A DNA stretch of 64,000 nucleotides from Phorcus lineatus (lineage: Eukaryota; Mollusca; Gastropoda; Trochida; Trochidae). The stretch spans positions 10,729,000-10,792,999 of the forward strand of contig OV121096.1 in NCBI GenBank assembly GCA_921293015.1, read 5' to 3'. The notes beneath the pieces were generated by a model. It saw nothing but the letters and a program-made list of their open reading frames with translations, was not told the origin of the DNA and searched no databases. Positions 1-64,000 of this stretch are shown here, piece by piece. The stretch's first letter is position 1. Each line of letters opens with the position of its first letter. A program made the position numbers and the translations under genes.

Positions 1-302
1 CAAACTGCAATAGTTTTGCAAAAAATGTTCTCAGAATCACATGTAAATCTGACAAAAATGTTTTGATGTTTTAAATGTAATTTTCAATAATGTTATTTTA
101 CTATCCAGTCCAACTTTTGAGGTGACACATTTTCCTTGTTCAAATTTTTATACTTGAAGATACGACGTTGTATCATGATATACAAAGATATGTAAATATC
201 AAATATGTAAAACTTAATAATGGTGTTATTCTATCGAGAATAAATGTTTGTTCTTGAAAAACAGAATCCTAATACTTCTTAACTCAGTATAAGGACAATA
301 AA
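1..302. other. AT-rich DNA, no feature seen
   Basis: Nothing recognisable before the hAT-like element. Confidence 0.5.
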
Positions 303-307
303 CAGGT

Positions 308-2192
308 CAGGGGCGTAGCTAAGGTGAAATGAAAGTGTAGGCAATATTACTGGCAATGATTGAGGGAGCGAAGCGCCCGAAAAATTCAAGGGGGGTTTGG
401 GGGCATGCCCCCCCACCAAAATTTGGAAATATTCATGTACAAAAACGCGATTTCCTTCGTTTTCTGGTGTATTTGTTTGCTTTTTCAAAACCTTTAAGAT
501 TTGAGTATTCATTCCTGTTTTTGCTAATTATTTTGAATGATAACAAGATTTGAAACATCTTATAACATGTTTTCCAGATAACAAACCTTAATTTTGAGTC
601 TATGCTTTCACGAAGAAGTAACAGAAAAACAGTCAATTAGCTAATAATAATAAACATGAAAATATTAAGTCAAATTTGTCAAGTCGCCATATATAGCATA
701 GGCTAGGAGTGAGATCAATCATAGAAAAGGTTTTCTATATTTATATTTGAAAGTTTATTACTTCTATTACTTGCTTGCATCAATTTAAAGTATTTAACTA
801 AACTAGGCTATCAACTGTCGAGTCCATAATTTGGGAAACATTTTTGTTGTGTTGTTCCAAGTACATATGTAATCTGGACGCATATTTCATTTTTGTTCAG
901 TGAACATGAATGTTAATTCGATTTGCATTGAAAACATGTAGGTAGGAATAAATTGGATTCATAATTTGATACTTTTTTATAGAGTCACGATGTTAATTAT
1001 CACTACTTTAGCCTAATAAAGAAAATAGGAAATTTATGGATTAACAACTTCTTGCTTGATAACGGTGTTAGTATCTACACCGAAACGTCGCATCTCTTTG
1101 CAATAAAGAAATTGTTAAACCATAAATTTCCTATTTTCTTCATCACACCAACTTCTAAAATGCCACTCAAAGATGCTTTAGCCTAATAGAAGGTTTATTT
1201 CACTGATAGAACCGAGTATCCGATTTATTATGATAATAAAAAAGTAAATTTGCAAGTTATCGTGGTCATTGGAAACCCGATTGTGTCACTTTAATAGGAT
1301 TTAATGTAGAGGTGTACATGGATACCAGAAGATTATTTGTATTTGACATAAAGTGTAGTTATTTAATGTATATAATATTGTCCGCTTTTTCGATCAACAG
1401 TTTCACTAAAGTTTTGAACTTGTTTTTCACACTACTGAATCCGTTGTTATTTTCAACATTTCAGTAGCCTTCTATGGTCTTTTTTAGATAGCCAATAAAA
1501 TTTTATGTGACATTTGACATATGTGACTCAATCCAATAAAGGCAATATGCGAGTGATACTTCAAAAAGCTTCTTTGAAATATATCTCATTCCTTTCAAAT
1601 CATTTAGATTTTATTTTCATTTTTAAAAAAAACAAGAATCATTAAAGACAATGGTACCTTTGAGGAAATTCAAATGTATGTGCATTTGACCATTCTCCTG
1701 TTAAAATGCCTGTTTTGTATTTGGTTTTGAATAATCTTTTTCACTCAGTACAGCCAAATCTGAATATGTAGGTCCGCTACAAGATTCTTTCAATTATTTA
1801 ACTTCCACGGGGCACTCAAAGGTTTTCGTTGGGCAACTTGGACTGGCCACAGGCCGAATATATCCGAAATTCTACTCGGCGTCTCAACGGAACATGTAGA
1901 ATCAGGGTAGACGTTCAGAGTGATGTCCCATTGTTTAATGAAACATAGGCCTACACTTTCGACCAAGTATTTCAGGAAAGCGCTCTCATTCCAACAGCAT
2001 AGGATCGAGCCTCAGTCACGTTTGCCCATTTAGATTTTTAGTATAGACGCACTGTACATAGAAACCCGCTTTTATTATGGTAATTTTTCTTTACTTTTGA
2101 ACTTTAATATTTCAATTTCTGTTTATAACTTTTACTTAAGAAAATTATGTGTAGGCAATTGCCTTTTTGCCTATAGGGTAGCTACGCCCCTG
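308..2192. mobile_element. Non-autonomous hAT-like TIR transposon, 1.9 kb
   Basis: The two ends are exact 14 bp inverted repeats, CAGGGGCGTAGCTA at 308-321 and its complement at 2179-2192. The flanking DNA carries the 5 bp direct repeat CAGGT (303-307 and 2193-2197), which reads as the target-site duplication. A subterminal motif GTGTAGGCAAT is present near both ends. CAGGGGCG ends are typical of hAT elements, but hAT duplications are usually 8 bp, so the superfamily is an inference. No transposase frame is visible inside, so it would need a transposase supplied in trans. It carries a younger nested insertion at 1019-1175. Confidence 0.72.
1019..1175 (+). mobile_element. Short retro-inserted repeat with hammerhead-ribozyme-like motif
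   Basis: The 157 bp insert is bracketed by a 13 bp direct repeat CTTTAGCCTAATA (1006-1018 and 1176-1188). Inside, 1053-1093 contains CTTGATAACGG, a short hairpin stem, then CCGAAACGTCGC. This order resembles the hammerhead core (CUGAUGA, stem II, GAAA, stem III) reported in Penelope-like elements and related small retroelements, although the CUGAUGA box is imperfect. Inverted arms at 1019-1039 and 1120-1140 match over 21 bp. A second independent copy lies at 60446-60644 on the other strand. Assignment to Penelope-like elements or retrozymes is inference. Confidence 0.6.
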
Positions 2193-2197
2193 CAGGT

Positions 2198-2649
2198 AAA
2201 TTGCAAGATTTGTGATCGAATCCTGGACTGGACTTAAAGATAGACTGAAATGACCCATGGCAACCTCCGTCATTCATAAGATATGTATTCCAGTTTGCCA
2301 GTAACTGAGTTTAAATTTTAGAAATCGGCTGATAAACAACTTTAATACGGCTTTTTCGAATCACCAGCTAATTAGCACCAGTGAACAGAACTGAACTGGC
2401 CCGTTGTCATTGAGGCGTGTCCTGTCGCGTGTTCTGCCGCGTGACGTGCTAGTCGGCGGAAGTATAATCTCCTAAATGAAAAAACAACAGGAAATCTCAC
2501 AGTCTTAACAACTGTTTAAACATATCTAAAGTCATCCAAGCAACTCAAACCTCCGATAAATTGATGCTAAATATATCTTTAATTATCTTTATTGTTCCAA
2601 TCGAAAGGCAGTGTTTTAATATGATGCTATGCGCATTGGATGCAATCAA
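2198..2649. other. No gene seen; GC-richer patch
   Basis: A short GC-rich stretch at about 2400-2460 (GTCGCGTGTTCTGCCGCGTG) stands out, but no frame or promoter context accompanies it. Confidence 0.4.
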
Positions 2650-2990
2650 AGTTTGTTGTGCAAATCAGCGATGCCGTTTCAAAAGTTATCATTTTAATCG
2701 CCTATGTTATTTCTGACGCGTCCCAAAAGCTAAACTTTATTGGAATATGCACTTTGCACTTTGAGTTTTCTTTACAGAACACAAACTCCTCATTTTCCAA
2801 CTGTTTCATTGCACGGGCCTGTGTGACATCAAATATGTTATTCATGCATTTGTTGTTTTCATTGGCTGAAATATAGCCAGGTAGTTTAAGTTGCAATATC
2901 GTCCCGCTAGGGGAAAGTGCTGGAAGACCGAGAAACCTCAGAGGTTGTATAGAAATTTATGACGGAGCTAACTCTGTTGGGAGAGAATGA
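2650..2990 (+). repeat. 5'-truncated copy of the CTCCGTCA-TIR repeat family
   Basis: This segment aligns by eye with 46333-46760 and 57272-57637. Shared landmarks are the stretch around GCCGTTTCA, CTAAACTTTATTCGAAT-like sequence, TTGCACTTTGAG, and the right terminus ATGACGGAGCTAACTCTG followed by GAGAGAATG. The left inverted repeat is missing here. No coding frame in it looks genuine. Confidence 0.6.
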
Positions 2991-3059
2991 AGTAACATAT
3001 CTTTTTTTTAAATCAGTCCACCGTATGTTAGAGGTGAAGCTAACATTATATATTGGGCA

Positions 3060-3740
3060 AATAATCTCTCTAGCTCTTCGTAGCACCCGACATCCATCTA
3101 TCCGTCCGTGCGTCAGAAAACAGTTACTATTTCATCTTGTCCAGAGCCATTGACTCAGGAAATCTGAAATCTTGTGTATAGTCTCCTTAGCTGATGGTGG
3201 TTTATTTTATAGATTTGGTGACACTGTCACCCCTAATGAGGGGCTACAGCAGCCATGCCTTAAAAACTCATTTTCATCTTCTCCAGAAGCAAAGGTCTAG
3301 AAAGCTGAAACGTTGTGTACAGACTTATTAGGTAATGGGGATTCTAAGGTTTACATTTGGTACCCAGTGATCTGTTATAAAGGTCAACAATGCCATGTCC
3401 TGAAAACTTATAGTTTCTTTTCTCCAGAAGCAAGAGGCCTACAAAGCTGAAATTTTTTTACCTTTTGTACAGACATACAGACTCCTAATTTTCTTTGGAT
3501 TCTGATATATATATATATATATAAAGGGTCACCGGAGCCTTGTCCAATAAAAGCATGTGCAAAAACCTTGAAAGCTGAAACCTTGATTACAGATCCCTTA
3601 GGTGATGGGAATTCTAATGGAAGATTTGATGATCCTAATCAGGGCCACAGGGTCAACACCCTAAAAACCTACAATTTTCTCCTCGAGAAACAAAAGGCCT
3701 ACAGGGCTCTAGATAAGATACAAAAAATATGAACAGATAA
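3060..3740 (+). repeat. Diverged ~150 bp tandem repeats (AAAGCTGAAACCTTGTGTACAG family)
   Basis: About four degraded units share a block of the form CTTCTCCAGAAGCAAAAGGCCTA, then AAAGCTGAAACCTTGTGTACAGACTCC-like sequence, then TTAGcTGATGGG and a CCCCTAATgAGGG(gC)CA block. A short (AT)n run lies at 3505-3522. More units of the same family occur at 6180-6360 in this orientation, and at 27390-27480, 27925-28330 and 30640-31080 in the opposite orientation. The units are too diverged to suggest recent amplification. Confidence 0.6.
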
Positions 3741-4364
3741 TTCAGATGTTTGAATTAAAAATGAAATCAATGAGTGACAGCTGCCCTAACTTTCCCAGAA
3801 TAAGAGTCAGATATTATTGACATGCGTGAATGTAACCTGTCAAAGCAAAGTTTTAACTTCTACATGATTGTCTAATCTTTATATTTCGAATAGTAGCCTA
3901 CTTGATGGCAACCTGTATGGAAACAAAGATAATGGAGCTATTGAATGATCTCGCTATTTTCATTATCTATTTTGGGGCATTTACAGAAGCTGGGACATAC
4001 AGGAATAAATGCATATGATATTATGACTGTGAAACACCAATATAATGTTTCCATTCTGCATTGTCACTGCATTGTCCATTTTTACACTATACAATATCTC
4101 AAGGGGCATGTATAACAACAAAACAACAACCCGATCCTGTCTCAGGGTAAAACGTATAGCTCTGAGGCTCCACTCTTCTTACCCTGGGTGTAAACCCCAG
4201 CAAAAACTTCCATGTCTATACCCTACAAACTTTCTAAAAATAATCAACCAATGACAGCACTTGAAAAGGTGAGTCAAAAATTTCATATGGCAGCGCCCAC
4301 CCCTTCAAATTCAAACCGAGTGATTGAGTTTGGGATTGACGTGTTTTGAACCATATTTAAGTTA

Positions 4365-4908
4365 TTAAAGTCATAGTCTCATTTTTGTAAGGCAACTCAA
4401 CTGAACTAATTTTTCTTCACGAACAAAATCTGATCGCGTTTGCTAAGATTATCATTTTTATGCCTGTTTTACAGTTATGGAAGAGGCAGGTTATTGCCGT
4501 ATGCCCTTTCAGACTGCAGACCCATGGCAAGTGTGAAACACCGGAAATCTAGTGTTTGCATCGCGGATACTTATGACAGATGCATTCTTCATTGAGTTTA
4601 CCACCTTTTTGTTATTTCTGTATTTGAAAAAGCGTAAGCTATTAGCTATTTTCATTGGAAATTCATCTGGGATATTTTATGTGTTCTTCGTCACGGCCTT
4701 AGCAAAATGACGTGGTAAGGTCTAACGCTCACCAAAGACATAATATTAGGGTACAGTAGGGTAGTTTGAACTTCATTATTCAGGGCTAGAATGCCTGCAG
4801 AGTTCTGAAAATTGTTGCAAACGTCAGGGGAAAGATTTCTCTGAGTAGTGAACTATTTGTCCGGCATGCATTATTATTTGCCTTGCAAAAATGAGACTAT
4901 GACTTTAA
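4365..4908. mobile_element. TTAA-flanked MITE nested in the MULE-like element
   Basis: The ends are inverted repeats of about 31 bp with one mismatch, beginning TTAAAGTCATAGTCTCATTT at 4365 and mirrored at 4878-4908. Both ends start with TTAA, the duplication produced by piggyBac-type transposases; a TA-duplicating transposase is an alternative reading. There is no coding capacity in the 544 bp. Being inside the inverted repeats of the MULE-like element, it inserted later. Confidence 0.65.
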
Positions 4909-5140
4909 ACACGTGTATGTCTATGACAAGCATAGAAAGGATGAGGGAAAAGATGGAATGAAAGGCATTGTGAGAGATAGACAACAGGTCTAAAATTTGG
5001 TCTCACTTCTACCAGACGACCGATCAAGCTTTTTTTGCCCCCACCAGGTGCATGTAAGCTCCGGCTGGCATAGCTCTAGGGGTCTCTGGACCACTCAAAC
5101 CACCACGACACGGTATTGAGAAATGTGGTGGATGCATGAT
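4909..5140 (-). repeat. Non-LTR retrotransposon 5'-end-like fragment
   Basis: The reverse complement of this stretch matches 55905-56160 over landmarks GTGGTGGTTTGAGT, CAGAGACCCC.AGAGCT, GCCGGAGCTTACATGC, GGTGGG and a CCTGTTGTCT.TC segment. Such sequence resembles 5' untranslated parts of non-LTR retrotransposons of the RTE/Rex3 kind, as I recall them; no reverse transcriptase is present to confirm this. The two copies lie in opposite orientations and are diverged. Confidence 0.4.
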
Positions 5141-6179
5141 TTGTTGTAATTAACTAACCAGAATCGCAAAATTGGACTCGGCCAGTATTACTATGGTCGA
5201 TCGGTTAAGAAACTTTCGATTTCAGTTTGTTTATCTAAGGACGTCGCCATTTAGCGTAAGAGCGAAAGCCAACTCCTGTTCGAGAGGTTCTCTTTGGTTG
5301 GCTGAAATTTAATCGCACACCATCGTGATAAAAGTATTTGATTGGCTGAATCATGGGTTACGGTGCGAAGTTTTTGCTGGGACCCAGAGTAAGATGAGTG
5401 GAGCATCAGTTATACATCTTACCCTGAGACAGGATACAACAACCCCTATAACACTTTGGCCAGAATATCCAGTATTTTAGCTATTAACATAATACTTAAT
5501 AAAATAATTGTTAATCAAAATAGCAGTATATATAAACCAAAGAAAGGTTCTCGTCATTTTGGAAAACATTAGTGTGATGGTTGGTAATAACACTCTTACA
5601 AGTTGAACATTTATTACATTGGCCCTGCAAGCAATATACTGAGGAACAAATTAAGGTCCAATTCTGCAGAGAATATCCGAAAGTAACTCTATACCATATA
5701 AGATATCCTAAAAAGAGAACATCTTGATTATTTTTCTAACGATCTTAATTTATACAAGATTTATCTTGAAATATTATACTCGGTAAATTCTTTTTAATCT
5801 TAACACTGAAAAAAAACCTTGAGTTGAACAATTATGCAAGAGGATATATGATTCAATTTTATGGCTTGTCCGTCTTTCTTTGCGTTTTCTTACCTTTTTA
5901 ACAAGGAGAGCAAACATCCGTTGCTATGAATAGATTAGGGGATTTCCATTATGTCATGAAATAGCCTCTAAACAGTGTTTTTTCAGGTACTACTCTTCCC
6001 TCAATTCAAGTTGTATTTTCTTAGTTAATTCTAAGAATTTTAACAATTATTCTGCTAAGATTTTTTCTTAAATGGACTTATGAGGGAATTTAAGTTATTT
6101 CAAGTTTTTTCTTAAAGTTAAGAATTCTTCAGGAATCCTAAGTATAAAACTAAGAAAATTTGAAGAAGTTTTGTGACTC

Positions 6180-6360
6180 CTAATCTGGTTGGAATTCTGA
6201 TTTAATGATTTGGTGATACAGTGACCCCTAATGAGGGTCATAGGAATCTGGCCCTGTTAAAGTTATTTTCATCTTCTGCTCCAGAAATAGAGGCGTAGAA
6301 AGCTGAAACCTTGTGTACAGACTCCTTAGCTGACAGGAACTTTAATTTGACATGATGATT
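6180..6360 (+). repeat. Single unit of the AAAGCTGAAACCTTGTGTACAG repeat family
   Basis: The unit reads AATGAGGG(TCA), TTTTCATCTTCTGCTCCAGAA, then GAAAGCTGAAACCTTGTG, TACAGACTCCTTAGCTGACAG. It is closer to the units at 3.1-3.4 kb than to the inverted set at 28-31 kb. Confidence 0.55.
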
Positions 6361-7864
6361 TTAACCCCGCTCTCAAACTATTACAGCGTTCAGTCATTAT
6401 TTGGTCTCATTTCTCTTTATGTGCAACCATTGAAACATTACACAGAACTTTACTTACAAAAAACACTCTCTTGCCATCATCTGTCATAAAATAAGTTAAA
6501 CCAGCTCTTTTGGGATCTCTTTGAAGTCCTCAATTAAGCAGTCAAAATTGGCGTTTATGAGAATAATTCAACAATTATTGCTCATGTTATTGCATACATA
6601 TTGAGAGAAGCTTAACAATATCATATGTTACATATTTCAACTGTTACAGTTTGACAATTATCAAACTGAAAGTTAACATTTAGCAAGATGTCTCTCTATG
6701 AAGAGGGAAATGGGTAGTTGCAAAGGTACAACTACCAGTTTATATGTCCTGTGGTATTAGTTTGAAAATTACAATTTATCAGAGCCTTCATTTGTAAATT
6801 ATATCTTCAAATGGTGAGACCATTTCAGAAAATCATTGCAAATGTCACATAACATAATAAGGTTGATGCGTCCGAAAAGTTTTTATATGGCTTATTCGAT
6901 TCATGTGTCTATTTTTTGTTTGGTTTCAGATGGACAAACCAGTTGAAATGACTTGTCTTGTCAGAGGAGATTTTCACGTGTTGATTTTTATTAAAACTGT
7001 AAATGATAGCATAGGTAAATTTCCCTGCCCTGTCAGTCTATTCACCAGTAATCGTTTTTATTTTCTGAGGAGATCGCCAAAAGTGTTCATTATTACTATT
7101 TTTTTAAAAACTTCATGTGAAACTGTTGAATAAGCAATGTTTGAAATAAAAAGCTGTTTTGCTAAGAAACTGTTTTGTCATTATTTCTGTTGCTATTTAA
7201 CACTCATCAACCTTTTATCATCTGTCACACTGTTATGTATCCCCTCAAACATTTGGTTGAAGGTATTGAATTGGGCTTCTTCAGTCTGCCAGAGTGAAGA
7301 AGCCCCAATAAAAAATGTCCCATTGTCATGGACATTTTTAATGGCCCATAATTTCTTAAATAATTGTTTGCTTCTTAAAATATGGCATCAAAATGTTCAT
7401 ATCTGCAAACATTGGTTATGATTAAGAACTATCAATATAAGCTTCATAAAATTCATTTTATCCAAAAAAGAGATGATGTTTTAAGAAAATTAACTTCATG
7501 GACTCTTATTTGGTTCATGATATCTTATCTTATCAATAAATTTGTGATACATGTATTTACATATTGACCTGTCAGGATTGACAAGTTTTAGCTAATTAGA
7601 CCAGAAAGGCCTGATTGATGAGCATGGCATGGCATGGCAGCATGATCCGCATATCTTCTTTTTTTATTTTTGCCAACTTCATCTCATAAGTGGCGACTCT
7701 AGAAATTGTAGATATGTAGATTTGAAAAATGGCCACAAGGGGTACAACCTGAAACCCCTCTTCCATCTTGTACAGAATGAATTTGCTAATTTAACACCTT
7801 TGCCTAACAAAATAAATAGAGGATATTTGACATTTCTCGTCGAATACCATGGATATCTCATCGA

Positions 7865-7933
7865 GTGAAGTAGAAATCTATATTTTCACGAGTGGCGTAG
7901 ACACGAGTGTTACTATATGATTTTCTACTTCAC
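7865..7933. repeat. Foldback (imperfect inverted repeat, ~30 bp arms)
   Basis: GTGAAGTAGAAA at 7865 and its complement TTTCTACTTCAC ending at 7933 form the outer stem; inner CACGAGTG/CACTCGTG-type bases also pair. The loop is about 7 bp. It looks like a minimal foldback MITE; no target duplication was identified. Confidence 0.5.
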
Positions 7934-9807
7934 AGGGTTTATTTTCACCGATAAATGGCATATTTCACCATTCGAAATATAATAAAGTTTGATAGATATA
8001 TTTCATGAAAAAGTTTTAAATTGAGATATTTCATATTATCATCCAAAACTGTGTTCCACAGGAGATATTGCTTGAAGGAGATCAAGGAGATATCATTTCG
8101 GCAGAAGATTTACAACAATAGCCTGCATCAAGTACATGACATTAATTACAATTATTTTGCATCATAAAGTCATGACATGTAAATGCTATGACATCACCGC
8201 TATGGGAGTCTTAGGGTAGTGCAGTATTAAAAAATGTACATTTATAGGGGAAATGAAAAGAAAAAGGATTTTGGATGTTAAATAAAATCTCACCTTGCTG
8301 TCTTTTGATTATTTGTAACTTATATCAACTAATATTAATATATTCAATATCAGGAGACACTTGGTTGAGGTTCTCTTCTTATGGCAGTCTGCTACTCTAC
8401 TTGATTCTTTGCTACAGTATGTGCCTTTAAAATCAGATGGAATAATGAGACTCAATATGGTAAATGATACATCAAGGATATGTGGCTATGTAATCCTGCA
8501 AAAAAGCAAGAGAGTGATCAAGTGTCCATTGTATTGAGACTTTTTTCCCTTATCTAGCAAAAGATTTAAATTAGGCTTTATCAGCTTTGCTTGATAACAA
8601 AATTATTATTTGATGAGTTCATGTAAATCTTTTAGTAGAACAAAGGATTGTTCACAAATTTGGTGGTTAATTATAGTGGTCTGGTTACAACACAATATCC
8701 ATTAACCTTTTTTCGAAGTCGAAATAGCGAGTGCCAACTGTTTACAAGCATGACCTCACGAAAACACAGCTAGCCATATTCAGTATTTAGCCACATCATA
8801 GTCACCCTAGCCTTACAAAATCAAAATCGCAAGACAAAGTATGCACCCATCAGTTTCCGAAACCGCCGCGACAAGGCAACCAGATATAGTATTACAATTT
8901 GTATCTTTCACTTACAACATTGTTGCTTTATGATTTAACTATACGCCGCCCCTAAGCTTCACTGTCAGGTTGCAACTATGTTATACTACGCTGGTAACCT
9001 GCACCAAGTCGGTCAGTTGCGTTTTGGCGCGCAAAACTGCAAAACTTTTGTAAGTTGTCATTGTAAAAAATGCCAAAGATACACGGGGCTGGTCAACTTT
9101 TATCTGCAACATAAATTTCCCCGTGTGCCCCTATGAGAGAAATGTGCCGTAAGCGTTTCCTTGCGACTTTATGAGGTTGTGCAGCTGTGTTTCATTATCA
9201 TTTCTTTGGGGCAAACTGACCCAGGTTCGGACACCACTCGAGGTCGCCCGAACTTCGGACACATTTAAGTGGAAGCTGACGCAATAACATTCCTGCGATA
9301 TGTTCGTTTCAAAATGTTCCTTTTCAGTGTCTTATTTTATTCATTTTTTTTTTATGAACATTTGATTTGTTTATGTTGGTTAATTTTTGTAATCGAACTT
9401 TTGCTTGGAGGTATGCCTACACTAAACGGGTTCAAGTAAAAAAATGGCGAAATATTTCTTTTGACAATGTAAGTGTTGACTCGAGAAGGAAATTTAGGAA
9501 GCGCGAAAATTATTAAACTGTATTCATGAACGAATTAAAAAAACCAAAGAGTAAATTTTTTCTAAATATTGGTAGAAATGATATGAAATTATATTAGTTA
9601 ATACTGAGATCTTGATAAGATATTAAAATGACCTTGGTTCGGATAGTTTTGACCATGGTTCGGACACTTCTTAAATATCCTTTTAATGTTAACTTGTAAT
9701 GTTTTGATTAAACCAAAAAAGGAGTTCAGGAAACATTAATAAACATACGACTAATACGTATGTCAAAATGATTTATTCTGAACCTACGGTTTAGCGCTTA
9801 CGGTGTA

Positions 9808-11041
9808 CAAGGGGTGTCCAAACATTTTCGGCCAGACCATCAAAAGCAAAGAAACATTCAAATTTTTATTACTTATTTTTCGACATTATCACCCATGACC
9901 TCAATTCATTTGCTCCAGCGTTTTTGTAACATCTGCAACCCATCTGAAAATCAGTTCTTATCACGAGACCCCAAAAACTCCTCTACTGCAGCAATGACGT
10001 CATCGTCAGTCTCAAACCTTTGGCCACGGAGATCTGTTTCAGTCGAGGGAAGAGGAAGAAGTCTGAGGGGGCTAAGTCTGGAAAATAGACAAGGTGGGGG
10101 AGAATCCTGAACCCACAATCCTGTGCTGCACTGAATGCAATTTGAACGGTGTGAACGGGAGCATTGTCCTGCAACAGTCAAAGACTTTTGCGCAGTTTAC
10201 CCCTTCGTTTCTTTAATTTTGTTCTCGTAATTGTCGTAGATCATTTGCGTAATAAGTGCCACTGATTGTAGAACCTTTCTTTTAAAAATCAATCATTATA
10301 ACACCCTGAGAGTCCCAGAGAACGGATGCCATGACCTTCCGACTGGAGGAACTTTGAACTTTTTAGGGGTGGGTGATGTGCTGTGTTTCCATTGCATGCT
10401 TGGGCTTTTTGTCTCAGGATCAAAATGATGAACCTAGGTTTCATCTTGAGTAACGACATGAGCGAAAAATGATTCTGGGTCTGCGCGATACTCGTCAAGA
10501 AGTTGCCGACTGACCATGACACGTTTTCGCATTTGGTCCTCAGATAACATTCTTGGGACCCAGCGTGCTGATAGCTTATTCATATGTAAATGTTCGTGTA
10601 TAATTTGTTCAACTGATGTTTTACTGATATGATGACTAAATACTGCATTATTGTGTCAAGAACAATCTCAATGTTTTCACCTGTGGTGACATCAGATGGA
10701 CGACCAGGACGCGGCTCGTCTTTAGTGCTTACTCTTCCCCATTTAAATTAAGCACATTAGTGTGTAATGGTGCTATATGAAGGAGCAGAGTCACCTAATG
10801 TTTCCATGAATTTCCTTTGGAGTGTTTTTTTTTTAAAACTCAGATATTTGATAACAGCCCTACATTCACTTTTCTCCATTTGGGTAAAAGATGTGACGGT
10901 ACCTTTGAATGACAGGCTATTATATCCAATTGAAGAGTATGCATCTCGTGATTTTCATGCCATTTACACGCCAATGAAGGTTCTTCATGCACGCACAGTA
11001 TGGTTGCGTTTCCAGGCCGGAAACTTTTGGGACAACCCTCG
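9808..11041 (-). mobile_element. Mariner transposon (degenerate)
   Basis: The ends are imperfect ~28 bp inverted repeats: CAAGGGGTGTCCAAACATTT on the left and, on the complement of the right end, CGAGGGTTGTCCCAAAAGTT; both then run into CGGCC. TA dinucleotides flank at 9806-9807 and 11042-11043, as expected for mariner. The 1,234 bp length matches the usual 1.3 kb. The transposase on the minus strand is broken (see 9873-10879). Confidence 0.8.
9873..10879 (-). pseudogene. Mariner transposase pseudogene (DD34D family)
   Basis: Reading the minus strand from ATG at 10879, the N-terminal helix-turn-helix region gives segments like PKEIHGN and SAPSYSTITH, followed by DEPRPGRPSD. The catalytic core is recognisable: DET then a stop then VHHFDPETK (first Asp region), WDSQGVIMIDF (linker), and QDNAPVHT with YFPDLAPSDFFLFP (second and third Asp regions). 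The last residues, near LQKRWSK, end at the stop at 9873. The reading frame is interrupted by at least two stops (including a Trp codon changed to stop) and several frameshifts, so no active enzyme is made. About 335 codons, close to the family's ~345. Confidence 0.8.
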
Positions 11042-11524
11042 TATTTGCGTCGAAGGCTTACAATTTGTGACCGTGACGTCATTTTTCTGTAACGACGCAT
11101 GTGGTAGTTTTCAAAAATTTAACATCGGAAAACATGCTCTGTATCTTTGACAAAATAATCTGTGTTGTCGAAAAACCGTAATATTATTGTTTATCGACTA
11201 CTCTCTTCTTGTTTAAGAGATGAATGAAACCCTTTTGATAAATATTATAAGCCAGGGATTCATGCATGCGATCAGATTAGGTGCAACTTTCCGAAGTGAG
11301 GGCAGAAGTGTCCGAACCTCGGGCGAATTGATATATGAAAATAAAACCGTAATTTTCGATTGATTTGGAAATAATTTTGAATTTTGAGATGGAAATTAAA
11401 TATAGATATTCAACTTTGGATACTTTTATTCGCTGAATATGACTTTCTTCAGGTAATTATGAATTATACAGTCTATCAAGTTATTTGAATCATTACACTG
11501 TCCAAACCTTGGTCAGTTTGCCCT

Positions 11525-12179
11525 ACTCTTTTAATGTTTTCATTTTATCCTTCTTAGTGTTTAGATTGACATGTTAATTATTCGTTTCTACAACAACATT
11601 TGGTTGCACAGAATAAAAGCTTGGCAATAGTTGCAATGTTATATCGGTTAATTAAATGATGACACATGCTGTCTAAACGAATATTTAGGAATCGTCTTTC
11701 TCAAACCTGACCTTTATTTTCACGGCATTGTTATTTTAAGTACTTCAAAGTACACCTAGTTACGGCTTTTCAATAACAAGAACCCCCCCCCCCCCCCCCC
11801 CCCAAAAAAAATAAAGATACAGCATATATATTCCCAAAAAGATACAGTTTAAACATTTTCAAGAAACCAAGAGGCCATATTAATTGTTTTTTTGATTATC
11901 TCACCAGAAATGGCATCCCTCGTTTCATACACATGAAGATATCGGCTATGGAAAGCCGTAACCCTAGTTCCTTAGTTATCCCACACAACACCAAGAATAC
12001 CAATAACCTCATACCAAGTTTCATTAATATTCCGAAGATCATATGTGGACTACAAAAGACACGCGACTCTTTTTTTAAAAAAATTATGTTTTAATTACTG
12101 TGAGAAATCGTTGTTAACATGGAAATTTTCCCATCTGTTCATTTGTAATATGCTCTTAGATAGGTAATTTCATGATTTT
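11525..12179. other. Spacer between TIR element and satellite
   Basis: It contains the C run and, toward the right, sequence that gradually comes to resemble satellite monomers. No gene. Confidence 0.5.
11783..11803. repeat. 21 bp poly-C homopolymer
   Basis: An uninterrupted run of 21 C is followed by a short A-rich run. The length should be treated cautiously because homopolymers are error-prone. It lies 0.25 kb after the 9.2-11.5 kb element and about 0.4 kb before the satellite. Confidence 0.85.
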
Positions 12180-13480
12180 ACCTTAGACATCAGACATCAG
12201 CCAGGTTATCTCTTACTTTACCCCGTAAAAGGCAGTACTTCATAATTATTGCCGACATCAGCTAGGAAATCTCTAACTTAAGCCCCCGAAAGGCCAACGT
12301 CTTGATTATGACATATGCTAAGTAATTTCACGATTTTACATTTGAAAGACACCATATTTTCATGAATATTCCCGACCTCAGCTATGTAAACTCGAACTTT
12401 AGCCTCTGAAACACCCAGAATATTCAGGACATCAGCTAGGTTATCTCTAATTTTACCCTGTGAAAGGCCAAGTTTCATAATTCCGATATCAGCTAGGTAA
12501 TCTCTAACTTTAGTCTCTGAAAGGCCAAGTTTAATGAATGTTCCCGACATCAGCTAGCTATAGGTTGTTTCTTATTTTACCCTGTGAAAGGTCAATTTTC
12601 ATGAACAATCCGACAACAGCTAGGTAGTCTCTATAACTTTTCTCTGTGAAAGGTCAAGTTCCATGAATACTCTCAGCAGCAACTGGGTTATCTTTAAATT
12701 TAGCCTCTGAAAGACAAAGTTTTATGTATGTTCCCGACATCAGCTAGGTAATCTCTAACATTTCTCTGTGAATATTGCCGACATTAGCTAGGTATTCTTT
12801 ACCAAGGCCAAGTTAAATGAAAAATCCTACATCAGCTAGGTAATCTATACCTTGAGCCTCCTAAAGGCCCAGTTTCATGAATGTACCCGACATCAGCTAG
12901 GTAATCTCTAATTTTTCACTATGAAAGGTCAAGTTCTATTCATATTACCGACATAAGCTAGGTAATATTTACTTTAAGCCTAAAATGGCAAAGTAAAATG
13001 AATAATCTGACATCAGCTGGGTTATCTCTAACTTTAGCCCCTGAAAGACTAAGTTTAGATGACATCAGCTATTTAATGTTTCACTTTAGGCCCTGAAAGG
13101 TCAAGATTCATGACGAATCCGACATCAGCGGGGTTATCTATAACCTTAGCCCCTGAAAGGCCAAGTTTAATGTATATTCCCGAAATCAGCTAGGTAATCT
13201 TCTACCTTTAGCTTCAGAAAGACCAAGTTAAATAAATACTCCGACATCAGTTCTGTTATCTCTAACTTTAGCCCCTGAAAGGCTCAGTTTCATGTATATT
13301 CCCGACATCAGCTAGGTAATCTTCAACTTTAGCCTCCGAAAGGCCAAGTTTCATGAATACTCCGACATCAGCTAGGTTATCTCTAAATTTTGCTCTTGAA
13401 AGGCCAAGTTTCATGTTTATTCCCGACATCAGGTAGGTAATCTTCAACTTTAGCCTCCGAAAGGCCCAGTTTCATGAATG
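12180..13480. repeat. Satellite, left flank: diverged ~61 bp monomers
   Basis: Monomers follow a consensus built around CCGACATCAGCTAGGTAATC, then TCTAACTTTAGCCCCTGAAA, then GGCCAAGTTTCATGAATATT. Neighbouring monomers differ substantially and show no longer periodicity, as is usual for the edge of a satellite array. A monomer-like piece (CCAAGTTTCATTAATATTCC) is already visible at about 12023. The minus-strand frame at 12278-12550 stays open only because several adjacent monomers are near 60 bp; it is not considered a gene. Confidence 0.9.
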
Positions 13481-16400
13481 TACCCGACATGAGCGAGGTA
13501 ATCTCAAAACTTTTCTTTATGAAAGGTCAAGTTCTATGCATATTACCGATATTAGCTAGGTAATATCTACCTTTGGTCCAGAAAGGCCGAATTAAAGGAA
13601 TAATCTTACATCAGCTGGGTTGTCTCTAACTTTAGCCCCTAAAAGGCCAAGTTTCATGCATGTATATTCCCGACAATGTCTTACTTTAATCCCTGAAAGG
13701 CCCATATAAATTAATAATACGACAATAGCTAGGTATTCTCTAATTTAAGCCCCTGGAAGGCCAAGTTTTATGTATTTTCCCCGAAATCAGCTAGGTAATC
13801 TCTAACTTTTCTCTGTAAAAGCTCATGTTCCATGCATATTCCAGACATTATCTAGGTAATCTCTCACTTTAGCTCTTGAAAGATCAAGTTGTATGCATAT
13901 CACCGACATAAGCTATTTAATTTCTATCTTTAGCGTAAGAAAGGCCCAGTTTCATGAATAATCCGACATCAGCTAGGTAATCTCTCACTTTAGCCCCTGA
14001 AAGGCTAAGTTTAGATGAATATGCCCGACATCAGTTAGGTAATCTCAAACTTTTCTCTATAAAAGGTCAAGTTCCATGCATATTCCCGACATTATCTAGG
14101 CAATCTCTCACTTTAGCTCCTGAAAGATCAAGTTGTATGCATATCACCGACATAAGCTATTTAATTTCTACCTTTAGCGTAAGAAAGACCCAGTTTCATG
14201 AATAATCCGACATCAGCTAGGTAATCTCTCACTTTAGCCCCTGAAAGGCTAAGTTTAATGAATAATGAATCATCCGACATCAACTAGATAATCTCTAAAT
14301 TTAGCCCGTGAAAGTCCAAGTTAATAAGTTATATGTATATTCCCGACATCAGCTAGGTAATAATCTCTTTTCTCTGTGAAAGGTCAAGTTCCATGACTAT
14401 TCCCAAAAGCAGCTTGGTTATGTTTAACTTTAGCCCCTTAAAGACAAAGTTTCACGAATATTCCAGACATAAGCTATTTATCTCTATCTCTAGCCTCCGA
14501 AAGGCAACGTAAGTGGAATAATCCGACATCAGCTAGGTTATCTATAACTTTAGCGTCCGAAAGGCAAGTAAAATGAATGATACGATATGATCCAGGTTAT
14601 CTCTAACTTTAGCCCCTGAAAGGCCAGGTTTAGATGAATATGCCCGACATCAGCTAGGTAATCTCAAAACATTTCTTTGTGAAAGGTCAAGTTCTATGCA
14701 TATTACCGATATTAGCTAGGTAATATCTACCTTTGGTCCAGAAAGGCCGAATTAAAGGAATAATCTTACATCAGCTGGGTTGTCTCTAACTTTAGCCCCT
14801 AAAAGGCCAAGTTTCATGCATGTATATTCCCGACAATGTCTTACTTTAATCCCTGAAAGGCCCATATAAATTAATAATACGACAATAGCTAGGTATTCTC
14901 TAATTTAAGCCCTGGAAGGCCAAGTTTTATGTATTTTCCCCGAAATCAGCTAGGTAATCTCTAACTTTTCTCTGTAAAAGCTCATGTTCCATGCATATTC
15001 CAGACATTATCTAGGTAATCTCTCACTTTAGCTCTTGAAAGATCAAGTTGTATGCATATCACCGACATAAGCTATTTAATTTCTACCTTTAGCGTAAGAA
15101 AGGCCCAGTTTCATGAATAATCCGACATCAGCTAGGTAATCTCTCACTTTAGCCCCTGAAAGGCTAAGTTTAGATGAATATGCCCGACATCAGCTAGGTA
15201 ATCTCTAACTTTTCTCTATAAAAGGTCAAGTTCCATGCATATTCCCGACATCATCTAGGTAATCTCTCACTTTAGCTCTTGAAAGATCAAGTTGTATGCA
15301 TATCACCGACATAAGCTATTTAATTTCTATACCTTTAGCGTAAGAAAGGCCCAGTTTCATGAATAATCCGACATCAGCTAGGTAATCTCTCACTTTAGCC
15401 CCTGAAAGGCTAAGTTTAATGAATAATGAATCATCCGACATCAACTAGATAATCTCTAAATTTAGCCCGTGAAAGTCCAAGTTAATAAGTTATATGTATA
15501 TTCCCGACATCAGCTAGGTAATAATCTCTTTTCTCTGTGAAAGGTCAAGTTCCATGACTATTCCCAAAAGCAGCTTGGTTATGTTTAACTTTAGCCCCTT
15601 AAAGACAAAGTTTCACGAATATTCCAGACATAAGCTATTGATCTCTATCTCTAGCCTCCGAAAGGCAACGTAAGAGGAATAATCCGACATCAGCTAGGTT
15701 ATCTATAACTTTAGCGTCCGAAAGGCAAGTAAAATGAATAATACGACATGATCCAGGTTATCTCTAACTTTAGCCCCTGAAAGGCCAAGTTTAGATGAAT
15801 ATGCCCGACATCAGCTAGGTAATCTCAAAACTTTTCTTTGTGAAAGGTCAAGTTCTATGCATATTACCGATATTAGCTAGGTAATATCTACCTTTGGTCC
15901 AGAAAGGCCGAATTAAAGGAATAATCTTACATCAGCTGGGTTGTCTCTAACTTTAGCCCCTAAAAGGCCAAGTTTCATGCATGTATATTCCCGACAATGT
16001 CTTACTTTAATCCCTGAAAGGCCCATATAAATTAATAATACGACAATAGCTAGGTATTCTCTAATTTAAGCCCCTGGAAGACCAAGTTTTATGTATTTTC
16101 CCCGAAATCAGCTAGGTAATCTCTAACTTTTCTCTGTAAAAGCTCATGTTCCATGCATATTCCAGACATTATCTAGGTAATCTCTCACTTTAGCTCTTGA
16201 AAGATCAAGTTGTATGCATATCACCGACATAAGCTATTTAATTTCTACCTTTAGCGTAAGAAAGGCCCAGTTTCATGAATAATCCGACATCAGCTAGGTA
16301 ATCTCTCACTTTAGCCCCTGAAAGGCTAAGTTTAGATGAATATGCCCGACATCAGCTAGGTAATCTCTAACTTTTCTCTATAAAAGGTCAAGTTCCATGC

Positions 16401-19400
16401 ATATTCCCGACATCATCTAGGTAATCTCTCACTTTAGCTCCTGAAAGATCAAGTTGTATGCATATCACCGACATAAGCTATTTAATTTCTACCTTTAGCG
16501 TAAGAAAGACCCAGTTTCATGAATAATCCGACATCAGCTAGGTAATCTCTCACTATAGCCCCTGAAAGGCTAAGTTTAATGAATAATGAATCATCCGACA
16601 TCAACTAGATAATCTCTAAATTTAGCCCGTGAAAGTCCAAGTTAATAAGTTATATGTATATTCCCGACATCAGCTAGGTAATAATCTCTTTTCTCTGTGA
16701 AAGGTCAAGTTCCATGACTATTCCCAAAAGCAGCTTGGTTATGTTTAACTTTAGCCCCTTAAAGACAAAGTTTCACGAATATTCCAGACATAAGCTATTT
16801 ATCTCTATCTCTAGCCTCCGAAAGGCAACGTAAGAGGAATAATCCGACATCAGCTAGGTTATCTATAACTTTAGAGTCCGAAAGGCAAGTAAAATGAATA
16901 ATACGACATGATCCAGGTTATCTCTAACTTTAGCCCCTGAAAGGCCAAGTTTAGATGAATATGCCCGACATCAGCTAGGTAATCTCAAAACGTTTCTTTG
17001 TGAAAGGTTAAGTTCTTTTCATATTACCGATATTAGCTAGGTAATATCTACCTTTGGTCCAGAAAGGCCGAATTAAAGGAATAATCTTACATCAGCTGGG
17101 TTGTCTCTACCTTTAGCCCCTAAAAGGCCAAGTTTCATGCATGTATATTCCCGACAATGTCTTACTTTAATCCCTGAAAGGCCCATATAAATTAATAATA
17201 CGACAATAGCTAGGTATTCTCTAATTTAAGCCCCTGGAAGGCCAAGTTTTATGTATTTTCCCCGAAATCAGCTAGGTAATCTCAAACTTTTCTCTATAAA
17301 AGGTCAAGTTCCATGCATATTCCCGACATTATCTAGGTAATCTCTCACTTTAGCTCCTGAAAGATCAAGTTGTATGCATATCACCGACATAAGCTATTTA
17401 ATTTCTACCTTTAGCGTAAGAAAGGCCCAGTTTCATGAATAATCCGACATCAGCTAGGTAATCTCTCACTTTAGCCCCTGAAAGGCTAAGTTTAGATGAA
17501 TATGCCCGACATCAGCTAGGTAATCTCTAACTTTTCTCTGTAAAAGCTCATGTTCCATGCATATTCCAGACATTATCTAGGTATTCTCTCACTTTAGCTC
17601 CTGAAAGATCAAGTTGTATGCATATCACCGACATAAGCTATTTAATTTCTACCTTTAGCGTAAGAAAGACCCAGTTTCATGAATAATCCGACATCAGCTA
17701 GGTAATCTCTCACTTTAGCCCCTGAAAGGCTAAGTTTAATGAATAATGAATCATCCGACATCAACTAGATAATCTCTAAATTTAGCCCGTGAAAGTCCAA
17801 GTTAATAAGTTATATGTATATTCCCGACATCAGCTAGGTAATAATCTCTTTTCTCTGTGAAAGGTCAAGTTCCATGACTATTCCCAAAAGCAGCTTGGTT
17901 ATGTTTAACTTTAGCCCCTTAAAGACAAAGTTTCACGAATATTCCAGACATAAGTTATTTATCTCTATCTCTAGCCTCCGAAAGGCAACGTAAGAGGAAT
18001 AATCCGACATCAGCTAGGTTATCTATAACTTTAGCGTCCGAAAGGCAAGTAAAATGAATAATACGACATGATCCAGGTTATCTCTAACTTTAGCCCCTGA
18101 AAGGCCAAGTTTAGATGAATATGCCCGACATCAGCTAGGTAATCTCAAAACTTTTCTTTGTGAAAGGTCAAGTTCTATGCATATTACCGATATTAGCTAG
18201 GTAATATCTACCTTTGGTCCAGAAAGGCCGAATTAAAGGAATAATCTTATATTAGCTGGGTTGTCTCTAACTTTAGCCCCTAAAAGGCCAAGTTTCATGC
18301 ATGTATATTCCCGACAATGTCTTACTTTAATCCCTGAAAGGCCCATATAAATTAATAATACGACAATAGCTAGGTATTCTCTAATTTAAGCCCCTGGAAG
18401 GCCAAGTTTTATGTATTTTCCCCGAAATCAGCTAGGTAATCTCTAACTTTTCTCTGTAAAAGCTCATGTTCCATGCATATTCCAGACATTATCTAGGTAA
18501 TCTCTCACTTTAGCTCTTGAAAGATCAAGTTGTATGCATATCACCGACATAAGCTATTTAATTTCTACCTTTAGCGTAAGAAACGGCCCAGTTTCATGAA
18601 TAATCCGACATCAGCTAGGTAATCTCTCACTTTAGCCCCTGAAAGGCCAAGTTTAGATGAATATGCCCGACATCAGCTAGGTAATCTCTAACTTTTCTCT
18701 ATAAAAGGTCAAGTTCCATGCATATTCCCGACATCATCTAGGTAATCTCTCACTTTAGCTCCTGAAAGATCAAGTTGTATGCATATCACCGACATAAGCT
18801 ATTTAATTTCTACCTTTAGCGTAAGAAAGACCCAGTTTCATGAATAATCCGACATCAGCTAGGTAATCTCTCACTTTAGCCCCTGAAAGGCTAAGTTTAA
18901 TGAATAATGAATCATCCGACATCAACTAGATAATCTCTAAATTTAGCCCGTGAAAGTCCAAGTTAATAAGTTATATGTATATTCCCGACATCAGCTAGGT
19001 AATAATCTCTTTTCTCTGTGAAAGGTCAAGTTCCATGACTATTCCCAAAAGCAGCTTGGTTATGTTTAACTTTAGCCCCTTAAAGACAAAGTTTCACGAA
19101 TATTCCAGACATAAGCTATTTATCTCTATCTCTAGCCTCCGAAAGGCAACGTAAGAGGAATAATCCGACATCAGCTAGGTTATCTATAACTTTAGCGTCC
19201 GAAAGGCAAGTAAAATGAATAATACGACATGATCCAGGTTATCTCTAACTTTAGCCCCTGAAAGGCCAAGTTTAGATGAATATGCCCGACATCAGCTAGG
19301 TAATCTCAAAACGTTTCTTTGTGAAAGGTCAAGTTCTATGCATATTACCGATATTAGCTAGGTAATATCTACCTTTGGTCCAGAAAGGCCGAATTAAAGG

Positions 19401-22400
19401 AATAATCTTACATCAGCTGGGTTGTCTCTACCTTTAGCCCCTAAAAGGCCAAGTTTCATGCATGTATATTCCCGACAATGTCTTACTTTAATCCCTGAAA
19501 GGCCCATATAAATTAATAATACGACAATAGCTAGGTATTCTCTAATTTAAGCCCCTGGAAGGCCAAGTTTTATGTATTTTCCCCGAAATCAGCTAGGTAA
19601 TCTCAAACTTTTCTCTATAAAAGGTCAAGTTCCATGCATATTCCCGACATTATCTAGGTAATCTCTCACTTTAGCTCCTGAAAGATCAAGTTGTATGCAT
19701 ATCACCGACATAAGCTATTTAATTTCTACCTTTAGCGTAAGAAAGACCCAGTTTCATGAATAATCCGACATCAGCTAGGTAATCTCTCACTTTAGCCCCT
19801 GAAAGGCTAAGTTTAGATGAATATGCCCGACATCAGCTAGGTAATCTCTAACTTTTCTCTGTAAAAGCTCATGTTCCATGCATATTCCAGACATTATCTA
19901 GGTATTCTCTCACTTTAGCTCCTGAAAGATCAAGTTGTATGCATATCACCGACATAAGCTATTTAATTTCTACCTTTAGCGTAAGAAAGACCCAGTTTCA
20001 TGAATAATCCGACATCAGCTAGGTAATCTCTCACTTTAGCCCTGAAAGGCTAAGTTTAATGAATAATGAATCATCCGACATCAACTAGATAATCTCTAAA
20101 TTTAGCCCGTGAAAGTCCAAGTTAATAAGTTATATGTATATTCCCGACATCAGCTAGGTAATAATCTCTTTTCTCTGTGAAAGGTCAAGTTCCATGACTA
20201 TTCCCAAAAGCAGCTTGGTTATGTTTAACTTTAGCCCCTTAAAGACAAAGTTTCACGAATATTCCAGACATAAGTTATTTATCTCTATCTCTAGCCTCCG
20301 AAAGGCCAAGTTTAGATGAATATGCCCGACATCAGCTAGGTAATCTCAAAACTTTTCTTTGTGAAAGGTCAAGTTCTATGCATATTACCGATATTAGCTA
20401 GGTAATATCTACCTTTGGTCCAGAAAGGCCGAATTAAAGGAATAATCTTATATTAGCTGGGTTGTCTCTAACTTTAGCCCCTAAAAGGCCAAGTTTCATG
20501 CATGTATATTCCCGACAATGTCTTACTTTAATCCCTGAAAGGCCCATATAAATTAATAATACGACAATAGCTAGGTATTCTCTAATTTAAGCCCCTGGAA
20601 GGCCAAGTTTTATGTATTTTCCCCGAAATCAGCTAGGTAATCTCTAACTTTTCTCTATAAAAGGTCAAGTTCCATGCATATTCCAGACATTATCTAGGTA
20701 ATCTCTCACTTTAGCTCCTGAAAGATCAAGTTGTATGCATATCACCGACATAAGCTATTTAATTTCTACCTTTAGCGTAAGAAAGACCCAGTTTCATGAA
20801 TAATCCGACATCAGCTAGGTAATCTCTCACTTTAGCCCCTGAAAGGCTAAGTTTAGATGAATATGCCCGACATCAGCTAGGTAATCTCTAACTTTTCTCT
20901 GTAAAAGCTCATGTTCCATGCATATTCCAGACATTATCTAGGTATTCTCTCACTTTAGCTCCTGAAAGATCAAGTTGTATGCATATCACCGACATAAGCT
21001 ATTTAATTTCTACCTTTAGCGTAAGAAAGACCCAGTTTCATGAATAATCCGACATCAGCTAGGTAATCTCTCACTTTAGCCCCTGAAAGGCTAAGTTTAA
21101 TGAATAATGAATCATCCGACATCAACTAGATAATCTCTAAATTTAGCCCGTGAAAGTCCAAGTTAATAAGTTATATGTATATTCCCGACATCAGCTAGGT
21201 AATAATCTCTTTTCTCTGTGAAAGGTCAAGTTCCATGACTATTCCCAAAAGCAGCTTGGTTATGTTTAACTTTAGCCCCTTAAAGACAAAGTTTCACGAA
21301 TATTCCAGACATAAGTTATTTATCTCTATCTCTAGCCTCCGAAAGGCAACGTAAGAGGAATAATCCGACATCAGCTAGGTTATCTATAACTTTAGCGACA
21401 TGATCCAGGTTATCTCTAACTTTAGCCCCTGAAAGGCCAAGTTTAGATGAATATGCCCGACATCAGCTAGGTAATCTCAAAACTTTTCTTTGTGAAAGGT
21501 CAAGTTCTATGCATATTACCGATATTAGCTAGGTAATATCTACCTTTGGTCCAGAAAGGCCGAATTAAAGGAATAATCTTATATTAGCTGGGTTGTCTCT
21601 AACTTTAGCCCCTAAAAGGCCAAGTTTCATGCATGTATATTCCCGACAATGTCTTACTTTAATCCCTGAAAGGCCCATATAAATTAATAATACGACAATA
21701 GCTAGGTATTCTCTAATTTAAGCCCCTGGAAGGCCAAGTTTTATGTATTTTCCCCGAAATCAGCTAGGTAATCTCTAACTTTTCTCTGTAAAAGCTCATG
21801 TTCCATGCATATTCCAGACATTATCTAGGTAATCTCTCACTTTAGCTCTTGAAAGATCAAGTTGTATGCATATCACCGACATAAGCTATTTAATTTCTAC
21901 CTTTAGCGTAAGAAACGGCCCAGTTTCATGAATAATCCGACATCAGCTAGGTAATCTCTCACTTTAGCCCCTGAAAGGCTAAGTTTAGATGAATATGCCC
22001 GACATCAGCTAGGTAATCTCTAACTTTTCTCTATAAAAGGTCAAGTTCCATGCATATTCCCGACATCATCTAGGTAATCTCTCACTTTAGCTCCTGAAAG
22101 ATCAAGTTGTATGCATATCACCGACATAAGCTATTTAATTTCTACCTTTAGCGTAAGAAAGACCCAGTTTCATGAATAATCCGACATCAGCTAGGTAATC
22201 TCTCACTTTAGCCCCTGAAAGGCTAAGTTTAATGAATAATGAATCATCCGACATCAACTAGATAATCTCTAAATTTAGCCCGTGAAAGTCCAAGTTAATA
22301 AGTTATATGTATATTCCCGACATCAGCTAGGTAATAATCTCTTTTCTCTGTGAAAGGTCAAGTTCCATGACTATTCCCAAAAGCAGCTTGGTTATGTTTA

Positions 22401-22640
22401 ACTTTAGCCCCTTAAAGACAAAGTTTCACGAATATTCCAGACATAAGCTATTTATCTCTATCTCTAGCCTCCGAAAGGCAACGTAAGAGGAATAATCCGA
22501 CATCAGCTAGGTTATCTATAACTTTAGCGTCCGAAAGGCAAGTAAAATGAATAATACGACATGATCCAGGTTATCTCTAACTTTAGCCCCTGAAAGGCCA
22601 AGTCTAGATGAATATGCCCGACATCAGCTAGGTAATCTCA
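13480..22640. repeat. Higher-order satellite array, ~1,160 bp unit x about 8
   Basis: A diagnostic junction (CCGAAAGGCAACGTAAG) recurs with AAAGGCAACG starting at 14501, 15661, 16821, 17981 and 19142, giving spacings of 1160, 1160, 1160 and 1161 bp. A truncated unit follows at about 20301, then 21342 and 22474. By hand count a unit holds 19 monomers of about 61 bp, and inside each unit a four-monomer block (about 244 bp) is itself duplicated. Units are nearly identical while monomers within a unit are well diverged, the signature of recent higher-order amplification. Deletions shorten the unit at 20301 (about 119 bp lost) and the unit at 21342 (about 28 bp lost). Confidence 0.93.
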
Positions 22641-23270
22641 AACTTTTCTCTCTAAAAGGTCAAGTTCCATGTAAATTCCCGAAATTATCTAGGTAATCTC
22701 TCACTTTAGCTCCTGAAAGATCAAGTTGTATGCATATTACCGACATAAGCTATTTAATTTCTACCTTTAGCCTCAGAAAGGCCAAGCTAAAGGAATAATC
22801 CGACATCATCTATAGGTTATCTCTAACTTTAGCGCCTGGAAGGCCAAGTTTTATGTTTATTCCCGACATCAGCTAGGTAATCTCTAACTTTTCTCTGTGA
22901 AAGGTCAAGTTGTATGCATATTACCGACATTAGCTAGGTAATTCGCTAGCTAGGTAATCTCCCACTTTAGCCTCCGAAAGGCCCAGTTTCATGAATGTAA
23001 CTGACATCAGCTTGGTGCTCTCGAAACTTTTATCTTTGAAAGGTCAAGTTATATGCATGTTACAGACATTAGCTAGGTTATCTCAAACTTTTAGCCTCAG
23101 AAAGGCCAAGTTTCGTGTAAAATTCCGACATCAGCTAGATAACCTCTACGTTTAGCCTCAGAATGTAATCAGATGAGTAATCTCTGACTAAAGTTTCTGT
23201 AAGACCAAGTCTTTTTTTTATATACCCGATATCCTCTAGGTAATTTCTTACTTTACCCTGTGTCCGTCCG
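22640..23270. repeat. Satellite, right flank: decaying monomers
   Basis: The higher-order pattern stops and the monomers diverge, some truncated (around 22940-22960) before the pattern is lost near 23250. After it, CGTCCGTCC and an AAATTTTGTGTGATCTTTGTAG stretch resemble the AAAGCTGAAACCTTGTG repeat family seen elsewhere in the window. Confidence 0.85.
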
Positions 23271-24482
23271 TCCATAAACGCTTTACATTTTCTAGCTCTT
23301 CTTCAGGAATGCTGCATCCCGAAAAATGAAATTTTGTGTGATCTTTGTAGTCTTTTTACCAGAAATCATAAACGCAAGAGTTGTCACACTTTGAGAATAG
23401 CATTTTTGGACGATGGGGTATGTAAATAACAACGTAGCAGGACCTGGTGTACACATCAAAAGGCAAACCCTTTTTAAAAGATATTCAATTTAATTCCACT
23501 GATGATGAGATGTGTGATATAAGAATTTAAACGAGCCCAAGTATATGTCGGATGCAAAATATCAACATAAAACTCTACTGGTCAGCTGTAGAGTAAACGG
23601 CAAGGCTTGCAGATACACCATTGCAATATTTCATAATCAGTGTCAAGAAAAGAACAGTACTGTTTACTATAAAGTAATGTTCTTAAGGTTGTTTTTATAA
23701 TGGCCACAATCCTTAAGAGTAGTATATGGATCTAAATAACCAAAGTTTCACTACTGTGAAAATATAAAAAAGTTTATCTTTTATTTTATCCTTGTGTTTA
23801 TTACCATTGTAAGGGTGTCTCTTTAACAGTTCATGTTTACTTACCTCATTACTGTTAGAAAGTAACCCATTCAAATTCTTCATACAATAGATGAATACCA
23901 AAGTGTTAACTATCAAATATTTGACTTTGTTGATAAATCAGGTTTGTGTTTGAGATTGAAATACAACTACTTACTCATTCATCTGAGTTGGTTAGAAAAT
24001 TCTTTTTACCATAATAATTTGAGGATGGATAACTGCAATGCAACTTAATCAATAGTTCCTGTTTCTCTTCTTTCTGGCCATTGTTGATAGATATCAGCAG
24101 GAAGCTTTGTGTATTCCAAATGATCTGTCTAACTATGACGTAATGTTATATATTAATACTTATATATCCTAACATGTATTTGCAATGTGTAATTAAAAAA
24201 TACAATTGACAAAAAGGAAATCTTATGTGTTTTATAAAAAGTTTGTTTTAACATACCCTCATAAATGTATCATGGAGGTTTCAAGTTTTGTCAATGGTAA
24301 TATCATTAATAACCTCATGACTACTTCTAAACTTTGTTATCAATGAATCTTTATTCAATACTGGCCAGTGGCCACAACCAAAAATACAAAAAAGCAATTC
24401 ATGTAAATAATGATGTGATTATTAACAATAATGATGTCTTGTTTTCCAATGATTCTCATATTTTGTTTTAACACTCTTCGCG
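23271..24482. other. Unannotated AT-rich DNA
   Basis: No coding frame of interest, no inverted repeats seen. The first 150 bp look like a decayed AAAGCTGAAACCTTGTG-family unit. Confidence 0.45.
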
Positions 24483-24494
24483 CTTGCAGCTTGA

Positions 24495-24811
24495 GGTGAG
24501 GTGAGGTGAGTTGGTGTTTAACGCCGCCTTCAAGATTATTTCACTAATATCGCAGCCGCTAGTATTTCTGCAGGGAGAAAGCCCGCAACACTATTGTGGC
24601 TATGCATTGCGGTGAAACCTGCGAGCATCGGCTGGAACTAGCGAACCATGGATGGTACTGCGCTGAATTTCAGTGTAGCATTGCACCCAAACCTGACTGC
24701 ATGTAGAACAGTTCTCTACTGCAGACAAAGTTGCCGAGCCCTTGCGGGATTTGAACCACGGACCTCCTGATCCGAAGCCAAACGCGCTAACCACTGCGCT
24801 ATCCCGCCCCC
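24495..24811 (-). mobile_element. tRNA-derived SINE, full length (copy A)
   Basis: On the minus strand the element starts with a tRNA-like head containing an A box (TAGCGCAGTGGTTAGCGCG) and a B box (GGTTCAAATCC). A conserved body follows (TTGTCTGCAGTAGAGAACTG, then CAGGTTTGGGTGCAATGCTA), and a tail of GGCGGCGTTAAACACCAACT with CTCAC repeats. A 12 bp target duplication CTTGCAGCTTGA flanks it at 24483-24494 and 24812-24823. Three related copies lie at 48331, 49049 and 58344. It was mobilised by a LINE machinery not present here. Confidence 0.9.
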
Positions 24812-24823
24812 CTTGCAGCTTGA

Positions 24824-25397
24824 AGTGTTTGATCAGTTTGATAGACTTCTGCATTATTCCATAGAGGGTCTGAAATGTACAAACAACAAAAGTTCAATAC
24901 AAGTCAATTCAAAAATTGAATCTGAAATATCTGAAAGGAAGATGAATAAAATAGGATTTCAGGGAATAGCTTATTTTACACTAAGAAGTAGCCCCATTGG
25001 CACCAAATCTTACCCCTTATAAAATCCATTGGCTAAGGAGTGCAAATTTAAGATTTCAAAATGAAAAAAGCAGTCAGAGTCTAACATATCCCCCACAATC
25101 TGGCAAAAGTGTGAAATATATTGAACAATATTTGAGAAGTTTTATTCTTTAATTAAAAAACCAGAAAGGCACCATTAAACATGATGATCTTTTGATATAC
25201 AAAGTTTCAACAAACTAAGCCTTATGGCTTTTAACTTCTGTTTTGGGCAAAAAATTAAGTTGGAAATAGCGAAAAGTAAATTAAGACTAAGTTCAAACCC
25301 TGAAAGCAACCACTAAACATGTAGATTAATGAGCTAGGCCTTGTGTTTTTTTACTTCTGGTCAAGAAATGCACTGACTGATGATCGGATGGAGGTTA
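24824..25397. other. Unannotated AT-rich DNA
   Basis: Short frames only; phrases such as ACCAGAAAGGCACCATTAAA with CATG and ACAAAGTTTCAACAAACTAA suggest more decayed repeat units. Confidence 0.4.
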
Positions 25398-25830
25398 TTT
25401 CTATTTACACCCTTTGGGATGTTACTTCCTTTGGTTTTTTTTGAAGGTTATATGCCATAACCACCATGTGCGCAGGTTAGTCGTTTATGAGTGAGTAGAT
25501 GAGTTGGGGTTTTACTTGTTTCTTTAACAACATTTCAGTTACTAAACATACCTGGTTCGGTTATGAGATGTTCAATGTGAACAAACAAATGGACTTGTAA
25601 AATTTTAAAATTTCAACAAGTTAGAAATATAAGATTTAAAACGAGCGAATGCGGGACCTCTCCGTTGTCAAGCAACGCCTCTACCATTTGAGTTAACGAG
25701 GGTCCATGTCAGCTGAGGTACTTTTTGTTGTGTCATGTCTACACTGATATATATTTATAGGTAATAGGTTTTGTATAATTCTGTTGTAAAGGATCTAGTT
25801 TTTAGCCTTAAAAACTAAATCAGGCGTGTC
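25398..25830 (-). mobile_element. tRNA-headed repeat, second family (copy 1)
   Basis: The reverse complement matches 49819-50292 throughout. It holds a tRNA-like core with an A-box-like CTCAAATGGTAGAGGCG and a degenerate B box, then a SINE-like stretch (AACTGAAATGTTGTTAAAG then AACTCATCTACTCACTC). Unlike a simple SINE, homology continues on both sides of this core, from ACACGCCTG on one side to CAAAGGGTGTAAATAGAAAT on the other. So the mobile unit is about 450 bp with an internal tRNA-like sequence. Confidence 0.65.
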
Positions 25831-27389
25831 AGGCAAAGTAAACAATTTTAATATCAACTATAGGTGTCACGATATAAACAATGTATCATGATACATGTAT
25901 TGTCAGATTAAAAGCAATTGTGCACACCAATATTTCGTAAGTCAATGACAAATACACAGATATTGCATATCTACCATATAGTTATTTGGCAAATATATTC
26001 AGTTTATAAAATCCATGTTACAAGATCGGAAGTACCTTATGCTACATTATTAATACAAAACATCTGCATGAACTACATACTGTAAGTATTCTTATTTTTG
26101 CCTACATCCAGAAAAGCTATTCTGCAAACCACTATGGTTAGTCAACAACAATGCTGTTTTCTCGATTCAGTTCCAAATTGTCTAAAGAAACAATATTTCA
26201 CCCTTCGTTCTTAATTCACAAAATAAGGTAAATTCAAACTCTGCACACATTACTTGTTAAGACAATTTCAAAGTGAATATTTCATCCTTTTTGTGCACAG
26301 CTGACATTAGATTTCTATATCTCTAAGCGGACTTCAGTTGTCTGAATTTATTTAATTTCATTATTGATTACATGGTAATTGTAGAGATCAATACATACCC
26401 CATTAAAAATATAGAGAGTTAAAATGAGTGCCAATTTCCTTATGTGTGTTAAAATAGCAAATTTGAGGGTAAAAATACGTGGAAGAGTGCCTTTACTGGC
26501 TTTAGTTATAAAATTCTTGAAATCAGATTCATCATCATACCTCTGAACATTTTTATGGTGGGATGTTTAAATTTTGATAAGAATGTTTACCTTAATTTGG
26601 GACAACCTTATTGTTATTGTTCTCTTAAAAGGTAAAATCAGAGCCAACATAATTTATCCCCCACAGGTTGAGTTGTGACATCTCTGCTGCATCCTGTAAT
26701 GACAAGAATGATATGAAAAATATGATTAAATGAATACCCGAGGCTAATTCCCAGTTATTTGGAATTTGTGCTAAGTTAAAGTAGTGCTGTAGCTGTGCTC
26801 AATGTTCTTAAGAATAAATGAAAGAGATCAGTTTTCTAAAAATTTCAATGAAGCAGTTTATAACAGAGTTATAGCCTAAGTGAAGAGTCGTTTAAATGTT
26901 GTTGACCTCTAAAACTCGAAGACGCTTAGCTAGTGGCTACGATCTGGCATGTTGCTTTGAGGGAAAATGACATGCAAAAAGGCCCTGTACTTACCTAATT
27001 TAACATTACAAATATAAGCTAAGGGTATGGATAAAATATCCACAAATTATAAAAGATTTATGAAAAGACTAATCAAGAATGCCTTTTAATACCATAGGAA
27101 AGCTTTTCAAGCTTGAAGCACAGATAAATGGCTTCACTTTTCATTCTTGTTTTATTTTACAAAGTGTGCACTCTTATTTACCTAGTTGTCCATTATAAAT
27201 CAACCAAAATGTTATCCTCAGTACCATTTTTCACCTGGATTTGTTACAATCATGTACTGATAACATACTTGTACAAAGAATTTCAGCTTTCCTGGCCAGT
27301 AGAATGTAGAATGTTATGTTTTTAAGTAAAGTGGGAAAAGATAAATAATGCAAAGCAAGAAGGTCACAAAATATATCAATAAAACCCAA
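25831..27389. other. Unannotated AT-rich DNA
   Basis: No gene or repeat could be supported. Confidence 0.45.
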
Positions 27390-27480
27390 AAAGCTCAGGA
27401 ATCTGTACACAAAATTTAAGCTTTCAAGGCCTTTGCCTTCCAGAGAAGGACATTAACATAGGCCCTCATTTTTGGGCCAT
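27390..27480 (-). repeat. Unit of the AAAGCTGAAACCTTGTGTACAG family, inverted
   Basis: CTGTACACAAAATTTAAGCT followed by TTCAAGGCCTTTGCCTTC is the complement of the family core. The foldback at 27481 begins immediately after it. Confidence 0.5.
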
Positions 27481-27634
27481 AGAGATTATTACCAGAGTAT
27501 GTTTTGATATCGTAAGTATCACTATATAAACAATAAAAAGTGTATTAGGCGAGGTTTACCGAGCCTAATACATAGTTTTTATTGTTTATATAGTGATATT
27601 TACGATATCAAAACATACGAAGGTAATAATCTCT
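27481..27634. repeat. Long near-perfect foldback (~74 bp arms)
   Basis: The left arm 27481-27554 and right arm 27561-27634 are complementary almost throughout (AGAGATTATTACC at the outer end; TATTAGGCGAGG / CCGAGCCTAATA at the centre), leaving a loop of about six bases. The arms also contain TATATAAACAATAAAAA. The symmetry ends sharply on both sides. It is either a foldback MITE or a recent inverted duplication. Confidence 0.8.
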
Positions 27635-27924
27635 TTATCATATAATGTCATTTTGAAATAAACCTCCTTTTTCGGTTAATTTTGTGTCCCCTTTACAAAC
27701 GAAAAGGGCGTATGAATACACCCACGTTTGTATTGCCAAGGAAACGTTTTCGGAATCGCTCTTCTCGGTACGGAGCTAGCGAAAGTAGTGCGACCTAGTT
27801 ACCCTCATTTGCATTGTTATCAGGGATCTGATAATGTGATTACAAGATGGGTTTATTGCACCGATAACACTGCCCATTATATGATAAACAACATTACCAA
27901 CTCTAATTATTTCTAATCCATTTT

Positions 27925-28330
27925 TGCCATTGATCCTGTACACAAAAGCCTTCTGAGCCTTTTTTTTCTGCAGAAGAAGATGGATATAGGTTTTGAAGGC
28001 ATGACCCCAGCCGCTCATTAGGGGCCACAGGGTCAGGACATTATCCACTGGCAAAGGCACCTTGGAGAAGTAAATGTAAACGGGTCCCAAAGGCTCTCTT
28101 AAGGGGCAAAAGGACCAACAAATCTATTATTCTAAATACCCATATTGCCATGGTACATGTCACAATATATCAGTTCTCTAGAGCCAATCATTCTCGAGAA
28201 AAATCCAAATATTTTCAAAGTTTAACAACAGAGGGATGGATGCCGTACACAATGCCATGGCATAAGCCAATTGCAGCTTTTAGGCGTGGCTTAAGAGCTC
28301 AAAAATTCCACTTTATCATCTGCCTAGCTT
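27925..28330 (-). repeat. Diverged inverted units of the AAAGCTGAAACCTTGTG family
   Basis: The complement of CTGTACACAAAAGCC, then GGCATGACCCCAGCCGCTCA with TTAGGGGCCACAGGGTC, matches the CACAGGGTC / CCCTAATGAGGG block of the 3.1-3.7 kb units. The stretch at about 28225-28280 (GGGATGGATGCCGTACACAA) looks like the family's outer part. Confidence 0.5.
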
Positions 28331-30639
28331 AGGTACTTGTCTGACTCACCCTCTCTCTAAAATATCTTTTCACCTTTCTTTCACCTAAAGCTGACGTCAT
28401 ATCCCCCTTAAGATAAGTCTAAATAAGATATAAAATGAGTATTTAATAAAATGGTATTCTTTTAAAGATATGAAAAAACTTTGAAACTTTAAAAACGCTG
28501 TTTTTTTTTAGAGACTTGAGTGTTGGCCATTTAGAGTAAATCTACACAAGATTTCAGCTTTCTTGGGATTTCCAGACAAAAATATATTCAATATTTTATC
28601 CTTAGATCAATTTATCAAAATTCAAATTCATACTTTTCTTCGAGGGGAAGTGAACAAATTATATTTAAGGGTTTTTGTCATTATAGGAAGTGCTAATTTA
28701 CTTCAAAGATTTAGGTAAATCAGTAGTTTGCAAAAAGTGAAGCATCATGAATGAAATTTCACAAATTGAAACTTTTCTCAATGAATAACACTGTATTCAC
28801 ACCAGTGCTAGAAATAAACACTAGTTCTTTGGCCATAGACTTCATGGTGCCCTAAAATAGCAAGTATGAATCTTATAAGGCCTTTATAGTTAATGTATAA
28901 GGTTCACTCTAACCCAAATGTGTTTTAAAATAATGTATACTTTTACACTGAAACATTAAAGTTAAAGCTTTAACGTTATAATAGTTAAGGGCAAAACTAT
29001 GATTTTAAAAAAAACACATTGGGGTAGTTTTTTCATTTTTCTTTCTGATAGATAGAGCTCCATGATTCAACACAACTCTCGGTTTAAAGAAGCATTATCA
29101 CTAATAAAAACATTGATAGGAATACACCATATTTACCAATAGAAGATTAAAAATAAGATCAACAGTAACCAAGGATGCATGATCACGAGCGGGCACCGGG
29201 GAAGAGCGAAAAGCGTCATTCAATAGTAGACCATGAAAAACTATACCTTTATTGTCAGACAAAGTAATTTTTCTATTGTTCTAACCACTAGGCATCTAAT
29301 AATACCATTGGCCTTCAACTTACATCCTAAATAGTAGTGATAGACTTTAGAGTTTCATGTAGACTGAAGATGTCACATACTTAGGTCTGATGCACATGGA
29401 TGCATTGTTCATGTGATTATCCCTTTGACACAAACTTTCCATATTAAATTTTTATTTCTGGTAAAATGATAGATATTTGATCCAAGAAATACCAAAACCT
29501 TGAGTAGTTAAATTTGAGAGATAATCATTTTGTTGTTCAACTCCCTTTTAAGATCATGTGAATAAGGATAGGTTTCATCAGCAATTAGTCAAGAAATGTT
29601 CTGTAAACTGTGGTAGTAGAGTTCGTTACCAAAATCAGTAATGATATCAAATTTTATCTAATTCATAACTAAAGTTTTTAGTTAAGTAGACTGATAACAA
29701 AGACCTGCTTGTATATATGCAGAACAACTGATCAACTAAATACTAGTTAATGCCAATTAAGTGCTGGATCTAACATGCAGAGACCAGGTGCTGGGGAGAA
29801 ATGAATTCATATATATAACCTAGCTCGTTGAGAAAAGTTTTAGTGAATATGTCTATAAATTGTGTCCCATAATTGCCAAAAAATTTGTATTAGCAAGAAG
29901 AATGTTAAGGAAATTTGGCATTTCTACATGAAGACTTCATTAATGCAGTTAAAAAACCACAGTGTGCAACATTTCAGGGTCTGAAAAAAATAGTCTGAAC
30001 CAATTCAACCTTTCCAAATACATCTCTAGGATTATATCATATCATATCAAATATTGCCTAGCCTTTGGACTATCAGTTATTGTTTTTACTTGCCAACATT
30101 CTCTTTCACAGTCCATGAGCTATTGGACTAGGGCTAATTATTAACCAGGGCTGCATTGCTCTGCTTTCATAAGTTTCAGGTTTCAGATTCTAAATTTCAT
30201 AATTTTTATTCAATTTTAAAGTTTTTAAAATTTCAGATTTAAATTTTTCCCAAAAGTTTTTGAAGGGTAAATTCATAGTCAGATAAGATTCTTGTTTTTG
30301 ATATAATTGGTAACCTTTGACATTTACAGCATATGATCATGTCAGAAGCTTCAAATACAAATAAAACATAAGGTCAAAATTATCTATAAAATAATTCATA
30401 CTAAGGTTTTACCCCCTCGTTTCACAAAGTTAGCATCAATAGACCATGTGGGAGATTAATCACTTTCTGATTGTATCCTGCTTTCAATTATGTTTTCATG
30501 GTAAACAACAAAAAGTAGAGGGTTTAACTCAGTAAAGGCACATTTAGGGACCTTTGTTGTGCAATGTGTATCAAGTATGGCTAAGCTACCAGTAGCAGGT
30601 AAAGTTTGGCCATTTGTTTGGCTTATCATGCCAGAGGTA
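28331..30639. other. Unannotated AT-rich DNA
   Basis: No convincing frame, hairpin or repeat beyond short simple sequence. Confidence 0.45.
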
Positions 30640-31080
30640 TTTTTTGAGAGGTGTGCTTGATCCCTGTACACAAGGTTACGACTTTCAAGGCCTTTTCATT
30701 CTTGAGAAAATGAAAAAAGGATTTTAGGACGGGTCCATGTGGCCATTATTAGGGCCAGGGATTGGGAAATGAAGGGGCCATGGGACATTTTGCACATTGG
30801 TCATTGGATGAAAATATGGCCCATTAGAATTATAGATTTTACTATTGCTACAAAGGGGAATGGCCCATTCAAAATTTCTGAAAACGACTAAAAGCCCCAA
30901 AACGGCCCACTGTCAAAGGTGTCTTTTCCAATCCCTGTGGGGGTCAACAAATCTATAAAATAGATACCATCACACCCCATTAGCTAAGGAGTGAGTACAT
31001 AAGGTTTAAGCTTTCTAGGCCTCTTGCTTTTGGAGATGAAGATTAAAGTAATCATGTGGCCCTTACATCTGAAATCTGAG
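30640..31080 (-). repeat. Diverged inverted units of the AAAGCTGAAACCTTGTG family
   Basis: Two units are visible: CCCTGTACACAAGGTTACGA with CTTTCAAGGCCTTTTC at about 30660, and ACATAAGGTTTAAGCTTTCT with AGGCCTCTTGC at about 31000. Between them lies a degenerate GGGCCA-rich block. Confidence 0.5.
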
Positions 31081-32734
31081 TGAAATTTCATGCTATTTAA
31101 TAATACTACTTTTTGACCACATTTATGGATGAATATTAAAAACTATTATTCCCTACCAATTTATTTCAAAAAGTTTTATCACCCTTATCTTGAATCACAA
31201 GGCTTTAGAGTATATTCCCTGTTCTATTGATAAATGTGTGAAATAATAAAATGATTATTTTAAAATTACTTTTTGCTATTTTGTAGGATTTCCTAGTTAA
31301 AAGAAAACAAGTTACTGCTTTATCAAGTTATACTTTGCTTGTAATAAATCTTTTGCCACATGAAACACAAGTTATTAGGTTGCTTGAAGGTTTTCTGATA
31401 CCAAAGATACACCTTAAAGCTGTGGTCTCTCTTTTCTTTGCCAGAAATATTAAATTTCAATGTTGTCAGGTAAAGCTACGAACGAAAGAGATTCATGATC
31501 ATTTATCCCAGAAACATATAGGATATGGGATAAAAATCCTGTCATTGTTAAAGATTAGAGCTTCATTGATAATAAACATGTTAAAATGTTTTTGTCAGTA
31601 ACACTGAAAGTTTTCACACTATAACACCCCTATTCCCATAGGTGGGCATGAGTAGGTTAAAATATGCAGGTACGGTTTGAATAGACCTTACTATTTTCAT
31701 TATTACGATTTAAATAGATTTTAAAACTGTTTTCTGAAGTAACGGTAATGAAAAACCTATAGTTGAATCAATATTATAGTTTCCTTTGACAATTGTTATG
31801 TGAGAAGAGAAACTGTTTGAAATGATAGAAATAATGTCAGTTTGTATGTATTAGTCAGTTTTTTTAATCAACATTTAGGTCTTCATCACCTTTTCAAAAG
31901 CTTCATAATATTTTTCAAATTGCCTAAAGATGCAAAGACATCAATGTATTAAAAGCTAACACTTATCCTGATTAACTAGGTTAAGTTTAGGGAGATTTCG
32001 TATCTTTATCCTCTGTGTATCTTAGCCTGACACGGTTTGCATATATGCTAAATATATGTGGCAATGAAATAGTTCAATGACCATGTACATAATCTAAATA
32101 TGTGTTAACCTCAATTAAACGCTTTTCTTCACCACTAATCATATCTTTTGTACTGCCATAATTTGACATAAAATTTATGATTAAGCAAATACCATTAAAG
32201 CAGGTGACACCAAGCAGTTGGTAAAAATCGGCAAATATTTCGAAAATGTCAACAAGATTCAGCAAAAGTGGAAAACAACTGTTTATTTAACATTAAATGA
32301 TGTGGAAAAATTTGTTGTATCACTTTAAGATGTTCGGGAGTTTCATCAATAATGTTTACGCTATTTAATGCAAAACTATCAATTTAAAAATAATTACTCA
32401 CCTTTAAAAGCAATGACATAACAATCCAACCCAAAGGCTTGTTCCGTGGGAATCTAATGGATGATTCGAAAGCAAAGTAACGGACCGTCCTCAAGCAGGT
32501 AGATTCAGTTCAATATCTGTCACTCTGAATTTTTTTTCGATCGCACCAGTCAGCTGTCCAGTTCATAAGTGTAAGACTTTCCTCATAATGTTTAAAAAAT
32601 GTAGCAGTTTCGAGCTGTTTGCTGTAAATCTTATAAACAACCGGCAAACAAACTCAAATGTCAATACTCAGCAGCAACCGGAAACTGGTTTCCTACTGAA
32701 AATGGGCGCAGTCGCGGCGAAGCAGGACACCAGG
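31081..32734. other. Unannotated AT-rich DNA
   Basis: Short frames at 31335-31601 and 32074-32265 have no family resemblance. No repeats seen. Confidence 0.45.
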
Positions 32735-33000
32735 CCGGTAGCGCTAAAGGGCACTTTATACTTATTGATCGTGCGGTAGCGCTATAGTCAAAAAGTACTT
32801 ATGAAATCTTTAGCGCTACCGGGGAAAAACCTATATCTTTAGAAAAATATTTTTTGTCGAAAATATTTTAACCAATTATCTCAAAAAACACTATTAATTT
32901 CATTTCAATCACTTTTATTTTCAAAAACTATTTTTTAAAATATATAGGTCGGTAGCGCTATAGGGTAGATGTAGAGCGGTAGCGCTATAGGGTATTTTGT
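32735..33000. repeat. Cluster of GGTAGCGCTATAG motifs with a hairpin
   Basis: CCGGTAGCGCTAAA at 32735 and its complement TTTAGCGCTACCGG ending at 32822 form an 88 bp hairpin. The core CGGTAGCGCTATAG occurs again at about 32773, 32950 and 32975. Two of the copies are followed at a similar distance by GTACTTAT. An alternating TA run follows at 33003-33020. Confidence 0.6.
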
Positions 33001-33019
33001 ACTTATATATATATATATA

Positions 33020-33130
33020 TGTATGTCTTTTGGACATGAAAAGTTAAGAAATTTTGATTTCATATCACCACATTTAGGTTCGTATCAAAGGTGATTAATA
33101 TGTTATGAAAATCACGGATTGGCTCTTTAA
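33020..33130. repeat. Right-end fragment of the TTAAAGAGCCA MITE family
   Basis: TTTAGGTTCGTATCAAAG, then ATATGTTATGAAAATCACGG and TTGGCTCTTTAA match the right part of the complete copy at 51344-51811. No left end is found here. Confidence 0.6.
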
Positions 33131-33642
33131 TACCCGGCATATTTGTGCCCGCTTGGGTAAGAATCCACCCTTAACACAATGTAGCGACGTCGTCAACATG
33201 GATTAAGCATATATAGATACAAAAGAAATGTTTTTCCGTTGTATCCTTTCCTTTGTCTAACTATTTTCTTATACTGTAAATGGAAACTTTTACTGGAAAA
33301 GTATTGAATAAAACAAGATTAATGTAAATATGAATACAAGAATAATTGTAACCTACCTTGTACCATGAACATTGCGATAAAGAAATACTTAATCCCCATG
33401 ACTATTTTAGCTTTGTTTCAAATCTGAACTGACTTTATGCTTATGTGGACCTGTTAATATACACATTTATGCAAATAGCCAATGGCAATTAATTGTTTAA
33501 TTGTTTCTAGCTTAATGTTACTGGTATTTTTTTTGACCACACGGCCATAATCACATACCTAATTGAGGTACGATGTATGTGTTTATGTCTTCACAACAAC
33601 TCGCACGTGCTAATTTCCATAACTTGATCAACATCATCTGAA

Positions 33643-34650
33643 CCCTTGTGCAATCTAGCGGGGTTCTCATGGACCCCAGGGCCAATATATAAGCAATAAC
33701 TAAAAAATGATGTATGTAAAAATTCTGGAAAAAGATTTATTCCTCAATCGTTCAATTTTCATTTTAAAGTTGACATTACTTATAAGAAAGAAAAATAAGT
33801 TTTCATTAAAACAAAAACATAGCAAGGGTACCCCTTCAAAGCCAGATGGGGTCCGCACAGACCCCAGTGTAATCGCAAATCTCTATACTTGGTATCAAGC
33901 TTATCACATTGATAATCAGACCGATTCTTACAGATCTATGCGCTGCTTTGACGTAACCATAATAGATACTCAGATCTGACAGACAGACCACATGGCAGGA
34001 AGAAACATTTTTGAGCTTTTGCAAGAGGAGCTGGCCAGTGCAGTTGAAGTAGATGAGTAGAGTTCAGATGACTCATACAAGCTATCAGATGATTCAGATG
34101 ATTCAAATGATTCAGGTGATTCAGAGGTTGACGAGTCAGGTGGTTCCAGTGAATCAGAAGCAGAGTCTGGGAAGAAAATGATGGAAACAGGACTGAAAAC
34201 TACTGTATTCGTGATGGCACCAAGTGGTCAAAAACCTCATTCTCCAATACAAGAACACCGTCACGAAACCTTGTATCATGGGCCTATGGCCTACATACTT
34301 TATGCAAATAAACAACTTTGAAACCTAGTATGCCGAATGGATGGTAAGGTTACAAATGTCAATGGGTCGTTTGTAAAAACATTGGATGCCTTTAGACTTT
34401 TCTTGGCTCCTGACATTATAAACACAATTGTCCTGTACACCAACCGATATGCACATGATGTTTGTATCGAGAAAGGCAAAGTATGCAATGACACTGATGT
34501 GTTGAGATCCTGCTCTCATTGGAATATTGATAATCTCTGGCGTCCCACACAGTAATACCCTAATCACAGAGGTCCTATGGCACTCCATTAATCCGCTCAA
34601 CCATGTCTAGAAACATATTTCAAGATCTTATGTCGTATCGCTAAATATAG
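33643..34650 (+). mobile_element. piggyBac-like transposon relic
   Basis: A probable left end starts CCCTTGTGCAATCTAGCGGG at 33643, preceded by TGAA (possibly a decayed TTAA) and followed by the small palindrome GGGGTTCTCATGGACCCC. A second palindrome GGGGTCCGCACAGACCCC lies at 33849. GGGGTC/GACCCC palindromes near a CCC-starting end fit piggyBac elements. The right end was not found. The broken transposase begins at 33992. Confidence 0.6.
33992..34650 (+). pseudogene. piggyBac-like transposase fragment (broken N-terminal half)
   Basis: The first frame starts with MAGRNIFELLQEELASA, hits a TAG after 22 codons, then continues as an Asp/Ser-rich stretch (SDDSDDSNDSGDSEVDES), typical of the acidic N-terminus of piggyBac transposases. 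After a stop and a shift, the frame at 34337-34555 gives DAFRLFLAPDIINTIV then YTNRYA; the TNRYA motif is a hallmark of this transposase family (DDE_Tnp_1_7). A further piece with MSRNIFQDLM follows at about 34605-34635. The catalytic aspartates lie in the missing C-terminal part, so it cannot be active. Confidence 0.7.
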
Positions 34651-34744
34651 CAAGCCAATGAAATGACTCGCATTCAGCAATAGCGGTACAACCCGGATGA
34701 GAATTCAAACAAATGTCAATGTAGGCTATAAATAGCCATGGGTA

Positions 34745-34838
34745 TTCAACCGTAAGCGATACGAGCGTTTAAGGCCGAAGGATATCAGGGTTTATGATTG
34801 AGGTAGGTGGAGACAAATACGCTGATGTAGCAGGATGA
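34745..34838. repeat. Diverged right-end fragment of the MULE-like MITE at 52340
   Basis: GGCC(G)AAGGATATCAGGGT and ACGCTGATGTAGCAGGATGA match the right terminal inverted repeat of the complete copy at 52340-52680. A left end could not be located. Confidence 0.5.
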
Positions 34839-36992
34839 TGATATGGCCACTATCACACATTGTAGCATCCGATTGGCTATTTGGTGGCATATGTGGATAT
34901 AGCAGACACATTAGCTTTCTTACATGCAATGAATACCTATATGTTATTGTTATGTGTTATGTATATATTATATTTACAGTATGCCTGCAATCATTCATGA
35001 AAATGTTGAGACGGCTGAAGTAGCTGAAGGTTGTCATAATCGTTAGTTATGCATAAATTTGGAAATAGTTAATATTGAATGTAATGTATGCAGGTTTGGA
35101 AAATATCGTAATCTCTTACCAAAATTATGATATATCTGTAATCTTAATTGCCGATGTCGTATTTCATGCATATTTAGTGCAACGTTGACTTAGAACCGGT
35201 CTTTAAGAATTAGCTTTAAGAACGTATTACGTACTTGTTTTCTAAACAATATCGAGATGAGCTTGGTAGAGATTGTTAGATACGTATTTTTGTGAAAACG
35301 AAATATTGGCGTTCACCGGGGCCTTTAAAGAAGCTTGACCTTTTGAACTTGTCCATGTCTTCTTGTCTTTTTCACTCCTCCTGAGATAGCGAATTGATGC
35401 TGTCGAAAAGCTGGCGTTGGTGAATACTAGACAATGGGATCAAGTTCCTATCATGGCGTTGTAGGGGGTTTGTAATTACAAACGTCTTAATCATCCAAAT
35501 GATCGCCGTGACCTCTTACAATTTCATTTAATGTTAGATTCTGATGGGCTTCATAGCAATTGCTTTGATCGTAAAGGTTTTCGTTTATGTGAGAATAATT
35601 GAAATTAAATTATCTGCATTTTGCCTTTCATGTGGCATTTAGCAGTGAAGAAGGTTCCTTTCCTTTGATTGTGCACATCTCCAATGTTCAGATGTTACAT
35701 ACATTGTTTTTTAAAAGTTCTTAACTCAAAGAAAATATTTAGTAAGTTTTTTAATACTTATGAAAGATAATCAGAATACACATGTTGGTTTGATGTTATT
35801 TATTCCAATGATAATATTTCTTTCAAAACATTAACTGTCAAACAATTCTAAAGAATCAATGATATAAATGTTTGAAAGGAGGAAGTACAAAATTGATATA
35901 GAGTTTATATTATGCTTTGAAATATCAATACCGTTTTATTTTCTTCTTGAATATATGTGATGCCAAAGTTATTCAATAGAATCCATGATTATGGAAAAGC
36001 AAAGCTCTTTTATCACAGTTGATGTGTTTTATGTAGGTGGCGAGATTCAAATAAGTACAGCAATTCATATTATTTAAAACAAAAGTGTTTAAGCAAATAT
36101 TCCAAAGTATCAAAATTTTATGAATTATCAAAACCTGTGAGAGGTGTGTCATAAGTACGTAGAATAACAAATGAATACGTATCTTCAGCAGACACGACGA
36201 CATAATATTGGTTTGTAGCGCTTAGTTGATTATACAGTTGATGTACAAGTAAATGGGAAGCTTTTGACTTCTTAACATTTAAATGGCCGTTTTTTCGAAT
36301 ACAATCGAAAACAAGAAAATATCCTAATTTTTGCATTTTAGAGAAAAATATGTGATTTTAAAAAGGCGATTTGATCTCAGGACATTTTGGCTGTCATCTA
36401 AGCCACGTACAAATTTAATTTAACGTACTCTATCTCAATTTAAAGTCCCTTTCAGTGCATGCTCGTTACCCAACAATTGGAGTTTGAAAATAAAAGAAAA
36501 CCTTCACAAATTGCTTGCGCTGATCACAGTGTGAGTTCAGAGCTGAATAGTGATATAGATATTTTGGAATATATACCTTTTAACAATTAATGTTTTAGCA
36601 ACTTTTAACAGATTTTTCGTGTGCAGTATATTGTTCTGGTAATTATGTGTTATTAACATTATAGTCTCTCATAACCCTTAATGGTTTGCTCACGTTCGTG
36701 TACTTTTAGAATGTATATATGTATTTTGTATTTTACATGTGAGGTGAGACTTGAATAAATCATCTGTCTGTCTGTCTAGAGATTTGTTGTGACACGTCAT
36801 TTGTGAGGCACGCATCCACGTTCCAGTTTGGTAGGGTAACTCGACTCCATGGCGGGTAATGTCAGTCCAAATTGTCTTGATGATAAGTCCACAGGGGTTT
36901 TCAAGAGAAGAGCATTGGATCATTCATCCCTCTGTAACCGATGAAGATCAGCGTTTTAATGAGGGGGTTCCTATGCATTAGGTTACAATTTT
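34839..36992. other. Unannotated DNA
   Basis: A (CTGT)n-like run lies at about 36764-36776. Short frames around 36.0-36.3 kb and 36.7-36.9 kb are not recognisable. Confidence 0.45.
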
Positions 36993-37350
36993 CAAAGGGA
37001 CAGTAGCACGTTTTTCTTTTTCATTAATAAAATCCTCTCACGAAATTGAAAATTGATGTTTCGTATCGCAACTTAAGACAATGTCTGTTTGTAAATAAAA
37101 AGCAGATTTAAAACATGCTCACCATGATCGTCTAAGCTATGCAAATAAATTTCCCTACCTCAATTGATGAAAAGTTGTTCACACAAAAATGGCCGCCAGT
37201 TGTTTTTGCTTAATAATTGATTACTTCGTCTAGGACAACGGATGACGGGATTTTTTTAATTGATAAGATAATTCATTTGGCATAAACTAATGTTTATTGA
37301 GGAAAATCTGAAGAAATAAACCTTTAAAAGTACATGTTTCTGCCTCTTTA
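36993..37350. mobile_element. MITE of the AAAGGGACAGTAGCACG family (copy 1)
   Basis: The left end CAAAGGGACAGTAGCACGTT and right end (complement TAAAGAGGCAGAAACATG) are inverted repeats. The interior contains TGTTCACACAAAAATGGCCG then CCAGTTG, shared with copies at 53404 and 63528. No coding frame. The best copies have TTAA at the termini. Confidence 0.65.
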
Positions 37351-38649
37351 GACTCAATTATCTATTGTACTAAAATTAATTGCCGTGAGTGAACTTTTAA
37401 GGAGAAAAATAAATATATAATGATTGTTTCTTGCATTGGTAGTTAATAGCGAATTAATAGTGGCAAATGGGCGTAGAAGCAGTGAGTACATAGTGATTAG
37501 TTATACATTAAGGGTTTGATATCAATAAGTAAAGAGTTTGTATAAATTTAGTAGAATATATGTGTTGGCCAATTGGCTTTAATGAGAAAGGTTATACAAG
37601 AAGAAAGTTTTCCAACCCGACGAAGAAGTAATTAGCATATACTCACAATGAAAAAAATCGAGAAACTCTTGTTTTGTGGTAATCACTTATGAAGGACCTT
37701 CAAAGATTTGAAAACCAACGGACATTTTTGACCAAGTAACTATTCTCTGGCATATACATAATAATCAGATGCTATATTGATCTCAAAACTAATGAGAAAA
37801 TCGATGTTAAAGTTAACCATCTGGATATATGTTACTTTGAAAATTTAAAGTGACAAGATCTGCGGATGGATAGATAGTAAAACCGGATATACTTTTCATG
37901 TAAATTTGCAATCATTGTGACTACCAGAGAGAGATAGAGTAATATTCAAAACAGCTCTGCTTTTAAAACATTAACAGTCACAGATAATAACAAGCAAATT
38001 TGCTTCTGAATTACAGCCCTAAAGGTCGACTTCCATCTCAATTATATGTTGCAGGTGTTACATCGTGCTCGGGAAATTTCTGAAAGGCATGGTCTGGAGT
38101 GATATCATGATGTTTTCTGGCTTATTTCAACACTGAAGGCGTGATCTTATAAGTATAAGATACATAATGAAAGAGATTTTATTCATATAGATTTTGTATT
38201 TTCTTAGCACATTATCCTTTGTTTTAAGAAGCTAACAATCATATATGTCATATCACGTATGGGTTAAGGTCCGAAGAAGAGGCCTTGGTGCACGTAGATA
38301 GACTACAGATTTGGTCAGATAGGACAGGAAGACCGGAGCCAAGGAACATAAATCTATTGTCATCTAGTTTTTTACTCACACATATCAAGTCATTTTGATG
38401 TTTTCATGTACTTTGCTCTGTTTTATTCAGTTGTCTCGTTTTTGTGAACTTTGCTTACTATGTTTTGTACTGGTGAGATATTCATAAAAGCAAAGCCTTG
38501 CTTGTTTACCGAACAAGATTCTTATATAAATAAAGAATATGAATAAACCACATAAATTTTATATATTCAAGATTTTACTTATGGTTTTGGGACACTTCAC
38601 CGTCGCTTGTGTATCAGTCAAATGGACGTGATTAAAATATTCGACTGTT
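37351..38649. other. Unannotated DNA
   Basis: Nothing recognisable. Confidence 0.45.
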
Positions 38650-38800
38650 GATAAGAGACATAAAACATGACCCACAGGCATTAGAAATAATAAGCATTCC
38701 TGCCCTCGAGATTTTGCCCTTTGGCCTATGATACATTGCAATCTCGCGGGCAAAGAAATTATTTTCAATGCCCTTTGGTCATGTTTTATCCATAACTTAT
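38650..38800. repeat. Foldback repeat (~60 bp arms)
   Basis: ATAAAACATGACC at 38660 and its complement GGTCATGTTTTAT ending at 38789 are the outer stem. Inner bases (CAGGCATTAGAAATAAT, CCCTCGAGATT) also pair with small bulges. A minus-strand open frame here is simply an effect of the structure. Confidence 0.6.
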
Positions 38801-38905
38801 TTGGAATACATTGGTTAATATCTGTGTAGGTCCAAAATACATAAAGTTAATGTAATAACTCTAAATGTTACTTTGTGAAAACATAATGGTCATCAATGAG
38901 TAACT

Positions 38906-39080
38906 TGAAAGAGACAGTAACTCGAGCTTTTTTTTTCAATTGTTCCCCAATCAACATTATTTATGCAAAATCTATTATATTCAGAAGGTCATTACTCAAT
39001 CTGGTCATCCGGAGTCGACGAAATTATCAAAATAAAGAAAAGAATTATCAGCCATTATGTGTGTGAACACCTTTTAATCT
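38906..39080. repeat. Partial copy of the AAAGGGACAGTAGCACG MITE
   Basis: GAAAGAGACAGTAACTCGAG is a diverged left end; CATTACTCAATCTGGTCATC with CGGAGTCG and GTGTGAACACC inside match other copies. The right end is not recognisable. Confidence 0.45.
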
Positions 39081-40994
39081 TTTGAGGTAGAGAGAGTGGG
39101 TTCAGATAACTTTTATGAACATTGTATGTTCTTTTCATAACTTTTTTTTTATCAAAATACATAATCTTGCAACTGGTATCATTTGTTTTCGTTTTCATAA
39201 GATCACCTTAATTTATCATTTTGAATTATTGAAACTTTAGATTTGAAATTTTGATTTAGAAACTTATATAATGTGTTTCCAGATTTAGTTTTTAACACCG
39301 ATGTTCTGTAAGTACGAGTCACACACATTACTTGCATGTGTCCATTGCTGTTTGTGCAGCTGCATACCAAAAGTTTGTTCACTTACCACTGTATCGTAGT
39401 CCAAATAAAATGTAATCTGGGTTTTGATTGGACATCAATAAAATAACTTCAGCAAAACTGACAATGGATCACCTATTGTTCATGTGTCAAATAGCCATTT
39501 TTTATATATAAATATGTATTGAAGATGATGACATTTTTAGTAACCATTGTTTCATTTTTATATTTAGTGCTACATGTTAAAACCTGTCAAGACATGTTAA
39601 AACCTGTTTGTGGTTGAAAGATTTGACTGACAATGAATGATAATTATCTCAACCGTGACTTGTATTGATTAACATCTTTTCAGATCGTATACCAAACCAT
39701 TAACGAGTTTTTTAAAAAATGGTATTAAATTGAAGGAAGTTTAGTATTCTGTTTATTACTTGACCTCAGTAATCAAGCACGCTTGCAGAAAGTGTACTGA
39801 ACTAAAAATTTCCGCGACTTGTGGCCGCCATTGTGTGCCAATATTGTGAAGTCATAACCACACAATATACTGACGTCATACGTGCAGCGGTATTACACTG
39901 GTTTAATATCGCCGTATAAATATTACTGTAGTATCTTGCAGGGACGAGTAATAAACGTCCATATCAAAACCTACAAGAAAGGAACTCAAAGCTCACGACA
40001 AATGGTCACGATTTCTTCCTTTTTTGAGTTGCATTACGATTCTATTGGAATGAATGCAAGACAAGATTAAATTTTAGTTTATTTAGTACATGGAGCATCT
40101 GAGATCTATGATAAGACACTATACATCTGTCCCTCTCTATGATGGCTCGTCGCCTGCCCGTCTTCAATTTGTCTTCATGATAGATTTCACCTAAACGGTT
40201 TTGAGAGAAAGAACCATTTAAAATTATATCGCAGGGACATTAGATAAATACTTCATTCCTTACAATCAAAAAGAAATTTTAAGAATATTTACAGACTAGA
40301 CAAAATTTATAACAATTACAGATGTACAGAAAAAATACAACATTATTCATTATTTCATGCCTAAAACCAAGTAACTAAATATGTTATAATTATAACCTAA
40401 ATTTGAATACTTTAATCTTCCCTCACATTTAATCAGAGGTTGACAAAGTAAGGCTCATTTCATACAAAATTGTGGGTCTTTTTGCGTTTTTTTGAATATC
40501 TAATACAAATAATGTGAGTCTTTATAGATACCTTTATACTTAATTGAAACAGATAGTTGGCCAAGGGGGTTAAATTGATCATGTAGTTCAACAGCTATGC
40601 TAAATAGAAAGAAAATGGAATATGTTTGAAATTAATTAGATGAGAAAAAGGAGATTTTAACAACTGCTAGAATAATTATACTCTATTTCACCTTAAGGAT
40701 GATTGTCTGTAACAATGTTAAGTTTCAAATGTTTTCAAAATGTCCATGTGTACTTAGATTTAACAGCGATTTTTCTCATTCTTCTCGATTCAGATCACTC
40801 ATCATTTTCGAGAATTTTTTTTTTTGAATAATCAAATCAAGTATTTGATTAAATATTCTTATTACCTGTAATGTTTCCTAGCGATGTAGGTATCTATGAA
40901 GACACACCTAGAAATAGAGCTATGCCCATGGTTAGACTTATGGTACGGTATACTAGTGCTCCAATGGTGTAATGCGCCCAGGCGATTGTCCGTC
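39081..40994. other. Unannotated DNA
   Basis: A small direct repeat ACATGTTAAAACCTGT at about 39571 and 39592 is the only pattern noted; no gene. Confidence 0.45.
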
Positions 40995-41420
40995 AAGGGG
41001 CAGAAGCACGTTTTGTGAAGGTAAGCAATGAAATCTTACGAAAACGAAAGTAAATGTTTCCAAATGCGAGACAATGTCATTTAATCACAAGAACCAGTTA
41101 TGAAACGAACACATTATATAAAATCGCGAAGAATGGCACAGCATTTTGATACATTTGTTGAATTCAATAATTCTAAAGGTGCAGTGGCAGGTTTGTTTTG
41201 GGTTTTTTGGGTTGTTGTTTGTTTGTTTTTTTGGGGGGGGGGGGGGGGGGGTCAATTTTTTCCCAAATAAAGATTTGTTATGCCAAAACCAATATCTTAA
41301 GAGGGTCAAAACATCTCATTACTCAATCTTATCATCCGTAGTCGTAGAAGAAATAATCAAGAACATATTAAGAAAAAAACGCTGGCGGTCACTTTTGTGG
41401 GAATACCTCTTAGTCATAAA
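40995..41420. repeat. Overlapping partial MITE copies with a 19 bp G run
   Basis: CAAGGGGCAGAAGCACGTTT at 40995 and TAAAGGTGCAGTGGCAGG at 41175 are two left ends of the AAAGGGACAGTAGCACG family. CATTACTCAATCTTATCATC, CGTAGTCGTAGAAG and GCTGGCGGTCA at 41320-41390 are interior segments. Between them a T/G-rich stretch runs into 19 consecutive G at 41233-41251. Open frames on both strands cross this area but show no family resemblance. Confidence 0.5.
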
Positions 41421-42108
41421 GTAGAAATATGGATTCGCATATACCTTAAGCCATCTGGGTTCGTTTGTTTTAAAACTGCTCCATTTGATTGAAATATAAT
41501 ACAACAAATATAGGCATTAGTTACTTTCAGGGTAAGCTCGAAAATTACTCGATTTGTTTTTCAAAGCAAACATAGATTTCCGGTCAGAGATAAATTCTCA
41601 CCCTCAGTCACGATCAGCTCAGACTATTATTACTAATCTATCTTCCCGAGGTCGGGGCTTATTAGCAGTGACATTTCTAGTCAGTGATTACAAATAATAC
41701 CATGAAACTACCGTAATAACAGCACGTCAGAGCAATAACAACTTACTGCTCGACAAAATACCTCGACTGATATATTCTCATTAAAGTAATTGCTTCCAGA
41801 TTGTGACAATATGAGTTTAGCGTCACGTTCCCTGATCAAATGATCAGTCACAAATCATTATCCCCTTTATTATATAATGAGCAATAGCAGAATAGGATTT
41901 ATCAGTTAATTGTGAAATTGATCAAGCTACTGTTACGATATCTTGGCAAATAATCCGAGAAAAGAAAAACTGCCTCATGAGAAACCGAATGCCATAATTC
42001 GAAAACAAGGCTAGGGCTATTTCGACATCCAGAAGTAGTATTCGTGTGGCATTCATAAATCAGTAGTGTTTCAAAATCAGGCTTTGCCTTGTTTGAAAAA
42101 GGAATATT

Positions 42109-42324
42109 CCAGTTTAATATATCGCACCAAAAATGTTTTTTTAATTTTGACCTGCTTCATAGAAAGGTCCAATTACATTAAAAAAAAGAAATGATAATTA
42201 TCTATATGTGTGATACCCCAGTTAAATATATCGCACTAAAATATGTTTTTTTTAATTTTGACCTACTTCATAGATAGGTCCAATAACATTTAAAAAGAAA
42301 TGATAATTATCTATTCCATATCAC
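42109..42324. repeat. Tandem duplication, ~110 bp x 2
   Basis: CCAGTTTAATATATCGCACC at 42109 and the related CCAGTTAAATATATCGCACT at 42219 start two adjacent units. Both continue with TTTTTAATTTTGACC, TTCATAGA.AGGTCC and GAAATGATAATTATCTAT. Confidence 0.75.
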
Positions 42325-42889
42325 AGGTAATTTTATCAGGCGGTCTTTGACAAATTTTTCTAGTTGGTCTTTTTTTTTGTCTGGAATGGGTTTCTTGTCA
42401 CAAAATATAATGAAAATTCTTAATTTTTTCTGTGTTAAGTTATCATATTAACGATTTTGGTAGAACAATATGTTTATGTATATAATTATTTGGACTTGTT
42501 TGTCAACATATTGTTTACTGTCCTGTTGTTTATAATAATGATGGTATATGTAGGCTACACTGTTACAGTAATTTTGTCCTTGACTTAGCACTCCTGACCT
42601 TCAGACAAATAATCATTTTAAATGAAAACATATGTTCCCACATGATTATGAGAAATTTGAAATTGGATAAATGGAATGTAATTCCACCCACTGATCTGTT
42701 GCTAAACACCTAAAATGATTATTAAATTTCTCACGGATAAATATCCAAAACATAACTTGTTGTGGCACTTCAGGAAAGAATAATTTATGGTTTTTTTATT
42801 TTATCATCACTCAAAATATATTTTTTACCATGTGTACATCTCTTATTACAAAAAATATTTCCGTTAAACCCTTAACTTTACTTAAAGGT

Positions 42890-43085
42890 CTTTTCCCATG
42901 GTTGAATCAAATACGTCCCTATGTCTTTTAGGGTGGAGCAGATTTCGAACCAACCACAATCATGAGACAATATATCCCTTTGTCATTCTAGGGGGTCGCA
43001 AATTGCTAACCACCCACAAACACGGGATCATTTCGTTATCCCATTGCTTTCAATCGCCCACAATAACAGGATCACCGCTTTATCC
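42890..43085. repeat. Short degenerate tandem repeats (~50-60 bp)
   Basis: Three weak units share the pattern ACCACAATCATGAGA / ACCCACAAACACGGGATC / GCCCACAATAACAGGATC followed by a TTATCCC(a/t)TTG-type stretch. The plus-strand frame crossing it has no recognisable features. Confidence 0.35.
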
Positions 43086-43977
43086 AATTTAACCGACAAC
43101 CGGTAAAAGTGCTTTCTTATCAGTTGGTTGTTTCCAGTAGCTAATGTTATAATGAGTTTACAAAGGTCGACAGTTGATGGAATGGTATTGACTCTCTTCA
43201 AATAAATATGGTCGTATTTAGATAATTATCACATGGATTCAAATCTTTGGTTGAACTCAGTGCTTTTGCCATATCAGGGCCAAAAATCAAATAAGCTGAA
43301 TTAATTCATTCAAAAGAGTAAAACAAATTTAGTACTCGATGATTAGATAGCGGCAAGGAACTTGTAAGTCATGGATCGACTGTGGAAGATATAGTGGATT
43401 TCAACGAAGTGACTAATGATGTCAAATATAAAAACTCACGGGGATAACCGTAAAAGATTACCGAGGCTCATCATGCATATGTTTACTTTTAGCAAAGATT
43501 GTTGATATATTTGATGTCAGACAACACGAGGGTGAGATTCTTTATATCATCCATTTTTTCATACAATTTCATGAATTTGTGGAGAATGCACTGCCCCTAG
43601 CGTCCCAATGCGGTGACGTCGTATCATTGAAATGTCGTCATTGTTATGACGCCATATTAGAGTATTACCTGATGACGTTAAACAACTGTGATGCCAAGAA
43701 TTTGACGGTGGCAGGACATCTACTGTCAAAACGATATCTCCAAAGGGATTACGTTTAATCTTCTACAAGTGATATCTCTCATGGAACATAATTTTGGAGT
43801 TTTGATACTTAAACTGGTAGCTGTTTTACCATCCTGTATATGTCTCATAATTAAGTATAAAAGTCGAGAGTTTGATAAAAAAAATTCATCATGAAAAAAT
43901 AATCATGAATTTGGTAAATCATAGTTTTCTCTAGTGGTGACATATTTTCAATATCAGCACAATGACTTTGGTTCATT

Positions 43978-44055
43978 TCAATGCGAGCTACCGTACTTCG
44001 TCGTCTGTGACGTCATAAAACCATTGTTTGTGACATTATCGTAGCGGGCCGTCTC
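43978..44055. repeat. CRE-containing repeat, copy 1
   Basis: TTCGTCGTCTGTGACGTCAT then ATTGTTTGTGACATTATCGT is the inverted counterpart of 48920-49000. Both copies contain TGACGTCA, the cAMP-response-element palindrome. Confidence 0.45.
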
Positions 44056-44869
44056 TAGGGAAGAAAGCATTATTTAAATATTTCAAAGAAATAAATCATA
44101 ACACGCGGAAGTGTGTCATATGCCTTTCACAAAATTCGTGTGTTTTTTTTTATAACACTCGCTCTCGCTCGGGTTATACAAAACATTATTCTTTTCGCTA
44201 TGAAACACTTCCTCCCCTAATAACCTCTATTTTCGTAGATGAAAAAAACAAATATTATCGTGTTAAAGATGACGAATAACATTTACTAAATTTGGAAGGG
44301 GGGAGGGAGGGGGGATTAGATTGTATTAACGATATCGCCATTACTAATAGTCAGTAATAAGATATTCAAAGAACATTATTCCGTTAAGTTTTGAAGACGG
44401 ATCTGACATAGTCAATTCATGTATGGCCACGTGCATATTCTCTTTTACTACCTTCAACTTGCATAACCTTGTCAAAAGATTATGAAATAGAGAGTCATTT
44501 CATGAAATAGGCAGTCATTGTATGAGAGACAGAGCATTTCTTAGTATTTTATTTCAAATGATGATCTGAAACAATAACTTACCTTGCCAATTTCTAAAAA
44601 CACTGAATACCATTAACAGATGTTTTGTACCTCGTCATATATACACGAATTCAATTTTAGAGAAAGTCAGGAAAAAGCAAACATGTTGAACGTCAGAGGC
44701 TGTGGTTATAATGAATAACGCCACATCGGAAATTTACACACTATACAAATATCCATTGGAAATATTAGATTTTATCTAAGGGCAATAAATTCTAAGTAAT
44801 GTTTTCGAATTTTAAGGTACAATTTTTTACAGTTTAGAAAACACGCGTAACGTAAAATTCTTTTAGTGC

Positions 44870-44877
44870 TATAAATA
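44870..44877 (+). promoter_or_regulatory. Candidate TATA box of the AChBP-like gene
   Basis: TATAAATA lies 330 bp upstream of the proposed start codon at 45200, within a GC-richer patch (GATTCGGGTGACGTTTCGTC just downstream). If used, transcription would start around 44900, giving a 5' leader of about 300 nt. No transcript evidence is available. Confidence 0.4.
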
Positions 44878-45199
44878 GATTCGGGTGACGTTTCGTCTCT
44901 CTATCTTCGTTATTCATTCATAACAGTACAAAGAGTGGAAATATGTCGCTCAAATGAAAGTTAGTGAACATGGCAAATTGCGAGAAATTGGCATTTGCAG
45001 GAAATACTTGACGAAATAAATGACTCTTCACTACAGAGTTTTAAAAAACAGGAAGAGCTCGACTGTCTATGACCTTTCAAAATGTCATAATGAACTTAAA
45101 AAGCGGAAGCTATCTCACGCTTATATTCAAAGCGTTTTGAGACTCGCACGATTCGTAACTTGTACGATCCCACGTATGTTTGGATCAAACTTTTCAAAC

Positions 45200-45242
45200 A
45201 TGAAATGCCTATTTCTTATTGTTGGTCTTTCATTGACCTACG
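45200..45242 (+). CDS. AChBP-like exon 1: signal peptide
   Basis: MKCLFLIVGLSLTY, ending one base into a codon, then the donor GTGAGT. A Met at 45176-45178 (MFGSNFSNMKCLF) lies in the same frame; the 45200 start is preferred because the hydrophobic core then begins at the N-terminus. The short 5' exon followed by a ~0.8 kb intron suits a secreted Cys-loop protein. Confidence 0.75.
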
Positions 45243-48200
45243 GTGAGTAGTATCCTTTAAATATTTATTTTAAGTGGGTTTTTTTATTTACCTTATTTAA
45301 AACCTTATTTCTGTATCAAATAACAGTACATGGAATTGTATATCATTACTTAAAAATATTTGATCTTGTTATCTGAACTTTTTTCAGAGGTTTGTCATAA
45401 TCAAATTCATAACATTTCATGTATTTAAAAAAAACCGGGTTTTTTAAAGACACATTTCACGTTATATTTTCCATTAAGACCTGAACGATGTCTAGTCTTT
45501 CCTTGTAAATCAACTAATTTTATTTATTTTACGAGTCTATATATTATTATTTTTATCGGGACTCAAATTATGAAACCGAATCCTTACTGTAAGAATGTGT
45601 CGTGACAATGTTTAAATGATATTTGAATGTAAGTAATATTTCGAAGCCTCGATGTGCGCTTTATGTATACAAGGCATTTTCAAAAACGCTAATCCCTGTA
45701 TATCTTTTAATATCTTATTTTTTTATCTAAACATGTAGCTAAGTATTTGTTTCGTGCAGTGTTCTGGTTTGAATAACTAAAAAACTAAACTAAAAAAGCA
45801 CAAAAAAAATTTAAATCATAATGAATAATGGTACATGTGACTTAAATGAGACATTCAACCAAAATTTATACCAAAGAAATTTATGTTTATTGATTAATGG
45901 ATTTGGCAATTGATATGACTGTTTGGTAAGATCAGATTTTATAAAAATGAGTTGTCAACTTATCATTATATGTTTGTCGTGGTTTTCTGGAATGCTTAAT
46001 GATATCATCTTATTGCGTAATTACTTCATTATGACATGTTTTAAGTTTCAGTTGAAGGGCAGATATATGACCGGCTTTATGCCAACCTGATGAAGAATTA
46101 CAACCCTGATACTATTCCTATGTCGTCTCCTAACGCATCTGTCGTCCTCAAGTTAGGTGTGTCACTCGTCAATGTTAAGTCGATTGTGAGTATTGTGATT
46201 TCTATGATCAAAATGTTTTATTAAATTCAAAATAAATCTCGCCATTGAAATTTGCAACTTTCCATGATTACGATTATATGCAAAAATGGTTATACGGTAA
46301 CCGAAAGTGAGCGCAGCTTGTATATCTCTATTCATTCTCTCTCCACAGAGGTTGCTCCGTCATAAATTCCTATACGAACCTCAGTTCTAATACGAGCGTT
46401 TCGCGGTCTAGATACGTAGAAGCATTGGGAGTTAGTTGTGTAGTCAGCGACGCCGTTTCATAGGTGATCATTAGAGAAGCAACATTTATATCTGTCTGCT
46501 CCGGGAAAGCTAAACTTTATTCGAATGGTATTTTTGCCTTTGAGCATTTCATTTATAGAACATAGCCTTATTATTTGCATGGGTAACAAAAAGTAGGTTA
46601 TCTATGCCTGCGGTGTTTCAGTGGCAGAAATATTACTAGGTAGTTCATTTTGCAGTGTTTTTCCGCTGCGGGGAGTTGCCGGAAGCCCGGAAAAAGCTCG
46701 TATAAAAATAGAGGTTACTAAAGACATTTATGACTGAGCTACCTCTGCGATGATAAAATGATCACTACTCAACGTTTAAGTTTTTTTCACAAAGTGAAAC
46801 CTTCTTTGCTTGTTTGAAAATCTCAAGGGTAGGCCTTTCATTACTACACGTTTATTACTGTCAGAGCATTTCACTCGACTAGCGTATATATTGCCATAGA
46901 GACTGATTCATAGACAATCAAATTATGTAATGACGTAACATGGGTCAATGGTAATTTGGGTTTATGTAAATGGTTTGCATGGGTGTTTTTAACAATCAAT
47001 AATATGGGTACAGTGCCCCTACCTCTATATGATAAACACCAAAACATTATCTACAGATTGATTCTAGGTGTCTAGTCATAGATTTTGCACAGCAGAACAT
47101 AATTACTAATTCTATCAAATGATTTATTTGGCCTAGAAATATTGACAAATGTTGTTTTTTTTAGCGAGGCGAGTGCTTGAAAATTCAGCTACGGGGGCAA
47201 AACTGGTCAAAATAATATTCAGTAACTTGAGGGTTATTATTGATGTCTTAATCTGTATCGTGACTTTTCAAATATATGTTAAGTTCAACAATGTGTGAAA
47301 TCAAACCAGGACACAGATACGGGCGATGCCAACATTGTCGTATGGTTGCACTACACTTGGACCGATGGCAGACTTACTTGGTCCAGAAAAAAATACGACA
47401 ACATAGATACAATTCGTCTCGAGCCAAACCGAATCTGGAGACCCGACATTGAGATTTATGATGGGTAGGTTGATATCTAACATCATATAGGGAGTGCGAC
47501 AGGGTTATATACTGTCATGTCGCACATTGCATGTTTTAAAATTAATATTGATGAAAGCAGAAACGAAACCATTAAGTTATGCTATACTGAAATATAGATT
47601 TGTATTATTTTATTTGTATTTAAGAAAGGAAAGGTGTAATCTTTAAAAAAAGGTGGTCTAAACGTAAAATATTGTGAAAAAGGGCAAAAAGATATTATTA
47701 AGCACAGGTTATTGAAAATATTCAATATTTCAAAGTACATGGTATAAAGCATTTGTTCTGACAAATTCATAAATCTTCATTTTAAGTTGTTTAGAGTCAT
47801 AGTCATTCGCCAAAAACGCAACAAGGGCTTAACGTGTTTAATAACTGAAATATTGTTCAAAGCACGTTAAAACCCAACTCACTCACTAATTCAAGCAAGC
47901 GCCTGTTCATTTCACATACGTGCGTCAAATGCACGGGATCTTCTGTCTGGTCGCCAGACTTGTCTTGACAGTCACACACACGCTAGGCAGCCGAATGGTT
48001 AAGGCAGCAGACGATTTGCATTTCTTTAGTTATTTAGATAGACTTGATTGTTCTTATTCGAAAAAGGACAAAAGTCATTTATTGATATTCGGTGTCTCAT
48101 TCCCTAGAGACAAACAGTACATACGGCTCACTTGCAGCTATGCCGTATTAGATGCCAGTGCTGAGCTAAAATACTGTTTATAGTTATTTTTTAGATAACA

Positions 48201-51200
48201 AATAGACTTTGCGATATAACAGAAGGGTACAGATTACCATTAGCTCATATTAGGTTTATTCACAGAACATATATTTTAAATCACACTTAGCTCATTTAGT
48301 TCCTTGACTTACGCAAAAAAGAGATTCACGTTTAGCGCAGTGGTTAGCGCGTCCGGCTTCGAATCATGAGGTCCGTGGTTCGAATCCCGCCAGGGGCTCA
48401 GCAACTTTGTCTGCAGTAGAGAACTGTTCTACACGCAGTCAGGTTTGGGTGCAATGCTACACTGAACTTCAGCGCAGTAACACCCATGGTTCGCTTGTTC
48501 AAGCCGATGCTCGCAGGTTTCACCGCAATGCATAGCCACAATGGTGTTGTGGGCTTTCTCCCTGCAATAATACTAGCAGCCGCGATATAAGTGAAATACT
48601 CTTGAAAGCGGCGTTAAACACTAACTCATCTCACCTCATTCATTAAGCTTCCTCTGCAAAACAGCATTTCCTCCCCTGATGAGGAATCTTAAAATGCGCT
48701 GAAACTGCAACACAAAGCAGTATGCTCATAGTGCTATACTCTGTCCATACGCGACGATGATGTCAATAAATACAAAACCCACCCTGGCGCCATTCGATTC
48801 TCTTCTTTTTTATATACAATTCTCAACTATGACAATTACATACATAGATATACTTTCCTTATTACCGATGCTATTACTTCTTTATCGTATGGAAATAGTC
48901 ACAAAATGGCCTGTTAACTTTGCGATGGCCGACTACAGTGACGTCACGAACAATGATTTAATGACGTCACAGACGAAGAAATCCTTTTACTCGCGCTGAA
49001 ACAATCGTTGTTAGGCAAAAGTGATATGTGCACATGTGCTCATATTGAGGTAATGTGGGGTGATTTGGGGTTTAACGCCGCTGACACCATTATGGCTATG
49101 CATTGCGGTGAAACCTATGAGCATCGGCTGGAACTAGCGAACCATGGTTGATACCGCACTGTAGAGTAGCATTGCACCCAAACCTTTCTCCGTGTAGAAC
49201 AGCTCTCTACTGCAGACAAAGTTGGCGGGGTTCGAACCACGGAGCTCTTGATCTGAAGCGCTAACCACTGCGCTTATCCTGCCCCCTGCTCGTATTGAAA
49301 ATATATCACTTATGTACATTATATTGGTAAACAAAGCTTATTATTGTCAGGTTTCATACTTAAGGTATATTGGAAAAGGTTTTCCTAATCAGATTAATTT
49401 TGCCAAAACATAGCCGATACATCGAGTCGCCATAAATTGATCATCGCCAGACTGCTTCCGCTAACGGTGCTCACTTCTATCTAAAACATTACAATAATAT
49501 AAAAATGAATTTATATAAGCCCAAAACTAAATTGTGACATAAGGTATCAGTAGTTGAATTTATCCTTATCTATTTAGAGCTAAATGATTATGTAGTAAAT
49601 AATGACCCGGTGCCGAGCGGTTATGGTAAATAAAGTCGCGAGGGCGTAGCCCGAGCCGAGTTTATTGCCATAACGCGAGGTAATCGGGTCATTATTTGGC
49701 TTACACTTCCGCGGAACATTCGTAAAATAATTTTAAAATTGCATTTATAAACGTTATATTTTTACAATTTGTAGCTTTATGTTTTCTGACCGAACGAGTC
49801 CTATAGAATATTTACAATACACGCCTGCTTTAGATTTTAAAGCTAAAAACTAGATCCTTTACATCAGAAATATACAAAACATATTTCCTATATAGATATA
49901 CAGGGGGAAATTAGTGTATACATGACACAACAGAAAGTTCCTCTGCTGACATGGATCCTCGTTAGCTCAAGTGGTAGAGGTGCTGCTTAGCAACAGAGAA
50001 GTCCCGGGTTCGAATCCCACTGACGCCCTATTTACATCTTATATTTCTAGCTTGATGAAATTTCAAAATTTTACAAGACCATTTGTTTGTAGACATTGAA
50101 CATCTCATAACCGACCCAGGTGTGTAATAACTGAAATGTTGTTAGAAAAAACGCGTTAAACTCCAACTCATGTACTCACTCAAAACCGAACATGGTAGTT
50201 AAAAGATATCCAACCTACGCACATGGTGGTTATGGCATATAACCTTCAAATAAAACAAAGGAAATAACTTCCCAAGGGGTGTAAAATGAAATTAAACTAA
50301 TTTCAAATCAAGCTGACGTCATGTCTTAGGTAACCGTCTGGCGAAAAGGATATGTTCATGTCATATCGTTTTTCAATTTCATATTATATTAAGGTAACAT
50401 TTTATATAAACAAGTTCTTTAGGCGTGTAATACTTTACATTATTACCAACAAGCGTAAATGAATTAAATTAAATTAAAGAAATTGCAAGTTGAAACTGCT
50501 CTCAAGTTCTCTGATAGAAAATGTTTTGCCAATTTTGATTAGAAGTATGGGGGTGTAAACATCAGAAAATTATTTGAACTTGGTTCCAGGTCATTCCAAT
50601 GTCAGAATTATGATCTAGACAGTATTTTCGAAGCTCTCTTAATGCAAACAATATCGTTTCATACATTTTCAGTGGCTTAAGACTATCTTAACACTAAGAT
50701 AGCTTAGAAATTCTAGGCCCTTAGTTTTTGGCCATGATCCACATTTGCGAATCAGAGAGCAAAATATTGTTAAACTTGGGACCACACTATCTGTAGTGTA
50801 CGAACTTTTGTGTTTTTTACGAGTCCCATGCGTGATGTGAACCCAGATAGTCAGAATCGGAGGATGAACACGTGGCTACATACCGGGAAGTAGATATTTG
50901 TGATGTTTATAACAACAAGTAAGGGCGGCGCATAGGGATTTTCTGGTCGACTTCCCCTTTAGGAAGAATGGGAATAATCTGTGCTTATAAGCATGCGGGT
51001 AACACCAAATTCGCAAATGGAAATAAAACGAAATTGAAATCGAAATGAGACGGCATCTCCATAAGCTAAAACGCTCATGGTACAGCATATTCTTCACTGT
51101 GTCGAACGTTGGCATATTTTCGACAAGCGACCGGCTTTCGGCTGTCCACGGCCCTTCCTGCATCGATAGTAGCTCCTCGTTGAAAAGGTTGGCATTGGTG

Positions 51201-53112
51201 ACTGCTGGTTTGCCAAAATGGAAATGATGCAGTAATTTCGTTAGGTAACTCAGAATTTAGTACAACCAAGAAAGTAGCCATCCCTCTAACTTCAAAGTAT
51301 TTTTACTGTAATAACAAATGTCTACTTCCCGGTACGACACCAGTTAAAGAGCCACTCCGTGAGTTGATGGAGTCACATATGCCAAACTCAATCAATGGTG
51401 TCATTTGATCGCGGAGTATCGACTGTTACCAAAAAGAATCATTTTAAAGCTAATATGTCTTGTGTAAGCTAGAAAGTCGCAATTTTGATCGAAAACCGGA
51501 CAGTGGCGCGCGCCAAACAGCCAAACGTATTTTTTTAGACTTATCTAAAGCCGCCAGGAAGTCAGTTTAGATTTGATAGTGTTTGTTAGGTTATATAACT
51601 AGTATCCATGTAAATTGAACATGTGATCTCCGCCTCTGTGTATTTATGAGGCTGTTTTAAGATTTTCATGGAAAAACAGTATATGTCATATATTTGTCTT
51701 TTAGAGGGGAAAAGTTAAGATGTTTAGAATTTATATCATAACATATGACATTTAGGTTCGTATCAAAGCCAAATAATATGTTATGAAAATCACGGACTGG
51801 CTCTTTAAGAGACTGCTTTTCGAATATCGTTTGAAGTTTTTGTTTGGACAGCGATTTATAAAAAACTGCCTCAACCTAGTCCTTCACTTCGTATGCCGGA
51901 CGCTTGCAGTGGTAATGGGAAAAGAACGATTTGAGCACTAAAATTTTGAATCAAATATATTGTACAAGAGTAATAAAAAGAAATGAGACTGAAACTAAGA
52001 GAGCACGACAGCGTCCATTTTGAACAATAAATTCGGACAGGTAAACAATACTTTGAATCGAGTCGGGAAAAGGCCGGGTCCAACCATGCTCATTTCCTTT
52101 GCACAGGTTATTATCATTTAAGATGTCCAACGCTACAATGTGCTTATAGCATATCAGATACATACTGATAAGATGCAAGTTTTATAATATTATAAAACAG
52201 AAAAAGATTGGCTAAGCGTTAGTGCTGTTAAGTAGAATGCTAGTTCATCTTGGTGGGATAGTGCTTATTTCCATCAGATCTGCTTCTGTAGATGTTCTTT
52301 GATGTTGGACTGCATATAATGACAATACTTAAACACACTCATCATGCCTAATCAGCGTGATTCAATCCGCTGATCCAGCTCCTTCTATATACCCGATCTC
52401 TTTCGAGCCAAATCCATCGTCCGGCTGGCGCGACTTGATGTTCGTGGCTGTGCTCACCTGTTATTGTTTCAGCCAATGAAATGTAGTTATCCAAGGAGCT
52501 TAGGCTACGCTTTTTTAATGTAACGTAATTTTACATCCGGATTGTGCCGCTGTTGCTGGATGCGAGGCGTCTCATTGGCTGGTTAGACAGCTAGCGATGC
52601 GAGGCTTTTGGCCTAAAAGATATCAGGGTATATGGAAGAAGATGGATCAGCGGATTCAATTACGCTGATGTAGCAGGATGAAACACACTTAATTTCGTAT
52701 TTTTTTATTGAACAATATCCATATGCATGTTCTGCACATTCTACATATTGTATATTACAGTGAAATGAAAAGCAAAGACAACTTGGCTATTCTCTCGAGT
52801 AATGGTGAAGTGATTTTTATTCCGAAGACCGTCCTCAGTGTACGATGTGATCTTTCGAACTACACACAAGACGACACGGTAACTTGTTCTGCCAAGTTGG
52901 GATCGTGGACTTATGATGGGATGAAGATAGATCTTCAGCTGTTTGGGGAAGAAATTGACGTCTCAAATTTCAAATCCGACCGATGGGATCTGGAATCTAG
53001 CTCACTCATGCGAGATGTGATGCATTACCCATGCTGCCCAGAGCCGTATCCAGACGTCACGGCGACCATGGTATTCCGTGACAGAAAGGAGCGGGGATGG
53101 TCTTTCTTCTAA
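45200..53112 (+). CDS. Acetylcholine-binding-protein-like secreted protein (4 exons)
   Basis: Joining 45200-45242, 46052-46185, 47310-47464 and 52761-53112 gives an uninterrupted 227-residue precursor; all introns are GT-AG. Residues 1-14 are a hydrophobic signal peptide. The rest is one Cys-loop ligand-binding domain: loop D Trp76 (VWLHYTWTD), loop A Tyr109 (WRPDIEIYDG), Cys-loop C140-C153 with 12 intervening residues as in AChBPs (13 in receptors), loop B Trp160 (GSWTYDG), and loop C Tyr200, vicinal C202-C203 and Tyr207 (HYPCCPEPYPDV). N42 and N144 are N-glycosylation sequons, the latter inside the Cys-loop. It stops after FRDRKERGWSFF, where a receptor would begin its first membrane helix, so a soluble secreted pentamer binding acetylcholine or a similar ligand is expected. 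Known snail AChBPs are about 229 residues including signal. Function is inferred from family; an in-frame upstream extension to 45020 is possible but less likely. Confidence 0.85.
46052..46185 (+). CDS. AChBP-like exon 2: N-terminal helix and first strand
   Basis: The acceptor is TTTAAGTTTCAG; the donor is GTGAGT. The exon encodes VEGQIYDRLYANLMKNYNP, the amphipathic N-terminal helix with the LY..L...YN signature, and then VVLKLGVSLVNVKSI, the first beta strand. It ends in phase 0. Confidence 0.8.
46333..46760. mobile_element. CTCCGTCA-TIR MITE, complete copy in intron 2
   Basis: The left end CATTCTCTCTCCACAGAGGT then TGCTCCGTCATAAATTCC pairs with the right end, whose complement reads GCAGAGGTAGCTCAGTCATA. 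The 428 bp interior aligns with 57272-57637 and 2650-2990. No target duplication is obvious. It fills a large part of intron 2 of the AChBP-like gene. Confidence 0.65.
47310..47464 (+). CDS. AChBP-like exon 3: loops D and A
   Basis: The acceptor AAATCAAACCAG has a weak pyrimidine tract; the donor is GTAGGT. The product contains NIVVWLHYTWTDGRLTW (loop D, Trp76) and PNRIWRPDIEIYDG (the conserved W.PDI block and loop A Tyr109). It ends in phase 2, completed by the first base of exon 4 to give Gly111. Confidence 0.85.
48331..48640 (+). mobile_element. tRNA-derived SINE (copy B) in intron 3
   Basis: The A box TTAGCGCAGTGGTTAGCGCG and B box GGTTCGAATCCCGCC are intact here, the best-preserved tRNA-like head of the four copies. 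Body and tail (GCGGCGTTAAACACTAACTC then ATCTCACCTCA) match copy A. It is in the sense orientation of the host gene. Confidence 0.88.
48920..49000. repeat. CRE-containing repeat, copy 2
   Basis: GTGACGTCAC at about 48939 and ATGACGTCAC at about 48961 sit 22 bp apart, followed by AGACGAAGAAATCC. The segment is an inverted homologue of 43978-44055. Confidence 0.45.
49049..49286 (-). mobile_element. tRNA-derived SINE (copy C), internally deleted
   Basis: This is the same family as copies A, B and D but lacks about 75 bp: the segment between the tail (TTTAACGCCGCTGACACC) and ATTATGGCTATGCATTGC is shortened, and the tRNA-like head is slightly eroded. An 11-of-12 bp target duplication flanks it (TGCTCATATTGA at 49037-49048, TGCTCGTATTGA at 49287-49298). 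Antisense to the host gene, in intron 3. Confidence 0.85.
49594..49701. repeat. Foldback with GC-rich centre
   Basis: AAATAATGACCCGGT on the left and its complement ATCGGGTCATTATTT on the right form the outer stem. The centre reads GTCGCGAGGGCGTAGCCCGAGC. The GC-rich centre in AT-rich DNA resembles other foldback MITEs. Confidence 0.65.
49819..50292 (+). mobile_element. tRNA-headed repeat, second family (copy 2)
   Basis: The tRNA-like core (about 49953-50026) has the A box TTAGCTCAAGTGGTAGAGG and the B box GGTTCGAATCC at 50007-50017. The acceptor ends do not pair, so it is not a functional tRNA gene. Homology to copy 1 (25398-25830, inverted) extends well beyond the core on both sides. Located in intron 3 of the AChBP-like gene. 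Confidence 0.65.
50881..51334. mobile_element. TA-type MITE with TACCGGGAAGTAG ends
   Basis: The 21 bp terminal inverted repeats (50881-50901 and 51314-51334) differ at one base; both begin TACCGGGAAGTAGA. TA at each end suggests a Tc1/mariner-type duplication. The minus-strand interior has a fragment (SLVENMPTFDTVKNMLYHER) that looks vaguely like a transposase N-terminal region but could not be identified. Confidence 0.7.
51344..51811. mobile_element. TTAA-type MITE (TTAAAGAGCCA family), complete copy
   Basis: TTAAAGAGCCACTCCGTGA at 51344-51362 is mirrored at 51793-51811 with one mismatch; TTAA is present at both outer edges. Only nine bases separate it from the preceding MITE. Partial copies lie at 33020-33130 (right end) and 58660-58900 (left part). 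Confidence 0.72.
52340..52680. mobile_element. MULE-like MITE with perfect 9 bp target duplication
   Basis: The ends are ~65 bp inverted repeats (CATCATGCCTAATCAGCG at left; complement of the right end CATCCTGCTACATCAGCG, then TTGAATCCGCTGATCC on both). The 9 bp duplication AAACACACT is perfect at 52331-52339 and 52681-52689. The element ends 80 bp before exon 4 of the AChBP-like gene. A 9 bp duplication with long TIRs indicates mobilisation by a Mutator-like transposase. Confidence 0.85.
52761..53112 (+). CDS. AChBP-like exon 4: loop E, Cys-loop, loops B and C, stop
   Basis: The acceptor is TTGTATATTACAG. The exon encodes EVIFIPKTVLSVRC (start of the Cys-loop), TCSAKLGSWTYDG (end of the Cys-loop and loop B), the beta-9 region, HYPCCPEPYPDVTATMVFRD (loop C) and a stop at 53110-53112. 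This one exon carries all disulphide cysteines. The next 320 bp downstream show no membrane-helix coding exon. Confidence 0.9.
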
Positions 53113-53213
53113 ACACGAGTTTCTATGATAAAGTTAGCAACATCAGCAATAGATTAATGCTGTTTCTTGACTATTTTTACATGTCACTTTAGTAACAATT
53201 GCTTTGACCTTAA

Positions 53214-53323
53214 CCTATGTAACTTATCAGGTAGAAATATATTTCTTTTAATCATTGGAACATTATTACCTATATAACTTATTAGTTAGAAATATATTTC
53301 TTTAAATCATAGGAACATTATTC
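53214..53323. repeat. 55 bp tandem duplication downstream of the gene
   Basis: Two adjacent units start CCTATgTAACTTATcAG and CCTATaTAACTTATtAG and both continue with GTAGAAATATATTTCTTT-like sequence to AGGAACATTATT. It lies in the probable 3' untranslated region. Confidence 0.7.
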
Positions 53324-53403
53324 CTTTATCTGCTTTGAAATATTATACCATGATTTCAAAGGACGTTGTTTTTCTTTGTGCCGTACACACCTTATGTCTG
53401 GTC

Positions 53404-53750
53404 TTAAAAGGGGAGTAACAATTTTTTGTTGAAAAATAAAAGGATCTCATGAAAACGAAAAAAACTTATCCAAGAAGAAGACAATGTCTTTTATATATAG
53501 GAAACAGTTTTTAAAACAAACTACCAGGATCTTTTGAGCTATATGAATCCAATTCCATACTTCAAATGATCAGCAGGTGTTCACACAAAAATGGCCGCCA
53601 GTGGTTGTGCTTAATACTTCATTATTTCCTCTACGATTGTGGCTGATCGGATGGATTAAAGATTCAAATGAAAATACATTAGGCATAAACTGATGAATTG
53701 TGAAAATTGGAAGAAACAAATCTTTCCTCAAACGTGCTCCTGCCCCTTAA
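53404..53750. mobile_element. MITE of the AAAGGGACAGTAGCACG family (copy 2)
   Basis: TTAAAAGGGGAGTAACAATT at 53404 pairs with the right end, whose complement reads TTAAGGGGCAGGAGCACGTT; both edges start with TTAA. The interior TTCACACAAAAATGGCCGCC matches copy 1. It starts 290 bp after the stop of the AChBP-like gene. Confidence 0.7.
53435..53440 (+). promoter_or_regulatory. Candidate polyadenylation signal AATAAA
   Basis: This is the first AATAAA or ATTAAA hexamer I find after the AChBP-like stop codon (323 bp downstream). It lies within a MITE rather than in native downstream DNA. Whether it is used is unknown. Confidence 0.35.
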
Positions 53751-54007
53751 AGGATATGCTGAAAACAAACAAAAACCGTATGGTTTTCCGAAAGGAAATC
53801 TTAACAGAAATGAATAGATTAGTTCCGTTGTAATGAACACTGTCTATCCAGGGTCATGAAAGTGAAAATCTGGCACATCATAACATTTTCACGTTAACGT
53901 TCATAACATTTTAAGATCCTGTCTAAAACGGCGTAAGAGAAAGACATGTGTCCTTTGGGGACAGTTTTTTTTAAAATATTACTTCTTCAAATTTACCCAA
54001 ATACATA

Positions 54008-55535
54008 TACTATCCAAAAAAAGAAACGCATAACCAGATTTGTTTAAAGAAATTGTTGTATTTTCAGACGCATATAAATTCAAAGGAAATGAAGTTACAA
54101 GTGTGATTTTTTACATCAGATTTAAGAAGATATCAATTAACACAATGACGTAAAAACATTAGATATGGCTTTCACAATATTTCACACACGTCCATAGAAA
54201 GTCAGTATCTGATGTGGCCACCTCGTGCATTGATGACAGTTCTAACCCGCCTTGGCATCGACTGGATTAGACGCTGTATGGTTGCTTTGGGAATCGTCTG
54301 CCACTCCTGCTGCAAAAATAGAGCCAGTTCTTGTAGAGTTTTGGCTGTCGTTGATGCTGACGAAGACGTCGATCAAGTTCATCCCAAAGATGCTCTATTG
54401 GGTTCAAATCTGGGGAACGAGACGGCCATTGGAGCACATTAATGTTGTTTCCGGCGAGGAAATCCCTCGTGACTCTTCCAGTATGTGGCCTGGCGTTGTC
54501 CTGCTGGAACAGTTCACGTTGGACGTCAATAACGGGCAGGAGGTGTGGCTGCAGGATGTTGTCTCTGTAGCGTACGGCCGTCAAATTTCCCTGAACGTGG
54601 ATTAAATTGGTGCGACCAGTGTATGATATCGCCGCCCACATCATAACGCTGCCTCCACCAAATCTGTCCACCTCAAGAACACAGTTAGGGGCAAAACGTT
54701 CGTTCCGACGTCGGTAAACACGATTTCTGCCATCTCGCCTCCGCAATAGGAACATCATTCATCACTGAACCAAACTCGGCGCCAGTTGCGAAGATTCCAA
54801 ACACTCACTGTGTTACACCAACGAAGTCGATTGACACGGTGTTGACGACGTAGAACGTTGCCAACGTAGGGTTTCCTGGCTCTCAATCCATGCTCCTTCA
54901 ACCTGTTCCGTACAGTCTGGCTTGCAATTCTTCTCAGTCCTGGTATGTTGCCTGCAGTACTCTCGGCAGTAGTTCTGCGATCACGCAAATGGATGCCCCG
55001 GATGTAGCGATCTTGAGCTGGTGTGGTGACACGTGGCCTGCCTGAACGAGGACGGTCATTTGTCGTGTTGGTCTGGGCGAACCTGGCGAAAAGTCTTGAA
55101 ATGGTGCTCTGTTTAACATTGCGACGTCTTGCCACCGAAGATTGGGACTCTCCAGCATGAAGTCTTCCGATGGCGATGTTTCTTGTTGCAGCGTCAAGAC
55201 GTGGCATGATGGATTGTCTTGTAATCAAGCTCCAAACAAGTGGAAAATCCGCATGCGGTATCCTTTTTATAGCCACACACTGCATGCTTTTTCCACAAGA
55301 GTTGCACGTGCGTAATTACACGTGTTGCGTTTTGGCGAAGCGTTTTTGATTTACCGTTAAAATGTTCATCAAAGTCAACATTTCCATGCAAGATCCATTT
55401 TTGGAAAAGAAAACGAAAGCAACTTGTCCGTATCATCAATATCATTACTTTTTTTGACAATAAAAGTAATACAAATAGAAATATTTCGATTTTAATTATG
55501 AAAAATCACCTATGCGTAACTTTTTTTGGATAGTA
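54008..55535 (-). mobile_element. Tc1-like transposon, nearly intact
   Basis: Terminal inverted repeats TACTATCCAAAAAAAG at 54008 and its mirror at 55535 continue with (AA/TT)ACGCATA. TA flanks at 54006-54007 and 55536-55537. The 1,528 bp element encodes a DD34E transposase on the minus strand, broken by two single-base deletions. Its ends and frame are much better preserved than those of the mariner at 9.8 kb, so it is a younger insertion. Confidence 0.88.
54202..55207 (-). pseudogene. Tc1-like transposase, two frameshifts (DD34E)
   Basis: From ATG at 55207 (MPRLDAATRNIAIGRLHAG) the protein shows the paired helix-turn-helix DNA-binding region with SSVARRRNVKQSTISRLFAR and RPRSGRPRVTT, then the first catalytic Asp in WFSDE. 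A one-base deletion follows, creating a stop. The frame resumes with FLLRRRDG and holds the second Asp (QQDNARPHT) and the Glu (DLNPIEHLWDEL), 34 residues apart. A second one-base deletion near QRQPK shifts the C-terminus, whose true end (NARGGHIRY then stop) is at 54202. Expected length about 335 residues. It is inactive as it stands. Confidence 0.88.
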
Positions 55536-55904
55536 TATTAGTTTATTTTAAAATCGACTATTTCCGGACGGTAGAACATCTAATTACTCAAACGTAGTCG
55601 TAGAAAGTATCAAGCGAATACGGCTGGCGGCTATTTCAGTGCTTATACCTTTTAAAAATTCAGATTGGGAAATGGTAAGCTGATAATTTTACATTCGTTT
55701 AAGAACTACTTCTATTGGTAAAAAAGATTTTGAATATTTCCTTATATCTCTTTTAATCTTAAAAACAAGCTACTGTCCCTTTAACTGGTGATAGAATGCA
55801 ACAGTGAAGCGGTAATGTGTAACGATAATTCAATAAATTATCCTGGACTTTTAAGTGTTTAATGTGTTCACAGCGATTTTCTTAATTCATTTACTATATC
55901 TAGT

Positions 55905-56160
55905 ACACCAATTGACTCAATACCTTATCGTGGTGTGGTGGTTTGAGTACTTCAGAGACCCCGAGAGCTTTGGCGGCCGGAGCTTACATGCTTCTGATAG
56001 GGCCACCCAAGCGGGAAAGGTCGATGGATAGATGCCAGAACAAATTTGAATCGTGAAATTTGAACCTGTTGTCTTTCCCTCATTATGCCCGTCTTTCCGT
56101 CTGTTCCCTCATCCTGTGGATTCCTTTCTCTCTCTTCTGTCCACTTTCGTTTGGATGATT
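55905..56160 (+). repeat. Non-LTR retrotransposon 5'-end-like fragment (second copy)
   Basis: ACCTTATCGTGGTGTGGTGG then TTTGAGTACTTCAGAGACCC, GGCCGGAGCTTACATGCTTC and GGGCCACCCAAGCGGGAAAG. It matches the complement of 4909-5140. No reverse transcriptase follows. Confidence 0.4.
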
Positions 56161-56494
56161 TTCATCCAAGATAGTTGAAAACACGCTATATCCCTACTCA
56201 CTATATTATCTACACATCATTATGTTACAGAGGTGTGCAGCTTCGTAAATGATCCGGAAATGAATCTTAATTAACGATTTGATATTTTGGGGAACATTTC
56301 TGCAGCATTTAATTATTCAGGTTCATTATAGAACTGGCCCACACACATGTAAAGTGTTTGTGACATGAAAGCCTTCGCAGATAACGCGGGAACCTCTTAT
56401 TGATATTCATAGCATACATAAAATGACGTTTATTAATATGATCAAATCATACGTCAGTTCTTTGATGAGACTTATGATTTTTATTAACTTGTGG

Positions 56495-56870
56495 CGTTTA
56501 AATCCTTTTGATAATCTTCAAGAAATGTAATGGCCAGTCGTTGACGCTTGTGAAGCGTCTCTTGGCGTTGACGTGCTTGTCGATTAAGGTTATTCCATTG
56601 GTGTTCTTTTGGATTACAGCCTGGTGCTTTAAAAAGCCATTGCAAGATTCTGAGGTTATAATTGACAAGGTAGTGGGGAGAGACAAATGCTGTAAATTAA
56701 TTGGGGTAATTACGCTTGAACAACTGCCACTGTCGGTCCAAATAGGAATAATCCCATGCATGTGTCGAGGTTGTTGTTGATGTACTGGTTTCCTGTCAAA
56801 TTCCCAACAACTAACATCAAAAAGGATTTGTGTGCATGGTGTCTCACTTAAGACCATCATACTGACCAAA
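56495..56870 (-). other. Unrecognised open stretch, possible decayed transposase
   Basis: The minus strand stays open for 123 codons (for example CNGFLKHQAVIQKN and DKHVNAKRRFTSVNDW), overlapped by a shorter plus-strand frame. The order of residues faintly recalls the C-terminal part of ISXO2-like transposases, but no catalytic motif is certain. No flanking repeats were found. It may be chance. Confidence 0.2.
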
Positions 56871-57271
56871 CCGAATCTGTGGACCTTACCGATGAAATTA
56901 TAGCCAAAGTTTCATATCTCCGACGGTAAGAAGACGCTTTATATGCAATCTTGTCTTAAAGACGAAGTTTTTATTCACCGCCAGGATCATACTCCCTATA
57001 CATTTCTAAGGTTCAACTTCTTGATTTTACAACAACGATGTAAATGACTGCGCAGTTAGGAATCTCGACAAAACAGGGATGATAACAGGCAGACAAACTA
57101 AGTTTAGTCGTAATTGTTTTCTCAAAAAAGAGCGCATGCGCTGTCCAATCTCCATAGCTGTGCGAGATGATGACGTCAGTGAAGTTGTTGAAATCCCTTG
57201 GCTTGATTGGTAATTCTTGGACGCACACTTTTCACCCATTTTTGGCGAAATTGGTATGTATAGGAACCGAT

Positions 57272-57775
57272 GCATTCTCTCCAAACAGAGGTAGCTCCGT
57301 CACAAATTCCTATACAACCTGTGTCACTTTACGAACGTGTCTCGGTCTAGAAATGTAGAAATCTGATTGTTAGTTGTGCAATCAGCGACGCCGTTTCAAA
57401 TGTTATAATTCAAACCGCCTAAGTTATTTCCATAAGCTTTCCAAAAGTTAAACTTCATTCGAATATGCACCTTGCACTTTGAGTCTTCTTCGCAGAATAC
57501 AATTGTTCATTTAGCGATTGCATTTTAGGCCTGTTCGAAAAAAAATATGTGAACTGCCGGATGCTCGAGAAGAGCTCTTATTATAACAAAGGTTGTATGG
57601 GAATTACTGACGGAACTTTCTCTTTGGGGAGCAAATGGAACCGGTCCGCAAAGGCAAGATATGGGATTTGGAAGAGTTTTCTGTTGTCGGGCAACTACCG
57701 ATACAGTTTTTTAAATTGTTATCGGGCAACTGCCGATAGAGGTTTACAATTTAATGAATGAATGAATGAATGATT
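57272..57775 (+). mobile_element. CTCCGTCA repeat with long 3' part and (GAAT)n tail
   Basis: It starts CATTCTCTCCAAACAGAGGT with AGCTCCGTCACAAATTCC, like the MITE at 46333, and passes the mirrored end near 57620. It then continues through GGTCCGCAAAGGCAAGATAT and two copies of a GTTGTCGGGCAACTRCCGAT motif to a tail TTTAATGAATGAATGAATGA. A short-repeat tail suggests retrotransposition of the longer form. A related 3' part lies at 60012-60325. Confidence 0.55.
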
Positions 57776-58343
57776 CTTAAATAAACGATAATTTTGATTT
57801 GCCCCGGATTTACACGATTGCAGTTTTAAAAATTTCAACTTAACATGTAACAATTTCCAGCCAAATTAACAGCACTTAATTGATTTGTTACATCTTTATA
57901 GTAAACCGCCGTTGCTTGTTATAATAAACTCTACCTTCGTAACTTATAGTGATAGTAATTTGTGTAAAACAAGATATCGTGATCCATAAGCTTATCTGAA
58001 TTAGTATTTAGTTATCAGACATATAACAGATAATTGGAGAATAATGATAGTATTATTAAGAATCTAACGAGGATAAATGGCGTGATTTGAATCATAGATA
58101 TGCACAGATCACCTATTACCGTCCCTCGTGTTATGAAATTGCGATCAATGGTTGTTGATAATGTCAATAATGGCATAAGAGTTTTAGAGCACAATATGTT
58201 AAATTTGGACGTTGTGAAACGAACAGCAATCAGGTATTGGCGCTGAAAATATAATTATCGGTAGATCGAACAATACCATTACAGCTCACACATGATTGTA
58301 CTTTTATGCCGTCTTGCGTGAGAATCAATTATCTCTCAGTAAG

Positions 58344-58655
58344 GTGAGGTGAGGCGACTTAAAGTTTAACGTCGACTTCAAGAATATTTCACTTATATCG
58401 CGGCTGCTAGTATATTCGCAGGGGGAAAGACCGCAACACCATTGTGGCTATGTATTTCGGTGAAACCTGTGAGCATCGGCTGGAACTAGACAACCATGGG
58501 TGTTACTGCGCTGAATTCAATGTAGCATTGCACCCAAACTTACTGCGTGCAGAATAGTTCTCTACTGCAGAGACGTTGCCTAGCCCCTGACGGGATTCGA
58601 ACCACTGACATCTTGATCAGCTGAATACTCTAACCACTGCGCTATCCCGCCCCCG
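58344..58655 (-). mobile_element. tRNA-derived SINE (copy D)
   Basis: The complement carries the head GGCGGGATAGCGCAGTGGTT with B box GGTTCGAATCC, and the tail end GTTTAA/CTTTAAGTCGCCTCACCTC. The target duplication is ATCTCTCAGTAAG (58331-58343) and ATCTCTCAGTGAG (58656-58668). It interrupts DNA related to the TTAAAGAGCCA MITE. Confidence 0.87.
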
Positions 58656-58659
58656 ATCT

Positions 58660-58900
58660 CTCAGTGAGTTGTGAAGAGTCACACATCTCAAAACTTATGA
58701 ATTGTTTAATTTTATCGCGTAATCCTAACAGATACTGAAAAGTGCAATTTCAATGCAAAACATTTCACCATAGGGGCAATAAAGAGGAATAATGTCACGA
58801 TGCTGATCGAAAACTGGACAATAATGAACGTCAATCAGTCAAAGGTATTTTTGGAACTTTAATTAGGCAGAAGATTACACTTGACTTGATAGTGTTTCAG
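58660..58900. repeat. Left-part fragment of the TTAAAGAGCCA MITE family
   Basis: GAGTCACACATCTCAAAACT, TTATCGCGTAATCCTAACAG, GATCGAAAACTGGACAAT and ACTTGATAGTGTTT align with 51360-51590. No terminal inverted repeat remains. Confidence 0.5.
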
Positions 58901-58950
58901 ACTGATTAAAATCGACCGTGTTCTGAGGAATAAAAGTTACAAAATATTGA

Positions 58951-59018
58951 CTTCACCAAGATTCGAACTCGACATGTCTAGGCTATCCTCTACACGTTGT
59001 TCGAATCTTGATGAAGTA
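58951..59018. repeat. Hairpin with 19 bp arms
   Basis: ACTTCACCAAGATTCGAAC and GTTCGAATCTTGATGAAGT are complementary with one mismatch around a 30 bp loop. GTTCGAATC resembles a tRNA B box but there is no A box. An AT-only palindromic stretch follows at 59020-59075. Confidence 0.5.
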
Positions 59019-59364
59019 TAATATGATATATATTTCCTCAATTATATAATATAATATATTATATATTTCCTCAATTAGTCATACATGAAATGTCTACTGC
59101 GTTGGTAGTTTTGACATCTTTATCGTAAGATAAAACCTTTATCTTAAATGTGTATTTCAGCACCCGATCATCTGCAAAACCAATCTATCTGACTTGACAT
59201 GACGACATGACAGAGAAAATGTCTGAATTAAGAACGCAATTCCACATTGTATCACTTAAACATAAAAGTTTGCAGACATAAAAAAACCCGTAATAATTCT
59301 GAGTCTCTCTCGTCTTTCCAAGACAATCTCAATTTGGTTTGGGTTTTTTTGTTTGGTTTTTTTT

Positions 59365-59367
<3 letters not shown>

Positions 59368-59397
<30 letters not shown>
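59368..59397. repeat. 30 bp poly-G homopolymer
   Basis: Thirty consecutive G follow a T/G-rich stretch (TTTGGTTTGGG then TTTTTTTGTTTGG). The length is uncertain for sequencing reasons. Such a run can fold into a G-quadruplex. Confidence 0.8.
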
Positions 59398-59398
<1 letters not shown>

Positions 59399-60011
59399 GC
59401 TGTTGATAAAACCTGCTGCTCCGTTGGTCCTACAGAGCTATTACAAGTAATAACAATTAATGCTAAAAAGTTCCATTGAAATGAAAATCAGTACAGTGTA
59501 GAGGTGTTGGGTCGTGATCTGTAACATAATAAGCCTGATACTAACTGATTTAGGTTGAAAGTGTTCGATAAATTGGAGATGTGTTTCGACTTCTGAAAAC
59601 GTTTGAGGCTCGAATTTCATGAGTAAAATAATAAAACCTGTTGTTATGCGATTTTCAGGTTGATTATGCAGTTCGAGTGAGATAATTTGCACTCAGATCC
59701 ACAAACGTGGTAATGTTTTATTTTAATTAAGAAATACTCCTACCCTCTTCGATTTAAATCGAAGGTCACCTTTGAGTGCATTGATATTTATTGTTATCGC
59801 TGTACCACATTATTTAAATGTATATTTGTTTGTTGTCTTTTTGTGTTACCTTAAACAATTTCTTTCTTTCTTTCTGAATGACATATCCAAGTTTTAAAAT
59901 TATTTTTCTTTGGTCTTAGGCTTAGCCTATGAAACCTAACTCTATGTATTTGTGTCCGTATATGTGATATGTTTAGTTAGTTTTGTTTAAAAAGGTCCTT
60001 GTATCAGATAT

Positions 60012-60325
60012 CAGGACGAAAAGGGTACTGTTCGAAAAGAATATGTTGTTCCTGCTTTCGGTTTTTTCACTACCTGAAATATTGCTAGGTAGTTTAAGTT
60101 GCAATATTGTGCCGCTAGGGTGAACTGCCGGAAGCTCGAGAAGAGCTCTTGTTATAACAGAGGTTGTATGGGAATTGGGGAGACAATGAAACCGGTCCAA
60201 AAGGCAAGATATGGTACTTGGAAAAACGTTCTGTTGTCGGGCAACCGCCGATACAGTTGTTTTTACAATTGTTGTCGGGCAACTGCCGACAGAGTTTTAC
60301 AATTTAATGAATGAATGAATGATAT
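60012..60325 (+). repeat. 3' part of the CTCCGTCA repeat with (GAAT)n tail
   Basis: GAACTGCCGGAAGCTCGAGA, AGAGGTTGTATGGGAATT, ACCGGTCCAAAAGGCAAGAT and two TTGTCGGGCAAC motifs lead to TTTAATGAATGAATGAATG, matching 57540-57775. The two copies share the same 3' terminus and tail but have different 5' extents. Confidence 0.6.
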
Positions 60326-60445
60326 CCATAATGAACGGGACATTTTTATGAATTGTTTCCACGGACGGAGTTGTAGGTAGTGGTAGGTAATAATTTTTTT
60401 TCCAGTCGAATGAAATGATAATCTGTCCTTTACTACTCTCTTGGA

Positions 60446-60644
60446 GGAAGAAGACAAGGAATTTTATGGATAATCAACTTCTTTATTGTACTGATAGCGA
60501 CGTTTCGGTATAGCTTCTTATACCGTTTTCAAGTAATTTGGAATATCGTGAGTTACAGCATTATATACACAATTTACATATGGATGGAATAACAAGGTAA
60601 CAATGATAACAGGATGAAAGGATACAGGTGAGAACTCGTACAGG
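60446..60644 (-). mobile_element. Second hammerhead-like retro-insertion
   Basis: A 12 bp target duplication TACTCTCTTGGA flanks it (60434-60445 and 60645-60656). On the minus strand, CTTGAAAACGGTATAAG, a loop and CTATACCGAAACGTCGC match the copy at 1053-1093, and both copies then run into CAATAAAGAAgTTG and CCATAAA(T/A)TTCC. The stem CGGTATA/TATACCG here is a perfect 7 bp pair. The 5' parts of the two insertions differ, so their shared unit is the 3' end. Confidence 0.6.
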
Positions 60645-60949
60645 TACTCTCTTGGACACTGACAAAATTGATTTATAAGAATGCTTATCATCAACAGTTT
60701 TTACTCATATGAAGACGGCCATAAAAGAAACTTTTCAAAGCTTCTTGGTCAATCGTTGCATTCCTTGAACATTTAGATTTTCTTATAAACATATGCTTAG
60801 ATTGTATCCGAAATAGTTTTCAAATTGGTCCAAAAAACATTAAAGAGAAGATAAATGAATCCTTCATTTCTTGAACTGTTTTTAAGCGCCTCGCTTTTGA
60901 AAAAAATGAGAAATCCTCACATATCAAATAAGCTTTTTCTCATATTGCC

Positions 60950-61210
60950 TCTATTTTATTGTTCCAATTTTAAGTATCCCCATAAATGTCAAGACATCGA
61001 TAGTATTTATGGCTTATTTCAAAGACGGCATTCAACAACAAAACTTTGCATTACAAAAGGCGTAGTTCTTACATTTTACTTCTCTTTTAAACTTAACATA
61101 TTGAAGAAGTGTAGTTGACTTTTTGAATTATGAACCTCTGCTGTCTTATAATATAATCAGTTACAATTTTGCATTAAAGTCTTGTGTCGTTTTAGTGTTG
61201 ATACTACAGG
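60950..61210 (+). repeat. Dispersed repeat pair, copy 1 (partner 63255-63525)
   Basis: CAATTTTAAGTATCC then CAAGACAT.GA.AGT and TTATTTcAAAGA, later TTGAATTATGAAC / GTCTTATgAT, TTTTAGTGTT-like and TACAGGCAT are shared in order with 63255-63525. The 87-codon plus-strand frame starting at 60855 runs through it and is not considered a gene. Confidence 0.5.
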
Positions 61211-63254
61211 CATTTGGTCTTCATTTGAAAGATCAAATGTACATGTACATGTACATAGTTTTTTTACAATTACATCACTCAAGTAAAGAGTAGTTGCAAA
61301 ACGGATTCGTCGAAATTATTATGCATTAAAACATGCCGTAAATGATTCCAAAGAAATAAATTCGGTCAACATCCAAACCTTATATATAAAGGGGACGATT
61401 TTACAAATATTGACCGAATTGCTATTGTATCGGAGATATCGTGACTTATTTCTTTTATATCTTACGCATGTATGGACACATAAATGTTAAGTAAACCTTT
61501 ATTAACTCACTTCAGCTTTTGGCAAATTTATTTACAAATTCGGTGAATATGTTATTTCAAATGAAGAATATTTGTCTTTTCTCGGAAAATACCATTATTA
61601 TCTCAACGAGTGAGGTATCAACTTTTATACGTGAAATTTTTTACCTAAGGAGATGAGAAAGTCATGTTTTTTGTTGAAGACGGACGGAGATCTATCTATA
61701 TTGTTGTTATGATTATTTTTAAAACGTTGAAAAATTGTCAGATTGAGTGGCAAGTAGGACGAGCAGGTCCAACGCCGATTAGTTTACAAATAAAGATCGT
61801 CTTGACAGTGTTATTTTAGATTAATTTCTATATCAAAACAATTTGTCTTTCTAAAGTATCAAGCGCATCAAGGTAAATCTATTTTCATTAACATTTATCT
61901 TTAATTTCTTACCAACACAAACATATTAGCTTTCATTTAGATGAAAATCAAAAATCAATTACGCCTTTTTGTCTACCATAATTACATATTTTAATATCGT
62001 TATCTTGGACAATTCTTTCGAATCAGTTAACAAAAACACGCGAACAATGAATTCTTTTAGGGAATAAATTGTCATTAAAATTTTTCGTAGTTTGTTTTAT
62101 TCAAACCTTTCAAATTGTAAGATGTCTTGGAAGTATAAATGTTCCATTCCAATGTTCCAAATGTGATGAACCTTTTTGTAACTCAGACTTATCTTTCTTA
62201 AAAACTAATTTGATATATACCAGGCTATATTCTTTTGTCTTTCAACATTAAAAACGGACATTTAATCTGCAATGCAATGAAAACGTAGAGATGTTAACAG
62301 ACAAAGTTTTTGGGGAGATTGTAAATTTACTTATCAAAAGTTGGAATGACATTTAATTCATACTGCGTTGTCAGATTTTCGTAACGAAATACTTTGTGGG
62401 CAGTATTAAGGATAAAATTGTAAACAGATCATATTGTCAAAAGTCAAAAAGTGATAGGGGGTCAATTTCAGAAAATCAAAATACTTTGATTAGATACTGA
62501 TTCTGCCAAAAAAATTTAAAAAATACATTTTTAACCATACAATAGATGTGAATCATTTCTGTCAAATATGTTCTTGTTGTAAAATGCATATATTATATAA
62601 ATATGTTATTGGGAAATGTCTACATGTATTACAGTGATCCATATCAGTAAAATAATCCCTTTTGGCTTTATACACCAAAAACGATGTGGCAATATTTTAG
62701 TTAAAATCTAAACAGGATAAAAAAAATCGAAAATGATTTCTCAAGCCATTGGTTAACTTTGATGGACTCAATTAGGGCAATGACATGATGTGGGTTTTGT
62801 ACATTTATCTTAATTAAAGGTAATCTTTCGACTGGAAAATACTTTTCCCTGGGGCTTTTACACAATGACTCGACCACAACGAATCGATTGCAACACTGAA
62901 TTAGTGTAGTTTGGGTTATTATATCTATGTTTTCTCTGGATAAATTGAAATTTAAACTGCAGAATAAGTGAAATTTGAATCTGAGTGTCTGCATGGATGT
63001 TAATTGGAATTTGATCCATCGAATGGTTTTCAGATGTGTTAGAATAGGTTCATCATATCATAATAACGTGTTTATCTTGACACAAGAGAAACATTTATGA
63101 GTTGTTATCTCCCACGATGACCCACATGCGATTAAGGTTTCCAAAGAATGTCAAGATCATAACGATCGCTGTCACGCGATTGTCGCATTCTCACTAAAAC
63201 ATCACTTTGAAATGAAAAAGAGTAACTTTAGTAATATTTTTTGACATATCTGTT
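61211..63254. other. Unannotated AT-rich DNA
   Basis: It contains a GTACAT run at about 61240-61256 and a small hairpin ATTCGGTCAA / TTGACCGAAT at about 61360-61420. Short frames at 62069-62251 and 62701-62994 are unrecognised. Confidence 0.45.
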
Positions 63255-63525
63255 ATGTCTATTTTATAGTTCAAATTTTAAGTATCCAAAAAGAACTCAA
63301 GACATTGAAGTGTTATTGCTTATTTGAAAGATGAAATCGAATAAAAGTTTACATAACATCTAAAAATGTCATACCTTTAAAACTGAGCTTCTCTTTGTAC
63401 ACAGCATATGACATTATGGAAAACTTTGGCCTTTTGAATTTAAAAACTTGGTGTCTTATGATTTAACAAATTAAAAAAATTATCCTAATCTTGAACCTTT
63501 TTGAGTCTTGTTTCTACAAGCATCA
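63255..63525 (+). repeat. Dispersed repeat pair, copy 2
   Basis: CAAATTTTAAGTATCCAAAA, CAAGACATTGAAGTGTTATT, TTATTTGAAAGATGAAAT and TGAGTCTTGTTTCTACAAGC align with 60950-61210. The MITE at 63528 begins directly after it. Confidence 0.5.
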
Positions 63526-63527
63526 TT

Positions 63528-63899
63528 TATAAGGGGCAGCACCACGTGTGCTTTTTAATTCTTAAATGTTCCTTATTTCTTAAATAAACATTAGTCAATG
63601 CCAGATTTGTTATCTTCAGGGGTTCAAACATTTCTTTAGTCAACCCGATCATCGATAATCGTAATCTTAAAAGATGTTTATCAAGTATCAAGCAGACACC
63701 ACTGGCGGCCAGTTGAGTGTGAACATCTATTAATCATTTACTTTAGGAAATTTGATTTGCATTGCTTTACTGGAATTGTACAATTGTTTTAGAAATGCTT
63801 CTTTAGATTAAAACAACATTGTATTACAATGAGGTTACATTTAATTCGTTTTTAGTGACATCACTTTATATCTAAAAATCATGCATCGTCCCCTTTTAA
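63528..63899. mobile_element. MITE of the AAAGGGACAGTAGCACG family (copy 4)
   Basis: The left end ATAAGGGGCAGCACCACGTG pairs with the right end CGTCCCCTTTTAA. Interior CCACTGGCGGCCAGTTG with GTGTGAACA matches the complement of the ATGGCCGCCAGT segment in copies 1 and 2. Confidence 0.6.
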
Positions 63900-64000
63900 G
63901 TAAATGAATATGCTTATGCTGTGCAAAACATGTTTTCACATCACATGATAAATAACATTCAAACCTTAAAAATACTTCTGTTTTTCTTGTAAGTTTTAAA

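Follow-up and report, generated by a model that had tools for sequence, protein, structure and literature searches.

The 64,000-nucleotide stretch of Phorcus lineatus DNA analysed here (the window; C37:10729000-10792999 in a genome of 957.8 Mb and 74 contigs) contains a satellite array with higher-order structure. Very probably, the array is carried by a giant, apparently non-coding DNA transposon with terminal inverted repeats (TIRs) that inserts into (TA)n, and is remodelled by internal exchange between misaligned monomers. At least five arrays strongly matching the repeat unit, including that of the window (~4-11 kb each), could be identified, all of them inside copies of one TIR-bounded element of ~35-40 kb. 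By their sequences, these copies look like snapshots of the birth and growth of a higher-order array, and not like a centromere.

Structure of the array in the window

A 61-bp repeat was detected with TRF over positions 12804-22942 of the window, together with a better-scoring 244-bp description over 12804-23163. The autocorrelation of positions 12001-24000 resulted in lag peaks at 3481, 2321 and 1160/1161. With a profile search of the monomer (E up to 0.01), 183 monomers were found from 12193 to 23262, all on the + strand, and none in the rest of the window. Clustering revealed the order C D E F G H I J K H I J L M N O P Q R, repeated eight times in the core. The array comprises the following features:

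12193..13484, + strand: left monomeric edge, 21 diverged ~61-bp monomers, collinear with the other copies
13485..22618, + strand: higher-order core, 8 units x 19 monomers (CDEFG HIJK HIJL MNOPQR), two of them shortened
13485..14644, + strand: unit 1, 1160 bp, with edge-unit variants common to the first units of other copies
19287..20326, + strand: unit 6, 1040 bp, with an in-register P/R hybrid monomer and ~120 bp (two monomers) gone
20327..21457, + strand: unit 7, 1131 bp, with an out-of-register loss of ~29 bp between Q and R; a mosaic of two unit types
21458..22618, + strand: unit 8, 1161 bp, whose C-G part matches the last unit in two other copies
22619..23262, + strand: right monomeric edge, starting with an H-I-J-like block that is 86-90% identical to the units' HIJ blocks
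23262..23273, + strand: (GTCC)3, adjoining the array end

The original prediction had placed about 8 units of ~1,160 bp with ~19 monomers each at 13480-22640, which is right within a few bases on the left and ~20 on the right. The 1,160-bp periodicity that it predicted is seen in the autocorrelation peak at 1160/1161. Its exact 1,160-bp spacing holds for six units of 1,160 or 1,161 bp, but not for the two shortened ones: the units start at 13485, 14645, 15806, 16966, 18126, 19287, 20327 and 21458 and are 1160, 1161, 1160, 1160, 1161, 1040, 1131 and 1161 bp long, and the core ends at 22618.

The core shows the organization of a higher-order repeat, with mutually diverged monomers in a fixed order and tandem units of high identity, and it is bordered on either side by diverged monomers belonging to the same family (12193-13484 and 22619-23262), all as had been predicted. 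The mean pairwise identity between units is 98.6% (range 97.2-99.8%, gaps excluded), compared with a mean of 69% between the monomers within a unit. The best lag identity of the core was 0.51 at lag 1160, whereas shuffling of the bases (50 times) never gave more than 0.29 and shuffling of the monomer order (50 times) never more than 0.33. Because shuffling the monomers abolishes the lag signal, it is their order, beyond the mere 61-bp repeat, that carries it. In the left edge, a higher-order period was absent at lags 1-6. An ancient tetramer (244-bp) order beneath the 19-mer was considered and rejected, since the lag-4 signal of unit 3 (9/10,000 permutations) was gone once the HIJL copy was omitted and the left edge was likewise without signal at lags 1-6.

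The HIJK and HIJL blocks form an internal 244-bp duplication that accounts for 8 of the 19 monomers, with 92.6-95.9% identity between the blocks across the eight units. Monomer K is a hybrid, with its first part from L and its last part from R, and at ≥98% identity it is confined to 19-mers. Within the window, the succession of R by H occurs only at the right edge, which points to this edge as the most likely source of the extra HIJ block of the 19-mer. Further hybrid and mosaic structures were found in single units. Parts of P, Q and R are missing from unit 6, in which the first part of P is joined to the last part of R within a shared 7-bp GAAAGGC, and part of Q is missing from unit 7. In units 4, 6 and 7 (in unit 7 partly), a short patch of the HIJ blocks is swapped reciprocally between the first and the second block. 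In units 2-8, the junction monomer C begins with the same 24 bases as the monomer that opens the right edge, and unit 1 has two differences within them. For this reason the founding exchange might be placed within these 24 bases, which is suggestive only, as this stretch is also near the general consensus.

The enclosing element, its copies and its coding content

The array lies in an element of ~39.2 kb, whose left end is situated ~6.2 kb to the left of base 1 of the window (C37:10722782). Its parts in the window are:

1..33024, + strand: part of the mobile element in the window; homology among the copies is bounded on both sides by the terminal inverted repeats, and the flanks are unrelated
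32978..33024, + strand: right terminal inverted repeat, 47 bp, 87% identical to the left arm C37:10722761-10722807, ending in (TA)n
32738..32987, + strand: subterminal GTAGCGCTA repeats, four direct (32738, 32776, 32952, 32979) and one inverted (32811)

In the alignment of the copies on C37, C25 (41.96 Mb) and C11, homology ends at the identical base, window position 33024, inside (TA)n. On the left, the limit between C37 and C25 (41.96 Mb) was found at C37:10722745. In total, there are five two-ended copies on three contigs (C37, C25 and C11). The motif TACAAARTACCCTATAGCGC, searched with up to two mismatches, was located 12 times in the 958 Mb, once with a single mismatch and 11 times exactly (the reversed pattern at the same setting gave 8 places). 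Ten of the 12 matches correspond to the left (G) and right (A) termini of five elements of 34.7-40.6 kb. A 17-mer of the right end has exactly 12 occurrences, 10 of which are two per copy, and its control gave none. The isolated left-end matches, two on C2, one of them with a mismatch, and the isolated right-end matches on C2 and C19, with right-end homology of 270 bp and ~1.4 kb at 90-94% identity, show diverged relatives.

Left ends could be read in all five copies, every one beside its own distinct (TA)n site, and right ends in four; the fifth (C25:33.81 Mb) was placed by the pattern alone. No similarity was found between the flanks of different copies in any of the 10 left pairs or the 6 right pairs (four copies on the right), using up to 800 bases per flank and 257 in one left flank. 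The element thus has the inverted ends of a TIR DNA transposon on a dispersed unit, with copies at unrelated sites, and the (TA)n insertion sites mask any target-site duplication. Two copies with 2.3-2.8% divergence seemed to end at window position 29531. This was dismissed, as they carry extra ORF-bearing sequence there and reach the same right end later. The ORFs of this extra sequence presumably resemble those of a DIRS-type retrotransposon.

A genome search with the unit, which returns best candidates only and therefore gives a lower bound, revealed matches that reach 99-100% at C25 (41.96 Mb) and at C11 (53.08 Mb), and, among the weaker matches listed, ~69-90% at two more places on C25 and ~70-77% on C29. 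The window's own units were missing from its matches, so that absence from this search means little. For the genome-wide copy number, proposed as a check for the monomer, the search with the unit gives a minimum of four strong arrays besides that of the window. The right flank recurs at 100% on C25 (41.96 Mb) and C11, and at lower identity twice on C25 (95-96%), on C29 (81%, part) and on C15 (a 62-bp scrap).

Of 46 listed element ORFs (≥70 aa, outside the array), 23 were scanned against Pfam. None gave a match above the cut-off, two weak matches remained below it, and no transposase was found among them; the mobility of the element is consequently read from its structure. When ORFs of ≥60 aa were compared with one diverged copy, 61 matched, and the best 25 of the 61 pointed to no clear gene. 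The element could be non-autonomous. No RNA families (gathering score) or tRNAs were detected in the window.

Outside the element, positions 52693-53109 contain an exon-like ORF with similarity to the nicotinic receptor ligand-binding domain. Its best PDB matches are soluble acetylcholine receptors (98 bits, vs ~55 for the listed neuronal receptor subunits); the top entries are presumably from Aplysia and the others from vertebrates, in which case a molluscan host would be plausible.

Array differences among copies and the proposed mechanism

The arrays of the other copies were read with the monomer names of the window. The five copies contain 8, 5, 4, 2 and 3 units, with some of the last three being partial. 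All eight units of the window copy are 19-mers, two with losses. The unit order is 15, 15, 19, 19, 19 in the copy at C25:41.96 Mb and 15, 19, 15, 19 in the C11 copy. The copy at C25:33.83 Mb carries a pair of 15-mers (C D E' F' G HIJL MNOPQR; E and F are diverged), and at C25:42.93 Mb, the 15-mers are broken by right-edge-like blocks and one short unit. In the two most diverged relatives, on C29, there are 30 and 14 diverged monomers, which form no units. No end motif was found in the C29 stretches examined, and a monomeric first stage is for this reason based on partial homology.

Between the three closest copies, substitutions (gaps excluded) amount to 0.1-0.5% in the flanks and 0-0.13% in the edges; between this copy group and that of the two copies with 15-monomer units, the values are 2.3-2.8% and 1.5-3.7%. 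The edge monomers of the window agree with those of each of the two closest copies at 748/749 and 362/362 positions. As the divergence of the edges is about that of the flanks, the edges behave like unique DNA, with the core being remodelled. The edges and the end units correspond across copies and interior units come and go. With the units labelled W (window), X (five-unit copy, C25:41.96 Mb) and Y (four-unit copy, C11), shared variants support the orthology of W1~X1~Y1, W2~X3, W3~X4 and W8~X5~Y4; in the unit tree itself, several nodes are weakly supported. W1 agrees with X1 in its first part and with X2 in its last, a pattern to be expected from the fusion of units by exchange. In the C-G part, 13 alignment columns separate all units of one copy group from those of the other, which indicates concerted change over a longer time.

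The original prediction had described an array homogenized from its centre. The fixed, collinear edges and the changing core agree with this, but unit differences in the window array (~1.4% on average) exceed the 0.1-0.5% of the flanks, so that much of the variety of the units predates the spread of the three closest copies.

The proposed course of events starts from what can be read directly in the sequences, namely the ends, the flanks, the hybrid monomers, the differences in copy number and the shared end units. The element is probably a non-autonomous TIR DNA transposon. Transposition, presumably by cut and paste, has placed copies at five sites, as the common ends and unrelated flanks show. 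Within each copy, exchange between misaligned monomers would then rearrange the middle of the array and leave the end monomers unchanged, with in-register crossovers producing hybrid monomers as well as the gain and loss of monomer blocks and whole units. Joining of L to R, marked by the hybrid K, would convert the 15-monomer unit into the 19-monomer unit, which may then have displaced the 15-mer in the window copy (8/8 units, two since shortened). The direction would be from monomeric through 15-mer to 19-mer, and the array is possibly a passenger without needed function; nothing found points to a function. Unequal exchange is the presumed molecular process. The same unit copies could also result from rolling-circle amplification or template switching, and the reciprocal HIJ swap of units 4, 6 and 7 is unlike the product of one unequal crossover.

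Alternative explanations, significance and known systems

The array had originally been interpreted as a centromeric satellite similar to primate alpha satellite, and the window might in that case represent a small outlier block of centromeric or pericentromeric satellite. The genuine higher-order structure, the hybrid monomers and the diverged edges would fit, as would a distantly related 61-bp sequence that occurs in tandem arrays of ~1,010-bp units on at least three contigs of the same genome, and the counts of the genome search are lower bounds. However, the strong unit matches are short arrays within dispersed ~35-40-kb TIR elements at unrelated sites, and ~30 kb off, the window contains an ORF that resembles a receptor exon as well as a transposase. 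CENP-B-box-like matches (one mismatch) are not enriched, with 2 in the window vs 3.8 expected and 0 in the array. A centromeric role is not supported by these sequence comparisons, and this interpretation is regarded as extremely unlikely. Equally improbable is an assembly artefact, in which the assembler would have multiplied or interchanged units or copies. The reciprocal swap seen within units 4, 6 and 7 is odd, but private insertions, different unit numbers and orders and different flanks distinguish the copies.

A large segmental duplication, spreading a chromosomal block with the array and involving no transposon, could account for long blocks of 99.3-99.9% identity on three contigs. Since all copies terminate at these inverted repeats, each in a (TA)n tract of its own and with unrelated flanks, this is considered very unlikely. 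The ends also bear on an element of the Helitron/Helentron type, with tandem repeats in its centre and spread by a rolling circle. Such elements have asymmetric ends, with TC at the 5′ end and CTRR with a hairpin at the 3′ end, and no TIR. Here, the outermost ends are mutually inverted, subterminal repeats are present, and CTRR or TC ends are absent next to (TA)n as read by eye. The (GTCC)3 microsatellite beside the array and, according to the accessible part of the source, the residence of oyster satellites in such elements (PMC8268682) speak for this type, which is unlikely, if somewhat less so than the other alternatives. The TIR transposon with internal exchange is preferred.

Ideas on the origin and growth of higher-order repeats mostly come from very large arrays in their finished state. 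The Phorcus element provides an example of a DNA transposon that carries a higher-order satellite between chromosomes, and its five copies offer, within shared element flanks, apparent successive stages (15-mer, mixed, 19-mer) and a hybrid monomer that marks a step. The flanks serve as a built-in clock, by which it becomes measurable how fast units are gained, lost and replaced. Tentatively, and with considerable doubt, giant TIR transposons may be nurseries in which arrays gain higher-order structure, travel ready-made to new chromosomes and perhaps seed long arrays of related repeats, for which the ~1,010-bp tandem units of the same genome would be candidates, such that both the turnover of the satellite library and the birth of higher-order repeats would be driven by transposition.

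Primate alpha satellite is built of 171-bp monomers in thousands of units, with diverged monomers in fixed order, near-identical units, hybrid monomers at junctions and older monomeric edges. The array described here is similar to it in organization, with respect to monomer order, unit identity, hybrids and monomeric edges, and differs from it in its 61-bp monomers, its 8 units and its location in a transposon. The monomer patterns were found neither in viral_contigs nor in genome_contigs, and the monomer strings in none of the full-text papers searched. Among the literature matches listed (molluscs and transposons, drawn mostly from outside the subscription literature), none describes a higher-order repeat inside a TIR transposon. 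For molluscs, the accessible parts of the sources include a mention of higher-order units in the discussion of a paper on an Antarctic bivalve and a trough-shell satellite without higher-order structure.

In Crassostrea gigas, short satellite arrays are located in Helitrons, and the term "higher-order" does not occur in the accessible text of these studies (PMC8268682, PMC7348941). As far as these texts go, both systems have short arrays that are spread genome-wide by mobile elements, but the present element has TIR ends, a (TA)n target and higher-order units. The nearest TIR analogue in the available sources is the foldback transposon Tetris of Drosophila virilis with its TIR-220 satellite, likewise a TIR element for which a transposase was not found and which contains a variable number of internal tandem repeats; in the accessible part of that paper, unequal crossover is suggested and longer arrays are built (PMC4079207). 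The ~220-bp repeats of Tetris are homogeneous (~94%) and located in the TIRs, and "higher-order" is not mentioned in the available text (PMC4079207), whereas the ~61-bp array of Phorcus lies in the middle of the element and is organized in higher-order units of 15 and 19 monomers.

Patch exchange within the array and a related satellite

Within the array of eight 19-monomer units, a short patch was found to be reciprocally exchanged between the two blocks of H-I-J monomers of a unit. This exchange occurs in three of the eight units (4, 6 and 7), in unit 7 only partially, and is not accounted for by a single unequal crossover.

Site of the HIJ patch exchange
window 13782-14274, and the equivalent place in units 4, 6 and 7

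A second tandem satellite, with a unit of ~1,010 bp, is present on other contigs of the assembly at C17:48.86-48.88 Mb, C5:53.37-53.39 Mb and C11:15.75 Mb (stretches L020-L024). Its unit is composed of several 61-bp monomers that are ~70% like those of the window, plus other sequence, and a super-period of ~4,044 bp is also visible. Nine contigs have weak matches to the same piece of this satellite.

Insertions, gaps and flanks of the element copies

About 2.2 kb (window about 1-2192) are shared by the window and the C25:41.96 Mb copy, whereas both of the C25 copies with greater divergence lack them. Short inverted ends, detected by eye near 310 and 2190, suggest a nested transposon. The two diverged copies have in common a nested insertion of several kb (L031, L032, L036, L037), containing ORFs which presumably resemble a DIRS-type retrotransposon. 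At 27725 the window lacks ~433 bp found in the copy at C25:41.96 Mb and in the C11 copy.

In both flanks of the C25:41.96 Mb copy (L030, L025), a similar stretch adjoining the (TA)n was recognized by eye (AAGTTGTTACA...). It is perhaps part of the target.

Relatives of the right end and other ORFs

At two loci, sequences related to the right end of the element but diverged from it were found, which are possible leads to an autonomous partner.

Right-end relatives (90-94% identity)
C2:66.608 Mb (L039)
C19:1.337 Mb (L040)

Further ORFs are located elsewhere in the window, among them two with transposase domains, which we take to be Tc1-like.

Other ORFs in the window
52693-53109, + strand, exon-like ORF, domain match to the nicotinic receptor ligand-binding domain
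54267-55315, - strand, two transposase-domain ORFs (DDE_3 and HTH_Tnp_Tc3_2)
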